DNA of 64,000 nucleotides from positions 25,624,522 through 25,688,521 of the forward strand of contig CM019715.1 in assembly GCA_009760885.1 (NCBI GenBank), read 5' to 3'. How positions within the stretch are numbered: the first letter of the stretch is position 1; every line of letters starts with the position of its first letter. Made by a program: the position numbers and the translations under genes. This document shows positions 1-64,000 of this stretch, in pieces. This DNA comes from Achatina immaculata. Taxonomy: Eukaryota; Mollusca; Gastropoda; Stylommatophora; Achatinidae. The notes under the pieces were generated by a model. The model made no database searches and was not told the origin of the DNA. It was given only the letters and a program-made list of their open reading frames with translations.

Positions 1-456
1 ACCTGGTTTCTTTGGTAGTGCTATAAACGTGGATTTAATCAGGTCACTGGGAATATAACCACTGTTGTAAATGTCATTCAGTAACTTGGTTATTAATTTT
101 ATTCCTGTCTCCTCTAGTGCCTCTATTTCTTCTATTGTTATATTATCAGGCCCAGTCGTTTTTCCTTTCTTCATGTGTTTGATGGCATCTATGATTTCAT
201 CTTCAAGTATTGGTGGTCCCTCACAGTTTTCAGTATCTGGTGTTAATTCTGGTCTTTCTCCTCCATATAGCTCACCGATATACTCTGTCCATCTGTCCAC
301 AATGTCTTCTTTTCCCATTAACATTTTACCTTCTTTCGATTTCAGGCATCCTGTGGTATATTTTGTTTTCCTGCCTGTGAGTTCATTAATTCGTTTGTGC
401 ATGTTTTTGCTGTCTTTAATATGAGAGTCCTCTATCTGTCTGCACTGCTCATTTAA

Positions 457-1122
457 CTACACTTCTTTTGCTTCTCTGCATGTGCGTCTTATTTCTTTAT
501 TTATCTTGTTATATTTTTTCTCGTTATTTTTACTCCTCCTCCTCTTGTCCATCAGTCCTAAGATGTCATCTGTCATCCATTTATTTTTAGGGGCTTCTTT
601 TTCTGGTGGTATTATCTCCTTAACAGTTTGGTGGATAGAATCTCTTAACATTTCCCATTGTTCATCTATACTATTTATCTTTGCTATTGCATTGTATCTA
701 TTTGTTATAATAACTTTGTATTGTTCTCTCAGTTCTTGGTCATTTTTAAGAAGTTCTGTATTCAGTTTGATGTTTCTCACTTTTCTGCCTGCTTTCTTTA
801 GTTTTATTCTAACTTTTCCACAGAGTGGATCATGGTCACTATTGCAGTCAGCTCCTGGCATGGTTTTTGTTGTCAGTAATGCATTGCGGAATCGTTTGTT
901 GATTAATATGTAGTCTATCTGGTTAAAAGTCTTTTTGTCTGGGCTGCACCACGTTGCTAGTCTTCGGGGATGTTGTTTAAACCAGGTGTTTCCTACAACC
1001 ATGCTGTGTATTCTTGCCCATTCAATTAATTTATAACCTCTGTCATTCCTCTCCCCCAGTCCATAGTCACCAACGATGTCTGAAGTTCTTCCTTTACCAA
1101 CTTTGGCATTAAAATCTCCCAT
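457..1122 (-). pseudogene. LINE endonuclease C-terminal part and linker
   Basis: Continues the endonuclease: MGDFNAKVGKG (Asp/Asn catalytic pair), FNQIDYILIN and NSDHDPL (Asp-His pair) are all present, so the catalytic set of the domain is retained across both pieces. A basic linker (KKAGRKVRN and DKRRRSKNNEKK) follows before the RT region. Confidence 0.85.
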
Positions 1123-1135
1123 GACTATGGTAACT

Positions 1136-1669
1136 TCATGTGACTTTGTGTTTTAGTGCTGTCTCTATGTCATTATAAAATATCTGTATATCTTCCTCAG
1201 AACTTTCAGATGTTGGAGCGTACACTTGTATAATATTTATGTTTATTGGTTGTCCTTTCAGTTGGGCTAGCAGGACTCGGTCCGAGATGTTCAAATATCC
1301 TACAATTGTCCTTGCCGTTTGTTCATCAAATATAATTCCTACTCCTCGTTCATGTTTCTCACTTCCTGAATATATTATTGTATATTTATCTGAGTTTATC
1401 TTCCCTGCACCTGTCCATCTAACTTCACTCATTCCTAATATGTTGATCTTCATCCTTTCCATTTCCATCTTTACATTTTCTAATTTTCCAGCCTGGAATA
1501 AAGTTCTAACATTCCATGTTGCTATTTTGAACTTGTTAGTTTTGCCACCAGTAGCTTGATGACGATCTGGCCTCACCTGTGGCTCGTGAGCTGCCCTACC
1601 GGACGAGGCTGTTCCAGAGGAACATCCATTAACGTCGTTCATGATGAATCGATTATTCTGTTTAAGCAT
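1136..1669 (-). pseudogene. LINE endonuclease, N-terminal part
   Basis: Endonuclease/exonuclease/phosphatase fold. It begins near KFKIATWNVRTLFQAGKLEN and carries MSEVRWTGAG (metal-binding Glu), a RGVGIIFDE strand and IIQVYAPTSES. The reading frame stops at 1136 and the domain continues in the next ORF, so the element is frameshifted here. Two candidate starts lie at MLKQNNR and MNDVNG. Confidence 0.85.
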
Positions 1670-2118
1670 AATTATTCTTGGGAATTACAACAGTGGTTTC
1701 CCGTTGCCTTCTGTCGGTTTGTGTACGGACTCTCCGCTAGCCTTTGGACTCCCTGTCCTACCCGCAAGGCAGCGGGAGCGAGAGGTTTTAAGGCGCCTCT
1801 GACCCGCCTGGTATTCCCTTCACTGAGCACCTGAGGCACTTTATAGGAGTAGTAGAGCCACCTACTACCCCACCTCGCTCTCTGAGTCTACCGCCAGTTG
1901 GTCCGCGCCTGCTTATTTGGATAACTCCTTATTCACAGGGATCCTCCATATCTGGAGGACTTTCACCATCCGCCACCTCTGACGCGCTGGGTTGGGGTGC
2001 ACCGAGACGTTACAACTATGTGCTCGTTAAGTAATAAAGCTGTTCCTACTTTCCTATTAAGAAGTTTTACCACAGCCGTACTGCAGTGAATTTGTATGTG
2101 TGTCTGTGTGTGTTTGTG

Positions 2119-2149
<31 letters not shown>

Positions 2150-2166
2150 ATGTATATACTGGGGTA

Positions 2167-3133
2167 CAGGGTCCGGCATAAAGAATAGTTGGATTTTAAA
2201 AATGGAAAATAAGTAAGCGCTATACATGTTTTTGGTTAAAAAGACAAAAGTGAAATGAAACTCAGAAAAGTGGGTATTTTTATTATTACTGACAATCATA
2301 TTTAGGTTTTGAAAATTACGCCGGTTAGATGACCGCCATTACATTTGATACATTCAGCCAGGCGTCTGGAAAATTCCTGCATAACACCATTTAACATGTT
2401 CAAAGGGATATTTTGAATGCAGTGTCGGATTCGATCTTTTAGGTCTGCAAGTGACTGTGGTCGACTAGCATAACCGTGTTCTTGAGATACCCCCACAAAA
2501 AGAAGTCTGCGGCCGATAAATCCGGTGACCTTGCCGGCCAATGAATATCCCCAAATCTGGAAATAAGACGATTGGGAAATGCTTGTAGCAGCATGGCCAT
2601 GGACTGACGGGCTGTATGGGCAGTTGCTCCATCTTGTTGAAACCATATTAGTCTCTTATTTCTATTGGCCAACTCTGGAATGAAGTATTCAGTTAGCATT
2701 TGCACATAAAGATCGCTATTAACAGTAAGAGGATGCCAGGTGTCAAAGCGTTCCTAACAGCTTATCGCCGGGGGCTACTCAGAAATGCGTTGAGGAATTC
2801 TTGAATTCGTTCAGGTGTCTGCAGAGTTCTTGGACGACCAGTAGACTTGTTATTAAGGCAATTAGCTTTTCCTTAAATTTTTTTTACCCACCTCCGATCG
2901 GGAACATTATTACGGGGATGCAACTCAAACGAAACTTTCGTTGTACAGTAATAGACTATTCTCCACTTTTAAAATAAGTTTCAACGGTGAATGCGCGATG
3001 TTGTTTGCCAAGAAACCATTGTTAAAAATGACCGTTTGTCTGCTTCATCTCTGACGTCATGTTTTTTTTCACACGTATTCAGTTTCTGCTCACTACGTCA
3101 GTTAAATCCAGCCATGCTTTATGCTGGACCCTG
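2167..3133 (-). mobile_element. Tc1/mariner-superfamily transposon, decayed
   Basis: Terminal inverted repeats CAGGGTCCGGCATAAAG (left) and CTTTATGCTGGACCCTG (right) are flanked by TA on both sides. The minus strand encodes IS630/Tc1-type transposase pieces: a helix-turn-helix region (ETYFKSGE near 2990), GRPRTLQTPERIQEF, then FQQDGATAHTARQSM and ARSPDLSAADFFLWGYLK (2705-2439) and a frameshifted C-terminus (2646-2302). Stops and frameshifts make it inactive. Confidence 0.85.
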
Positions 3134-3135
3134 TA

Positions 3136-3425
3136 TGGGTGACGACGCTTGTCCGATGAGGCAATAAGCGACCCATAGTTGACCAAGACCCTGTCCCACC
3201 TCTCTGTTGGTACTCCCATTAACAGGTCTAGCCTGGCTAACGGGGCAGGGATCGCCATAGTCTCCATGGTGGTGGAGTCTGCTAAAGAAGTAATGCACAA
3301 CCGTCTGCTTTTTTATCTGTACTCCGGGACTGAAAAATTATAGCTACCATAACCCGCTCCCACGCCGATACGATGCTGTGCCTCAACACCTCTACAGCAT
3401 CGGCTGCAAAGAACACCAGGTCACA
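3136..3425 (-). repeat. Unclassified ~330-bp interspersed repeat, copy 1
   Basis: Shares TGGTGGTGGAGTCTGCTAAA, GTGCCTCAACA and CTGCAAAGAACACC with copies at 22565-22880, 24150-24380, 26270-26500 and 56170-56500. No transposase, tRNA head or terminal repeats recognised. Confidence 0.65.
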
Positions 3426-4347
3426 GTTACAGGGAGATAGCACAACGAAATACAAATATATACAAGTATATATATATATATAGTTTTATACATACTTATA
3501 CTCAACTATACGTGTGTTACTAAACATGGTCCGAGGGTATAGGCAGGATATCCTTCAACTGTATAAAAGTTTTCTTGTTCTGGTGGTAAAGCAGGAAGAC
3601 TGGCAGTGACACTGTCGACGTCTGGACGTTCAAACACACAGTAGTTCTACTATGGGGTTTTCATATAGTAAGCATAATGGAAGCTGATGTGGCCATGTTT
3701 CACATCTTTGTACAGTGGCTCTCAACTTCTGCCACAAGCATTACCATGTGTCCGCATGTCACCAACCCCCAACATATTGTCACAATGACTCAAAAGGCGA
3801 CTTTCAAATGAAATGCATATATTATTCCAACAGTCTGAGTCTGCCAGTCTGCAATCCCAATTACCCTCATCCCTCCCCCTCCCCTTTTTAAAACTCCCTC
3901 CTTTGGGTTGTGATCGGGTCGGCGAATTCTCCATTGGCTGAGAATCCCTGGCTAAGTACTTCATGCTATATTCATGACTCTGTTATTCTAGTATGATCCT
4001 TTGTATTCAAACTGTCTGTAATAATCTGAACGGCAACTCAAGAGCTGCAATATATACCCTATAACTTTTGGCTTTCCCCATAAACACTTAATTCTCTGTA
4101 TACGGATCACATTTCAGAACCCTTATGGATGATAATTCCTCACACCCAAAGAGGAGAGAACTACTTAGTATCCCCAATTAAAATCAGTCCAATAATCCCA
4201 AACAGACAAGACTGATGAGGAAAACAGTTATAACAAATACATGGAATATCATAATCATATCACACATACTTTTTAATAATCCCAACATACATTTCAAAGA
4301 TGCCCAAAGTAAAAACTGACAAGGTATCTCACCACACAAAATATGAC
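3426..4347. other. Intergenic, nothing recognised
   Basis: AT-rich, with a short (TA)n at about 3468-3482. I see no gene or element. Confidence 0.4.
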
Positions 4348-4681
4348 CAGTGGTTCCTAACCTGGGATCTATGGACCCCCACCAACCCCCGATCCACGGA
4401 AAGATTTTTGGGGGTCTATGGATTGGCTATTGAGGGGCCCACAGTTGCTCTCAGACTGGAAAGGGGGTCCACAGCTGCTCTCAAACTGGAAAGGGGGTCC
4501 ACAGTTGCTCTCAGACTGGAAAGGGGGTCCACAGCTGCTCTCAGACTGCAAAGGGGGGTCCACAGCTGTTCTCAGACTGGAAAGGGGGTCCACAGCTGTT
4601 CTCAGACTGGAAAGGGGGTCCACAGCTGTTCTCAGACTGGAAAGGGGGTCCACAACCAGAAAAAAAGGTTAAGAACCACTG
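4348..4681. mobile_element. hAT-like MITE containing a 30-bp minisatellite
   Basis: Ends are CAGTGGTTCCTAACCT and AGGTTAAGAACCACTG, inverted with one mismatch and typical of hAT elements. Inside, 4441-4651 holds seven 30-31 bp units built on CTCAGACTGGAAAGGGGGTC. No matching 8-bp target duplication is visible. The overlapping ORFs on both strands are products of the repeat. Confidence 0.65.
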
Positions 4682-5201
4682 TCCCAACTATGACTGATAC
4701 AATGAAATTCCTGGATTTTCTTAACATCTGACAAAGCTCTCTGTTCTTCCAACAGTCACAGTTCAAAGTTCAAAGTCACAACATCTGAAGCTTTCTTCCA
4801 ACAGTCACAGTTCAAAGATCAAAGTCACAACATCTGAAGCTGAGTTCAGAGAATAAAAGAAACATTTGTGGGTACAGAAGTTATGACAAGTCAAAGGTCT
4901 CACACAAAAGGTGACATCAGTAATGTGTTCCTTTTTATGATATCTGACAAGTACTGTGACAAATTATCAGAAGTACTATGACAAATTATGCAGGCAATTA
5001 CCATAATAGCATACAAGTTCTATATGGAGCATGATGGATGGCTGCTTTTCTGTGGACGAAAAAGAAAATGAAAGATGAACTGCCCCACACAGAAAAGAAC
5101 TCATCTGTGCAAACGAAAGATATTATGAGACACAGACATTTTGTATAAGGTCTATCAGGTACACTGGATCTTATAAGGAGGGCATGTTCATGTGGAATAA
5201 G

Positions 5202-5612
5202 TGCACAAAAATTAGATAGTGATGGGCCAGTGTGTAATGAGTGCACAAACATGAGAGGGTGATGAACCATGAGTGCACAAACATGAGAGGGTGATGAACC
5301 ATGAGTGCACAAACATGAGAGGGTGATGAACCACGAGTGCACAAACATGAGAGGGTGATGAACCATAGGTGCACAAATATGAGAGGGTGATGAACCATGA
5401 GTGCACAAACATGAGAGGGTGATGGATCATGAGTGCACAAACATGAGATGGTGATGGACCAGTGTGTAATGAGTGCACAAATATGAGAAGATGATGGACC
5501 ATGAGTGCACAGACATGAGAGGGTGATGGACCAGTGTGTAATGAGTGGAAAGATATGAAATGGTGATGAACCAGTGTGTAATGAATGCACACATATGAGA
5601 TGATAATGGAAT
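5202..5612. repeat. Minisatellite, 32/40-bp units
   Basis: About a dozen units of the form GTGCACAAACATGAGAGGGT plus GATGAACCATGA, with a longer form carrying CAGTGTGTAATGA. The long minus-strand ORFs here are artefacts of the repeat. Confidence 0.85.
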
Positions 5613-5839
5613 AAACATCAAAAAGTGCTATGAAACTTATTTGTTCAGAACCTCTAAAGAGTACCCCCCAAAAATGGCAGATATCAGATACCAAGAAAAA
5701 CAAGTACACAAATGCTTGCCCACTCAACTCAAACCACAATTCTACTGTAAGCATTCCCAATATGAAATGTGAAAATAAAATCATCATATTTACATCATAT
5801 ACTCATCAAGATATACATATCAAACACTCATCAAAAATA

Positions 5840-5995
5840 TACATACATCAGATGTGTTTTAAGCTTTGGACATACTTCTCATTACAAACACTCAAGATAT
5901 GCATACATTGCATATGTTTTAAGCTTTGGACATACTTCTCATTACAAACACTCAAGATATGCATACATTGCATATGTTTTAAGCTTCGCACGTAC
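5840..5995. repeat. 60-bp direct repeat, 2-3 copies
   Basis: Two near-perfect 60-bp copies, and a partial third, around TTTTAAGCTTTGGACATACT. Confidence 0.8.
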
Positions 5996-6017
5996 TTCAT
6001 TATTACAAACATTTATT

Positions 6018-6750
6018 GAGAAGACAGCTGAGAAGTCACTATCAGAAGAAAGCTGAGAAGTCACTATTAGAAGAAAGCTGAGAAGTCACTATTAGAAGAA
6101 AGCTGAGAAGTCACTATTACAAGAAAGCTGAGAAGTCATCATAAGAAAGCTGAGAAGTCACTATTAGAAGAAAGCTGAGAAGTCATCATAAGAAAGCTGA
6201 GAAGTCACTATTACAAGAAAGCTGAGAAGTCATCATAAGAAAGCTGAGAAGTCACTATTACAAGAAAGCTGAGAAGTCACTATTACAAGAAAGCTGAGAA
6301 GTCATCATAAGAAAGCTGAGAAGTCACTATTACAAGAAAGCTGAGAAGTCATCATAAGAAAGCTGAGAAGTCACTATTACAAGAAAGCGAGAAGTCACTA
6401 TTAGAAGAAAGCTGAGATGTCACCATTACATGAAAGCTCAGATGTCACTATTACATGAAAGCTGAGAAGTCACCATAAGAAGAAAGCTGAGAAGTCACTA
6501 TTAGGAGAAAGCTGAGAAGCCACTATTAGGAGAAAGCCGAGAAGCCACTATTAGAAGAAAGCTGAGAAGCCACTATTACAAGAAAGCTGAGAAGTCACTA
6601 TTAGAAGAAAGTTGAGATGTCACTATTACATGAAAGCTGAGATGTCAATATTAGAAGAAAGCTGAGATGTCAATATTAGAAGAAAGCTGAGATGTCACCA
6701 TTACATGAAAGCTGAGAAGTCACTATTAGAAGAAAGCTGAGAAGTCACAA
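6018..6750. repeat. Minisatellite, 22/25-bp units
   Basis: Around 30 units based on AAGAAAGCTGAGAAGTCACT followed by ATTAC/ATTAG, interleaved with a 22-bp form ending CATCAT. Confidence 0.88.
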
Positions 6751-7245
6751 TCGACATACCTACTGACTACTGCTCACCTTCTCACACAAACTGTTTCTAA
6801 CACTCCAGCCTTGAATCAAAGTTTTCTTACATAACTGCCTTTATTTCAACAACAAAGTTTACCATTAAATATAAATAGAAAAAGAGAATAAACAAACCAT
6901 ATTTTATTTCATATCAGATATCGCTACTTTCATAAAGTTCATATAATGACCATGATACAAAAAAAAGTAACATAATAAGATTTCAGTGAAACAAAATTTG
7001 AGTAAAACTGTATTCACATGCACATATATTTTCACTACTGCATATTTTTATGATACTGATAAAAGCTTTGTGTCACACATGCACGAAAAAAACAAAAAAA
7101 CATAGGGGAGCCAATTATCAGCACCTCATTAAGTGGAATGCACATATGAAATCCCATTAAGTCAAACAATTCAAAGTTAATTTCACTTTCTTGCCAAGAT
7201 CACAAAACCTTTTTCAAACAAATTGGCTGAAGAAAGATTCTCTGG
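6751..7245. other. AT-rich sequence, nothing recognised
   Basis: No coding, repeat or RNA signal seen. Confidence 0.4.
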
Positions 7246-7261
7246 GTGGTATTTAGCTGGA

Positions 7262-7515
7262 ATATGAAAGCGAGAAGAGTGCCCGAGTGCCCAACACATT
7301 GGCCTCTCATGACAAAGGTCAGTGGTTTGAATCAAGACAGAATCACCCCAGTCATCAGATGCAGGGACACAGACTCACCTCCTTCTGGAGTCTGGGAAGG
7401 AGAAAAAAAAAATGCTTGGTGTGACACTGACCACACCATCTAGTGTGCCAATAGGTCAAGGGAAACATGGGGAACATCACCATATTCCCCCCAAGTGCCT
7501 CTATAGTATAACAAG
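7262..7515 (+). mobile_element. SINE, mollusc-type, decayed
   Basis: Remnant tRNA-like B box (GTGGTTTGAATCAAG), then body motifs shared with other copies here: TGTGACACTGACCACA, ATCTAGTGTGCCAATAGGTC and CACCATATTCCCC. No clear target duplication. Confidence 0.55.
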
Positions 7516-8222
7516 CCTTCCTTTACACTACCATACATGAAAAAACTTATTAGAACATACAGCACAACAGATCTTTCAGACTAATACTAACTGCACTTAA
7601 AGCATTAATCAAACATAAAAAAAAAAAACACTGGCTACTGTTACTTCACCGACGATCATCCAGCAGGCTATTATGCAATTAGCAGAAACAAGTGAAGAAA
7701 GTTTAGTAAGAAAATGGAAATTTTCTGACAGAAGGTAAATGTTTTCTGGGACCAGGATCCATCTAACTGTGAAAAAGACAAGTCTGCACGACAAACCAAG
7801 TCCTAGAAACTTCCTCTATTTCCTAGCACATTTCATGATTCTGCAGGGCTGAGCAGTGTTCCTTCAAGCGGAGATTCAGTGATCGTGCTAGAATTTTTTG
7901 AAACCATTACAGTTGTACTTGTCTTTCACCTTGCATGATGTACTTTCCAAAATACCGATTTTCTCAAAACGACATTCAGCACTTTATACTTGTGACCTTT
8001 TTTTTTTTTTTTTAATGTAAAATTAAACACACTTCACAAACATCAGCGGGAATTAAATGTTTGTGTGAAATGTTGTTATTATCTTATCTGCATCAAGATT
8101 TATTCTTTACAAAATGCTCACATGCTGAACCAAAGTCAAAACTGGCTGATTCTCCTATATACAGATTGAACATTGTCATCCTTATAGCCCAATCATCATC
8201 CAATTGATTTCATCAGTTGCTT

Positions 8223-8228
8223 TTTATT
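8223..8228 (-). promoter_or_regulatory. Candidate DYM polyadenylation signal
   Basis: AATAAA on the minus strand, about 1.35 kb past the DYM stop. Other AATAAA hexamers exist nearby (around 8099 and 6838), so this is only a candidate. Confidence 0.2.
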
Positions 8229-8445
8229 AGGTTTTTAATAATATAAACCAGTTACAGCAACCGATGACCTCCAAAAGTTTAGGATTTTCTCTTTCTTTAA
8301 CTGGGTAATTTACTGGCAACTACTGGTTAACACAATCACTGGGAGATCTACAAATCTTTCTGGTAACCTACACCAGCAGTTCTCAAACTTTCTTAACCCA
8401 TGGAACACACTGTAAAAAAGTTCTTAACCCTGTGGTACACTCAGC

Positions 8446-8700
8446 AGCTTTCTCTCAAACTAGTGAGACAAGCAAGCCTGTGAACTTCTTGACGTCGATC
8501 TGATCAGTAAACCCCAGTTTAAACATTATTAATAATACTAAATTCTTTCTCTCAAACTAGTGAGACAAGCAAGCCTGTGAACTCTTTGACGTCGATCTGA
8601 TCAGTAAATCCCCAGTTTAAACATTATTAATAATACTAAATTCTTTCTCTCAAACTAGTGAGACAAGCAAGCCTGCGAACTCTTCACATCCACCTGACAG
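8446..8700. repeat. Three tandem copies of a ~97-bp unit
   Basis: TTCTCTCAAACTAGTGAGACA recurs at about 8448, 8546 and 8643 with the following GACGTCGATCTGATCAGTAA. Confidence 0.85.
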
Positions 8701-9574
8701 GTAATCACCGGTTTACACAGTCTCTATCAAACCCAGCTCCTACAGGAGAAACATGAAGACAAAAGTCCAGATCTCTCCCCCACCTTCAAGCCATTTTTGT
8801 TCTATCTGCGTGTCAAAGACACTACAATGATATGAAATATGGCACTCTCTGGACTTCATTTAAATGCCACATTTTGATATAACTATGAAAAAACATATTA
8901 CACAGTTTGAAATTTGTGAAACAATACAGTCATTTAAACATCATGATTAATTCACTCAGTTTTATGACATTTTGAATGTTTAACACTGATAATTTCAAGA
9001 TCAATTAAAGATCTTAAAAGTTTAGAACTATCAGTAACATCTAGTGAAATCCAATTGCCTAATCATTTGACATACACTTAATTTAGACAGACATAACCAA
9101 CAGATCACACCAGGAAAGTTACTGAAAATAACCTCTAGATTACAGAAGGAAATTTACTGAATACTGCCATTAGATTACAGAAGGAAATTTACCTCCAGAT
9201 TACTGTAGAAATGTTACTCAACACAACCTCTGGATTACTGCAGAAAGGTTACTGTATATAACTACTACATTATAACAAAAGTATAACTGAAAATAATCAT
9301 AAGACGACAGTAGAACTACCATAACACAATCACTGTATTTCAACAATATGACAGAACATAGCTATTTGAATACAAGAAATGAATATCTGAACATAACAAC
9401 TGGGTAACAACCACATCTCTTTCTCTGTTGTTCCCACCCTCCCAAATGTCAGCCCCCCCCCACCCCATTTTCACAGTCAAGCCCTTTGTCCCACTCCTAA
9501 AACACCAATCAATCAATCAATCAATCAATCAGCCCAGCAGACAAGCCTAGCCAGCCAAACTGCCATCCCATCAA

Positions 9575-9742
9575 TCACACATGTGCAATGTCTGAATTAC
9601 TGGTGTTCACTGAGAACAGCAGAATACGGCTTGCATTGAAGTACATGTTTGAGGAATGGTAGACAAGAGACCATACGTAGGGGATGAAAAACTCCTCTGG
9701 GCTCTCTTCCTCCACATACTTGAACTTCAGCTCTGGAAACTT
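9575..9742 (-). CDS. DYM: DYM exon 15 (last coding), residues 631-685
   Basis: Acceptor CCCACAG. It encodes [19 protein letters not shown] then [17 protein letters not shown] and ends SDIAHV-TGA. The [18 protein letters not shown] block is almost identical to human. The tail after the conserved SLVY differs, as is usual for this protein. Confidence 0.96.
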
Positions 9743-12700
9743 CTGTGGGACAGCAAAACACACAAAAGAATGAGAAAAGATGCTTCAAATGTTAACATTT
9801 TTTTCAGAATTTAGTGACAACACAGTTATGCTTCTGATAAAATAACAGAATGAGAAAAGCTGTAGGAATTAGGGATAGATGATGCAATTGACAAGACTCG
9901 ATATACACGGAATAACTGAGAGGCATGAGGATACAAGGTATGATTGAGAGGCATGAGGATACAAGGTATGATTGAAAGGCATGAGGATACAAGGTATGAC
10001 TGAGAGGCATGAGGATACAAGGTATAAATGAGAGGCATGAGGATACAAGGTACAACTGAGAGGTATGAAAATACAAGGTAAAACTCAGAGACAATGAAGA
10101 TACAAGGTATAAATGAGAGTTATGAGGATACAAAGTATAACTGAGAGACATAAGGATGCATAGTATGACTGAGAGGATACAAGGTATGACTGAGAGACAT
10201 GAAGATACAAGGTATAACTCAAGACATGAAGATACAAGGTATAACTCAGACATGAAGATACAAGGTATAACTCAGACATGAAGATACAAGGTATAGCTCA
10301 GACATGAAGATACAAGGTATAACTCACAGATATGAGGATACAAGATATAATTCAGAGACATGAGGATACATGGTATGACTCAATGACATGAGGATACAAG
10401 GTATAATTCAGAGACATGAAGATACAAGATATAACTCAGAGGCATGATGATACAAGGTACAACTAAGAGACATGGCAATACAAGGTACAACTCACTGACA
10501 TGATGATACAAGTTATAACTCAGAGACATGATGATACAAAATATAACTTGGAGATATTATACAAGGTATAAGAGACATGAGGATACAAGGTATAAACTCT
10601 GAGGCATGGTGATACAAGGTATAATTCTGAGGCATGATGATACAAGGTATAACTCAGAGACATGATGATACATGGTATAACTCAGAGACATGATACAAGG
10701 TATAACTCAGAGACATGATGATACAAGGTATAACTCAGAGACATGAGGATACAAAGCATAAATGAGAGGCATGAGGATACAAGGCAGAAATGAGAGGCAA
10801 GAGGATACAAGGCATAAATGAGAGGCATGAGGATACAAGGCATAAATGAGAGACATGGGGATATAAGGCATAAATGAGCTGTATTAGGATACAACTGAGA
10901 GACATGAGGATACAACTCAGAACCATGAGAATGCAAGCCATAACTGAAAGACATGAAGATACAAGGTATAACTCACAGACATGAGTATACAAGGTATAAC
11001 TTCGTGATATAAGGATACAAGGTATAACTCAGACATGAGTATACAAGGTATAACTTCATGATATAAGGATACAAGGTATAATTCACTGATATGAGGACAC
11101 AAAGTATAATTCAGAGACAAGAGTATACAAGGTATAACTCAGAGAATTGAGTATACAAGGTATAACATCATGATATAAGGATACAAGGTATAATTCACTG
11201 ACATGAGGATACAAGGTATAATTCACAGACATGAGGATACAAGATATGAGGGGTGATCAATAAGTTCTTGGCATAAGGTACAACAGATTATTTGTGGACA
11301 ACTGTTTTGGGTTATTTCTCAACATGGTCCCCTTGCAAGTTTATGCACTTAGTCCAGCGATCCTAGAGCATACAGATACCTTCTTTGTAAAAGTCAGCAT
11401 CTTGTGCCAGTAGAAAGTGGTCTACAGCATGAATGACATCATCATCTGAAGCAAATTTGCGACCACTGAGCTCCTCTTTGAGTTTGGTAAACAGGTAATA
11501 GTCCGAAGGGGCCAAATCTGGGGAATAAGGAGGATGTTCAAGAAGCTGGAAGCTGACTTGTGAACTGGAGCATTGTCTTGCTGAAAGACAACTCCTCTCA
11601 CCAATTTCTCTCAACACTTTTCCTTCAATCTGACCCGCACTTGCTTCACAAGATTAGCGTAATTGGCCCTAGTGACCATTCTGCCTTTTGGAGATAGTCT
11701 ACCAATATTGCACACCCTCTGAATCCCAAAAGACAGAAGCCATCACTTTGCCTGCATACAGAACCACCCTTGCTTTCTTTGGAGGTGGGGATCCATGTTT
11801 CCACTGCTTTGACTGTTCTTTGGTTTCTGGTTGAAAATGATGAACCCAAGTCTCATCCATAGTCACAAATTGCTGAAGAAACTTTTCAGAATCTGCAGAA
11901 AAATGGTCAAGATTGTCTCTTGACATGTTGAGATGCTATTGTTTGTGATCAGCTCCAAGAAGTTTCGGGACCCATCGAGCAGAGACCTTTGTCATTTGAA
12001 GATCATTGTGAATAATGGCATGAACATGTTCCTGAGAGATGCCCAACTCAGCAGCAATGTAATGCTCAGTTAGTCATCGATCCTTCATTATCATGTCATG
12101 GATTCTGCCGGTGGTTTCATCAGTGGTTACAAATCTTGGTCTTCCCGGACAGAGATCATCTTCCAGACTCTCCCTTCCATGTTTGAATTGAGCTGCCCAT
12201 TTCTTCACTGTGCTGTAAGAAGGGGCACACTCACCTTGTCTCTACCATATCCTCATGGATCTCCTTCGATGATAAGCCTGTGATGCAGAGGTAGCGAATG
12301 ACTTATCTTATATCTTATATCCTTCCTGTGCCGTTATACGTCACATAGGGCTCGCAAAGTAGTTCGCCAATTTTAGCGAATGACTGCTCGATGAGAAATT
12401 TTATCCATTTTCTCAATTTCTGCCACACCTTACCACTTCAGTAGCCTGTAAAAAAAATTGGTTGCAGTTAATTTCTTGAAACTTGGTGTTTAATCTTACA
12501 TTAACCTGATCTACAAATGCACCTAATATCAACTGTGCATTTCAAGTATATGTACCTTATGCCAAGAACTTATCAATCACCCCTCATATAAGGATACAAG
12601 GTATAACTCACAGACATGAGGATACAAGGTATAACTTTGAGATATAAGGATACAAGGTATAATACACTGCCATCAGGATACAAGGTATCATAACTCATAG

Positions 12701-15700
12701 ACATGAGGATACAAGGTATAACTGTGAGATATAAAGATACAAGGTATAACTCACTGACATGAGGATACAAGGTATAACTCACAGGCATGAGGATACAAAG
12801 CATAACTCACAGGTATGAGGATACATGGTCTTAGAGAGATAAGGATACAAAGTATAATTCACTGACTTGAGGATACAAGATATAACTCACAGGCATGAGG
12901 ATACAAGGTATAACTCACTGACATGAGGATACAAGGTATAACTCGGTGATATAAGGATACAATGAATAACTCACTGACATGAGGATACAAGGTATAACTC
13001 ACTGACATAATGATACAAGGTATAACTCACAGGCATGATGATACAAAGTATAACTCACAGGCATGAGGATACAAGGTATAACTTGGTGATATAGGGATAC
13101 AAGGTATAATTCACAGACATAAGTCACACCACTCTTATCACTTCTCTACATATTCCCCCCTGCAGGTCTATGCACTTCCTGTATTGTTCTACTGGCTTAT
13201 TCATTCCTTGGAAGAAGTCTGTTGGCTGCACTCAAAACCCAGGTCTGCACTGCTTCCTTAGCTTCATCATCAGAAGTGAACTTTAGGTTACCCAAAGTCA
13301 TCATGCCTTCTACTTGGAAAGTAAGGATCCATACTGCTGATATCTAAATGTGCAGCAACAGCAGACAATGAAACCCTGTGGTCTTCTCTGATCAAGATTT
13401 GTGCCCTGCTCATGTGAGCTTGTGTGTGTGTGATGCTGGTTGACTGATCAGACTGAACTTCACAGGTTACACTTACTCTGTGTGGGTTATACTTACTCTG
13501 TGTGGGTTATACTTACTTGTGTGGATTATACTTACTCTGTGTGAATTATACTTACTCTGTGTGGATTATACTTGTGTGGATTATATTTACTCTGTGTGGA
13601 TTATACTTGTGTGAATGATACTTACTCTGTGTGGATTATACTTGTGTGGATTATACTTACTCTGTGTTGACTACACTTGTTTTTAATCTTTCTACCCATT
13701 TATAAACTTTTCGTTGTGCCATACTGCTTTGACTTCTATAATGAGCCCAACATACTAAGGGTGAATTTCTTCAAGTTTCATTCCCTCTGCCTAAAAGGAA
13801 TCTCACTACAGCGAGACATGTTCAACAATGGTGTAATCCCACAGCGGTGCTTATTTAACCTAGACTTCAACTTGACTAAGGACAGAATGTTGCATCATGC
13901 ATAGTCAAACCGCCCATCAGCCATTGCAAATTTTCAAACTGCCTTAACTTTTTTTTTTCCTCTCGTATCAGTATGAGCTGTCATATTGCATGTATTCTCC
14001 CAGTTAATTGTAAATGAGGATAAAAGCTACACACAGCAAATCTGATATTTTTAAAGAAGCATATTCAACAAATGAAACATAAAAAAACAAGAAAAGTTTC
14101 ACAATGAAGGACTATAGCAACCCAGAACAAAAGAACCAAGAAAGATGAAAGGAGATGACGTATGTACAAAATTGGAGACTTGAACATGGTAGAACAGAGA
14201 TATGAGGAAGATAACAACATAACACTGATATGTGGAAGATCATAACAGAGACACTTTGGCAACTGTCACCTTCAAAGGATGACTAAAAAAAAAAACCCAA
14301 GTCCACAGTTCAAGTGCCAGCTCTTATCACTTTCTCTTCTCTCACATGCAAAGTGCTTTCTCTAACTATATTTCAAATGTTAACCACTAAATCAGTTTTA
14401 CACTCTACCTTACCTTCAGCGTGTCCTTCTTGAAAGCCATGCTACCTTCTTTGATTGTAGAAAGAACATCCTGGGTGGAGGGGTTAGCCCCAAGGCTCTC
14501 TAGTCTGGCAGAGAAGAAAGCTAGAACCTGTGGATTCAGCGGAAAACAAAAATTTCTCTCTCTCTCTACAAAAATGAAGACATAACAAATATTAATCACT
14601 ATTTGAAATCATTATTCTCCACACAAATCTGTCACGAACCACCACTGGTCTCGCATGACAAAGGTCGGGGGTGGGGGGGGGGGGGGTGTGTGTGTGTTTC
14701 GAATCCGGCCCGGGAGCACGCCAGTCACTCAGCTGTAGAAATGGGCACCTGACGACTGACCATATAACCCTCTAGTGTGTGCTGACAGGTCAAGGAAAAT
14801 ATGGGCACTAGCACCATATCCCTATGTGCCTCTAAGGCATGACAGGATTACCATTACATTTCCCTTTTACTCAACAACTTGCAGGAGTCCCCAGCGTGCA
14901 TGTTTGTGTGTCTGGGTTTATCATCAGTGCCTGTGAACTCTCAATTGTGGTAATAAGATATCTTGAGTTTCTTGTGGCTGCCTCATTTCTACTCTGGATG
15001 TAGTAGGACAGGGAAAGCTGTATGGCCAAAGTCCATGAACTGTAAGAGCACACAATGTTCTTCAAGACTTCAGGCAAAAGGTTACTTGGGTAACCTGAGC
15101 ATGCATGTGCTCTGGCACAGTGAATTCAGTCATTACATGCTGTGCTGGACAGCTATGGAATATTGCTTCTCCATTTCTGTGAAATTCTGGACAGCTATGG
15201 AATCATGATTCTCCATTTCTGTGAAATTCTGGACAGCTATGGAATCATGCTTCTCAACTTCTGTGAAATTCTGGATAGCTATGGAATCATGCTTCTCAAC
15301 TTCTGTGAAATTCTGGACAGCTATGGAATCATGATTCTCCATTTCTGTGAAATTCTGGACAGCTATGGAATCATGATTCTCCATTTCTGTGAAATTCTGG
15401 ACAGCTATGGAATCATGATTCTCAACTTCTGTGAAATTCTGGACAGCTATGGAATCATGATTCTCCATTTCTGTGAAATTCTGGACAGCTATGGAATCAC
15501 GATTCTCCATTTCTGTGAAATTCTGGACAGCTATGGAATCACGCTTCTCCATTTCTGTGAAATTCTGGACAGCTATGGAATCACGCTTCTCCATTTCTGT
15601 GAAATTCTGGACAGCTATGGAATCACGCTTCTCCATTTCTGTGAAATTCTGGACAGCTATGGAATCACGCTTCTCCATTTCTGTGAAATTCTGGACAGCT

Positions 15701-18229
15701 ATGGAATCATGCTTCTCCATTTCTGTGAAATTCTGGACAGCTATGGAATCATGCTTCTCAACTTCTCTGAAATTCTGGACAGCTATGGAATCATGCTTCT
15801 CCATTGTTATGAAATTCTTAGTGGTTTTAGACGGACTCAAATGCTCTTCTTTTTCCCGTGCCTCTTGATCAGTCTGCTGAAATATTCTTCTCTTGGTCTT
15901 CCTCACCTTCTTATTTCTAGGAGTTTTCCAATCATCCAACTTCTGTCTTCTCGTGACATGTCTAAAAAATTCTGACTGTTTTGTTCTTAATTTTAACTCT
16001 TGTGTTTTTTTTTTCTGAAAGTTCTCTGAGGACCTCCTCTGTCTCTGTGTGTGTGTGTGTGCGTGTGTGTGTATGTGTTTTTTTTTTCTGAAAGTTCTCT
16101 GAGGACCTGGTTTTATTTTGTGTGTGTGTGTGTGTTTTCTGAAAGTTCTCTGAGGATCTGGTTTTATTTTGTATGCGTGTTCTGAAAGTTCTCTGAGGAC
16201 CTCCTTGTTTTATTTTTTTGGCCTGTTCTGGGAGCTGCATCTTTCTTCAAAACCAGACCTCTCTAACTTCTAATTGGGATGCCATTAAAAAAAAAGTATG
16301 GATTTATATCTGTAAGGATTTGTTCATACATATGATTATCTTAGCTACTTAGCAGGCTCTCTCACTCTCTCTCTGTGCGTGTGCTTGTGTCTCTCTGTGT
16401 CTCACTCTCACTCTGTCTTGCTCTCTCTCTGTCTCACTCTGTCTCATTCTCACTGTCTTGCTCTCTCTGTGTCTCATTCTCTCTCTCTTAAGTTATCTTA
16501 ACTGCTCTTTACAGACACTGAATAGAGTTAATTGTTTAATCTGAATAGTCCCGAAATTTTTGTTTAGTAGATAGTCATATATATATATATATATATATGT
16601 AGTTACTTATGTACTGAGTGAATGTTTAAGAGCAAAACATAAATGTTATATTTTATAGTCTCTCAGCTTAAATGTTAATTATGTTTGTTACATGAACAAA
16701 ATATTTGTAGAATGTCTGGAATAGAGTGAAAGATGTATGATAAAGGGCAGAATGTCAGATGGGCTTGTCTGGAATAGAGTGAAAGATGTATGATAAAGGG
16801 CAGAATGTCAGATGGGCCTGCGTGCCCAATTCTTAACCCTTTTGAAATAAAGATCAATCAATCAATCAATCTCTGTGATTGTGTCTCTCTCTGTCTCACT
16901 CTCACTGTCTCTCTCACTCTGTGCTTGTGTCTCTCTCTGTCTCACTCTGTCTCCCTCTCTCTCTCTCGCTCACTGTCTCTCTCTCTGTGCTTGTGTCTCT
17001 CTCTCACTGTCTCTCTCTCTTTCTCTGTGTCTCGCTCGCTCTGTCTGTCTCTCTCTCTCTCTATGTGCTTGTGTCTGTCTCACTCTTACTCTGTGTGTGT
17101 GTATGTGTCGCTCACTCTGTCTCTGTCTCTCTCTCTCTCTCTCTGTGTGTGCTTGTGTCTCTTTGTCTCACTCTCAGTCTCTCTCTCTATCTCTTTGTCT
17201 CGCTCGCTCGCTCTGTCTCTCTCTCTCTCTCTGTGCTTGTGTCTGTCTCTCTCTCTCTGTCTCGCTCGCTTGCTCTGTCTCTCTCCCTCTGTCCCACAGA
17301 CATGGACGGAGTAAGACACAAGTACTTACAGTGTCTATGTTCTGTATAATATCCTGGAAAGTTGGGTGCCCCCTGAAAGCAGCAAACAAGCTCCTCTGGT
17401 ACAGAAGGGAATATACAAGATGAGGATTGTGCTGGATGCAGGAGCTCAAGCAGGAATTGATGATCTCTAGAACCATTCTCAGAACTTCTTCTAAGACTGA
17501 CAAGTCTTGAAGCTGGGGACATTCAAGAAGATGATCACAATTATCACCCCTGTGATTAATCTAAATAAAAATACCAAAAAAAGTGCTCACTTAAAAAATA
17601 TAAATATATCATCCTAAAGCTCCTTAAAAAGTTCTACTAAAAAAAAGAAGAAAAAAAACGGATTTAAATTTTGTTCCGCTTCTTATACGAGTCTGTGTGG
17701 GTCAGATCTTTAAGTTCAGCTTCAGTTATTTGTGCTTAAGTGTGTGGAGGCCCATCTGTGCTTATGTGTGTGGAGGACCATCTGTGATTAAGTGAGTGGA
17801 GGATCATCTGTGCTTAAGTGTGTGGAGGACCATCCATGCTTAACTCTTCCCGTGCGGGATGAAGAAACACGGACGTGTCGTTGCGTGCGGGAGTAAAATG
17901 CGGGTCTTGACTGTAAGGGGGTATAGTTGTAAAATGGAATGGAAAACAGTGTTTCCATGTACTTCCGTATACGTAATATGTGTCAAAGTGTAGCTAAATG
18001 AATGAAAATTTCATAAATGCAGAGTTTTTTAGGAAAAAAGAAGTAATGTGATGTTTTTAGACACTGATTGTGGCCAGCTCACCATCGGCTAGGTCTAGAT
18101 TCGCGCTGTCTTGCTCTCTCTGTGTCTCATTCTCTCTCTCTTAAGTTATCTTAACTGCTCTTTACAGACACTGAATAGAGTTAATTGTTTAATCTGAATA
18201 GTCCCGAAATTTTTGTTTAGTAGATAGTC

Positions 18230-18260
<31 letters not shown>

Positions 18261-21200
18261 TACTTATGTACTGAGTGAATGTTTAAGAGCAAAACATAAA
18301 TGTTATATTTTATAGTCTCTCAGCTTAAATGTTAATTATGTTTGTTACATGAACAAAATATTTGTAGAATGTCTGGAATAGAGTGAAAGATGTATGATAA
18401 AGGGCAGAATGTCAGATGGGCTTGTCTGGAATAGAGTGAAAGATGTATGATAAAGGGCAGAATGTCAGATGGGCCTGCGTGCCCAATTCTTAACCCTTTT
18501 GAAATAAAGATCAATCAATCAATCAATCTCTGTGATTGTGTCTCTCTCTGTCTCACTCTCACTGTCTCTCTCACTCTGTGCTTGTGTCTCTCTCTGTCTC
18601 CCTCTCTCTCTCTCGCTCACTGTCTCTCTCTCTGTGCTTGTGTCTCTCTCTCACTGTCTCTCTCTTTCTTTCTCTGTGTCTCGCTCGCTCTGTCTGTCTC
18701 TCTCTCTCTCTATGTGCTTGTGTCTGTCTCACTCTTACTCTGTGTGTGTGTGTCGCTCACTCTGTCTCTGTCTCTCTCTCTCTGTGTGCTTGTGTCTCTT
18801 TGTCTCACTCTCAGTCTCTCTCTCTATCTCTTTGTCTCGCTCGCTCGCTCTGTCTCTCTCTCTCTCTCTGTGCTTGTGTCTGTCTCTCTCTCTCTGTCTC
18901 GCTCGCTTGCTCTGTCTCTCTCCCTCTGTCCCACAGACATGGACGGAGTAAGACACAAGTACTTACAGTGTCTATGTTCTGTATAATATCCTGGAAAGTT
19001 GGGTGCCCCCTGAAAGCAGCAAACAAGCTCCTCTGGTACAGAAGGGAATATACAAGATGAGGATTGTGCTGGATGCAGGAGCTCAAGCAGGAATTGATGA
19101 TCTCTAGAACCATTCTCAGAACTTCTTCTAAGACTGACAAGTCTTGAAGCTGGGGACATTCAAGAAGATGATCACAATTATCACCCCTGTGATTAATCTA
19201 AATAAAAATACCAAAAAAAGTGCTCACTTAAAAAATATAAATATATCATCCTAAAGCTCCTTAAAAAGTTCTACTAAAAAAAAGAAGAAAAAAAACGGAT
19301 TTAAATTTTGTTCCGCTTCTTATACGAGTCTGTGTGGGTCAGATCTTTAAGTTCAGCTTCAGTTATTTGTGCTTAAGTGTGTGGAGGCCCATCTGTGCTT
19401 ATGTGTGTGGAGGACCATCTGTGATTAAGTGAGTGGAGGATCATCTGTGCTTAAGTGTGTGGAGGACCATCCATGCTTAACTCTTCCCGTGCGGGATGAA
19501 GAAACACGGACGTGTCGTTGCGTGCGGGAGTAAAATGCGGGTCTTGACTGTAAGGGGGTATAGTTGTAAAATGGAATGGAAAACAGTGTTTCCATGTACT
19601 TCCGTATACGTAATATGTGTCAAAGTGTAGCTAAATGAATGAAAATTTCATAAATGCAGAGTTTTTTAGGAAAAAAGAAGTAATGTGATGTTTTTAGACA
19701 CTGATTGTGGCCAGCTCACCATCGGCTAGGTCTAGATTCGCGCTTCTTACCCCTACTTACCATCTAAGATGTGTAGATCTACTTATCGATCTCATATTGT
19801 GACTCCGTATGGCATTTTCGCTTACTGAATGTCTGAAATAACCTACTAATTACTCCTAACTACTTCTCCAGTCATCTAAATATGTCTAAATCTACTTAGA
19901 AAACATTCAAGAGCAGCGGGGTGGCCATAGGCTATGTCCATACCCCTATCTACATCGTCAAAAATTGAAAAATTTCCATGCTTCACGTCCTTGTTCTCGC
20001 TCGGCATTGCTCGTAACTAGGCATGCATTCTCCATTTTGAAAGTGTCACCGGAATCGCGGACGAAATCCGTACAATATAAATGTTACACCGCTTGTTTTA
20101 ATGGAACAATGATTGTCGAATTTTCGACCATACGGTAGCTTGGGACCACAGGAAGTGTCGAAAATTCGACCATACGCACGGAAAGAGTTAAGAGTGTGGA
20201 GGACCATCCATGCTTAAGTGACCATCCATGCTTAAGTGTGTGGAGGACCATCCATGCTTAAGAGTGTGGAGGACCATCCATGCTTAAGTGTATGGAGGAC
20301 CATCCATGCTTAAGTGTGTGGAGGACCATCCATGCTTCCTATGTCCCAGAACATGAATAGCTATCCTCTACTGTGCTGACAGGTCAAGGAGGATATGGAC
20401 ACTAGCACCATATTCCCTAGGTACCTCCATGGCATAACAGGGGGGTACCTTTACTTGTATCTACCAGAACCAGAAGGGATGGTAGGCTGACATCTACTGC
20501 AATGCCAGCCTTGTTTTTGGCCTGAAAAAACTACAGGGACAAACTTGTGTAAATACCCCTGCAAATGTTCCAGCTACCTGGAATCATCCAACTACTATCA
20601 TCAGACTTAAACAGGAAAAGAAAAGCAAAACAAAAGAAAACAAATGATAGCTTTTTTTTTTCCCCGGTCCCGGGATTGAACCCATGATCTTCCAGTTGCC
20701 ACTGCACTTTTTTGAAGTGCGTCTTTAGCGATCCAGCCACGGAGGACTGGTATTGGTTGTGGCAAACGAAATTACTTATGTTCCCAATGCTTGTTTCGCA
20801 TACTACACAGCCAGCATGAGGCCTTTTCTGCTGTTTCTGAAAGGCTTCTCAATGCCCTTGCTCTTGCTTGTCCCTTTATGCCCAGTTGCTTACATAGGTC
20901 ATATGCTGATGTTGCTACGAATCCTCTTGCTCCCACTTCTACAGCTATCACTTTTGCCCTGATTCCTGCCCCCTGCCTCAGTTGCTTGACCAGATCGTTG
21001 TACTTCTCCAATCTGAATAAATGCTGTTCCTCTATTCTAGTTTCGTATGGGACCGTAAGCTCGATCATTATTAATTCCTGTTTTTCTGTGGAGTACACTA
21101 CAATGTCTGGTCGCATTCCTGTGTTCTTGATGGCAGTCGGGTATTCTCTTCTTCCTGGAAGGTCCGCCATCACATCCCAGTCATTTGTACCATCTAGCAG

Positions 21201-24200
21201 TGATGGTAAGGGAATGTCCCTGATTTCAATATTTGATGTCGTACCAGCACCTATGAAATATTTAGGTGGGACCTCAACTCTTTTGCTGTTATTTGCTTTA
21301 TCTTTTGCCCCGTCTATGATGGCTACTAGTTCCTACAACACTCTGTTGTGCCGCCAGGTGTACCGTCCTTGCCCTAAAGACACTCTACATGCTGACAGCA
21401 CATGTTCCAATGTTTGCCTTTCGTTGCAGAGAGGGCACTTTGTATCTTCTGATACACCCCATTTGTATAGGTTGAAGCCTGTAGGCAGAAGGTCATAAGT
21501 AGCTCTGATGATGAAGCTGAGCCTCAAGGGTGCCATTTTCCAGATGTCATTCCATGTTAGTGATCTCTGCAGGACTTCCTCCCATGTTGTCCATTGCCCT
21601 TCTTGTGATTGTTGGACTGCCTTCTGGACCCGCTTGTCATCCTCTGAATTCCTTACTTCGCTGATGATCATATCCCTTCTTTCCTTGCAGGAGGCCTTTG
21701 ACCACCATTTGATTTCGCCATGACCAAATCCCCTTCTGTTGGTATAGGAAATACATGAACAAACAAAAACAGTAACAATAAAATGGAAAGCCAACTGACT
21801 TCAGAACAGTGAAGAAGAAATGAGACTGTAGGGTGAGAGAGATGATGATGAAGAAAAAGTTTCAGAGATAATGAAGATAAACAGCAAAAGAGAAAAGTTC
21901 TAGAAGAGCCTTACATAATCCTGCTGCTCACTGTCTGTCTGCTCATCTGTCTGCTCACTTGCTTGGCTGTCCATGGCTGACTGCCGAATCTGGTCAACCA
22001 GTTTCGAGTGCCGCTTGCACAGCTGGGAGAAAAGGCTGGGTAGATGCAAAATATCATCAGAAAGTCATCAATGCTGAGCAACAAGCTATAGTTATATAAA
22101 CTACAGTACCTGATTAACTGATTTATAATGAACTTGTCAACCTATAAAGCAAAGAGCAAGCCGGTAAAAAGAAAAAAATCCTCAAACAAGGCAAGCAATC
22201 AGATGGTAATTCTTTTATTAGTGGGACAACTGAAATCATTAATTCAATCTGTGCTGTGTGATCACGGTTCTCACGCTGTCTGATCTGGCAATTACAATAA
22301 TTAGTGTATAAGTATACAACTATACAAGAAGCACTGCAGTAAAGCTTTGATGTAGAAATGTATAAACTAGGAAAAAAGGTAGGAACAGCCTTATTACTTA
22401 ATGACTAGGTGTTTCGGTTTGAGCCTTAATCATACAAAAACATACAATGAAGAATTAGAGTGAGGAGATAAAGTATAGATTCACGTGAATCCTATGTTTA
22501 AAAAAAAAAAATAAATAAAATGGACAGAGCACTTAGCTTGAAAGAATAAAATATATATTTATATCCGGCAATCAGAGACCCATAGCTAGTATCAGGGTTG
22601 GCAACCCACAGCTGACCAAGACTCTGACCCGCCCCAGTGTTGGTACCCCCTCCTAGAGGTAAAAGGCCTAGTATGCATAACAGAGTAGGGACTACCATAG
22701 TTCCCATGGTGGTGGATTCTGCTAAAGAAGCACTGCACATTCCGTGCCTTTTAGTTGCACTCAGCAACTGAAACCCCCCCAACCACTGCCATAACCCACT
22801 CCCAAACCAACACAAAGCTGTGCCTCAACAACTTCACCTCATAGAAGGCTGCAAAGAACACCTGCTTGTAGTTCCAGAGAGACTTAAGAAGAAAAACAAA
22901 ATGCTTCTTCACTTTGCAGTCTCTGATATTTCCAGCTGAATCTGCTTCCTTCCCTTTTCCACACTACTCGATCAGGCTCTTTTGATATTTTTTTTTTCCC
23001 CTTTTACTTTCCTTCCTTCTATATTTTTTTTTTTTTTCAGCTTTGAAGTGATTATCAAGTCCTTTAACTCCTGTCTTCCCATGATATGGGATATTTCCCA
23101 GTCAAATCAAGGACAATTTGTGCCACTGTTTTGAAACTCCTTGTGCTTTAATTCATGGAACCCAAACTGTAAAACCCAAAAACTGTTACCAATTTTTTAA
23201 AAAACTATTTATATGTCTGACTTTAACTGTTTACTTATCTGCTGATGCATCAATGTCAAGTTACTGACCACACCCAGCCAGAACTCCCCATTTATGCATT
23301 ACTGTTTATTTTTTCTACCTAATTCTACCAACTCTTCAAGAAATACTTCCGCTGCATCTACAGCCAGTTTAGTTTTACCCACATGACATGAAGCAAGAGT
23401 TCAAACAAAAGGATGAACTATACTGAACATCCGAAGCAAAAGGATGAACTATACTGAACATCTGAAACAAAAGGATGAACTATACTGAACATTTGAAACA
23501 AAAGGATGAACTATACTGAACATCTGAAACAAAAGGATGAACTATACTGAACATTTGAAACAAAAGGATGAACTATACTGAACATCTGAAACAGGGACAG
23601 TTGGGGGCCTGACCGGCCAAGTAGTTCATCTCTCAGCCTGAAGATCAGTGACATGATACTAGCCAGAGGAGACCACAGTCAAACCAGATGTAAACATGGG
23701 TACCAGGTCCCTCCTAAAATATGGCAATTTTTTTTTTGGGGGGGGGGGGGGGGGGTAAAATGTAACCAGATGTGGTAATGACCCACATGACCCTCTAGTG
23801 AACAAATAGGATCAAGAAAACATAAGCAGTAACATCATGCCAACCATATGCCATGTCACAGAATATGTTATTGTCATGGAATATGTTATTGTCATGGAAT
23901 ATGTTATTGTCATGGAATATGTTACTGTCATGGAATACATTAATGAAAATATAGGTTCTAACATATCTCTTGTCTGTCTGTCTGTCTGAGTGTCATGAAA
24001 TGGGGCTACTTTTACCTAGGAATGCAGAATGAAAAAAATATTAACAATACAAAATGTCCTGCTCCCTGAACTTCCACTGCATATTTGACTTTGAACTTGA
24101 GCCAAATGGATCACACAACTTCTTTCTCTTCTTCAGTCTCCCTGAAATCTGAGCTAATGTTCTTCGCAGCCAATGCTGTGGAGATGTTGAGGCACAGCAT

Positions 24201-27200
24201 CATGTCATATTGGGAGCAGGTCATGGCAGCTATTTTTTCAGTGCCCGAGTGCAGTAACAAAGCAATACTTATTCAGCAGCCTCCACTGCTATGGTGATCC
24301 CTGCCCTGTCAGCCAGGCTAGACCTGCTACTGGGCGCACCAACAGGGTTCACAAACTCTGACGCCAGCATGTCAGGTATGGGTTGCTGTTTGCCAAAACA
24401 GACAGCATCTTCACCCCCTCCCACCCCCCACCCCCCAAAGACCACACAACTAATGTAAACTTTGAATAATTGGACCAATACCTTCTCTTCAAAGAATGCA
24501 ACCTTTGATTAAGTACTGCACATCAGAACTTAACTTTAACTGCTCCACACTCCTCTATCCATCTCCCCACAACACTGGGGACCTACAGCCCCAGGCACAA
24601 GCACAGGGACCAAAGAGAATGTTTGTTTTCTCAGCAACAATTAATGTGACTGATCAAGAAAGCTCCCCCCTCCCTCCCCTGTAACACTAACCAGCGGTTA
24701 ACTCACTTGATAATCTTCTGTGCCACAAAGGAGTTGAGATTTGTGAACTGTGAAGACATGTTTGCCAAAGCAGCAAGGCAGTTAGTGTGGAGATACTTGT
24801 CCTGGTGATGGAAACACAAAAAGTGTGTACATGTAAATATCTAAGATTTATAAATATATGAAAGATAAGTATACGAAGAATATGATTTCAAGTCTTTCCT
24901 GTCTTACTATATGTGGTCAGAAACATGGAGTGCAACTAAACAAGACGAAAACCAAATACAAACATTTGAGAATGGAATCCTGAGAAGAATTTACGAACTA
25001 GTAGGAGACCCTATAGGGCAACAATGAAAGATAAGAAGTAACAAAGAAATCTACACATTTTTAAACTCTCTGCTTATAACAGCCATTATGAAAAACAACA
25101 GGCTGATGTGGCTAGGACCATTTAGAGAGAATGGACGAGGATAGACAGACAAAGATGGCTCATACAGAAGTGATGATAGTGGACAGATTAAGAGGCAGAC
25201 CTAGACAACGATGGTGAGACAACCTAGAAGAAGATAAATGCACTCTTTGAGTTCGACAACCGGCAAGAAAAAAGATTAAGAACAGAGAGGAATGGAGACA
25301 TGTTTTGTCTGCAGAAATGAGCCTCACTAGCTCAGAACGCCACTGAATACAGCAGCTGTTTGAAGAAAAAGAAGAAGAAAAATAAGAATGTGAAGAATCA
25401 CTAAAGGAAAAATGGGGAAACTGAAGATCATTTGTTTAAGAAAACAAAAAATAGGAGTAGCTTTAATATACTAATAAATATTGTTATTCTTTTTTTACCC
25501 CCCCCCCCCCCCCTTTCCAAACCTCTTTTTTAAAAAAAAAAAACCCACTAAAATGTAACAACTACATACATAATCATTATAGTAAAATCAACTACAAAGA
25601 AGAAAGCCCAGTCTTTTGTTGCAGTGAAAGAAGAAATATTAACATTATGAGTCATCTCTCAATTTTGCATGTCGTATCTTATTATGCAGCAGTCTCTGTG
25701 TAATTTATTTTAGATTTCTTGAGCTCCTAAAGGAAAACAGTGTGGAAGTTATTTGCTTACAAAGGGACTGATGTTCATTTTTTCAATCATTTTTACTTGC
25801 ACAAAAGTTTGATGTTTTTAATCAGATCATCTCTGCCTTACTTTTCCTGTTCCACTTGGTGAGCCCATTCAGATTCTCTTCTTTCTGTTTTTCTATCTTT
25901 CTTGCTTGTTTTTTTTTTTTCCTCCTGTGATTTTCAGTGATTATCAAGTCCTGCTCTCTTGTGACATGCCCCAAAAAAACTGATGATCAGCAATATGGGT
26001 TAATTTTGATGCAATATGTTATTGTCATGGAATATGTTACTGTCATGGAATACATTAATGAAAATATAGGTTCTAACATATCTCTTGTCTGTCTGTCTGT
26101 CTGTCTGAGTGTCATGAAATGGGGCTACTTTTACCTAGGAATGCAGAATGAAAAAAATATTAACAATACAAAATGTCCTGCTCCCTGAACTTCCACTGCA
26201 TATTTGACTTTGAACTTGAGCCAAATGGATCACACAACTTCTTTCTCTTCTTCAGTCTCCCTGAAATCTGAGCTAATGTTCTTCGCAGCCAATGCTGTGG
26301 AGATGTTGAGGCACAGCATCATGTCATATTGGGAGCAGGTCATGGCAGCTATTTTTTCAGTGCCCGAGTGCAGTAACAAAGCAATACTTATTCAGCAGCC
26401 TCCACTGCTATGGTGATCCCTGCCCTGTCAGCCAGGCTAGACCTGTTACTGGGCGCACCAACAGGGTTCACAAACCCTGACACCAGCATGTCAGGTATGG
26501 GTTGCTGTTTGCCAAAACAGACAGCATCTTCACCCCCTCCCACCCCCCACCCCCCAAAGACCACACAACTAATGTAAACTTTGAATAATTGGACCAATAC
26601 CTTCTCTTCAAAGAATGCAACCTTTGATTAAGTACTGCACATCAGAACTTAACTTTAACTGCTCCACACTCCTCTATCCATCTCCCCACAACACTGGGGA
26701 CCTACAGCCCCGGGCACAAGCACAGGGACCAAAGAGAATGTTTGTTTTCTCAGCAACAATTAATGTGACTGATCAAGAAAGCTCCCCCCTCCCTCCCCTG
26801 TAACACTAACCAGCGGTTAACTCACTTGATAATCTTCTGTGCCACAAAGGAGTTGAGATTTGTGAACTGTGAAGACATGTTTGCCAAAGCAGCAAGGCAG
26901 TTAGTGTGGAGATACTTGTCCTGGTGATGGAAACACAAAAAGTGTGTACATGTAAATATCTAAGATTTATAAATATATGAAAGATAAGTATACGAAGTCT
27001 TTCCTGTCTTACTATATGTGGTTAGAAACATGGAGTGCAACTAAACAAGACGAAAACCAAATACAAACATTTGAGAACGGAATCCTGAGAAGAATTTACG
27101 AACTAGTAGGAGACCCTATAGGGCAACAATGAAAGATAAGAAGTAACAAAGAAATCTACACATTTTTAAACTCTCTGCTTATAACAGCCATTATGAAAAA

Positions 27201-30200
27201 CAACAGGCTGATGTGGCTAGGACCATTTAGAGAGAATGGACGAGGATAGACAGACAAAGATGGCTCATACAGAAGTGATGATAGTGGACAGATTAAGAGG
27301 CAGACCTAGACAACGATGGTGAGACAACCTAGAAGAAGATAAATGCACTCTTTGAGTTCGACAACCGGCAAGAAAAAAGATTAAGAACAGAGAGGAATGG
27401 AGACATGTTTTGTCTGCAGAAATGAGCCTCACTAGCTCAGAACGCCACTGAATACAGCAGCTGTTTGAAGAAAAAGAAGAAGAAAAATAAGAATGTGAAG
27501 AATCACTAAAGGAAAAATGGGGAAACTGAAGATCATTTGTTTAAGAAAACAAAAAATAGGAGTAGCTTTAATATACCACCCCCTTTATTTGAATTCTTCC
27601 ACAGTCATTTTCTCTAGTGCATCCTACCTTGCTTTACTTTCATCAAACCCCCACTTTTGCAAACCAACAATTGTTGATAACAATGAGAATCTTCTTACCC
27701 TCATTCTGGTCATGTTGTACTGAATTGTCCGAACAACAACCAAGATGATTAATCCCCCGAGTGATACTTCTGACATCTGCCTCTCTTTGTACCAGTGAAT
27801 ATTCTTCACAGTCTGAAATCATGACATTTTTTTTCAGTAGTAATTATTTTTTAGTTTTCTTAAGAAGATGCATGATTGCAGACTGAAAATACGCTGTATA
27901 TAATGGAATGAATACAAGATCAACACAGAGGTAAAGAAGAAATATTAACATTATGAGTCATCTCTCAATTTTGCATGTCGTATCTTATTATGCAGCAGTC
28001 TCTGTGTAATTTATTTTAGATTTCTTGAGCTCCTAAAGGAAAACAGTGTGGAAGTTATTTGCTTACAAAGGGACTGATGTTCATTTTTTCAATCATTTTT
28101 ACTTGCACAAAAGTTTGATGTTTTTAATCAGATCATCTCTGCCTTACTTTTCCTGTTCCACTTGGTGAGCCCATTCAGATTCTCTTCTTTCTGTTTTTCT
28201 ATCTTTCTTGCTTGTTTTTTTTTTTTCCTCCTGTGATTTTCAGTGATTATCAAGTCCTGCTCTCTTGTGACATGCCCCAAAAAAAACTGATGATCAGCAA
28301 TATGGGTTAATTTTGATGCATCCATAATGCAATGTTAGCAGTATCCACTACAGGTAATGTGAAATAAATATGTCCCTTGTCATATGCATGTTGTCAACTG
28401 TTATGGGGCTTCACATCTTCAAGTCATAGCATAGTGAAGTAGGTGGGCCAGATGCCTTTGAGGCAACTTTTGCTCCATGGAATCTAGCTGTCATGATATA
28501 GAAACTGAATCATTCTCTTAAAATGTAAAAACTAATCTCCATAATCCTTTTCTCCCCCTCTACCTGGCCTGGTTGGCCATCTAGTGGTACTGGGTTGAAG
28601 TCCCAGTAGTGGGGATTTTTTTCCTGTTACCACCACACCAAAGAGGTCCTGGGGTCCAGTCAGCCTCTAAAAATGGGTACCAGAGAAATGTGGGAAGGTA
28701 AATGTGGTCAGGCATGACACTGACCACATCACACTTTCACGCACCGAAAGTCTTGGAAATATGGGCCTAACAACATAGCCCAATATGCCTTAATGATGTG
28801 GAAATGGGGATTTTATCCCTTCTCTTCAAACCCCCCCACCCCCTTTATTTGAATTCTTCCACAGTCATTTTCTCTAGTGCATCCTACCTTGCTTTACTTT
28901 CATCAAACCCCCACTTTTGCAAACCAACAATTGTTGATAACAATGAGAATCTTCTTACCCTCATTCTGGTCATGTTGTACTGAATTGTCCGAACAACAAC
29001 CAAGATGATTAATCCCCCGAGTGATACTTCTGACATCTGCCTCTCTTTGTACCAGTGAATATTCTTCACAGTCTGAAATCATGACATTTTTTTTCAGTAG
29101 TAATTATTTTTTAGTTTTCTTAAGAAGATGCATGATAGCAGACTGAAAATAAGCTGTATATAATGGAATGAATACAAGATCAACACAGAGGTAAAGAAGA
29201 TGCAACACAACTCATCTCATCAGTGATTAAAAAAAAAAAAAACAAAGGAGATGGACATATATCGGCCATGTGCTAAGAAACAGACAGAGAATCCAAAAAC
29301 AGGCCATCAAATGCGACACAACAGGGCAAATGAAAGGAAGTCAACCACATGAAACTCTAAACAGAATATTGTTGAGACAAGAGGCTAAATCAGTTAGCGT
29401 AAGACCTCTTGATGAGGTTGAAAACTCACCAAAAACATAGTGAACTGCCATGCAAGTCATATGATGTTTAATGGGACAGGAAGGATGTAAGATGTAAGAT
29501 GTTAGGCTCTGCATCACTTCCTAGAAAAAGATTGCTGCTGTGATGTCTCATAACATGTTTTAAGGTTTTTTTGTTTGGCTGGTTAAAAGATAAATCTTAC
29601 AAAGGGACACTGATCAACAATAATGCAGCAACAAACCATCTCCACTTCTCATGCATTTTGTCTTGTACCTCATCCATCCTGTATATTGTTCATCTCAGCT
29701 TCAAACAGTTTCCTTCAGGTATCCGCCACTTGGCTGTTTTATTATCAGTGTTTGGGTCTTTTAAGAGTAAATAACTAATTCATTTCCAGCCATTCCCTTT
29801 TTTTATGTTATGGTTATGCACACATCTTCCCTCTTGCCTCTATGACTAGTGGCAAGAAATGCATCAGAATCTCCATTAGGAAGATTGAAACAAGAATCTG
29901 GATCTTTATCAGGATGACTGAAACAAAACATGAATCGTTACTAGGATGACTGAAACAAGAACATGAATCTTTATTAGGATGACTGAAAGAAGAAGTTGAA
30001 TCTTTATTAGGATGAATGAACAAGAACCTGGATCTTTATTAGGATGAATGAAACAAAACATGAATCATTATTAGGATGACTGAAACAAGAACATGAATCT
30101 TTATTAGGATGACTGAAAGAAGAATCTGAATCTTTATCAGGATGAATGAAACAAGAACATGAATCTTTATTAGGATGACTGAAAGAAGAATTTGAATCTT

Positions 30201-33200
30201 TATTAGGATGAATGAAACAAGAACATGAATCTTTATTACGATGAATGAACAAGAACTGGAATCTTCATTAAAATAATTGAAACAAGAATCTGAATCTTCA
30301 TTATGATGACTAACACAAGGACTTGGAAGAGATTTTTAAGGCAAACACAGCCATTTAAAGTGTACCACTCACATGAAACATACGACTTACAATTTCATGT
30401 ACGGATTTGTCAAAAACATCATCCTCACTGAGTACTAGGAGGATGATAAGGCTCATGTAGATGTGATGTGAGCTCTTCTCTTGTGTGTGGTACAGGATTT
30501 GAAGTAAGGGCATCACCTGGTGGGAGTAGCAAATACACTATGCTTGTAGAAGAACACTTATCTCAGCAACATCATCATCATCATCATCATCATCATCTTT
30601 CACTCCTTTGAGAGCATGGGCCACGGATAAAGGCTCTCCAGTCATCTCTGTTCTTGGAATTATTCTCTGCTTCCTTCCATGTGCATCCCTTGTCTCTGAG
30701 CACTGTCATAACCTCTCTTCTCCAAGTAAGTCTAGGTCTTCCCTGTTTTCTATTTCCTTGAGAATTCCGTGTCAATGCTTGTCTTGCTATGTTGGTGCCA
30801 GGTTTCCTCAGAGTGTGGCCAATCCACCTCCACTTCCTAGACATGATTTGTAGGTTCATAGGTTCTTGCCCTGCCCTCTCCCAGACCTCCCCTTTCCTGA
30901 TCTTGTCCTGCCATTTAATGTTTAATTATATTTATTATTTATTTTAATTATAAATATACATTTAATGTTTCTCAGCAACAGATGAATGAGTATCTTCAAG
31001 TGATCAAGGCAGGCCTTCATAAGGCAAAATATTTATTGCACACATCCAGATGATGACAGAGCAAGGAAATAATTCAGATATGTCAAGTAACCATTTAAAC
31101 TAATCACCATAAACATGTAAAACATCATTCAGGGCAGCTCTGGAACATAACACTACATATACCACCATAAGAATTCCAAATGCCTATCAAACTTCTAACT
31201 ACAAAAGCACAGGTACAAAAATTACATCATAACTGACCATACGACACTCAAACTCTACACATGAACTGTTTAGCGAGCCAAGGTTTCTACTTAAGACTCA
31301 CTCAAATTTTTCACTCAAGACCATGTGCAAAACCTGCTGCACTCTCATTTGAGGATAATATCTCAAGGGAAACTACAATGAAAAACCCAACTGTGAAACA
31401 CAACAATTCAGGGGTTTTAACTTATAAAAACTCAAGGAGGGTTGTCCACCTTATCCAGGAGATATTCTGCTACACATTTAGTAGCAGTATTTTACTAGGT
31501 AACCTACATTTACACAGATTTTAGAAGAGGAACATGATGATTTGTTTAGAATGAATGATTATCTTTAAAAAAAAAACCTTCATGTTAATGGTAAATTTCA
31601 GAAGAAAATAACACGCAATTAAAGTGAAAAAAACAAATTAAAAAAACCTGCCAAGTTCACTACTGTCACTTGATAAATCTGGTCAAGTCATGAATACAGT
31701 GCATCTTGGCACCACAGACAAACTTTTTTTTAAAATCAGAACTCTAACATTACAGTATTTGTTATCCACTCTTTTCCACATTCAAAGCAAGCATGGACCA
31801 ACAAAGAAAAAGATAACTGGCAGCAAGTCACCACTTTACTGAACAAAGTCAACAAAAAGTCTGACCAAATAATTAGTTCCTGGAACTAGATTCAAAGCAC
31901 TAAAGACAAACAAAGACACACAGCTCTAACCAAATAATGCAAGATCTGAAGAAAGACACTTTCCTTCACCATCATGCATGGCACAGAATGATGATGATGA
32001 TGATGACTAATGAAACACATACACTCCAACTCACCAACTGATCTATATTAGTCCTGGAGAGGATGAAGGCCTTGACATTTGGATTCTGATGAATGAGTAG
32101 GTACAATAGCAGAGTAGTCTGGTCATCCTGCAGGGTCAAGCACAGGACATTGTAAAGCTTGCCCATGTCTAGCTTGAATGTGGAAGCAATGTGAGTGGGT
32201 GGGGAACTGCCAGTCTCTGCAATTACAATGAAACATACTTTGATGACTTTTACAAAACATATGATATAGTGTCGTGGTGATGTAGTGGTTAGTGCACTCG
32301 CCTGTCGATCAGAAGGCCCCTGGTTCAATTCTGTACTTGGGCAGAATTCTGTCAGACTGACCAGCACCGGGGTCAACCAAGCCTCAAGAAAATGGGTACC
32401 TGGGGGTTTCCCTAGAAAAACAAAAGCAGCGAGGCAATGTACTGGCAACCTTACCTCAAATGTTAAAGTGGCCTAGAAATATAAAGGCACTAACACTTCA
32501 CACCCCTATGGCATGCAAATGCTATGGACTTAGATGATATGAAAGTCAAAGAAAGATTTTCTTCTTGTCTAAAGATCTGCACTGTAACCGTTTCCATTCA
32601 AAGCTACTATATGCTGAACTATAATCAGGCTTTTATTTTTCCTGACAGTTTTAAAAGCTTCCTATAAAAAGTAGAATAAATAAAGTTTCCTGTTTTAAAA
32701 CTTTCCTATAAAAAGTAGAATAATGCTTCCTGTTTTAAAACTTTCCTATAAAAAGTAGAATAAAGCTTCTTGTTTTAAAACTTTCCTATAAAAAGTAGAA
32801 TAAAGCTTCCTGTTTTAAAACTTTCCTATAAAAAGTAGAATAAAACTTTCCTATAAAAAAAAAAAAACTAGAATAAAGCTTCCTAACAGTTTTAAAAACT
32901 TCCTATAAAAAAAAGTACAAGATTTCTATAAACTGTAGCAGGTCCATATAACTAGAAACATAAATTCCACCAAGAATAATATTTTATGGGAAGCCTGGAA
33001 ATTCGGCTGCAATCCACTACTTATCTAAATCAAAGCAGACATTTCAAGATCTTCACAATATCAGATACAAAAATCTCATGCTGGCTTACTAAAATAAATG
33101 AACAAAAAAATGACCACACAAACCTCAATTCCAACAATCTAAAACCTAACATACGCTCATGATAAATAATCCTACACAATTAATCTCCATGATAAATTTT

Positions 33201-36200
33201 ACAAATTTCATTATTCTGACATGTTAGTTTATTAAGGTCAGAAAGTCTAGTGAATGTAACAATTATTGTTTGAAAAATAAAGGCTATTTATTTCAAGTTA
33301 AGCTTTTAAAGTTTATAAAAAAAATAACACTCATAAGAATAATAACAATAGCATACACATTATTTCTCATAAATAAATTATACAAATATATATAACAAAT
33401 AATAATAGTAAACCTCTTCAAGAGTTTTTAAGAATCATGTAACAAAAACAGCAAAAGGGATAATCTGTTGCCATCCAATGCTAAACAGTCATTATTAAGG
33501 GTATTTAAACTACTGAAGACAGGGGAAATGTAGCAACAAATATTGATAACAATAATGAAAATATAAAGAAAAATATTGGTGGTCATGACAATATATTAAC
33601 AAATATTGGTGACAGTGTGAAAATATAACAACACATACTGGTGACAATAATGAAAATATAACAAGTATTGGTAAAAATAATGAAAATATAACAACACATA
33701 TAACTGAAAATATGAAAATATAATAAATATTGGTAACAATAATGAAAATACAACAAATATTGGTGACAATAATGAAAATACAACAAATATTGGTGACAAT
33801 GTGAAAATATAACAACAAATAGTGATGACAATGGTGAAAATATAACAAATAGTGATGACAATGGTGAAAATATAATACCAATTATCTGTAACATTCATAA
33901 AATATAACAATGTATAATGATCAAATTATAACATTATGAAATATAACAACTAATATTAGTGACAATAATGAAAATGTAACACCAATTATACTGTTGACAT
34001 TCATAAAATATAACACATATTGGTGAAAATACAATACGCTGAAATGTAACGTGAAAACATTTGCAACATTCATTAAAACAAATAACTGGTTAAAACATTT
34101 AAAAAAAAAAAAAAGGAAATAAAATAACTAACACCAGTGACTTTTGTGAAAATATAACAACAAAATATTGGATGACAATGATATAAACATAACAGTATGA
34201 GACTTGCAGAGCAGGCAAGTGTCAGTTAAACAACTTAACAATCTCACATATGACACTTCTAGCCAACACTTTTTATTTCTGAAGCAATCCTGCTGGCAAG
34301 AGGTACTTCTGGCACCTCTATGATACAGATGCACATATGTTACACTACGTATAAGAATTTATTAGATCCACGTATGCCTTTTGAACAAACCCACTGAACC
34401 AAAACCATCAAGGATGAGCAGTTCAAGGCAAAATGCTGTTATAAAACTCCCTCAAAAATTAAGGAAGGGACCAAGGGGGGAAAGTGAAATTAAAATCAAG
34501 AGAAATTAAAACTCCAACAGAATGACTGATATTTTGACAACAAGCTGTGATAACAAAATATATCAATGTTTAAATGTATCCAAAAGGCATGTGAACTTGT
34601 GCGTAACAGTAAGACAAAGGTGCTTTGGAGTTATCATCACTGCACCTAGGACAGGTCAGTGGCTGCTACAATCTAGGTCCTGGAGACAGAGAAGATCCCA
34701 CCACAGGCACACATACTCTGTACCATCACTGGAAATTCTTACCATCTAATGCTCCACACATCAGGTATGACTTTTTTTTTTCCCTGTTTAACTCTTTCCC
34801 TGCCATCGGCCTTGTTACAGGCAGCATCCGGTTTCCATGTTCCTGCCTTGGGCCTTTGGATAGGTCTCCTGGTTTAGTTTGGTGTAAAATCGGTTGAAGT
34901 TTTGGATCGCATGTTATGTGTACACGTCACATTTACCCAGCATTCTTTTTGCAAAGTGTTCTCAACAACGGGGGTCAAATGGAGTCAAATTCAATGTTTT
35001 TGATCGAAGTTTTCAGCTTTTTTGTGTGACTTCAGAGGCAAACATGTATGACTAGAGCACTGTTCTTGAATGTATCCTAAGTAGATCTAGACATATTAGA
35101 TGACTGGAGAAGTAGTTAGAAGGTTATTTCAGACACTATTTTAGCGATTTTTGGCGCATATAATCACAATACAACATCAACAGGTCAATCTAGACATCTC
35201 AGATGATAACCAGTGTCAATCTAGTCCTATCTGATGGTAAGTAGGACACAATTACTGTCTAAAAACATCTTATCTTATATCTTATATCCTTCCCGTGCCG
35301 TTAGACGTCACATAGGGCTCGCAAAGTAGTTCGCCAATTTTTCCTGTCTTCGGCGAGTCTTTCAACCTCAACAAAGGATTTTATGCCTGTTAACTTGGCC
35401 TCTCTTAATAATGTTCTCTTCAGAGTTTCACGCGGTCTGCCCCTTTTTCTTCGGCCTGTTGTGTTCCACTTGATAGCTTGTTTTGGGATTCTCTGATCAT
35501 TTCTTCTCATCAAGTGACCAACATATGTCCATCTCCTTTTCCTGATCACCTGTGAGACTGGTTGTTGTTCAGTCATCTGTCTTATCTCTGCATTGTTCTT
35601 GAATTCATTCCACTTGATGCCGAGTATTTTCCTTAGGCATTTGTTTTCAAAAGAGTCTAATTTCTTTTCTATTTCTTTAGTTGTTTTCCAGCTTTCGCAT
35701 GCATAAATGAGGGTGGATATTACATTTGAATTGAATAGTCTTAACTTGGTTTTTGTGCTTATAACTTGTGCTAAAAACATCACATTACTTTTTTTTTTTT
35801 TTCATAAAAATCTCTGTATTTATGAAATCTTCATACATATTTTGTTATTTTGAAACATAATAAGTACACTTTTTCACATGGAAAAAACTGTTTCAATTTT
35901 ACTAATATGCCCCTATACATATCAAGACCAGTCGTTTTACTCTGGCACCCAACTGAACGTCCGCGTTTTGTCCTCCCCACCCCCGGCCAGGGAAATAGTT
36001 CAATGTACATAATGAATTGATACTGTTTTTAAAATGCCCAATATTGTTTTCTTCAAAACAAGGCTGCATGGTCTCAGGGTTAGATGTCCGCCTTGGATGC
36101 TGGTGGCAGCAAGTTCAAATCCCACCAGAAGCAGCAGGGATATTTTTTCTCTTGTGAATCCTCCAGCAAATAAATTCCTCTAATCTCCAGGTAGTGGTAC

Positions 36201-39200
36201 TGACCATCCACGTGCACTGTCACATTTGTTTAAAAAAAAATTCCCTCGGAAGTTGGAAATGGCAAAAAAGCGTTGGCCAGACAAGGACCATCCAGACAAA
36301 ATTTTAGGAAAAATCTACCACTAAATTTGTCACTGATGCTTGGAACGCTATGCTGCTTACAATGCATGTTCTGGAATAGGCAGACAAGCAGATATGTATA
36401 TCTGAGATACCCAAGCAGATATTTTGATTGCAATGAAGCCATTTCTAAAATACGAAATGAAATGGTAAAAAAAAACAAAAAAAAAACTGAATAAATCCAA
36501 GGACTGTGGTAGTCAGAGATGAGTTACAACATAAGAAGAATAAATTAAAAAAAAAAAACACATGTAGCATAACACATATGTATACAACATAATATCAACC
36601 CATTCATGCCAAACACTAAACTGATATTGCAGATTCAGACCAAAAGCTTACCATCAAAGCCTATATGTGGTGGCATACAAATAAAGTTGTTTGAGGATGT
36701 ACAATATTTGTAGTATGTAAAAATGTTCATAACTGACAGCATTTTGTCTCAACTAGACCACCGAAAAGATGGAAGGAGGGCACAGGAGGGACATCAGACT
36801 ATAAAGTGACTAGATCATTATGAATCACAAGGCTTCGAATAGCTGGCTATAAAATCTTGATGCTTTCCATGTCTTCTTCACCAAGTTTATTTATTTGATT
36901 ATTTTTGAAGTTTTTGATTTTATGCTATTTATAGACTAGAAGATGAGGTTTTTTCTTTTTTTTTAAACTGGCTCTAGTGTCAGCACCGAACATAATACCC
37001 CTTGTCTCAGGCCGTTAATCTGCATCCTAGAAATGTAAAATAAAGGCCACATGAGGCTATGTTTCAATTCCAAACTCCTGAATGCAGCAAAAGTGCATGA
37101 AAACGCCAATGATCCACATAGACTTATGGGAGCTGCCCCATTTTATCAACGGAAGCCCCGAGTGCTGTTCTACTGGCAGGGTGAGGAATATAGCAGCCAT
37201 ATGGCCAGTGTAAGAACTGCCTTCTCCACTGTGGTGAAGGCTTCAAGGATAGCCTACTATTTAAGACAAATCTCGTACCCTTAATGTAAGACTTTTGATA
37301 TATTATGAGTTCTTGAAAGTCCCTCGTTTGTAGCTGCAATGTGTCACAGCAGGGTGTTTGAATTAAAAAAAAAAAAAAAGTTTTATTGGTGGTCTTAAAA
37401 TTTATAAGGAAAAAAAAATAGTATAGCATCTACTTTGAATGATAATGAATTATTTTGTTTGACATTACAAATACGTAGAGACTAACTTAAATCTTGAAGA
37501 ATGGCTAAATGTCTTTTGTCGCTGAAGGTTAAATGCTGAAGACAGGATAAATGTTTTCTGCTGCTTACGATTAAATGTTGAAGACAAGATAAATGCCTTC
37601 TGTTTCTTAAAGTTAAATGTTAAAAACAGGCTCAATCTCTTTTGTTTAATATAGGCTAAATCTATTTTCACTGATATTACCAGCCAGTCTAAGTTACTGC
37701 CAGTAAGTGGCAAAAGTTCACAACAAAAGTTTTATGACAAAAGCTAACATATTTGATTTCAATCTTCTTGCCTATAATATTAGCCCTTCCATCGCCTCAT
37801 ACACAGAACTGAGCTCTTCCTGTTTAATTCATCAATGAATATGAGGAAGTAGTACACAAGACTTACCTTGTGAGTCTGTGAAAGAAAACAAGGCCTGGCG
37901 GTATGGATTTGGAACATTCTTGTCACAGGTGCAGTGGCTGGCCAGGACCAAGATGAAAAGCAAGCTTTGATTGGCTAGTAGGGTGTCTGAAAGATCAACT
38001 TCTGACTTCTTTCCTCTGCTCCCCATGCCCAAAGTGACAACGGACCAAAGACTTGCTGGAAACAAAACCAAATACCGACTATACGCAAATACAGCGATTA
38101 ACTGGATCTTTGATTTATCAGCTCACTTCAATCACTAAGGAACAGGCACCGGTGATCATGACCCTCCATTCTATTGGTTCCTGGTATTTAAAATCTGATT
38201 GGTTGCCTTTCCTGATGTTCAGATATTTGTGTGAATCCTTTCCTCCCCCTTTCCAGTGAATGTCAGGTTTTGCCTTCTCATGATACCCCCAACAAATCTG
38301 ATTGCCTCTTCTTCATAGCTCTAATCAACTTTTCATACTTTGCACCTTCCTTCTCTGAGAAGTTCATTATTCCTTTTCCTTCTCATGTCCTGAATATGAT
38401 ATATATGAGGGTTGCTCCAAAAGTAATGCCTGCAAACAGGTACAAAGAGCACAGTAACATATATCTCAGCTAGATGACGTTTTTTTTTTCCCAAATAGTC
38501 ACCACCATTCATTAAGCATTTCTGTCAGTGCTGAACAACAGCCTGTATGCTGTGCTCATAAAAATCTGCACCAACATTGTTGACCCACTGTTTCATAGTG
38601 TCATTGTTAAGAAAATGTTTCCCATGAGGTCCATCTTTCATGGGCCCAAAAAGATTAAGGTGCCAAATCCAGACAATATGGTGGGTGTGATAGGACAGTC
38701 CGGCCAAGCCTCACAATGGTGCGTGGTCTGACGCTATTGTGTTACAAGAGAAAGTTGTATTAGTCCCAGCGCACAATTTGTGATATTCTAACTTTGCTAG
38801 CACTGAAGCCAATATCAAGCTTTGTACACGGTTCTCTGGTCATAATCTAACAATGTGCACAGGTGAACTGAGCTGATCAAGACGCCCTTCACTGGACGGT
38901 GTAACAGCAGCGCATGGTCGTCCAGAACGTCGCTGTCGCTACCACTGAAATGTGCCACCCACCGCCTCATCATGCTAACATCCACTGTTTGGTCTCTGCA
39001 GACATTTAGCAAGCATTGGTGAATGTCAGTGGGTGTTGTTTTTTTTTTTTCAGCATGGAGTAATTTGATCACAAACATCTGCTTCCTACAAACATCCACA
39101 CCATAGGTAATTTTCTGCAAGCCTGTTTCTCTCTTGCTGTCTCATGCATGCCAACCAAATTTGTGCAACAGTTGCATCGAGGTTGGAACTCAACTTACAT

Positions 39201-42200
39201 GTCAACAACATTTCTAGAAAAAAAAAATTTGGAGGCATTACTTTCGGAGTGACCCTTGTAGATCAGGAATAGGCAACCTTCTTTTATTTGGGCGGCCAAA
39301 AAAAAAGACTTTCTATCTTCACATGGACCACAAACCTCACAGTCACAAAATGCACATTATATATATATATATATCTATAGTGAGAGAGAGTGGAAGCATA
39401 ATAATAGACTGAAACTGAAAACTCCAGTGCGCACAGCAGAATAGTTAAACACAAGACACAAACTCCCTGAAGACAGAGAAGAACTTACAAAAGTACCAGA
39501 CATCCACCAAACACAAACTACACACTTCCTCAAACTAACACCAGACTCAAGAACAAATTAATGAACAAATCATCAGATCCCAACACCCTAAAACTGTGTG
39601 CACTGGAGACCATAGAATCCTACCCCAAGGATGAATCCATGCATACATTGATGGGTCAGCATTCAAGGAAACAGACAATGCAGGATATAGAGTACTCATA
39701 ATGTTTCCAGACAAAACAACAAGGCACACTTCTGCTCCTTGTGGATCTCGCTGCTCCAATTATGATGCAGAGATACAGGCAATATTAGCAACCCTGGCAG
39801 CCACCACCACCACCAAATACAAAAACAGTGCCTCTCACCCAAAAAAACTTGTTATTTTCTCAGACTCCCAGTCTGCTCTCCAGACCCTTGAAAACTGGAT
39901 ACCATCAGCTGATCACATTACAACTGACATTCATTCATTTGCATGTCCCTTGCAGAACTTTGCCTCCCTAACAGCACTCCTGTAGGCCTCCACAACTGAC
40001 ATACTCAGTGCAATAAACCAGCTCGCCTCCTATGACATCAAGACCTCCCTACAGCGGATACCAGGGCACATAGATATCAGAGGAAATGAACGTGCTGACA
40101 GACTGGCAAAGAGTGGAGCCACAATGTCACAGCCCCACATCTCCACCAACATGAGAACAGCTAAATACATTATACACAACAACTGCAAGCAGCAGTGGAT
40201 GGACAGCTGGGCCAGTAATCCAACTGGAAGATTCCTATATACACACCTGCCAAAGCCTAACCCCGGAGACCACATCAACAGCTTATGTCGTAGAGACCAG
40301 TGCATAATTTTCAGGTTGAGGACAGGACACATTACCCTCAATAAGCACTTACACAGAGTGACCGCTGACCACACACCATACTGCATGAACTGCAACAGAC
40401 AAGAAGAAGAAACTGTTAAACACCATCTGCTGGACTGCATTGCATTGAAGGACCTTCGGAAGAACCTGATACCACCAAAACTCCTCAGTTACCAACATTC
40501 TGTATGGAGATGTAGAACAGCTGAAGAGGACCTGTACGTTTCATTATCTAGCACAAGGGAAAAAGAGTGAAAACTCATAAACCCAGGGATCGGAAAAGTC
40601 AAAAGTCATAGCGAGAGAGCAAGAGAGAGAGAGAGAGAGAGAGAGACAGGGAGGGAGATAAGCATAAGCATAGAGCATTCAGTTATCAAGCCAGGCCATT
40701 GTAATTCTGTAATACAAAATCAATATCATTATATTTTCCAGCCAATTTTTTTTTTTTCAGTTTTAAAAAGAAGCTACTTGGATTGGATGCAGGCCACAAA
40801 AAATGTTGCAGTAGGCCAAGTGTAAGTGTGTGTGTCTCTCTCTCTATGACACCTGAACAAGCAACTTTGCCATGAAAGACAAGCACACTAACCACCGTGC
40901 CACTAAGCAGCCCTCATGTGTATCATCACCTTCCTCATGCTGTCTCCCCACGGAAGGCTGGCTGCAATGAATCTCCAGTCTACTTTAGCTCTTGCCTTCC
41001 TAGTGCGCTCAGCCAAGCTGGTTCCCGTCCATCTCGTGATGCTGTCCACCCATCTATGTTGCTTTCATCCCCCTATTCTCTTCCCTTTGATCCTGTCTTC
41101 AAGGAGGGTCTTCAATACAGCATCGTGCCTCATGATATGCCCAAAGCATCTTAAGTGTCTTGTTTTTATGATTTTCAATATTTCTCTTCTAGCTGGTTTA
41201 GCACTTCTTTTTAATATCCTTCTATATATCCACATTTCACAGGCCTCAATTTTTCTTTTCCTCCGTCCTATCCAAATGCATGTATGTGAACATATTTTAA
41301 GAACTAAATGACCAAATATTAACACTCACATGCTATAGCTGCTGTAGCATTGTAGATTAGACTTCCATCATCTGAGTGGCCCCTGTAGAGTTCTGGTGGA
41401 CATTTCTCCTGATTTAAATAGTTCCACATCAACACTTTCATCAAAAATGGGGCGTGGATGGCACTGGTTATAACAGATACTAAAATATTATTGTTTATAA
41501 TTTGTGTGAATTATAAAAAAAAAAAAAAAAAATTAAGAATAGAAAATGAATTATCTTAAAAAACTGATTTGTTTTTCATTATTACAATGAAGGTACTGAA
41601 AAGTTAAAAAAATATATATTTATATAATGAATATCAATAAACAAACTGGTACAGTTAATCTGAAGTTGCATAACCAAGCAATTTGGGATTTATTTTAAAA
41701 TTAGACTAAATATTATACTGCGAATCTCAATTTCAAAGACAGAACCTTAGAGCGTGTACTATTCTTTCTGATCAGTATTCTAGAGACAGTAAACTGACTA
41801 GTCGACTGTGCATGAAATATACCATTTTCCCCGCATAAGTATTCTATAGACAGTAAACTGACTGGCTGGCTGTGCATAAAACATACCATTTTCCCTGCAT
41901 AAGTATTCTATAGACAGTAAACTGACTGGCTGGCTGTGCATAAAACATACCATTTTCCCTGCATAAGTATTCTATAGACAGTAAACTGACTGGCTGGCTG
42001 TGCATAAAACATGCCATTTTCCCTGCATAAGTATTCTATAGACAGTAAACTGACTGGCTGGCTGTGCATAAAACTTACCATTTTCCCTGCATAAGTATTC
42101 TATAGACAGTAAACTGACTGGCTGGCTGTGCATAAAACATACCATTTTCCCTGCATAAGTATTCTATAGACGGTAAACTGACTGGCTGGCTGTGCATAAA

Positions 42201-45200
42201 ACTTACCATTTTCCCTGCATAAGTATTCTATAGACAGTAAACTGACTGGCTGGCTGTGCATAAAACATACCATTTTCCCTGCATAAGTATTCTATAGACA
42301 GTAAACTGACTGGCTGGTTGTGCATAAAACATGCCATTTTCCCTGCATAAGTATTCTATAGACAGTAAACTGACTGGCTGGCTGTGCATAAAACTTACCA
42401 TTTTCCCTGCATAAGTATTCTATAGACAGTAAACTGACTGGCTGGCTGTGCATAAAATTTACCATTTTCCCTGCATAAGTATTCTATAGACAGTAAACTG
42501 ACTGGCTGGCTGTGCATAAAACATACCATTTTCCCTGCATAAGTATTCTATAGACAGTAAACTGACTGGCTGGCTGTGCATAAAACATACCAATTTCCCT
42601 GCATAAGTATTCTATAGACAGTAAACTGACTGGCTGGCTGTGCATAAAACTTACCATTTTCCCTGCATAAGTATTCTATAGACAGTAAACTGACTGGCTG
42701 GCTGTGCATAAAACTTACCATTTTCCCTGCATAAGTATTCTATAGACAGTAAACTGACTGGCTGGCTGTGTATGAAACATACCATTTTCCCTGCATAAGT
42801 ATTCTATAGACAGTAAACTGACTGGCTGGTTGTGCATAAAACATGCCATTTTCCCTGCATAAGTATTCTATAGACAGTAAACTGACTGGCTGGCTGTGCA
42901 TAAAACTTACCATTTTCCCTGCATAAGTATTCTATAGACAGTAAACTGACTGGCTGGCTGTGCATAAAATTTACCATTTTCCCTGCATAAGTATTCTATA
43001 GACAGTAAACTGACTGGCTGGCTGTGCATAAAACATACCATTTTCCCTGCATAAGTATTCTATAGACAGTAAACTGACTGGCTGGCTGTGCATAAAACAT
43101 ACCAATTTCCCTGCATAAGTATTCTATAGACAGTAAACTGACTGGCTGGCTGTGCATAAAACTTACCATTTTCCCTGCATAAGTATTCTATAGACAGTAA
43201 ACTGACTGGCTGGCTGTGCATAAAACTTACCATTTTCCCTGCATAAGTATTCTATAGACAGTAAACTGACTGGCTGGCTGTGTATGAAACATCTGTATTG
43301 ATGACATGACCAGCAAGGTATTCAAGGCTTCAAGGTGAAGAGCATATGTAAAGTTTCTGTGGATGTTTAAAATGTTTTTATACAAAATGATTTTTTTTTC
43401 TTTTACTCACAATAAATGTATTAGCGTTAAATTATGACTTCCTAGTTAACATAACAGTAAACTAAACTGAAAGTTACAAAATATTATCATACAAAAAAAA
43501 AAAAAAATCTTCAAATTTAGATGGTGTTTTATTCCCATAACCTGTCCCTGCATTTTAGAAACTTCTGTTTGTACAAAAGCTTTACTGCCATGTTTTCATA
43601 TATCTAGTTGTAAATATGTACTAAAGAAGCTGTGGAGAGGAACAGACAGAACTACAAAAATAAGATTTTTAAGGGCATGCATCTTTCCCATCGCAACATA
43701 TGCCTGTGAGACCTGGTCACTTAACAAAACAGCTGAGAAACACATAAATGCCTTTGAATGTAAATGCTAGAGAAGACTTCTTCAAATATCATGGACACAA
43801 ACAAGAACAAATATATCCATACTACAAGAACTTAATATTGAAGAAGGCTGGCTAGTAAAGAGGATTAAACATAGAAAACTTAAATATTCTGGACAAATTA
43901 AACATCATGAGAATTTAGAGAAGACCATCTTGGAAGGGTACATAATGGGAAAAAAGAAAGAGAGGAAGACCAAGGCGAAGATGACTGCAAGACATCGTTG
44001 ATAATCTGCAAATGGATGCATCAGCAGCAGGCCATCTTGCTCACAACCGAGAGGCCTACAGGAGTGCTATTAGGGAGGCAAAGTTTCTCAAGGGACATGC
44101 AAATGACTGACTGACTGAAATATGTACAAGCAAGCAGTTTATCATAGAAAGATGGCGTGTCCTTAAACAGAAACATGAAGATAGATGGTGGAGCATGGTT
44201 CAGTTCTACAAGAAAGACAGAGTGAGGAAAGTGGGCAAGAAACAAGAATGGCAGAAGAACATACAAAAAAAAAAAGAAAGGTAATCCTGTCATGCCGTAG
44301 AGGCACATAGGGATATGGTGTTAGTGCCCATAATTCAATATTTTGGCAAACATCTTTTTCAAGAATCACATACAAAAACAACATAACAGATTAAAAACAA
44401 AAAAAACAAAAAAAAAAAAAAACAGATGAAAAATTAAACACTTAGCTTTTTTTTTTGTATCCTCCCTGTAAAATAAGATGAGCACAAAATGTGCCCAGAC
44501 AGAGGTAGATAAGCATAAAGTGGAAGCAGGTGATTGGTTGAGAAATGATGACAAAGAGCACCATATTGTAAACAACATGGTGTTATGTTCCAGCTTGCTC
44601 ACATTACACACCTATGGCCTAAACAAAAGCCACCCAGATGGCACAGATAATAAAAGTGAGAAAACAATACTGGGGTGGGGGGTGCGTGTGGATGAAAGAA
44701 GGTTCAGCGTGAATAGAAAACACACATAGGACAAGACTGCTTAAAACACCTAGTCAAAGGAAGGTATCAAAATCTACTAGCGCTAAAGAAGAAGGACAGA
44801 AAGGGCTGGAAAATGAACCTTAAACTGTCTGTGACAAGAAATATAAAAACATATAAACAGAAGAATGCAAACAATAAAGAACAAAGGCAACAATGTCCTG
44901 GCACTCACAGAACTGGTACGTCCACAATCAGCTCCACCAGAGCATTGATAAACTCCTCTGTCTGGGATCCAATCTCTGCTGTGTCTTCTGCCCGGCTGCC
45001 TAGAAAGTCGGGACAGATACAAATTCAAAAAGTTCTCTCTTCTTCTGTCTGTGTTATGAAGTGCAGAAAGATGGGGGAAAGAAAGATTACAGTGCCAGAC
45101 AGAAAGATGAAGAAAGAAAGATTAGTGCTAGACAGAAAGATGGGGGAAGAATTATTACAGTGCCAGACAGAAAGATGAAGAAAGAAAGATTAGTGCTAGA

Positions 45201-48200
45201 CAGAAAGATGGGGGAAGAAAGATTACAGTGCCAGACAGAAAGATGAAGAAAGAAAGATTAGTGCTAGACAGAAAGATGGGGGAAGAAAGATTACAGTGCC
45301 AGACAGAAAGATGAAGAAAGAAAGATTAGTGCCAGACAGAAAGATGGGGAAAGAAAGATTACAGTGCCAGACAGACAGCACATTCATCAGAAACAGCAAA
45401 GATGACCTGGTCAACCCACTCTGGACTCAGCAGGTGAATCCCCTTATTTGTGGAAGTGAATTTCATGTGATATCTCATTTTCATTTTTTTATTCAGTGAC
45501 ATTCTATGTGCAGTGACATTCCATGCACTTCACCTAGCAGGAAATATTCTTCATATTCGGAAATTGTTTTTCCCCCAACACATTGGTATCAGGTAATAAT
45601 TTCTATGAATCTGCCAATAAGACGCCCCAGTTCCCAAAAACACTACTTGAGACGACAGATCACCACAGACTTATTAACTTATACCCTCCCCCAGCCTAGG
45701 CTCATCCTTACCTTTTCAGCCTGGGTAAATGAGTAAAGACTGATGTGTTCCCATAGATGCCGCTGTCTGCTTCTTTGGTCTGATACATAAATGTAAGAAA
45801 ACCGCTGTAGCAACTGGACTTGTCATGGGCTCCAAAAATATTAACCTTAACACTGCTATTAAGGCAGCCTGAAGGAAAGAAGAGCTGAGACCAGTCCAGA
45901 AAGCCTTGTGAAGAACTGCAGAAACTGAGATGAACAGTTGTCACCTCATATGTAAACTAACTGCAGGCCATATGAAGAGGACATAATCTTTTTTTGCTTC
46001 CTGCAAGATATCTCAAGGAATACTGGACACACACAGATGCATGGATGGACTGATGAGCAAACTCCCCCCCCACAAACACATGTAATCCAGTTTCAAGATC
46101 GTTATTACAAAACCCATGGTTTTATGCTGTCAGACAACTGAAGTTTCTAGAAATGCATTAAATCTGGGCCCATTTTTCTCATGAAGTGAAGCATCAGCTC
46201 TCATCCTCTTTACTCCCCAACACAAATATCAAGTCCCTATTTTCAGATGTGAACTAGAAGCAAATGTGGTTTTGGAAGGGAGCTGAAACATATAAAGTGA
46301 ACGGTCATTTCATTCATTCATTTCAATGTTCCTTGCAGAACTTTGCCTCCCTAACAGCACTCCTACAGCCCTCTCGGTTGTAAGCAAGATGCCCTGCTAC
46401 TGATGCATCCATTTGCAGATCATCAACAATGTCTTGCATCCATCCTCACCTTGGTCTTCCTCTCTTTCTTTTTCCCATTATTTATGTACCTTTCCAAGAC
46501 GATCTTCTCTAGATTACCGTGATGTTTAATGCATCCAAAATATTTAAGTTTTCTTTGTTTAATCCTCTTTACTAGCCAGCTTTCTTCAATATTAAGTTCT
46601 TGTAGTATGGATATATTTGTTCTTTTTTTTTTTGTGTCCATGATATTTGAAGATCTCTTCTGTAGCATTTACATTCAAAGGCATTTATGAGTTTGAACAG
46701 TCAGAAAATGGAATTTACAAAGTTTCACTGAAGCTGATGAAACTAATTAATACCATAAGCAAAAGACAAAACTATTTGGAGATGCAATGAGAGGCCAGGC
46801 TGAGGGCACTTGACAATCACAGGAAAACGTGGGAGAAAAAAAGAAGAGGATGATGATCAAGAAAAAAATATATCTCAATGGCATGACCAAGTGTCACTGG
46901 TAAAAGAAGGGCAACTGACCCGATTAGAAATACCAAAGACCATGCACAATGGTCTTTTACAATGGCACTCAGTGAATGAACTGTCAACTATGTTCTGATA
47001 GGTTCAGGAGCTGGTAGTCCTCCTGTGGTAAGACCTTTTTATATAACACAGAGAAATGCCCACCAAATACTACTATTGCATTAGGTGAGAGGTAAATCTC
47101 ACTGCGTATCTTACCATCTGATTTAGGTGGGAGGCAGTCAAACTGGTGTAACAGTAGCTCCTCGCTCAGATGTTCCACAAAATATTTACACAGGCTCCGG
47201 ATGATAAACAGAGCATTGTATGTCTGCCAAATGAAGATGTTGCTGAAAACAAGTGAGAAATAGTGATATTTAATCCTCAGTGGGGTTTAGTTGAATAAAG
47301 GTGAGCTATACTATTAAAGTACAAAGGTATAATAAAGACAGTTCCAGCATGCCATACAGTTCTAGCATGCTATATAGTTCTATCATGACATACACTTTTA
47401 CTTTGCCATACAGTTCTAGCATGCTATATAGTTCTATCATGACATACATTTTTACTTTGCCATACAGTTCTAGCATGTCATATAGTTTTAGCATGCCATA
47501 TAGTTCCAGCATGCCATACAGTTCCAGCATGCCATATAGTTCTAGTATGCCATATAGTTCTAGCATGCCATACAGTTCTAGCATGCTATATAGTTCCACC
47601 ATACCATACAGTTCTAGTATGTCATATAGTTCCAGCATGCCATACAGTTCCAGCATGCCATATAGTTCTATCATGCCATACAGTTCTCACATGCCATATA
47701 GTTCTAGCATGTCATACAGTTCTAGCATGTCATATAGTTCTAGCATGCCATATAGTTCTAGCATGCCATATAGTTCTAACATGCCATATAGTTCTTGCAT
47801 GCTAAACAGTTCTAGCATGCCATACAGTTCTAGCATGTCATATAATTCTAGCATGCCATACAGTTCTAGCATGTCATATAATTCTAGCATGCCATACAGT
47901 TCTAGCATGTCATATAATTCTAGCATGCCATACAGTTCTAGCATGCCATAAAACATCTATGGGATACAGTGTTAGTACCAATATCTTCCTTAACCTGTTT
48001 GCACACTAGAGGGTGATGTGGTCAGCATCATGCCTGACCACCTTCACCTCCAAGAGGAGCCAGGTTCTAACTTCTACAACTAAGTGACTGAGGCACCTCT
48101 GGCCAGACTTGAACAACTGACCTTGCAGTGAAAGATAATGGGCATTAACCACTACACCACCCAGACACTCCACTGTATCAATATTTGCAAAATTTGTATT

Positions 48201-51200
48201 TTAATTCACTTTTTTCCCCCACCAATTATATATTTAACTTGGGTAAGTCCCATGTATACAGCACTGATTTTTTTTTTTTTAACTTAAGCATTTCCTCTCA
48301 TTAACATACTGACAGGCTTGTGCACAATTAACAGACATGTACCTGACCCTGCAGACATCTGTTCTCTACTTCCAGGGGTCTAAAACTCACTCACAGTATA
48401 ATCAGGGGAGAGCATGACATTGCAAAAATTTACCATGGATTTGTTAAAAAAAAAAAAAAATTCATGCAGCTTCTAGAATTTTTTTTTTACTTTCAACTCC
48501 TACTGTACCATTGACTGCATAAATGAATGATATTTCAAAACAAATAAAATTTAAAGTAATTGTCAAATGGTTTTGTTGCATAGTTCTGTCCCCTCATTAA
48601 TAAAGTAATAAACAGGACCTAGATGATCTATCAAGTGTCGTGCCTACAGGCATTGGCAGTCATAACTTCCCACAACTCTGTTCTGTGTTGCCTCTATGAG
48701 ATGTTCTAGCTCCCTCTTTCCATGCCAGTCCATCCAGGATTTTCTCTCTTGGTCCATTTCAGTCTCATTTCCCCTCTAGCTTTCCTGTTGTCAAGATGTG
48801 TTCTAGTCTGTCTTTGTCATGACATGTCCTATAAATTTAGACTTGTCTTTTCCTGACTGTTGTAATTATATGTCTTCTCGAGTCAGTCCCTCATAAAATT
48901 TCTTTGTTTTATTTTCTTGATGTCCATGGTGTTCTTAATACTCTTCTAAGAAACCACATTCCCCTGGCTTCCAGATGTTGATGTATCTCTTTGGTAACTG
49001 TCCAGGCTTCACATCCATTGACCAGAAATGGCTATATGTAGCGCCCTTTTCCTTACACTCAATGACAGTGATTACCCAGATGATGCTAAGGTTCTTTTTT
49101 TAATGATGCTAAGGTTCTTTTTTTAACTTCTTCTTCTTCGTTCGCTTCTACCACCAAGATCACCCTGTGATCCTACTGAATTTACTCATGTGGCCTCCTG
49201 TGGTCCCCGAGAGATCCCCGAGAAGACCACATGAGGTTCAGCGTATCACGGGGCTTGGGCCTGTATTCTCGGTGGGTCACAGAAGCGGGATTGCGTGACA
49301 CTGTGGTTTTCATCGCACCAGTTTAATCTAGAGTTGGACTTTCTCACCGGAAAACCTCGACGTGTTTTGGATATCTGTATATCCCTGCCGGGTGAGAAGT
49401 GGTTGCCCATCTAGTCCAGAGTTGGACTTTCTCATCAGAAAACCTCAGTGTGATTAGGATACGCATATATCCCCGTCGGGTGAGAGGTGGTTGCCTATCT
49501 AGACTGGACTGGTCCAGTGTCTCCGACTTCAGTGTTTTGTGGTCATGGCTGCTACCTTTCCTAGTTGTGACCAGAATGGAGTTTTTGTCCAGAAGGACGA
49601 ATCCTCACCACTAGGAGATTTCACCCCTGGGTTAAGCCAGTTTAAGCGTATTATCCCAGTATGGGTGTGTTTAGGATGTGTTCAACCTCTAGAGTGGAGG
49701 TACCATGACATGAGTAGTCATCAAGTTTCACACCTGGGTTAAGCCGGTTTAGGCATATTTCACCAGTATGTGTGTATATTGGACGTGGCTGGCCTCTAAA
49801 GCAGAGGTGCCATGGTATGAGTAGCTCTCGTCGCAAGACTACTGGACATACCGATTAATCTTCACTTTATCCTTTCCATCACCTTTTCACAGCAGCACCG
49901 CTCGGCAACCCTAATCGCATTTTCTCCATTGGCCGGGAGGAGTTTCACCCCACGCACGGCAGATGAAGAATCTCACCAGCAGTGTCTTAGTTTAACCCCT
50001 GGGTTAAGCCTATTCAGGCAATCCGCCCGGTATGAGCGCACATAGGACATAGCTGACCTCCAGAGCAGAGGTACCATGATTTGAACAGTCCTGACCTCGA
50101 GACTACTGATTACTTCACTTAATCCTTTCTTTCACATTTTCCACGGTGGTGCCACGCGGCAACCCCAGCTGAACCTTTCTTCACTGGCCGGGAAGAGCCC
50201 CACTCCACGCACGGCAGCTGAAGAATCTTGCCAGCAGCGGCTTTTTTAACTAAGCAAACTCATCTGCTGGTCCATGGACCCACAAGTTAAGAACCACTGG
50301 TTGAAGTGATTTACTTATCATCTGAGCAAGGCAAAAACATCTGAATGAAGAATAACTGGCCTAGCATCGAGCAGTGTCGATAGTACTGGTTATAGATCTT
50401 TGCCGTATATGAATCTGGAAAGGAAAAAAAAAAGACACTGATGAAGAAAATGGATGTGGAAAGGTAACAAACATTTACTTACTCTTCACACTGCGCAGAG
50501 GCCTTAAGTTCGGAAGCCCGTATAAGGAAGTTGTGTATGAGGGATCTCAGATTTCCAGTGTGGCAGTTGTTTAGGGCAAAATTTCTGGCTATGACCTCGG
50601 TAGAGTCTTCAAGCAGCTTTGCATCAGAACTTGAAACAGAAAACAGTACATTCCTTTCACATCAGCATGAACACTATATATATATATATATATATTTGTG
50701 AATTTCATATTTTTTTAAAGATGCTTTATATATTATATGAAACAGCTTGCAGAATAACTGCTGGTTAAGACTGTAGTTGTTTACTCTTATAAACAAGCCA
50801 TACCACTTTAGCCCAGTGAATGACATATAGACTGTAGTGATCACTACCACAGTCTGAATGAAATAAGGATTGTAGTGATCCTTGTCATGGTGTGAATGAA
50901 ATAAGGATTGTAGTGATCCCTGTCATGGTGTGAATGAAATAAGGATTGTAGTGATCTCTGTCATGGTGTGAATGAAATAAGGACTGTAGTGATCCCTGTC
51001 ATGGTGTGAATGAAATAAGGATTGTAGTGATCCCTGTCATGGTGTGAATGAAATAAGGATTGTAGTGATCCCTGTCATGGTGTGAATGAAATAAGGACTG
51101 TAGTGATCCTTGTCATGGTGTGAATGAAATAAGGATTGTAGTGATCCCTATCATGGTATGAATGAAATAAAGATTGTAGTGATCCCTGTCATGATGTGAA

Positions 51201-53070
51201 TGAAATAAGGATTGTAGTGATCCCTATCATGATGTGAATGAAATAAGGACTGTAGTGATCCCTCACAAAGATATGCAAGATAAAATAAACAAGTTAACCC
51301 AGAATGCAAACAACATAGGACTAAAGATCAACGTAGGAAAGACAAAGTTAATGAAGCAAAATGTGAAGAACAGAAATGTACTCAGAGTAGATAACAAGTT
51401 AGTGGAGGAGGTCAACGAATTTGTATACCTTGGCAGCAGAGTAGTAGAAAATGGAGACAGCACAGAGGACATCAACAGCAGACTTACTAGAGCAAACCAG
51501 GCTTTTGCAATGCTACAGAATATATGGAAATCAAATAAACTAAGCATAAATATGAAAATCAGGATATTTAATGTTCTAAGTGTACTACTCTATGGAAGTG
51601 AATGCTGGAAAATCACCAAAACCATAGAAAACAAGTTGAATTCTTTCCAGACTAAATGTTTACGTAGAATTAAAAAAATATTTTGGCCAAACACCATAAG
51701 AAATAACATCTTATTGGCAGAAATGCAGATGAAACCACTGACAACAATTATTGAGGAAAGACGCTGGCGATGGTTGGGACATGTGCTCCGAATGACTGAC
51801 AACTCACTACCAAAAATAGCACTAAGATGGACACCACAGGGGAGCAGAAGTAAGGGTAGACCAAAAGAGACATGGAGAAGAACAACAGAAAGGATGTTGA
51901 GCAATAGAGGGCTCACCTGGGCAAGAGCAGAAAAAAAGGCGAAAGACAGGCATTTGTGGAAAACCCTTGCGGAAGCCCCATGTGCCCTGGGCACTTAAGG
52001 TCCAGAGAGAGAGAGTGATCCCTGTCACGGTGTGAATGAAATAAGGACTGTAGTGATCCTTGTCATGGTGTGAATGAAATAAGGATTGTAGTGATCCCTA
52101 TCATGGTATGAATGAAATAAAGATTGTAGTGATCCCTGTCATGATGTGAATGAAATAAGGATTGTAGTGATCCCTATCATGATGTGAATGAAATAAGGAT
52201 TGTAGTGATCCTTGTCATGGTGTGAATGAAATAAAGACAGTGATGATCCCTGTCACGGTATGAATGAAATAAGGACTGTAGTGATCCTTGTCATGGTGTG
52301 AATGAAATAAGGATTGTAGTGATCCTTGTCATGGTATGAATGAAATAAGGATTGTAGTGATCCTTGTCATGGTGTGAATGAAATAAGGATTGTAGTGATC
52401 CTTGTCATGGTGTGAATGAAATAAGGACTGTAGTGATCCTTGTCATGGTATGAATGAAATAAGGATTGTAGTGATCCTTGTTACTGTGTGAATGAAATAA
52501 GGACAGCGATGATCTCTGTCATGGTATGAATGAAATAAGGACTGTAGTGATCCTTGTCATGGTGTGAATGAAATAAGGATTGTATTGATCCTTGTCATGG
52601 TGTGAATGAAATAAGGACAGCGATGATCCCTGTCATGGTATGAATGAAATAAGGACTGTAGTGATCCTTGTCATGGTGTGAATGAAATAAGGACTGTAGT
52701 GATCCTTGTCATGGTGTGAATGAAATAAGGATTGTATTGATCCTTGTCATGGTGTGAATGAAATAAGGACAGCGATGATCCCTGTCACGGTATGAATGAA
52801 ATAAGGACTGTAGTGATCCTTGTCATGGTATGAATGAAACAAGGACTGTAGTGATCCCCATCATTTTCATGTTGCAGTCCTTATGTTCAGCCTTATCCAC
52901 ATAATTACCTCATAAACTAGAACTAACTACCTGTTTACTGGAATCTGGAATGAAAATGACAATAGCTGGTTCCAGAAAGGATCCATGGGATCTATGGCTT
53001 CCTGCCCAGACAGTCTTTTCAGGTACTCATTGCTGGAGAGCTCACTAAGACTGCTGCTCATGGCTCCCAT
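9575..53070 (-). CDS. DYM: Dymeclin, complete coding region in 15 exons
   Basis: Dymeclin is a peripheral protein that cycles between cytosol and Golgi and supports Golgi organisation and ER-Golgi traffic; in humans its loss causes Dyggve-Melchior-Clausen dysplasia (family knowledge). I joined 15 exons by GT/AG sites and reading phase: 52931-53070, 50483-50629, 47115-47242, 44909-44999, 43231-43356, 41330-41463, 37867-38055, 32035-32216, 30391-30516, 28959-29072, 24707-24801, 21915-22035, 18967-19149, 14414-14527 and 9575-9742. They total 2058 nt, or 685 residues plus stop, against about 669 in human. The N-terminus [18 protein letters not shown] matches the dymeclin start and keeps Gly2, the human myristoylation site. 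Strong blocks are [51 protein letters not shown] and [13 protein letters not shown]. Exons 10, 11 and 13 each have a second intact copy, and exon 5 has seeded a satellite. No non-coding 5' exon or promoter was recognised. Confidence 0.95.
9905..11246. repeat. 28-bp minisatellite in DYM intron 14, part 1
   Basis: Roughly 45 diverged units of ATGAGGATACAAGGTATAAC plus TCAGAGAC. It continues at 12587-13115 after a mariner insertion that splits it. Confidence 0.9.
11247..12586 (-). mobile_element. mariner transposon, copy A, inserted in the 28-bp array
   Basis: Inverted ends TGAGGGGTGATCAATAAG and CTTATCAATCACCCCTCA, with TA duplicated outside each end (11245-11246 and 12587-12588). Transposase fragments on the minus strand are [17 protein letters not shown] (11926-11699), [13 protein letters not shown] and [13 protein letters not shown] (11617-11363). 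These are the mariner catalytic blocks, but they lie in different frames, so the gene is dead. Confidence 0.93.
12304..12373 (-). mobile_element. 70-bp LINE 3' tail inside mariner A
   Basis: Only the last 70 bp of a LINE, with its ATAAGATATAAGAT-type tail. It is flanked by the 12-bp target duplication TAGCGAATGACT (12292-12303 and 12374-12385). The same 3' end terminates the longer copies at 35270-35770 and 53.4-53.9 kb. Confidence 0.9.
12587..13115. repeat. 28-bp minisatellite in DYM intron 14, part 2
   Basis: Same ATGAGGATACAAGGTATAAC units as 9905-11246, resuming directly after the mariner right end. Confidence 0.9.
13120..13425 (-). pseudogene. Mariner-like transposase remnant, internally deleted
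   Basis: Minus-strand reading gives [20 protein letters not shown] (helix-turn-helix-like) near 13420-13340 and [15 protein letters not shown] (transposase C-terminus) near 13290-13230. The catalytic centre between them is missing. Confidence 0.5.
13450..13680. repeat. ~20-bp minisatellite
   Basis: About eleven units of CTGTGTGGATTATACTTACT with shorter variants. Confidence 0.85.
13681..14413. other. DYM intron 14 remainder, nothing recognised
   Basis: No element or coding signal identified apart from the exon 14 donor at its right end. Confidence 0.4.
14414..14527 (-). CDS. DYM: DYM exon 14, residues 593-630
   Basis: Acceptor TCCACAG and donor CTGAAG|GTAAGG. It encodes [20 protein letters not shown] and [17 protein letters not shown], matching human ISFFSSRLLQAGAELSVE and VALPKDRLK. 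Phase 0 in and out. Confidence 0.95.
14640..14855 (+). mobile_element. SINE, mollusc-type
   Basis: B-box-like GTTTCGAATCCGGCCC, interrupted upstream by a G run and (GT)n. The body CTCTAGTGTGTGCTGACAGG and GCACTAGCACCATATCCC matches the copies at 7.3 and 20.4 kb. Confidence 0.6.
15147..15805. repeat. 42-bp minisatellite, open in several frames
   Basis: About 16 units of CTGGACAGCTATGGAATCAT plus GCTTCTCCATTTCTGTGAAATT. Because 42 is a multiple of three, one plus frame (277 codons), a second plus frame (131) and a minus frame (268 codons, repeat [14 protein letters not shown]) all stay open. There are no splice sites or homology to suggest a real protein. Confidence 0.92.
15815..15980 (-). pseudogene. 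LINE RT C-terminal remnant
   Basis: The minus strand reads [24 protein letters not shown] sequence, resembling the GHV(T/M)R ... G(K/R) tail seen in the LINE copies at 25.9 and 28.2 kb. Short and decayed. Confidence 0.4.
15985..16215. repeat. Tandem CTGAAAGTTCTCTGAGGACC units with (GT)n
   Basis: Four copies of TTCTGAAAGTTCTCTGAGGA separated by variable (TG)n stretches. Confidence 0.8.
16345..16490. repeat. (CT)n/(TCTG)n-rich microsatellite
   Basis: Low-complexity pyrimidine tract next to the duplication left breakpoint. Similar tracts fill 16870-17295 and 18526-18935. All Ser/Leu/Cys-rich ORFs in them are artefacts. Confidence 0.9.
17330..17512 (-). CDS. DYM: DYM exon 13, duplicate copy
   Basis: Second intact copy with the same protein sequence and splice sites, 1637 bp downstream, inside the tandem duplication 16454-18107/18108-19744. 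Because the exon is phase 0-0 and 183 nt, inclusion of both would add 61 residues in frame; mutually exclusive use is also possible. An assembly duplicate is not excluded. Confidence 0.6.
17719..17843. repeat. 26-bp minisatellite, first block
   Basis: Units of TTAAGTGTGTGGAGGACCAT plus CCATGC. The block recurs at 19356-19480 through the duplication and resumes at 20192-20337 beyond the MITE. Confidence 0.85.
17840..18107. mobile_element. piggyBac-type MITE, truncated duplicate
   Basis: Left 268 bp of the MITE at 19477-20191, cut by the tandem-duplication junction at 18107/18108. Confidence 0.85.
18108..19744. repeat. 1.64-kb tandem duplication, copy 2 (contains DYM exon 13)
   Basis: Head-to-tail second copy. 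Its right end runs straight into the rest of the MITE, showing that the duplication post-dates the MITE insertion. Confidence 0.9.
18967..19149 (-). CDS. DYM: DYM exon 13, upstream copy, residues 532-592
   Basis: Acceptor GTCCCCAG and donor GACACT|GTAAGT, 183 nt, phase 0 in and out. It encodes [32 protein letters not shown] and [13 protein letters not shown], matching human [17 protein letters not shown] and HPSFQDIMQNIDL. An identical exon lies at 17330-17512. Confidence 0.9.
19477..20191. mobile_element. piggyBac-type MITE with TTAA target duplication
   Basis: TTAA-CTCTTCCCGTGCG at the left and CGCACGGAAAGAG-TTAA at the right. It is inserted at a TTAA inside a 26-bp minisatellite unit, which resumes on the far side. 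No coding capacity. The family recurs at 34788-36002 and 56688-57383. The superfamily call rests on TTAA and the TIRs. Confidence 0.8.
20192..20337. repeat. 26-bp minisatellite, second block
   Basis: Same GTGTGGAGGACCATCCATGC units, separated from the first block by the MITE. Confidence 0.85.
20365..20455 (+). mobile_element. SINE 3' fragment
   Basis: TGCTGACAGGTCAAGGAGGA and ACACTAGCACCATATTCCCT match the body of the copies at 7.3 and 14.7 kb. Confidence 0.5.
20655..20748 (-). mobile_element. tRNA-like SINE head
   Basis: The minus strand has TGGCTGGATCGCTAAAGACG (A-box-like) and GGGTTCAATCCCGGG (B box) spaced as in a tRNA. There is no proper cloverleaf, so it is a SINE head or relic, not a tRNA gene. 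Confidence 0.55.
20772..21794 (-). pseudogene. Retrotransposon C-terminus: zinc knuckle plus restriction-like endonuclease
   Basis: One frame runs from 21794 to 20772 with a single TAG at 21333-21335. Before the stop are [20 protein letters not shown] and [19 protein letters not shown] (CxxC...H...C knuckle). After it are [20 protein letters not shown] and a K-rich helix, the PD...E pattern of restriction-like nucleases, then AVEVGARGF. The layout fits the C-terminus of R2/NeSL/CRE-type non-LTR elements. No RT is present, so it is a 5'-truncated copy. The exact clade is uncertain. Confidence 0.6.
21915..22035 (-). CDS. DYM: DYM exon 12, residues 491-531
   Basis: Acceptor CTACCCAG and donor GATTAT|GTAAGG. 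It encodes [19 protein letters not shown], matching human LFSLLSKKHNKVLEQATQS, then an acidic/Gln-rich linker [15 protein letters not shown] in place of the human SSNDVPLPDY. Phase out 0. Confidence 0.93.
22036..22560. other. DYM intron 11, nothing recognised
   Basis: AT-rich sequence between exon 12 and the repeat at 22565. Confidence 0.35.
22565..22880 (-). repeat. Unclassified ~330-bp interspersed repeat, copy 2
   Basis: Shares GTTGAGGCACAGC, TGGGAGTGGGTTATGGCAGT and GTCTTGGTCAGCTGTGGGTT (minus strand) with the other copies. Confidence 0.65.
23391..23592. repeat. 31-bp minisatellite
   Basis: Six units of CAAAAGGATGAACTATACTG plus AACATCTGAAA. Confidence 0.88.
23606..23862 (+). mobile_element. 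SINE, decayed
   Basis: Head GGCCTGACCGGCCAAGTAGT, then AACATGGGTACCAGGTCCC and ACCCTCTAGTGAACAAATAG, in the order seen in other SINE copies. A G/T homopolymer run interrupts it. Confidence 0.5.
24150..24380 (+). repeat. Unclassified ~330-bp repeat, copies 3 (24.2 kb) and 4 (26.3 kb)
   Basis: GCTGTGGAGATGTTGAGGCA, ATGGCAGCTATTTTTTCAGT and CCAGGCTAGACCTGC. The duplicated counterpart lies at 26270-26500. Confidence 0.65.
24707..24801 (-). CDS. DYM: DYM exon 11, downstream copy, residues 460-490
   Basis: Acceptor CACCAG and donor ATCAA|GTGAGT. It encodes [19 protein letters not shown] then [11 protein letters not shown], one of the best conserved dymeclin segments. Phase in 0, out 2. I used this copy for the model because it is nearest exon 12, but the two are equivalent. 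Confidence 0.88.
24890..25395 (+). pseudogene. LINE RT C-terminal fragment
   Basis: Reads [35 protein letters not shown], then [22 protein letters not shown] and [12 protein letters not shown], the usual LINE C-terminal order, with stops. It ends in a GAAGAA-rich tail. Duplicate at 26996-27495. Confidence 0.75.
25631..26013. repeat. Rearranged duplication, segment B
   Basis: Matches B' at 27937-28320. The minus strand carries a LINE remnant ([19 protein letters not shown] in the B' copy). At 26013 it joins A' directly. Confidence 0.88.
26014..27575. repeat. Rearranged duplication, segment A' (contains DYM exon 11 duplicate)
   Basis: Copy of 23868-25470, including the LINE fragment (26996-27495). 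It ends AGTAGCTTTAATATA and then jumps to segment C' sequence. Confidence 0.9.
26826..26920 (-). CDS. DYM: DYM exon 11, duplicate copy
   Basis: Same coding sequence, acceptor and donor as 24707-24801, offset 2119 bp. It is 95 nt long, phase 0 in and 2 out, so including both exon 11 copies in one transcript would break the frame. Only one can be used productively. It is upstream in transcript order, next to the exon 10 duplicate. Confidence 0.6.
27576..27940. repeat. Rearranged duplication, segment C' (contains DYM exon 10 duplicate)
   Basis: 365-bp copy of 28836-29200 with only a few substitutions. It joins B' through the shared AAAGAAGA. Confidence 0.92.
27699..27812 (-). CDS. DYM: DYM exon 10, duplicate copy
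   Basis: Same 114-nt exon with identical coding content, acceptor and donor, inside the duplicated block 27576-27940. As a phase 0-0 exon it could be spliced in alongside exon 10, giving a 38-residue in-frame repeat, or used instead of it. Whether it is expressed cannot be told from sequence. Assembly duplication is the alternative. Confidence 0.6.
27937..28320. repeat. Rearranged duplication, segment B'
   Basis: Copy of 25631-26013, followed by unique sequence (28321-28560) that presumably continued B in the ancestral order. Confidence 0.88.
28565..28805 (+). mobile_element. SINE, tRNA-headed
   Basis: GGCCTGGTTGGCCATCTAGT and the B box GGGTTGAAGTCCC, then AAAATGGGTACCAGAGAAA and ATGACACTGACCACATCACA. 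Confidence 0.65.
28836..29200. repeat. Rearranged duplication, segment C (contains DYM exon 10)
   Basis: Presumed original of C'. Flanked left by a C-run and right by LINE sequence. Confidence 0.9.
28959..29072 (-). CDS. DYM: DYM exon 10, upstream copy, residues 422-459
   Basis: Acceptor ATTTCAG and donor ATGAGG|GTAAGA, 114 nt, phase 0 in and out. It encodes [19 protein letters not shown] and [14 protein letters not shown] second copy with the same protein sequence lies 1260 bp downstream at 27699-27812. Either copy alone, or both together, keeps the frame. Confidence 0.9.
29208..29495 (+). pseudogene. LINE 3' end, decayed
   Basis: Same family as 53.4 kb: [24 protein letters not shown] reading and the 3' end GGGACAGGAAGGATGTAAGA. 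Many substitutions and an A-run. Confidence 0.75.
29496..29859. other. DYM intron 9 segment, nothing recognised
   Basis: No repeat or coding homology noticed. Confidence 0.35.
29860..30310. repeat. 33-bp minisatellite
   Basis: About 13 units of GAATCTTTATTAGGATGACT plus GAAACAAGAACAT. The [10 protein letters not shown] repeat ORFs on the minus strand are artefacts of it. Confidence 0.88.
30391..30516 (-). CDS. DYM: DYM exon 9, residues 380-421
   Basis: Acceptor CCACCAG and donor GAAATT|GTAAGT. It encodes [20 protein letters not shown] and [20 protein letters not shown], near-identical in pattern to human PILEILYHVEERNSHHVYM. Phase 0 in and out. Confidence 0.96.
30568..30870 (-). pseudogene. 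LINE RT C-terminus with (GAT)n tail
   Basis: The minus strand encodes [36 protein letters not shown] and [12 protein letters not shown] before a stop, then (GAT)n at 30568-30598. The pattern is that of the terminal part of a non-LTR polymerase. 5'-truncated. Confidence 0.85.
30871..32034. other. DYM intron 8, AT-rich, nothing recognised
   Basis: No element identified apart from (ATG)n near 31990. Confidence 0.35.
32035..32216 (-). CDS. DYM: DYM exon 8, residues 319-379
   Basis: Acceptor ATTGCAG and donor CAGTTG|GTGAGT. It encodes [20 protein letters not shown] and [19 protein letters not shown], matching human DQATLLLYTLLHQN and RTYMLARTDMENL. Phase out 0. Confidence 0.96.
32271..32530 (+). 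mobile_element. SINE, tRNA-headed
   Basis: A box GATGTAGTGGTTAGTGCACT, B box TGGTTCAATTC, body AAAATGGGTACCTGG and 3' end CATGCAAATGCTATGGAC. The same family as the clean copy at 59 kb. Possible 7-bp duplication ATGATAT. Confidence 0.8.
32640..32905. repeat. ~40-bp minisatellite
   Basis: Six units of CTTCCTGTTTTAAAACTTTC plus CTATAAAAAGTAGAATAAAG. Confidence 0.88.
32906..33539. other. DYM intron 7 segment, nothing recognised
   Basis: AT-rich. Confidence 0.35.
33540..34010. repeat. ~30-bp minisatellite
   Basis: About 15 diverged units of GAAAATATAACAAATATTGG plus TGACAATAAT. The Tyr/Ile/Cys-rich minus-strand ORFs are artefacts. Confidence 0.85.
34011..34787. other. DYM intron 7 segment, nothing recognised
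   Basis: No element or gene identified. Confidence 0.35.
34788..36002. mobile_element. piggyBac-type MITE carrying a LINE insertion
   Basis: Starts TTAA-CTCTTTCCCTGCC and ends near GGCCAGGGAAATAG-TTCAA, where the right TTAA has decayed. Removing the LINE at 35270-35770 leaves a sequence colinear with the MITE at 56688-57383. Confidence 0.8.
35270..35770 (-). mobile_element. LINE 3' end inserted in the MITE
   Basis: 501 bp flanked by the 11-bp target duplication CTAAAAACATC (35259-35269 and 35771-35781). It encodes an intact C-terminal RT piece: [73 protein letters not shown] and [16 protein letters not shown], then a GATATAAGATATAAGAT tail. The 5' end is truncated. Confidence 0.93.
36058..36228 (+). 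mobile_element. SINE, tRNA-headed, short
   Basis: A-box-like CATGGTCTCAGGGTTAGATG and B box AAGTTCAAATCCCACC, then GGTAGTGGTACTGACCATCC. Confidence 0.55.
36229..37489. other. DYM intron 7 segment, nothing recognised
   Basis: Short ORFs at 36273-36494 and 37051-37284 show no recognisable homology. Confidence 0.35.
37490..37665. repeat. ~42-bp minisatellite, 4 units
   Basis: Diverged units around GAAGACAGGATAAATG and GCTTAAGGTTAAATGTT-like text. Confidence 0.7.
37867..38055 (-). CDS. DYM: DYM exon 7, residues 256-318
   Basis: Acceptor TTTCCAG and donor CACAAG|GTAAGT. It encodes [27 protein letters not shown] and [10 protein letters not shown], all clear dymeclin blocks (human LWTVFTLG, LANQSLLLLLVLANL, NPYRQAIMSF). 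Phase out 1. Confidence 0.96.
38406..39258 (-). mobile_element. Mariner-like element, internally deleted
   Basis: TA-TGAGGGTTGCTCCAAAAGTA at the left and CTTTCGGAGTGACCCTTG-TA at the right. The minus strand keeps the transposase N-terminal helix-turn-helix ([20 protein letters not shown], 39120-38815) and the C-terminus ([15 protein letters not shown], 38707-38525). The catalytic middle is gone, so this copy is non-autonomous. Confidence 0.85.
39632..40570 (+). pseudogene. Non-LTR retrotransposon RNase H and zinc-knuckle C-terminus
   Basis: One frame is open from 39632 to the TGA near 40570 except for a TAG at 39983-39985. RNase H residues are visible: [10 protein letters not shown] (Asp), YDAEIQAI (Glu), [10 protein letters not shown] (Asp) and [12 protein letters not shown] (Asp). 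[19 protein letters not shown] follows as a CxxC...H...C knuckle. Upstream sequence (39.4-39.6 kb) is frameshifted. The arrangement fits RNase H-bearing LINE clades (I/Jockey/Loa type) as a 5'-truncated copy; the (AG)n tail near 40625 fits its 3' end. Confidence 0.85.
40838..40920 (-). mobile_element. SINE head fragment
   Basis: The minus strand reads GCTGCTTAGTGGCACGGTGG and TTAGTGTGCTTGTCTTTCAT, a decayed tRNA-like head. Confidence 0.4.
40920..41325 (-). pseudogene. LINE RT C-terminal fragment
   Basis: Minus-strand [32 protein letters not shown] and [12 protein letters not shown], followed after a frameshift by [10 protein letters not shown] and [19 protein letters not shown]. It lies immediately downstream of DYM exon 6, inside intron 6. 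Confidence 0.8.
41330..41463 (-). CDS. DYM: DYM exon 6, residues 211-255
   Basis: Acceptor AACCAG and donor GCAT|GTGAGT. It encodes [20 protein letters not shown] and [16 protein letters not shown], aligned with human KLVKTLLYNFIRQEK and QSDGGGLLYGLASGVA. Phase in 2, out 1. Confidence 0.93.
41777..43312 (-). repeat. 64-bp satellite derived from the DYM exon 5 end plus splice donor
   Basis: 24 head-to-tail units in perfect 64-bp register (starts at 41777 + 64k, no indels). On the minus strand a unit is the last 62 nt of exon 5, from ATGTTTCATACACAG to ATGCAGGGAAAATG, plus GT. The exon-proximal unit (43249-43312) is the exon itself. Donor-equivalent hexamers in the 23 other units are GTATGT (9), GTAAGT (8, one being the real donor), GCATGT (3), GTAAAT (2) and GTATAT (1). 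Units 9-16 (42289-42800) and 17-24 (42801-43312) carry the same variant order, an 8-unit 512-bp higher-order repeat. The outermost unit (41777) is the most diverged. Confidence 0.95.
43231..43356 (-). CDS. DYM: DYM exon 5, residues 169-210; its 3' half seeds a satellite
   Basis: Acceptor CCACAG and donor AAAATG|GTAAGT at 43229-43230. It encodes [29 protein letters not shown] and VYRILMQGK, aligned with human DITYEISVEAISTMVVFLS and KYLMRG. The last 62 nt, from the Met codon of IQMF to the exon end, are repeated with the donor GT in the adjoining 64-bp array. The chosen donor is the one nearest the exon and gives the correct phase (2) into exon 6. Confidence 0.93.
43357..43624. other. DYM intron 4, 3' part with exon 5 acceptor
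   Basis: AT-rich with A/T homopolymers. No element seen. Confidence 0.4.
43625..44115 (+). pseudogene. LINE RT C-terminal copy
   Basis: Same family as 62-63 kb: [40 protein letters not shown] and a decayed [17 protein letters not shown], then [17 protein letters not shown] and an ACTGACTGACTG tail. Several stops. Confidence 0.85.
44116..44908. other. DYM intron 4 segment, mostly unremarkable
   Basis: Contains a SINE 3' fragment (minus) at 44282-44335 (TGTCATGCCGTAGAGGCACA) and poly-A tracts. Nothing else recognised. Confidence 0.4.
44909..44999 (-). CDS. DYM: DYM exon 4, residues 139-168
   Basis: Acceptor TTTCTAG and donor GTTCT|GTGAGT. It encodes [20 protein letters not shown], matching human DLLEELLCCLMQLITDIPLL in position and character. 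Phase in 1, out 2, which joins exon 3 directly to exon 4. Confidence 0.92.
45062..45378. repeat. 34-bp minisatellite in 68-bp dimers
   Basis: Alternating CAGACAGAAAGATGAAGAAA and CAGACAGAAAGATGGGGGAA half-units, about nine in all. Lies just outside the exon 4 acceptor, in intron 3. Confidence 0.88.
45379..46309. other. DYM intron 3 segment, nothing firmly recognised
   Basis: Includes an exon-like open stretch at about 45710-45790 (minus) that I rejected as an exon. Confidence 0.35.
46310..46690 (-). pseudogene. LINE RT C-terminal copy
   Basis: Minus-strand [40 protein letters not shown] and the 3' end with TTGTAGGGAG-type sequence and an AATGAATG tail. Same family as 43.6 and 62 kb. Confidence 0.85.
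46691..47114. other. DYM intron 3 segment, nothing recognised
   Basis: No element seen. The exon 3 donor is at its right end. Confidence 0.35.
47115..47242 (-). CDS. DYM: DYM exon 3, residues 96-138
   Basis: Acceptor TTTTCAG and donor GATG|GTAAGA. It encodes [20 protein letters not shown], very close to human HIFIWQTHNALFIICCLLK, and ends with [11 protein letters not shown]. Phase out 1. Confidence 0.95.
47340..47950. repeat. 18-bp minisatellite
   Basis: About 34 units of CATACAGTTCTAGCATGC. The 18-bp period keeps a 216-codon plus frame (SSSMPY repeats) and minus frames (ELYGML repeats) open. No evidence for a gene. Confidence 0.93.
47960..48178 (-). mobile_element. SINE, tRNA-headed
   Basis: The minus strand starts with a tRNA-like head (GGTGTAGTGGTTAATGCCCA A box, GTTGTTCAAGTCTGG B box) and continues with the common body to CACCCTCTAGTGTGCAAACA. 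Confidence 0.65.
48179..48639. other. DYM intron 2 segment, nothing recognised
   Basis: AT-rich. Confidence 0.35.
48640..49050 (-). pseudogene. LINE RT C-terminal fragment, heavily decayed
   Basis: Minus-strand [36 protein letters not shown] and then [13 protein letters not shown], with several stops. It is a different family from the 62-kb LINE. Confidence 0.7.
49140..50270. repeat. GC-richer composite repeat, unclassified
   Basis: Two-to-three-fold internal repetition: CCCCTGGGTTAAGCC recurs near 49624, 49731 and 49995 (with variants), and GGCAACCC...CCACGCACGGCAG recurs near 49907-49965 and 50158-50221. GAGTTGGACTTTCTCA occurs twice at 49332 and 49422. No coding homology. It could be the 5' UTR of a LINE or part of a non-autonomous element. 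Confidence 0.5.
50483..50629 (-). CDS. DYM: DYM exon 2, residues 47-95
   Basis: Acceptor TTTCAAG and donor GAAGA|GTAAGT. It encodes [17 protein letters not shown], then [13 protein letters not shown] and [10 protein letters not shown], the counterpart of human TGNLGALI/ELKLSAECQ. Phase in 2, phase out 2. Confidence 0.95.
50850..52858. repeat. 38-bp minisatellite in DYM intron 1
   Basis: About 33 units of ATGAAATAAGGATTGTAGTG plus ATCCCTGTCATGGTGTGA, split by the LINE at 51264-52013. Confidence 0.93.
51264..52013 (+). mobile_element. LINE 3' end inserted in the 38-bp array
   Basis: 750 bp flanked by AGTGATCCCT (51254-51263 and 52014-52023). It carries an uninterrupted C-terminal RT frame to the stop at 51998: [95 protein letters not shown] and [18 protein letters not shown]. 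It ends in (AG)n. The intact frame suggests a young insertion. Confidence 0.93.
52931..53070 (-). CDS. DYM: DYM exon 1 (coding), residues 1-46
   Basis: Starts at the ATG of [10 protein letters not shown] and ends AACAG|GTAG, phase 2. The frame stays open upstream, but this methionine aligns with the conserved dymeclin N-terminus. It contains NEYLKRLSG and [12 protein letters not shown], dymeclin signatures. Joining to exon 2 gives PVNSSDAKLL, colinear with human without gaps. Confidence 0.93.
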
Positions 53071-53399
53071 TTTGCAGATGGTAGGCTTTTTTGGAAATAG
53101 TTCACAAGATGATATTGTCAAAAGGTCACAGTTCAGGGTAAAGTCTGTTTGTATCCACAATTTACATGTACATCCTACTCAGGAACCTGGATAATGTATA
53201 AACAAGGATGGCATTAGTACAAATGTTTATCCTCTTGGATGGGTTCGAAATTTTGGTTCTGAAAGCTAAGCTTCAGAGAAACTCTACAGCAAGGAGGCAG
53301 TAGATCCCAAAATAAGTGTTTATTTTTTTTTTTATGTTACACTATAGAATGATGGCACCTTCAATAATCTTGAGACCATATGGCATTCAAAAGTTATAA

Positions 53400-53865
53400 G
53401 CACAAAAACCAAGTTAAGACTATTCAATTCAAATGTAATATCCACCATCATTTATGCATGTGAAAGCTGGAAAACAACTAAAGAAATAGACAAGAAATTA
53501 GACTCTTTTGAAAACAAATGCCTAAGGAAAATACTCGGCATCAAGTGGAACGAATTCAAGAACAATGCAGAGATAAGACAGATGACTGAACAACAACCAA
53601 TCTCATGAGTGATCAGGAAAAGGAGATGGACATACGTTGGTCATGTGATGAGAAGGAACAATCAGAGGATCCCCAAACAAGCTATCAAGTGGAACACAAC
53701 AGGCCAAAGAAAAAGAGGTCAACCATGTGAAACTCTGAAGATGACACTGTTAAGAGAGGCCAGTTCCCTTGATGAGATCGAAAAACTCGCAGAAGACAGG
53801 AAATCTTGGCGAACTATCATCTATGTGACGTTTAGCGGCACGGGAAGGATGTAAGATGTAAGACA
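53400..53865 (+). pseudogene. LINE 3' end (same family as 35.3 kb), two copies by duplication
   Basis: Reads [34 protein letters not shown], then a stop, then [20 protein letters not shown] and GQRKRGQPCETLKMTLLREA, and ends GGATGTAAGATGTAAGA. The second copy is at 54943-55408. The 5' breakpoint (AAGTTATAAGCACAAAAACC) is almost the same as in the 35.3-kb insertion. Confidence 0.88.
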
Positions 53866-54061
53866 AAACGATGGCACAGCAATTTACAACCCCCCCCCAA
53901 AATAACCTTATCTGCCCACCAAACTGTACTGTAATGGGTAAATCATAAAATATCTAGTCTATTTTTAAAGATCAAATCTTACAGACCTTTCCTTTGTGGA
54001 AAATAAAACTGCTGGAAATCAGTATAATGATAAAAGGCATAAAAAAAAAAAAAAAAGGTAA

Positions 54062-54345
54062 AACCTCTGTTTCCATGGCACAAAGACACACTGAGGATAC
54101 AGCATTAGGCTTGTATTTTCACGACCTTCGGCACATGAAAGTGTGTTGTGGTCAGTATCACGCCTGGCCGCATTTACCTTCCCAGATGTCTCTGGTACCC
54201 GTTTTTAGAGGTTGTGGGGACCCTGGGGCCTTTCTGGGCGTGGTAGTACCAGAAAAAAATCCCTACTGCTGGGACTTGAACCTGGGTACCACCAGATTAG
54301 TAGGCCGAGCAATTAACCGCTCAGCCAACCAGGCTGCTGATAAGA
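54062..54345 (-). mobile_element. SINE, tRNA-headed (duplicated at 55605-55888)
   Basis: The minus strand starts GCCTGGTTGGCTGAGCGGTT (A box) with B box AGGTTCAAGTCCC, then AACGGGTACCAGAGACATC and a body shared with the copy at 28.6 kb. Confidence 0.8.
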
Positions 54346-54690
54346 GTTACAGCAAATAATCCAGGCTTTGAGCACTGCCATCATGCTTTGCAAGTCTATC
54401 TGAATGAGCGAATTTTAAAATATCAAAATGTTTCTGTTACAAAGAAAGCATGGGCAGCATGATGACAAAATATGAACGCTGGTTTATAATTGGGAAAAGA
54501 TTGGTTTGAATCACAGTATGGTCCAGGTTTGTCTGTTTTTTTAAAAAAATATCACTGGCAAAATGAAAAGACTCAGTCTGCACACTCTGCTGTCACTGCT
54601 CTAGTTTTGTTCTTGTACCATCTCCCTGTAACTGCGAGCTGGTTATCTTCACAGTGTTGAGGCACAGCATAATATCGGCATGGGAGTGGG

Positions 54691-56200
54691 TTTGTATCCA
54701 CAATTTACATGTACATCCTACTCAGGAACCTGGATAATGTATAAACAAGGATGGCATTAGTACAAATGTTTATCCTCTTGGATGGGTTCGAAATTTTGGT
54801 TCTGAAAGCTAAGCTTCAGAGAAACTCTACAGCAAGGAGGCAGTAGATCCCAAAATAAGTGTTTATTTTTTTTTTTATGTTACACTATAGAATGATGGCA
54901 CCTTCAATAATCTTGAGACCATATGGCATTCAAAAGTTATAAGCACAAAAACCAAGTTAAGACTATTCAATTCAAATGTAATATCCACCATCATTTATGC
55001 ATGTGAAAGCTGGAAAACAACTAAAGAAATAGACAAGAAATTAGACTCTTTTGAAAACAAATGCCTAAGGAAAATACTCGGCATCAAGTGGAACGAATTC
55101 AAGAACAATGCAGAGATAAGACAGATGACTGAACAACAACCAATCTCATGAGTGATCAGGAAAAGGAGATGGACATACGTTGGTCATGTGATGAGAAGGA
55201 ACAATCAGAGGATCCCCAAACAAGCTATCAAGTGGAACACAACAGGCCAAAGAAAAAGAGGTCAACCATGTGAAACTCTGAAGATGACACTGTTAAGAGA
55301 GGCCAGTTCCCTTGATGAGATCGAAAAACTCGCAGAAGACAGGAAATCTTGGCGAACTATCATCTATGTGACGTTTAGCGGCACGGGAAGGATGTAAGAT
55401 GTAAGACAAAACGATGGCACAGCAATTTACAACCCCCCCCCAAAATAACCTTATCTGCCCACCAAACTGTACTGTAATGGGTAAATCATAAAATATCTAG
55501 TCTATTTTTAAAGATCAAATCTTACAGACCTTTCCTTTGTGGAAAATAAAACTGCTGGAAATCAGTATAATGATAAAAGGCATAAAAAAAAAAAAAAAAG
55601 GTAAAACCTCTGTTTCCATGGCACAAAGACACACTGAGGATACAGCATTAGGCTTGTATTTTCACGACCTTCGGCACATGAAAGTGTGTTGTGGTCAGTA
55701 TCACGCCTGGCCGCATTTACCTTCCCAGATGTCTCTGGTACCCGTTTTTAGAGGTTGTGGGGACCCTGGGGCCTTTCTGGGCGTGGTAGTACCAGAAAAA
55801 AATCCCTACTGCTGGGACTTGAACCTGGGTACCACCAGATTAGTAGGCCGAGCAATTAACCGCTCAGCCAACCAGGCTGCTGATAAGAGTTACAGCAAAT
55901 AATCCAGGCTTTGAGCACTGCCATCATGCTTTGCAAGTCTATCTGAATGAGCGAATTTTAAAATATCAAAATGTTTCTGTTACAAAGAAAGCATGGGCAG
56001 CATGATGACAAAATATGAACGCTGGTTTATAATTGGGAAAAGATTGGTTTGAATCACAGTACAGTCCAGGTTTGTTTGTTTTTTAAAAAAATATCACTGG
56101 CAAAATGAAAAGACTCAGTCTGCACACTCTGCTGTCACTGCTCTAGTTTTGTTCTTGTACCATCTCCCTGTAACTGCGAGCTGGTTATCTTCACAGCAGA
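54691..56200. repeat. 1.54-kb tandem duplication upstream of DYM, copy 2
   Basis: Head-to-tail second copy. Its right part runs on into the unclassified repeat, of which copy 1 retains only a short piece (GTTGAGGCACAGCATAATAT). Confidence 0.92.
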
Positions 56201-56500
56201 TGCTGTGGAGGTGTTGAGGCACAGCATAATATCGGCATGGGAGTGGGTTATGGCAGGTATTTTTTCAGTCCCGAAGTGCAGTTAAAAAGCAGGGGGTGTG
56301 CAATGCTTCTTTAGCAGACTCCACCACCATAAGGACTATGGTGATCCATGCCCATTAGCCAGGCTAGGCCCGTTATTGGGATTACCAACAGAGAAGTGGG
56401 ACAGGGTCTTGGTCAACTATGGTTCACTAACCCTGACACTAGGATATCAGCTATGAGCCACTGACTGCCTAATCAGAGAGCGCATTCACCTCCGACTGCT
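56170..56500 (+). repeat. Unclassified ~330-bp repeat, copy 5
   Basis: GGTGTTGAGGCACAGCATAA, TTATGGCAGGTATTTTTTCA, TTTAGCAGACTCCACCACCA and GGGTCTTGGTCAACTATGG, in the same order as the other copies. Confidence 0.7.
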
Positions 56501-56687
56501 CTAGATAAGCGGCCATAAATTTCTCAGACTGAATGTATTCTCCCAGTGGACACTGCTACAAAGAAAGCAACTGTCATCTCTTAACAGTTATGAGATGATA
56601 GGAGCAAACTTTAATCATGACAAACTTTAACAGCAGTAACAAGATTTATGTCATGTTATTGTAAGTAAAGCTTATCTTTGTCTTATG

Positions 56688-57383
56688 TTAACTCTTCCCG
56701 TGCCTTATGGCTAACATTGGTCACTTCCGGTATGTTTGTACCGTGCCATCTAACTATTTTTTATGCCTGTTTTGTATCTACAAAAACGGTGCAACTTTTT
56801 AATTGTACACATTTTATTTGCACATGTCCAATGACCCCTTTCAGCATGGCAGAAGAGTGCTTAGTTACAAGTGATGTCGAGCGAGAAAAACTAAGTTGTT
56901 GATCAAGAAATTTCCATTTTTGGTGTTGTAGATAGGGGTATGGACATGCCCTGTGACCAGATCACTGTTTTTGAATGTATCTCAAGTAGACCTAGACATA
57001 TCAGATGACTGGAGAAGTAGTTAGAAGGTTATTTCAGACACTATTTTCAGAAGAAAGGCACATACAATCACAAGATGAGACCTACAAGTAGTTCTAGGCA
57101 CCTCAGATGGTACGTACTGTACATCTATACCTATCTGATGGTAAGTAGGACACAATTATTGTCTAAAAACATCACATTACTTCTTTTTTTCCTAAAAAAC
57201 TCTGCATTTACGAAATCTTCATACATTTTAAGTTATTTTGAAACATAATAAGTACACTTATCATGGATATACTGTATTTCATTCACTTTTCCAATTATAC
57301 CCCGATATATATCAAGACCCGTGCTTTTACTCCGGCACCAAACAGAACATCTGTGTTTCCTCCTGTAGCATGGAAAGAGTTAA
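56688..57383. mobile_element. piggyBac-type MITE, intact ends
   Basis: TTAA-CTCTTCCCGTGCC at the left and GCATGGAAAGAG-TTAA at the right, 696 bp, no coding capacity. It contains the uninterrupted site GTCTAAAAACATCACATTAC that is split by a LINE in the 34.8-kb copy. Confidence 0.85.
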
Positions 57384-57569
57384 GTTTTTAGTAAATTTCA
57401 ACAGTTTTACAATGACAAAAGATTTAGTTTGAAGCCACTTGTGTGATGTGCAATAAATCTTTAATGTTTTCATGGCAATGTAATTTTTTGCTTAAAGATT
57501 TACAGGGCTTATATAATCATGTACAAAACCTATGGCTGACCAAGTTTAGGTCTTTTGTACTTACATATA

Positions 57570-58797
57570 CGAGGGGTGATTGATAAGTTTCCGGCATAAG
57601 GTAAAACGGATTATTTGTGGACAACTTTTTGGGTTATTTCTCAACATAGTCCTCTTGCACTTAGTCCAGCGACCCTGGAGCATATGGATCCCTTCTTTGT
57701 ATAAGTCAGCATCTTGTGCCAGTAGAAAATTGTCTACAGCATGGATGATGTCATCATCTGAACCAAATTTGTGATCACAGAGCTCCTTTTTGAGTTTGGT
57801 AAACAGGTAATAGTCCGAAGCGGTCAAATATCCAGAATAAGGAGGATATTCTAGAAGCTGGAAGCTGACTTGTGAACTGGAGCATTGTCTTGCTGAAAGA
57901 CGACTCCTCTCGTCAATTTCTCTCGACATTTCCTTCAATTTGACCCGCATTTGCTTCACCAGATTAGCATAATTGGCCCCGGTGACCGTTCTGCCTTTTG
58001 GAGATAGTCTACTAATAGCACACCCTCTGAATCCCAAAAGATAGAAGCCATCACTTTGCCCGCAGACAGAACCACCCTTGCTTTCTTTGGAGGTGAGGAT
58101 CCATGATGTTTCCACTGTTTTGACTGTTCTTTGGTTTCTGGTTGAAAATGATGAACCCAAGTCTCATCCATAGTCACAAACTGCTGAAGAAACTGCAGAA
58201 AAATGGCCAAGATTGTCTCTTGACATAATGAGATGCTGTCATCTGTGATCAGCTCCAAGAAGTTTTTGGGACCCATCGAGCAGAGACCTTTGTCATTTGA
58301 AGATCATTGTGAATAATGGCATGAACACGTTCCTGGGAGATGCCCAACTCAGTAGCAATGTACCACTCAGTTAGTCGTCAATCCTCCATTATCATGTCAT
58401 GAATTCTGCAAGTGGTTTCATCGGTGGTTACTATTCTTGGTCTTCCTGGATGGGGATCATCTTCCAGACTTTTCGTTCCATGTTTGAATTGAGCTGCCCA
58501 TTTCTTCAGTGTGCTGTAAGAAGAGGCACTCTCTCTACCATATCTCATGGATCTCCTTCGATGATAAGCCCTTGATGCACAGGTAGCGAATGACTGATAG
58601 ATGAAAAATTTTATCCATTTTCTCAATTTCTGCCACCCCTTACCACTTCAGTAACCTGTAAAAAAAATTTTGTTGCAGTTAATTTCTTGAAACTTAGTGT
58701 TTAATCTTATATTAACCTGATCTACAAATGCATGTAATATCGACTGTGTGTTTCAAGTATTTGTACCTTATGCCACAAGCTTATCAATCACCCCTCG
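57570..58797 (-). mobile_element. mariner transposon, copy B
   Basis: Ends CGAGGGGTGATTGATAAG and CTTATCAATCACCCCTCG with TA outside both. Minus-strand transposase pieces are EDDPHPGRPRIVTTDET (58626-58378), [17 protein letters not shown] (58276-57956) and LLEYPPYSGYLTASDYYLF in the C-terminal frame (58160-57561). Here the usual SPDLAPSD block reads SGYLTASD, so a catalytic-block residue has changed. Frameshifted and inactive. Confidence 0.93.
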
Positions 58798-59015
58798 TAT
58801 ATAGCACTATACTTCATGTATGTATGTGGGTGTGTATGTATATTTTTTTGTGTCTCATTGAAATGTCATTACTGTATGATTCTTTATCTAATATGTTGTC
58901 GTTCCTATTATGCAAATTAATTTCCACACATTCACCATGCATATTTTCAATCTGTTTGTACTTTAAGGTATGGGAAAAGAACGTCTATTCATTTTGCAAC
59001 ATGCTATAGTTGTGA

Positions 59016-59291
59016 GTGGGCCGGCTAGCGTAGTGGTTAGAGCACTCGTCTAGCAACCAAATGGTCGAGGGTTCGAATCCCCAGCTGAGCGGGATTTTTT
59101 TTCCGACCAATACGGCCCTGAGGTCGACCCAGCCTCGTAAAATGGGTACCAGAGAAAATCTGGGAAGTAAAGGCAGCGAGGAAAGGAACTGGTCACCCTA
59201 CTTCACACGCTGATGACCCAGCATAATGAGGTCTCTAACGCTTCACCCCCTACGGCATTTGAAATGCTATGGGACTATCTTTACTTTTACT
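59016..59291 (+). mobile_element. SINE, full length with target duplication
   Basis: 276 bp flanked by TATAGTTGTGA (59005-59015 and 59292-59302). tRNA-like head: GCGTAGTGGTTAGAGCACTC (A box) and GAGGGTTCGAATCCCC (B box). The body contains AAAATGGGTACCAGAGAAAA and the tail is CTTTACTTTTACTTA. It is the best-preserved SINE here and serves as a reference for the others. Confidence 0.93.
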
Positions 59292-59584
59292 TATAGTTGT
59301 GAACTGTACTCTGTGTTTGAAACTCCCCCTATAACGCCCAACATAACGGACAAATCGAATTACGGGCTGAAGGTGGTCCCTAATGTGGGAGTAAACTGTC
59401 GCATTACTCTAATTTAGGCAAAATCATCATTTCTACACTTCAACCAAAACCCATAACGCCCCAACCTCAATACACCCTTCAGTATATGATCACCGTTGGT
59501 ACCAGTTGTTTGTTAAATTAAAATATCCGAGGTAAGGAAAGTTGTTTTTCTCTAGTTAAAGACTACAAGAAGACTGGGAAATAG

Positions 59585-60032
59585 ATGGACGATGATGAAA
59601 ATGACTACAATTTACGGAATAGACAAAGTTACTTAAATAATCTGTTAAACATTACTGGCCGGCCTTTCAGCTATCGAAAATACAGGATCACGACTGATAT
59701 GGTAAACAAATCAGACAATCTCCAGAAGGATAGTTTTCCAAAATACCTGTGGGAACACGTGTCCTATAACACCATATACCGTGAAGGTATATCAAGGTTA
59801 ATTCCAGTTAAATGCTCTTCCAAAATAATCACTTTTACTGATCAGCGACCATCCTGCCATATCAGTGACTTCTGCGAACAATCCACGTAAATTCACACTG
59901 AGTAGTTTCCCCCTGACAAGCCCAGAAGCCATCAATGGAGGAAGAACCGTACAGGGCAACCTATAACCAGTCATGCTTACAGCTACGTGTACTTTTAAGT
60001 TCTAGCACATTCACATACCCGCTTATTTAGGT

Positions 60033-60069
<37 letters not shown>

Positions 60070-61420
60070 GGCTGTCTTAACATGAATGCTTATGCTGATA
60101 TGAAACTTAGCCAAGCAGGTAATGGTAGTACTGGTCGCCATGAAATGTATAAGTTCATGGCCACTATCATTTCCATGAGCATGCAGTCTAAACCGAAAAT
60201 CAGTGACTATTGGAGCACGACAGGGCATCTGCAGTCACAATTTTTTTAGGCAGGTGTTTACTAGGGATCAGTTTCAGATGATTATACAGCACTATGCTGC
60301 ATGTTGGTGAACCTGATAGTGAAGGTAAAGCCAAAATTGAACCTTTTGTCAATCAGCTGTTGGCATCTTTTCAGGCAGTCATTTACCCCTTCAAAGAACT
60401 AAGTGTTGATGCAATGGTAACTGGCTACAAGGGACGCTGGAGTCACAAACAGTATATTGCAAGCAAGCAGCCAAATATCACATCAAGACCTACGGCCTTT
60501 GTGACTCCATCACAGGTGATGTGTTCAACCTGCTGATATATTTTGGGAAGCACACCTCCTATGACCGTGCCACTTAATGACAGTCCAAGTCGAGCTGTGA
60601 AAGTTTTTCAGACACTTTTGCAGCCAATGAAGGCATCTCATCTTTTTTTGCAGAAAGGTATTATACCAGTCTTCCTCTGGTTGAATATGTGCTGTCAAAA
60701 GGCCACAATTACAATGGCACCTTGAATGTCAATCGCAGTGGCTTTCCTCCACGGCTGAAGACTCAGAATTGCGCGGAAACAGGCTGTTTACCATGTCAGA
60801 GATGATGGTAAGATTCTCTGTGTTTCCTGGACAAACAAAAAGTCAAAGAAGCCTGTTCATGTGGTTACAGCACATGGAAAAGCTGTCACTGTTCCTCTTA
60901 TCAAAGGACAGCAAGTGGTCCAGAAACCAGAGATCATTCACACATATAACATGTGTATGAATGGATGTGACAGAGCTGATCAAAAGGTTTCATACTACGG
61001 CATGCAATCTAGAAAGACAATAAAGTGGTGGAAGGAAATATTCAATTGGATTTTCGAAATTACACACGTGAATGCTCATACTTTATAATTTGCTTTCAGA
61101 GAACCCTGGCAGGAGTAACAAACCCCAGGTCTTCTTCAAGGACCAGCTTACTGAAGGCCTGGTATCCTTGGCAGGCAGCAGCTTCATTCCAGAAGTTAGT
61201 ATGCCTTCTCCCAGGCCAACGGGAGCAGTAGCACAACCTCCTGTCTCAGAACGCCACAATGGCAAACATCTGATTGACATGAAAGATGCCTGTAAACAGT
61301 GTTTATACTGTTCGAGGCCAGATAAGGTAGTCCGCACCTATTACTACTGCACTAAGTGCTCGGACAGACCTCATCTGTGTCCTGAGCAATGTTTCAAGAA
61401 GTATCATGAGTCACGATGAG
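59585..61420 (+). pseudogene. piggyBac-family transposase, broken
   Basis: Collinear piggyBac blocks lie in several frames: a short N-terminus (59585-59890), SKPKISDYWSTTGHL (near 60190), YPFKELSVDAMVTGYKGRWS (60390-60440; catalytic Asp block, usually DESM, here DAM), FGKHTSYDRA, VTAHGKAVTVPLIKGQQ, YNMCMNGCDRADQKVSYYGM (60940-61010; late Asp block) and a C-terminal cysteine-rich domain CKQCLYCSRPDKVVRTYYYC ending FKKYHESR (stop near 61418). Multiple frameshifts and stops make it inactive. It may be related to the MITEs here, which share TTAA, but its own TIRs were not found. Confidence 0.85.
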
Positions 61421-61954
61421 CATGATATCACCGCAGTCCAGCACAAATACTTCATTTGCTTGTGCTTTCTACATGTACTGTCTGAGCCACCCTTGACATC
61501 TGTCTAACCTGACCTTTTTTATTCTGAAGGTGACTGATTCCTTGACTGGGGACAGCAAAAGATTAGTCTTTTTGTGCCTGTACTGTACATATTGACAGCT
61601 GAATTCTTTTATTTTTAAAACTTTTTTTTTATCATGCAAATATGATATATTGTGTACAGACCATATACTGACAGTTTTATATTATTTCTTGGACTGGAGA
61701 CAGTAGACGACAATGTGTTGTACAGTGTTCGTGTATTTTACATATATTCTGTACATAATATATATTTTTTTCTTTTTTCACTTCTCATGTCATGTATATA
61801 TTTTTATTTACCATCACATTCATTGATTTTTCTTGGGCAAGAAAGTGAGCATTTCAGGTTATTTTCTAATCATGCCTGCACGCTGGACAGTTTGTGCAAT
61901 ATTTGTGGTGTACGCACTAAAGCAATGGTGAAACAACAACTTCATTTAACATAA
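61421..61954. other. AT-rich flank of the piggyBac remnant
   Basis: No gene recognised. TIR or TTAA ends for the transposase were not located here. Confidence 0.35.
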
Positions 61955-63380
61955 AACAAGGGTCCGTCAGGGGTGCATATTGTCGCCTTACTTATTTAAC
62001 TTGTTTACTGAAAATATAATGAGGAATGTTAGAGAAGATGTAGACAAAGAATATTACGATGGCATAACAATTGGAGGTTATGAAATACCAGAGATTAGAT
62101 ATGCTAATGACACAGTATTACTGTCCATAACACAAAAAGGAATGGAAAAACTAATTATATCAGTCTATAAGAACAGCGAAGAGCAAATCCTCTATCTTAA
62201 TGCGAAGAAAACTAAATTGATGACAACTGACAAAACAAACAAGGCAGCTGAAATATGTATTAATGAGGAAAAAAATGGAAGAAGTGGAGAGTTTTGAATA
62301 TCTTGGATCACTACTAATTAATAATGGAAATACAATGAGGGAAATTAGAAGGAGGACATCTATCGCTTTTCAGAAAGTAAAACAACTAAAGAATATGTGG
62401 AGAGGAACAGACAGAACTACAAAAATAAGATTTTTAAGTGCATGCATCTTTCCAATCGCAACATATGCCTGTGAGACCTGGACACTTAACAAAACAGCTG
62501 AGAAACACATAAATGTCTTTGAATGTAAATGCTACAGAAGAGTTCTCCAAATATGGACACAATTAAGAACAAATATATCCATACTCATTTATTCATTCAT
62601 TTGCATGTCCCTTACGGAACTTTGCCTCCCTAACAGCACTCCTGTAGGCCTCTTGGTTGTGAGCAAGATGGCCTACTGCTGATGCATCCATTTGCAGATC
62701 ATCAACGATGTCTTGCAGCCATTTTCGCCTTGGTCTTCCGCTCTTTCTTTTTTCCATTATGTACCCTTCCAAGACGGTCTTCTCTAAATTATCATGACGT
62801 TTAATGTGTCCAAAATATTTACGTTTTCTCTCTTTAACCTTCTTTACTAGCCAGCCTTCTTCAATATTAAGTTCTTGTGGTATGGATATATTTGTTATTT
62901 TTTGTGTCCATTATATTTGAAGAGCTCTTCTGTATCATTTACATTCAAAGGCATGTATATGTTTCTCACTTGTTTTGTTAAGTGTCCAGGTCTCACAGGC
63001 ATATGTTGCGATGGGAAAGATGCATGCTCTTAAAAATCTTATTTTTGTAATTCTGTTTGTTCTTCTCCATATATATATGTATATCCATACTACAAGAACT
63101 TAATATTGAAGAAGGCTGGCTAGTAAAGAGGATTAAACAGAGAAAACTTAAATATTTTGGACACATTAAACGTCATGATAATTTAGAGAAGACTGTCTTG
63201 GAAGGGTACATATTGGGAAAAAGAAAGAGAGGTAGACAAAGGTGAAGATGGCTGCAAGACATCGTTGATGATCTGCTAATGGATGCATCAGCAGCAGGCC
63301 ATCTTGCTCACAACCGAGTGGCCTACAGGAGTGCTGTTACGGAGGGAAAGTTGAGCAAGAGACATGCAAATGAGAAGAGC
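61955..63380 (+). mobile_element. LINE RT region and 3' end, interrupted by a nested copy
   Basis: Begins in the RT palm: QGCILSPYLFNLFTENIM, then IRYANDTVLLS (the YADD box is YAND, so the polymerase site is mutated), [50 protein letters not shown] and [20 protein letters not shown]. After the insert it resumes with [40 protein letters not shown] and [20 protein letters not shown]. 5'-truncated and frameshifted near 62263-62297. Confidence 0.9.
62586..63080 (-). mobile_element. Nested inverted LINE of the same family
   Basis: 495 bp flanked by the 11-bp target duplication ATATCCATACT (62575-62585 and 63081-63091). On the minus strand it reads the same 3' region (CETWTLNKTS, LKYFGHIKRHDNLEKTVLEG and the 3' end with AAATGAATGAATAAATGA). 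Confidence 0.92.
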
Positions 63381-64000
63381 CTTCACCCCAGCCAACAAGC
63401 AGCTCTTAGAGGAGCCTTCACCCCAGCCAACAAGCAGCTCTGTAAGAGCTCTTTTGAGGGCCACCCAAACTGTCAAGATTTCATTGCATCTTGTTGATGA
63501 GCAAGGGAGTTCTGAACGTTTTCTGTTGTGTTTGTGTTTTTGTGTGTAGTTCTGCAAACTTCTCCACAGTTTTTACATATCGTGTGAGGAGTTCCGTTTA
63601 TCTTCATACTGTGTTTTTCAAGTGGATATTTACAGCTCTAATGGTAAGTAGAAAACAATTTTATTTGTATGTCGTAATTTTTTGTTTTTGTTTTTGTGGG
63701 CTCAAAAGAGATATAGTGTATATTAGATGCGATTCATTTGGATTTCACATCAGAATGTGCCACAGTTGGATTTATATTTAGTTGGAATATATTCAGATTG
63801 AGGGTAAGTAGAACATAATTTTTTTTTCCATCCCAAAACACAGCTTTTTTTTTTGTGCTCACAAACTTTTTCAATTTTTTCTCACCAGTTCTCTTTTTCT
63901 TTCTTTTTGTGTGTGTGTGTGTGACAAATAACCACATTTATGAAATCCTCATTAAATTTCACTTATTTTGATATGTGATACTCTTATGTTGAACACAGAT
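63381..64000. other. Right edge, no gene recognised
   Basis: Contains a short repeated stretch at 63377-63440 (CCTTCACCCCAGCCAACAAG twice) and T-rich sequence. I see nothing else. Confidence 0.4.

Follow-up and report, generated by a model that had tools for sequence, protein, structure and literature searches.

Intron 5 of a gastropod dymeclin (DYM) gene opens with an array of copies of the end of the coding exon that precedes it, each full copy extending across the splice donor, and the question raised by this locus is how such an array arose and whether it serves the gene. We consider it probable that the array is a neutral minisatellite seeded across the exon edge, of the kind termed "mirages" in amphioxus, and that it most likely has no useful role. 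The roles put forward in the initial annotation of this DNA, feeding of nonsense-mediated decay (NMD), titration of U1 and slowed splicing, are guesses, and the sequence demands no function.

The DYM gene lies complete on the minus strand of the 64,000-nt stretch of DNA analyzed here (the window), from an ATG at 53070 to a stop at 9575. Its 15 coding exons, found with a human DYM sequence as homology query, have consistent phases and give an open frame of 685 residues. Three exons, E10, E11 and E13, are present as whole-exon duplications, and one copy of each was entered in the model. The Pfam family Dymeclin (PF09742) covers residues 1–656 of the 685 (E = 1.8e-204), with the related Hid1 model as a second, weak match (E = 5.2e-07). 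A protein search gave 1,795 matches from 8,000 scored candidates, of which the best 120 were considered and 51 of these aligned. Among those 120, a hypothetical protein from the land snail Bradybaena similaris is closest (89% identity, 100% query coverage), followed by an unnamed protein at 88% and by named proteins of Physella (85%), Biomphalaria (82% over 96%) and Plakobranchus (78%); these matches point to a gastropod, and most probably a stylommatophoran, as the host. Coding exon 5 (43231..43356, minus strand; 126 nt) enters and leaves in phase 2, has the acceptor ccacag and the donor gtaagt, and fits the phases of exons 4 and 6. Intron 5 spans 43230–41464 (1,767 nt) with its acceptor AG at 41464..41465 on the minus strand, and coding exon 6 (41330..41463, minus strand), placed by homology and phase, begins at 41463 with a T that finishes a conserved cysteine codon split as TG and T. 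The assignment of the gene to DYM, and of the exon to exon 5, is thus borne out by the Pfam match together with homology, splice sites and phases.

Tandem Repeats Finder (TRF) reports a single array at 41774–43292 with a period of 64, 23.7 copies, 96% matches and 0% indels, and its score of 2814 is the highest among the 77 TRF rows of the window. The repeat unit straddles the exon-intron boundary, comprising 62 nt of exon 5 and the GT of the donor. Unit 1 (43229..43292, minus strand), which serves as the template for the array, combines the last 62 nt of exon 5 with the donor GT; it is in frame and conserved in DYM homologues. Splitting the TRF array in register places units 2–23 in intron 5 at 41821..43228 on the minus strand, each a full 64-bp copy that takes in both exon end and donor; these 22 contain no indels and differ from unit 1 at 0–4 nt. 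The outermost copy, unit 24 (41757..41820, minus strand), has diverged from this homogeneous interior. By hand count it is identical to the exon end and donor in 52 of 65 alignment columns, with 12 mismatches and one gap, and its relic donor reads TA followed by GTACAC, versus TG followed by GTAAGT in unit 1. Together the array units occupy 1,474 of the 1,767 nt of the intron, and, the diverged outer unit aside, their variable sites fall in nine columns. The array of exon ends beside exon 5 described in the initial annotation therefore exists, with its units in exact register, but the 23 further units said to be in perfect register resolve into 22 full units and one diverged relic.

The real donor of intron 5, GTAAGT at 43225..43230 (minus strand), is followed along the array by 22 further donor positions. 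Nineteen of these are GT donors (seven GTAAGT, nine GTATGT, two GTAAAT and one GTATAT), and the other three, following units 7, 15 and 20, are GC donors with the sequence GCATGT. In 16 of the 22, the upstream sequence equals that of the real donor for 52 nt or more; in the remaining six the first mismatch is encountered after 2, 2, 9, 29, 47 and 47 nt. The ninth donor (42718) equals the real one across 518 nt, 62 nt upstream and 456 nt downstream. All 22 distal donors lead to one common stop two codons on (GKW*), located 60–1404 nt ahead of the exon 5–6 junction, and the first of the 23 donors is taken as the real one because it alone leaves the frame open into exon 6. Of what the initial annotation had said about these sites, the stop met at once upon use of a distal donor holds at every position; the 22 additional splice-site candidates, including seven GTAAGT and nine GTATGT, stand except that three are GC rather than GT; and the claim that each shares the exonic context of the real donor applies strictly to 16, with six diverging sooner.

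Donor strength was compared with a score matrix that is blind to position +2 and hence overrates the three GC sites. On this matrix, the real donor scores 5.82, above 14 of the 16 other DYM donor entries (each doubled exon entered twice), and is equalled by seven array donors. Eight sites at 5.82, the real donor included, are thus found in the 1.46-kb array region, and the remaining 42 kb of the gene hold 11, a count that likewise includes real donors. Eight donors of equal score within 1.46 kb are an unusual load for a passenger sequence.

The conservation of the exon end bears on where the repeat unit came from. The exon end aligns with DYM from other molluscs, annelids, brachiopods and vertebrates among the 51 aligned homologues, and its last 21 residues are ungapped in 49 of the 51 rows. 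Of the 51, the Bradybaena protein (P0001) alone shares all 21 of these residues, and the cysteine at the junction is retained in 47, the exceptions being W (P0036), S (P0043), T (P0046) and a gap (P0047). The exon is taken as the source of the array because DYM of other animals conserves its end, which Bradybaena matches at all 21 residues, in agreement with the derivation proposed in the initial annotation; a satellite older than its likeness to exon 5 is countered, at the protein level, by the same conservation. That a satellite from outside invaded the gene and was recruited as exon end and donor is accordingly extremely improbable: all 22 exact matches of the 24-nt unit core in the window fall inside the array, and capture of an independent satellite was rejected on the conservation of the exon end in the homologues. 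In three of the 51 homologue models (Solemya P0036, Octopus bimaculoides P0039 and Lottia P0047), the junction is no more than a few residues from the point where the sequence leaves the alignment, which hints that the intron at this position may be old.

The units also record part of the history of the array. Units 1–8, which include the coding exon end (42781..43292, minus strand), form the first copy of a perfect 512-bp duplication, of which units 9–16 (42269..42780, minus strand) are the second copy, with 0 mismatches between the two. Shifted by 512 bp, the sequence matches itself for 0 nt upstream of the array edge and goes on matching for 6 nt past the end of the block, giving an exact match of 518 nt. 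Among the 22 full intronic units, unit 9 alone equals the exon unit and alone carries the exonic CATACAC; the other 21 have TATGCAC, which, if coding, would replace H by Y and T by A. The first of these residues is Q in 37 of the 51 homologues, H in nine, T in two, and A, V and a gap in one each; none has Y, so the exon state would be the older one and unit 9 would derive from the exon. The second residue gives no direction, since both T (seven) and A (two) occur among the mixed residues of the homologues and unit 24 carries the GCA of the array. The 512-bp block thus appears to have been copied from the exon end into the array, and the coding exon end takes an active part in the array. Unit 24, at the outer edge, is the oldest-looking copy. 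Many unit starts share the motif ATGTTT with the exon edge, and this motif bounds the 512-bp block; founding of the array by microhomology was considered and cannot be shown, since relic unit 24 runs on as GTACAC.

A perfect repeat of this length invites the suspicion that a short or absent array was inflated by misassembly and that the repeat of units 1–8 is false, which we regard as unlikely. False duplication can yield near-perfect duplicated blocks, and the window has five of these, of 0.37–1.6 kb, each with 0–9 mismatches and 0–29 gap columns; one of them doubles exon 11 (95 nt), and splicing in both copies would break the frame. The variants of the units at nine columns and the diverged outer unit are, however, not expected from a single exon end. 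Because the units carry variants, we argue that the array itself is real and that at most its copy number, above all that of the perfect 512-bp block, is doubtful.

Minisatellites on exon boundaries have been described in other animals. In the amphioxus mirages, minisatellite-like tandem duplications extend across an exon-intron boundary, many with splice signals (PMC3087553). The genes concerned include Adh3 and the globins BflGb6 and BflGb9 as well as PGBD5 and troponin C (PMC3087553, PMC3902484), and the lancelet PGBD5, Adh and TnC genes are cited as cases of the same kind (PMC3902484). Unit lengths are given as 10–72 bp in Adh3 and 150–160 bp in the globins, and BflGb9 has the 3′ boundary of its exon 2 duplicated; AG/GT signals are present in many, but not all, repeats, and RT-PCR suggests that regular splicing is undisturbed (PMC3087553). 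Similar to the mirages, the DYM array has a boundary-spanning unit with splice signals (19 GT and three GC), a homogeneous interior and a diverged edge, and the divergence of unit 24 matches the exclusion of cluster edges from homogenization in amphioxus (PMC3087553). The main differences are the host, a gastropod rather than a cephalochordate, the number of units, with 22 full extra units in DYM versus six and three in two BflGb6 haplotypes and one duplicate in BflGb9, and the recent duplication of an eight-unit block that includes the exon end. The DYM array can be filed with the mirages on these sequence features; the kind is further marked by undisturbed splicing of the mRNA and by length instability between alleles or cells.

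Two further groups of boundary duplications are related. In human duplicated genes, internal tandem repeats at exon-intron boundaries can alter splicing, and like the DYM array they are minisatellites placed on such a boundary (PMC2812944). The human repeats are either retained or removed by splicing and can give rise to novel introns, whereas the DYM frame allows the first donor only. Intron gain through tandem duplication with proto-splice sites (PMC2891723, PMC4974935) likewise duplicates part of an exon together with a splice motif; in DYM, by contrast, the donor that was copied already existed, and the predicted gene structure shows no new intron arising from duplication. The ABCA7 gene also has an intronic tandem array, a VNTR, that affects splicing (PMC5954066); it is not known to us to originate from an exon end.

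A neutral origin of the mirage kind would proceed as follows. A 64-bp tandem duplication over the boundary of exon 5 and intron 5 turned 62 coding nt and a GT into an intronic repeat unit, as the anatomy of the array shows, and unequal exchange or slippage would have enlarged it in register. The newest visible step would be the copying of eight units, exon end included, as one 512-bp block; the identity of the two copies is observed, and the direction is inferred. The outermost unit, decayed to a relic, was apparently left out of homogenization. The first donor would be used and the remaining donors removed along with the intron, and any leakage to a distal donor would meet an immediate stop, the transcript presumably being cleared by NMD. 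Selection on the exon would preserve a master copy from which the intronic copies could be refreshed.

The same features could also be read as those of a functional decoy array, in which tandem donors compete and copy number sets, in the manner of a rheostat, the share of DYM pre-mRNA going to NMD; we consider such a function distinctly unlikely. The seven donors that tie with the real one, and the one identical to it over 518 nt, would suit such competition, and the common stop lies, for all 22 distal donors, farther from the junction than the 50–55-nt rule for NMD, a rule for vertebrates. Between duplicated identical donors in vitro, it is often the copy closer to the 3′ splice site that prevails; searches for literature on competing identical donors returned no direct match. 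The variable columns of the DYM units are denser at the donor (four of nine donor columns versus five of 55; Fisher p = 0.018, a post hoc value for copies that share ancestry and are not independent), which could reflect selection on decoy strength and is a weak hint for the decoy reading. On the other side, amphioxus genes of the same layout are reported to splice correctly (PMC3087553, PMC3902484), and local RNA folding shows no structured switch, all three array stretches being less stable than the shuffle mean (z = 0.76, 2.29 and 1.42). No Rfam family reached its gathering score anywhere in the window. A bolder proposal, which we hold to be a long shot, is that exon end and intronic array evolve as one, the exon being the selected master that repeatedly reseeds the array; in a natural population, the identical competing donors of the array would then tune how much DYM is made through their copy number.

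The position of the array on a boundary can be compared with what the repeat content of the locus would give by chance. Dropping TRF rows with a period below 10, and dropping or merging overlapping rows by hand (a TC-rich row of period 56 at 18541–18927 is among the rows so treated), leaves 39 tandem arrays of period at least 10, which make up 18% of the window, with 30 in the gene. Were these 30 founded at random, 0.96 would be expected across an exon boundary and 0.45 across a donor boundary, so the placement requires no special cause. One boundary array is about the chance level for such a locus; its size and survival are unusual. A small TRF row at 21924–21953 sits within exon 12, where it repeats a coding motif. 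Pieces of other exons in introns, viewed for up to four matches per exon (four of the 26 of exon 5 and four of the five of exon 3), are limited to chance-like matches of 12–16 nt, apart from the E10, E11 and E13 duplications and the array.

To our knowledge, no earlier case of a boundary minisatellite in a mollusc exists. None was found in the literature searched by titles and the starts of abstracts, which is weak evidence of absence, and passages of a paper on gastropod introns mention no such array (PMC7931591). A search of public proteins with the 63-residue translation of the repeat gave no candidate and so no sign of the array in another species, which says little, as such stretches are rarely predicted as proteins. 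The broader statement that a satellite made of an exon end with a live splice site was undescribed does not hold: amphioxus mirages with duplicated splice signals are in print (PMC3087553, PMC3902484), and human tandem repeats at exon-intron boundaries contradict it as well (PMC2812944). For annotation, the array is a warning that gene finders may call false alternative donors in DYM. For the biology of these repeats, it adds a gastropod to amphioxus and human duplicated genes as hosts of boundary minisatellites, and it offers a natural experiment on the long-standing question of how the spliceosome chooses the first of eight donors of equal score, one of them identical over 518 nt, where the local sequence is indistinguishable.

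In the 64-bp minisatellite array across the exon 5/intron 5 boundary of DYM (41821-43292), whose unit comprises the last 62 nt of exon 5 and the donor GT, the variable unit columns are concentrated at the donor (columns 60-64 and 1-4). The donor-side variable columns, 60, 64, 2, and 3, constitute four of the nine variable columns of the array, and three of these four donor-column changes (GT to GC, +5 G to A, and -3 A to T) are predicted to weaken the donor.

The window as a whole (1-64000) is very rich in minisatellites, with 18% of its bases in 39 arrays with a period of at least 10, including two related 38-bp arrays (50816-51263 and 52014-52857) and two related 28-bp arrays (9903-11247 and 12591-13120). 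Dispersed copies that are 86-93% alike, found in both orientations at 43620-44118, 46305-46694, and 62385-63373, are probably pieces of a mobile element. In addition to the exon-bearing duplications described below, another near-perfect tandem duplication is observed immediately upstream of the DYM start codon (53147-54692 and 54690-56249; 3 mismatches in 1,545 aligned columns and 16 gap columns).

Three DYM exons are present in two tandem copies on the minus strand, each identical in exon sequence: exon 10 (29072-28959 and 27812-27699), exon 11 (26920-26826 and 24801-24707), and exon 13 (19149-18967 and 17512-17330). The duplicated blocks holding these exons span 0.37-1.6 kb, and their copies differ by 2, 9, and 2 mismatches and by 0, 18, and 29 gap columns, respectively. 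The doubled exons represent either a false duplication in the assembly or a very recent real duplication. Splicing in both copies of exon 11 would shift the reading frame, because this exon is 95 nt long.
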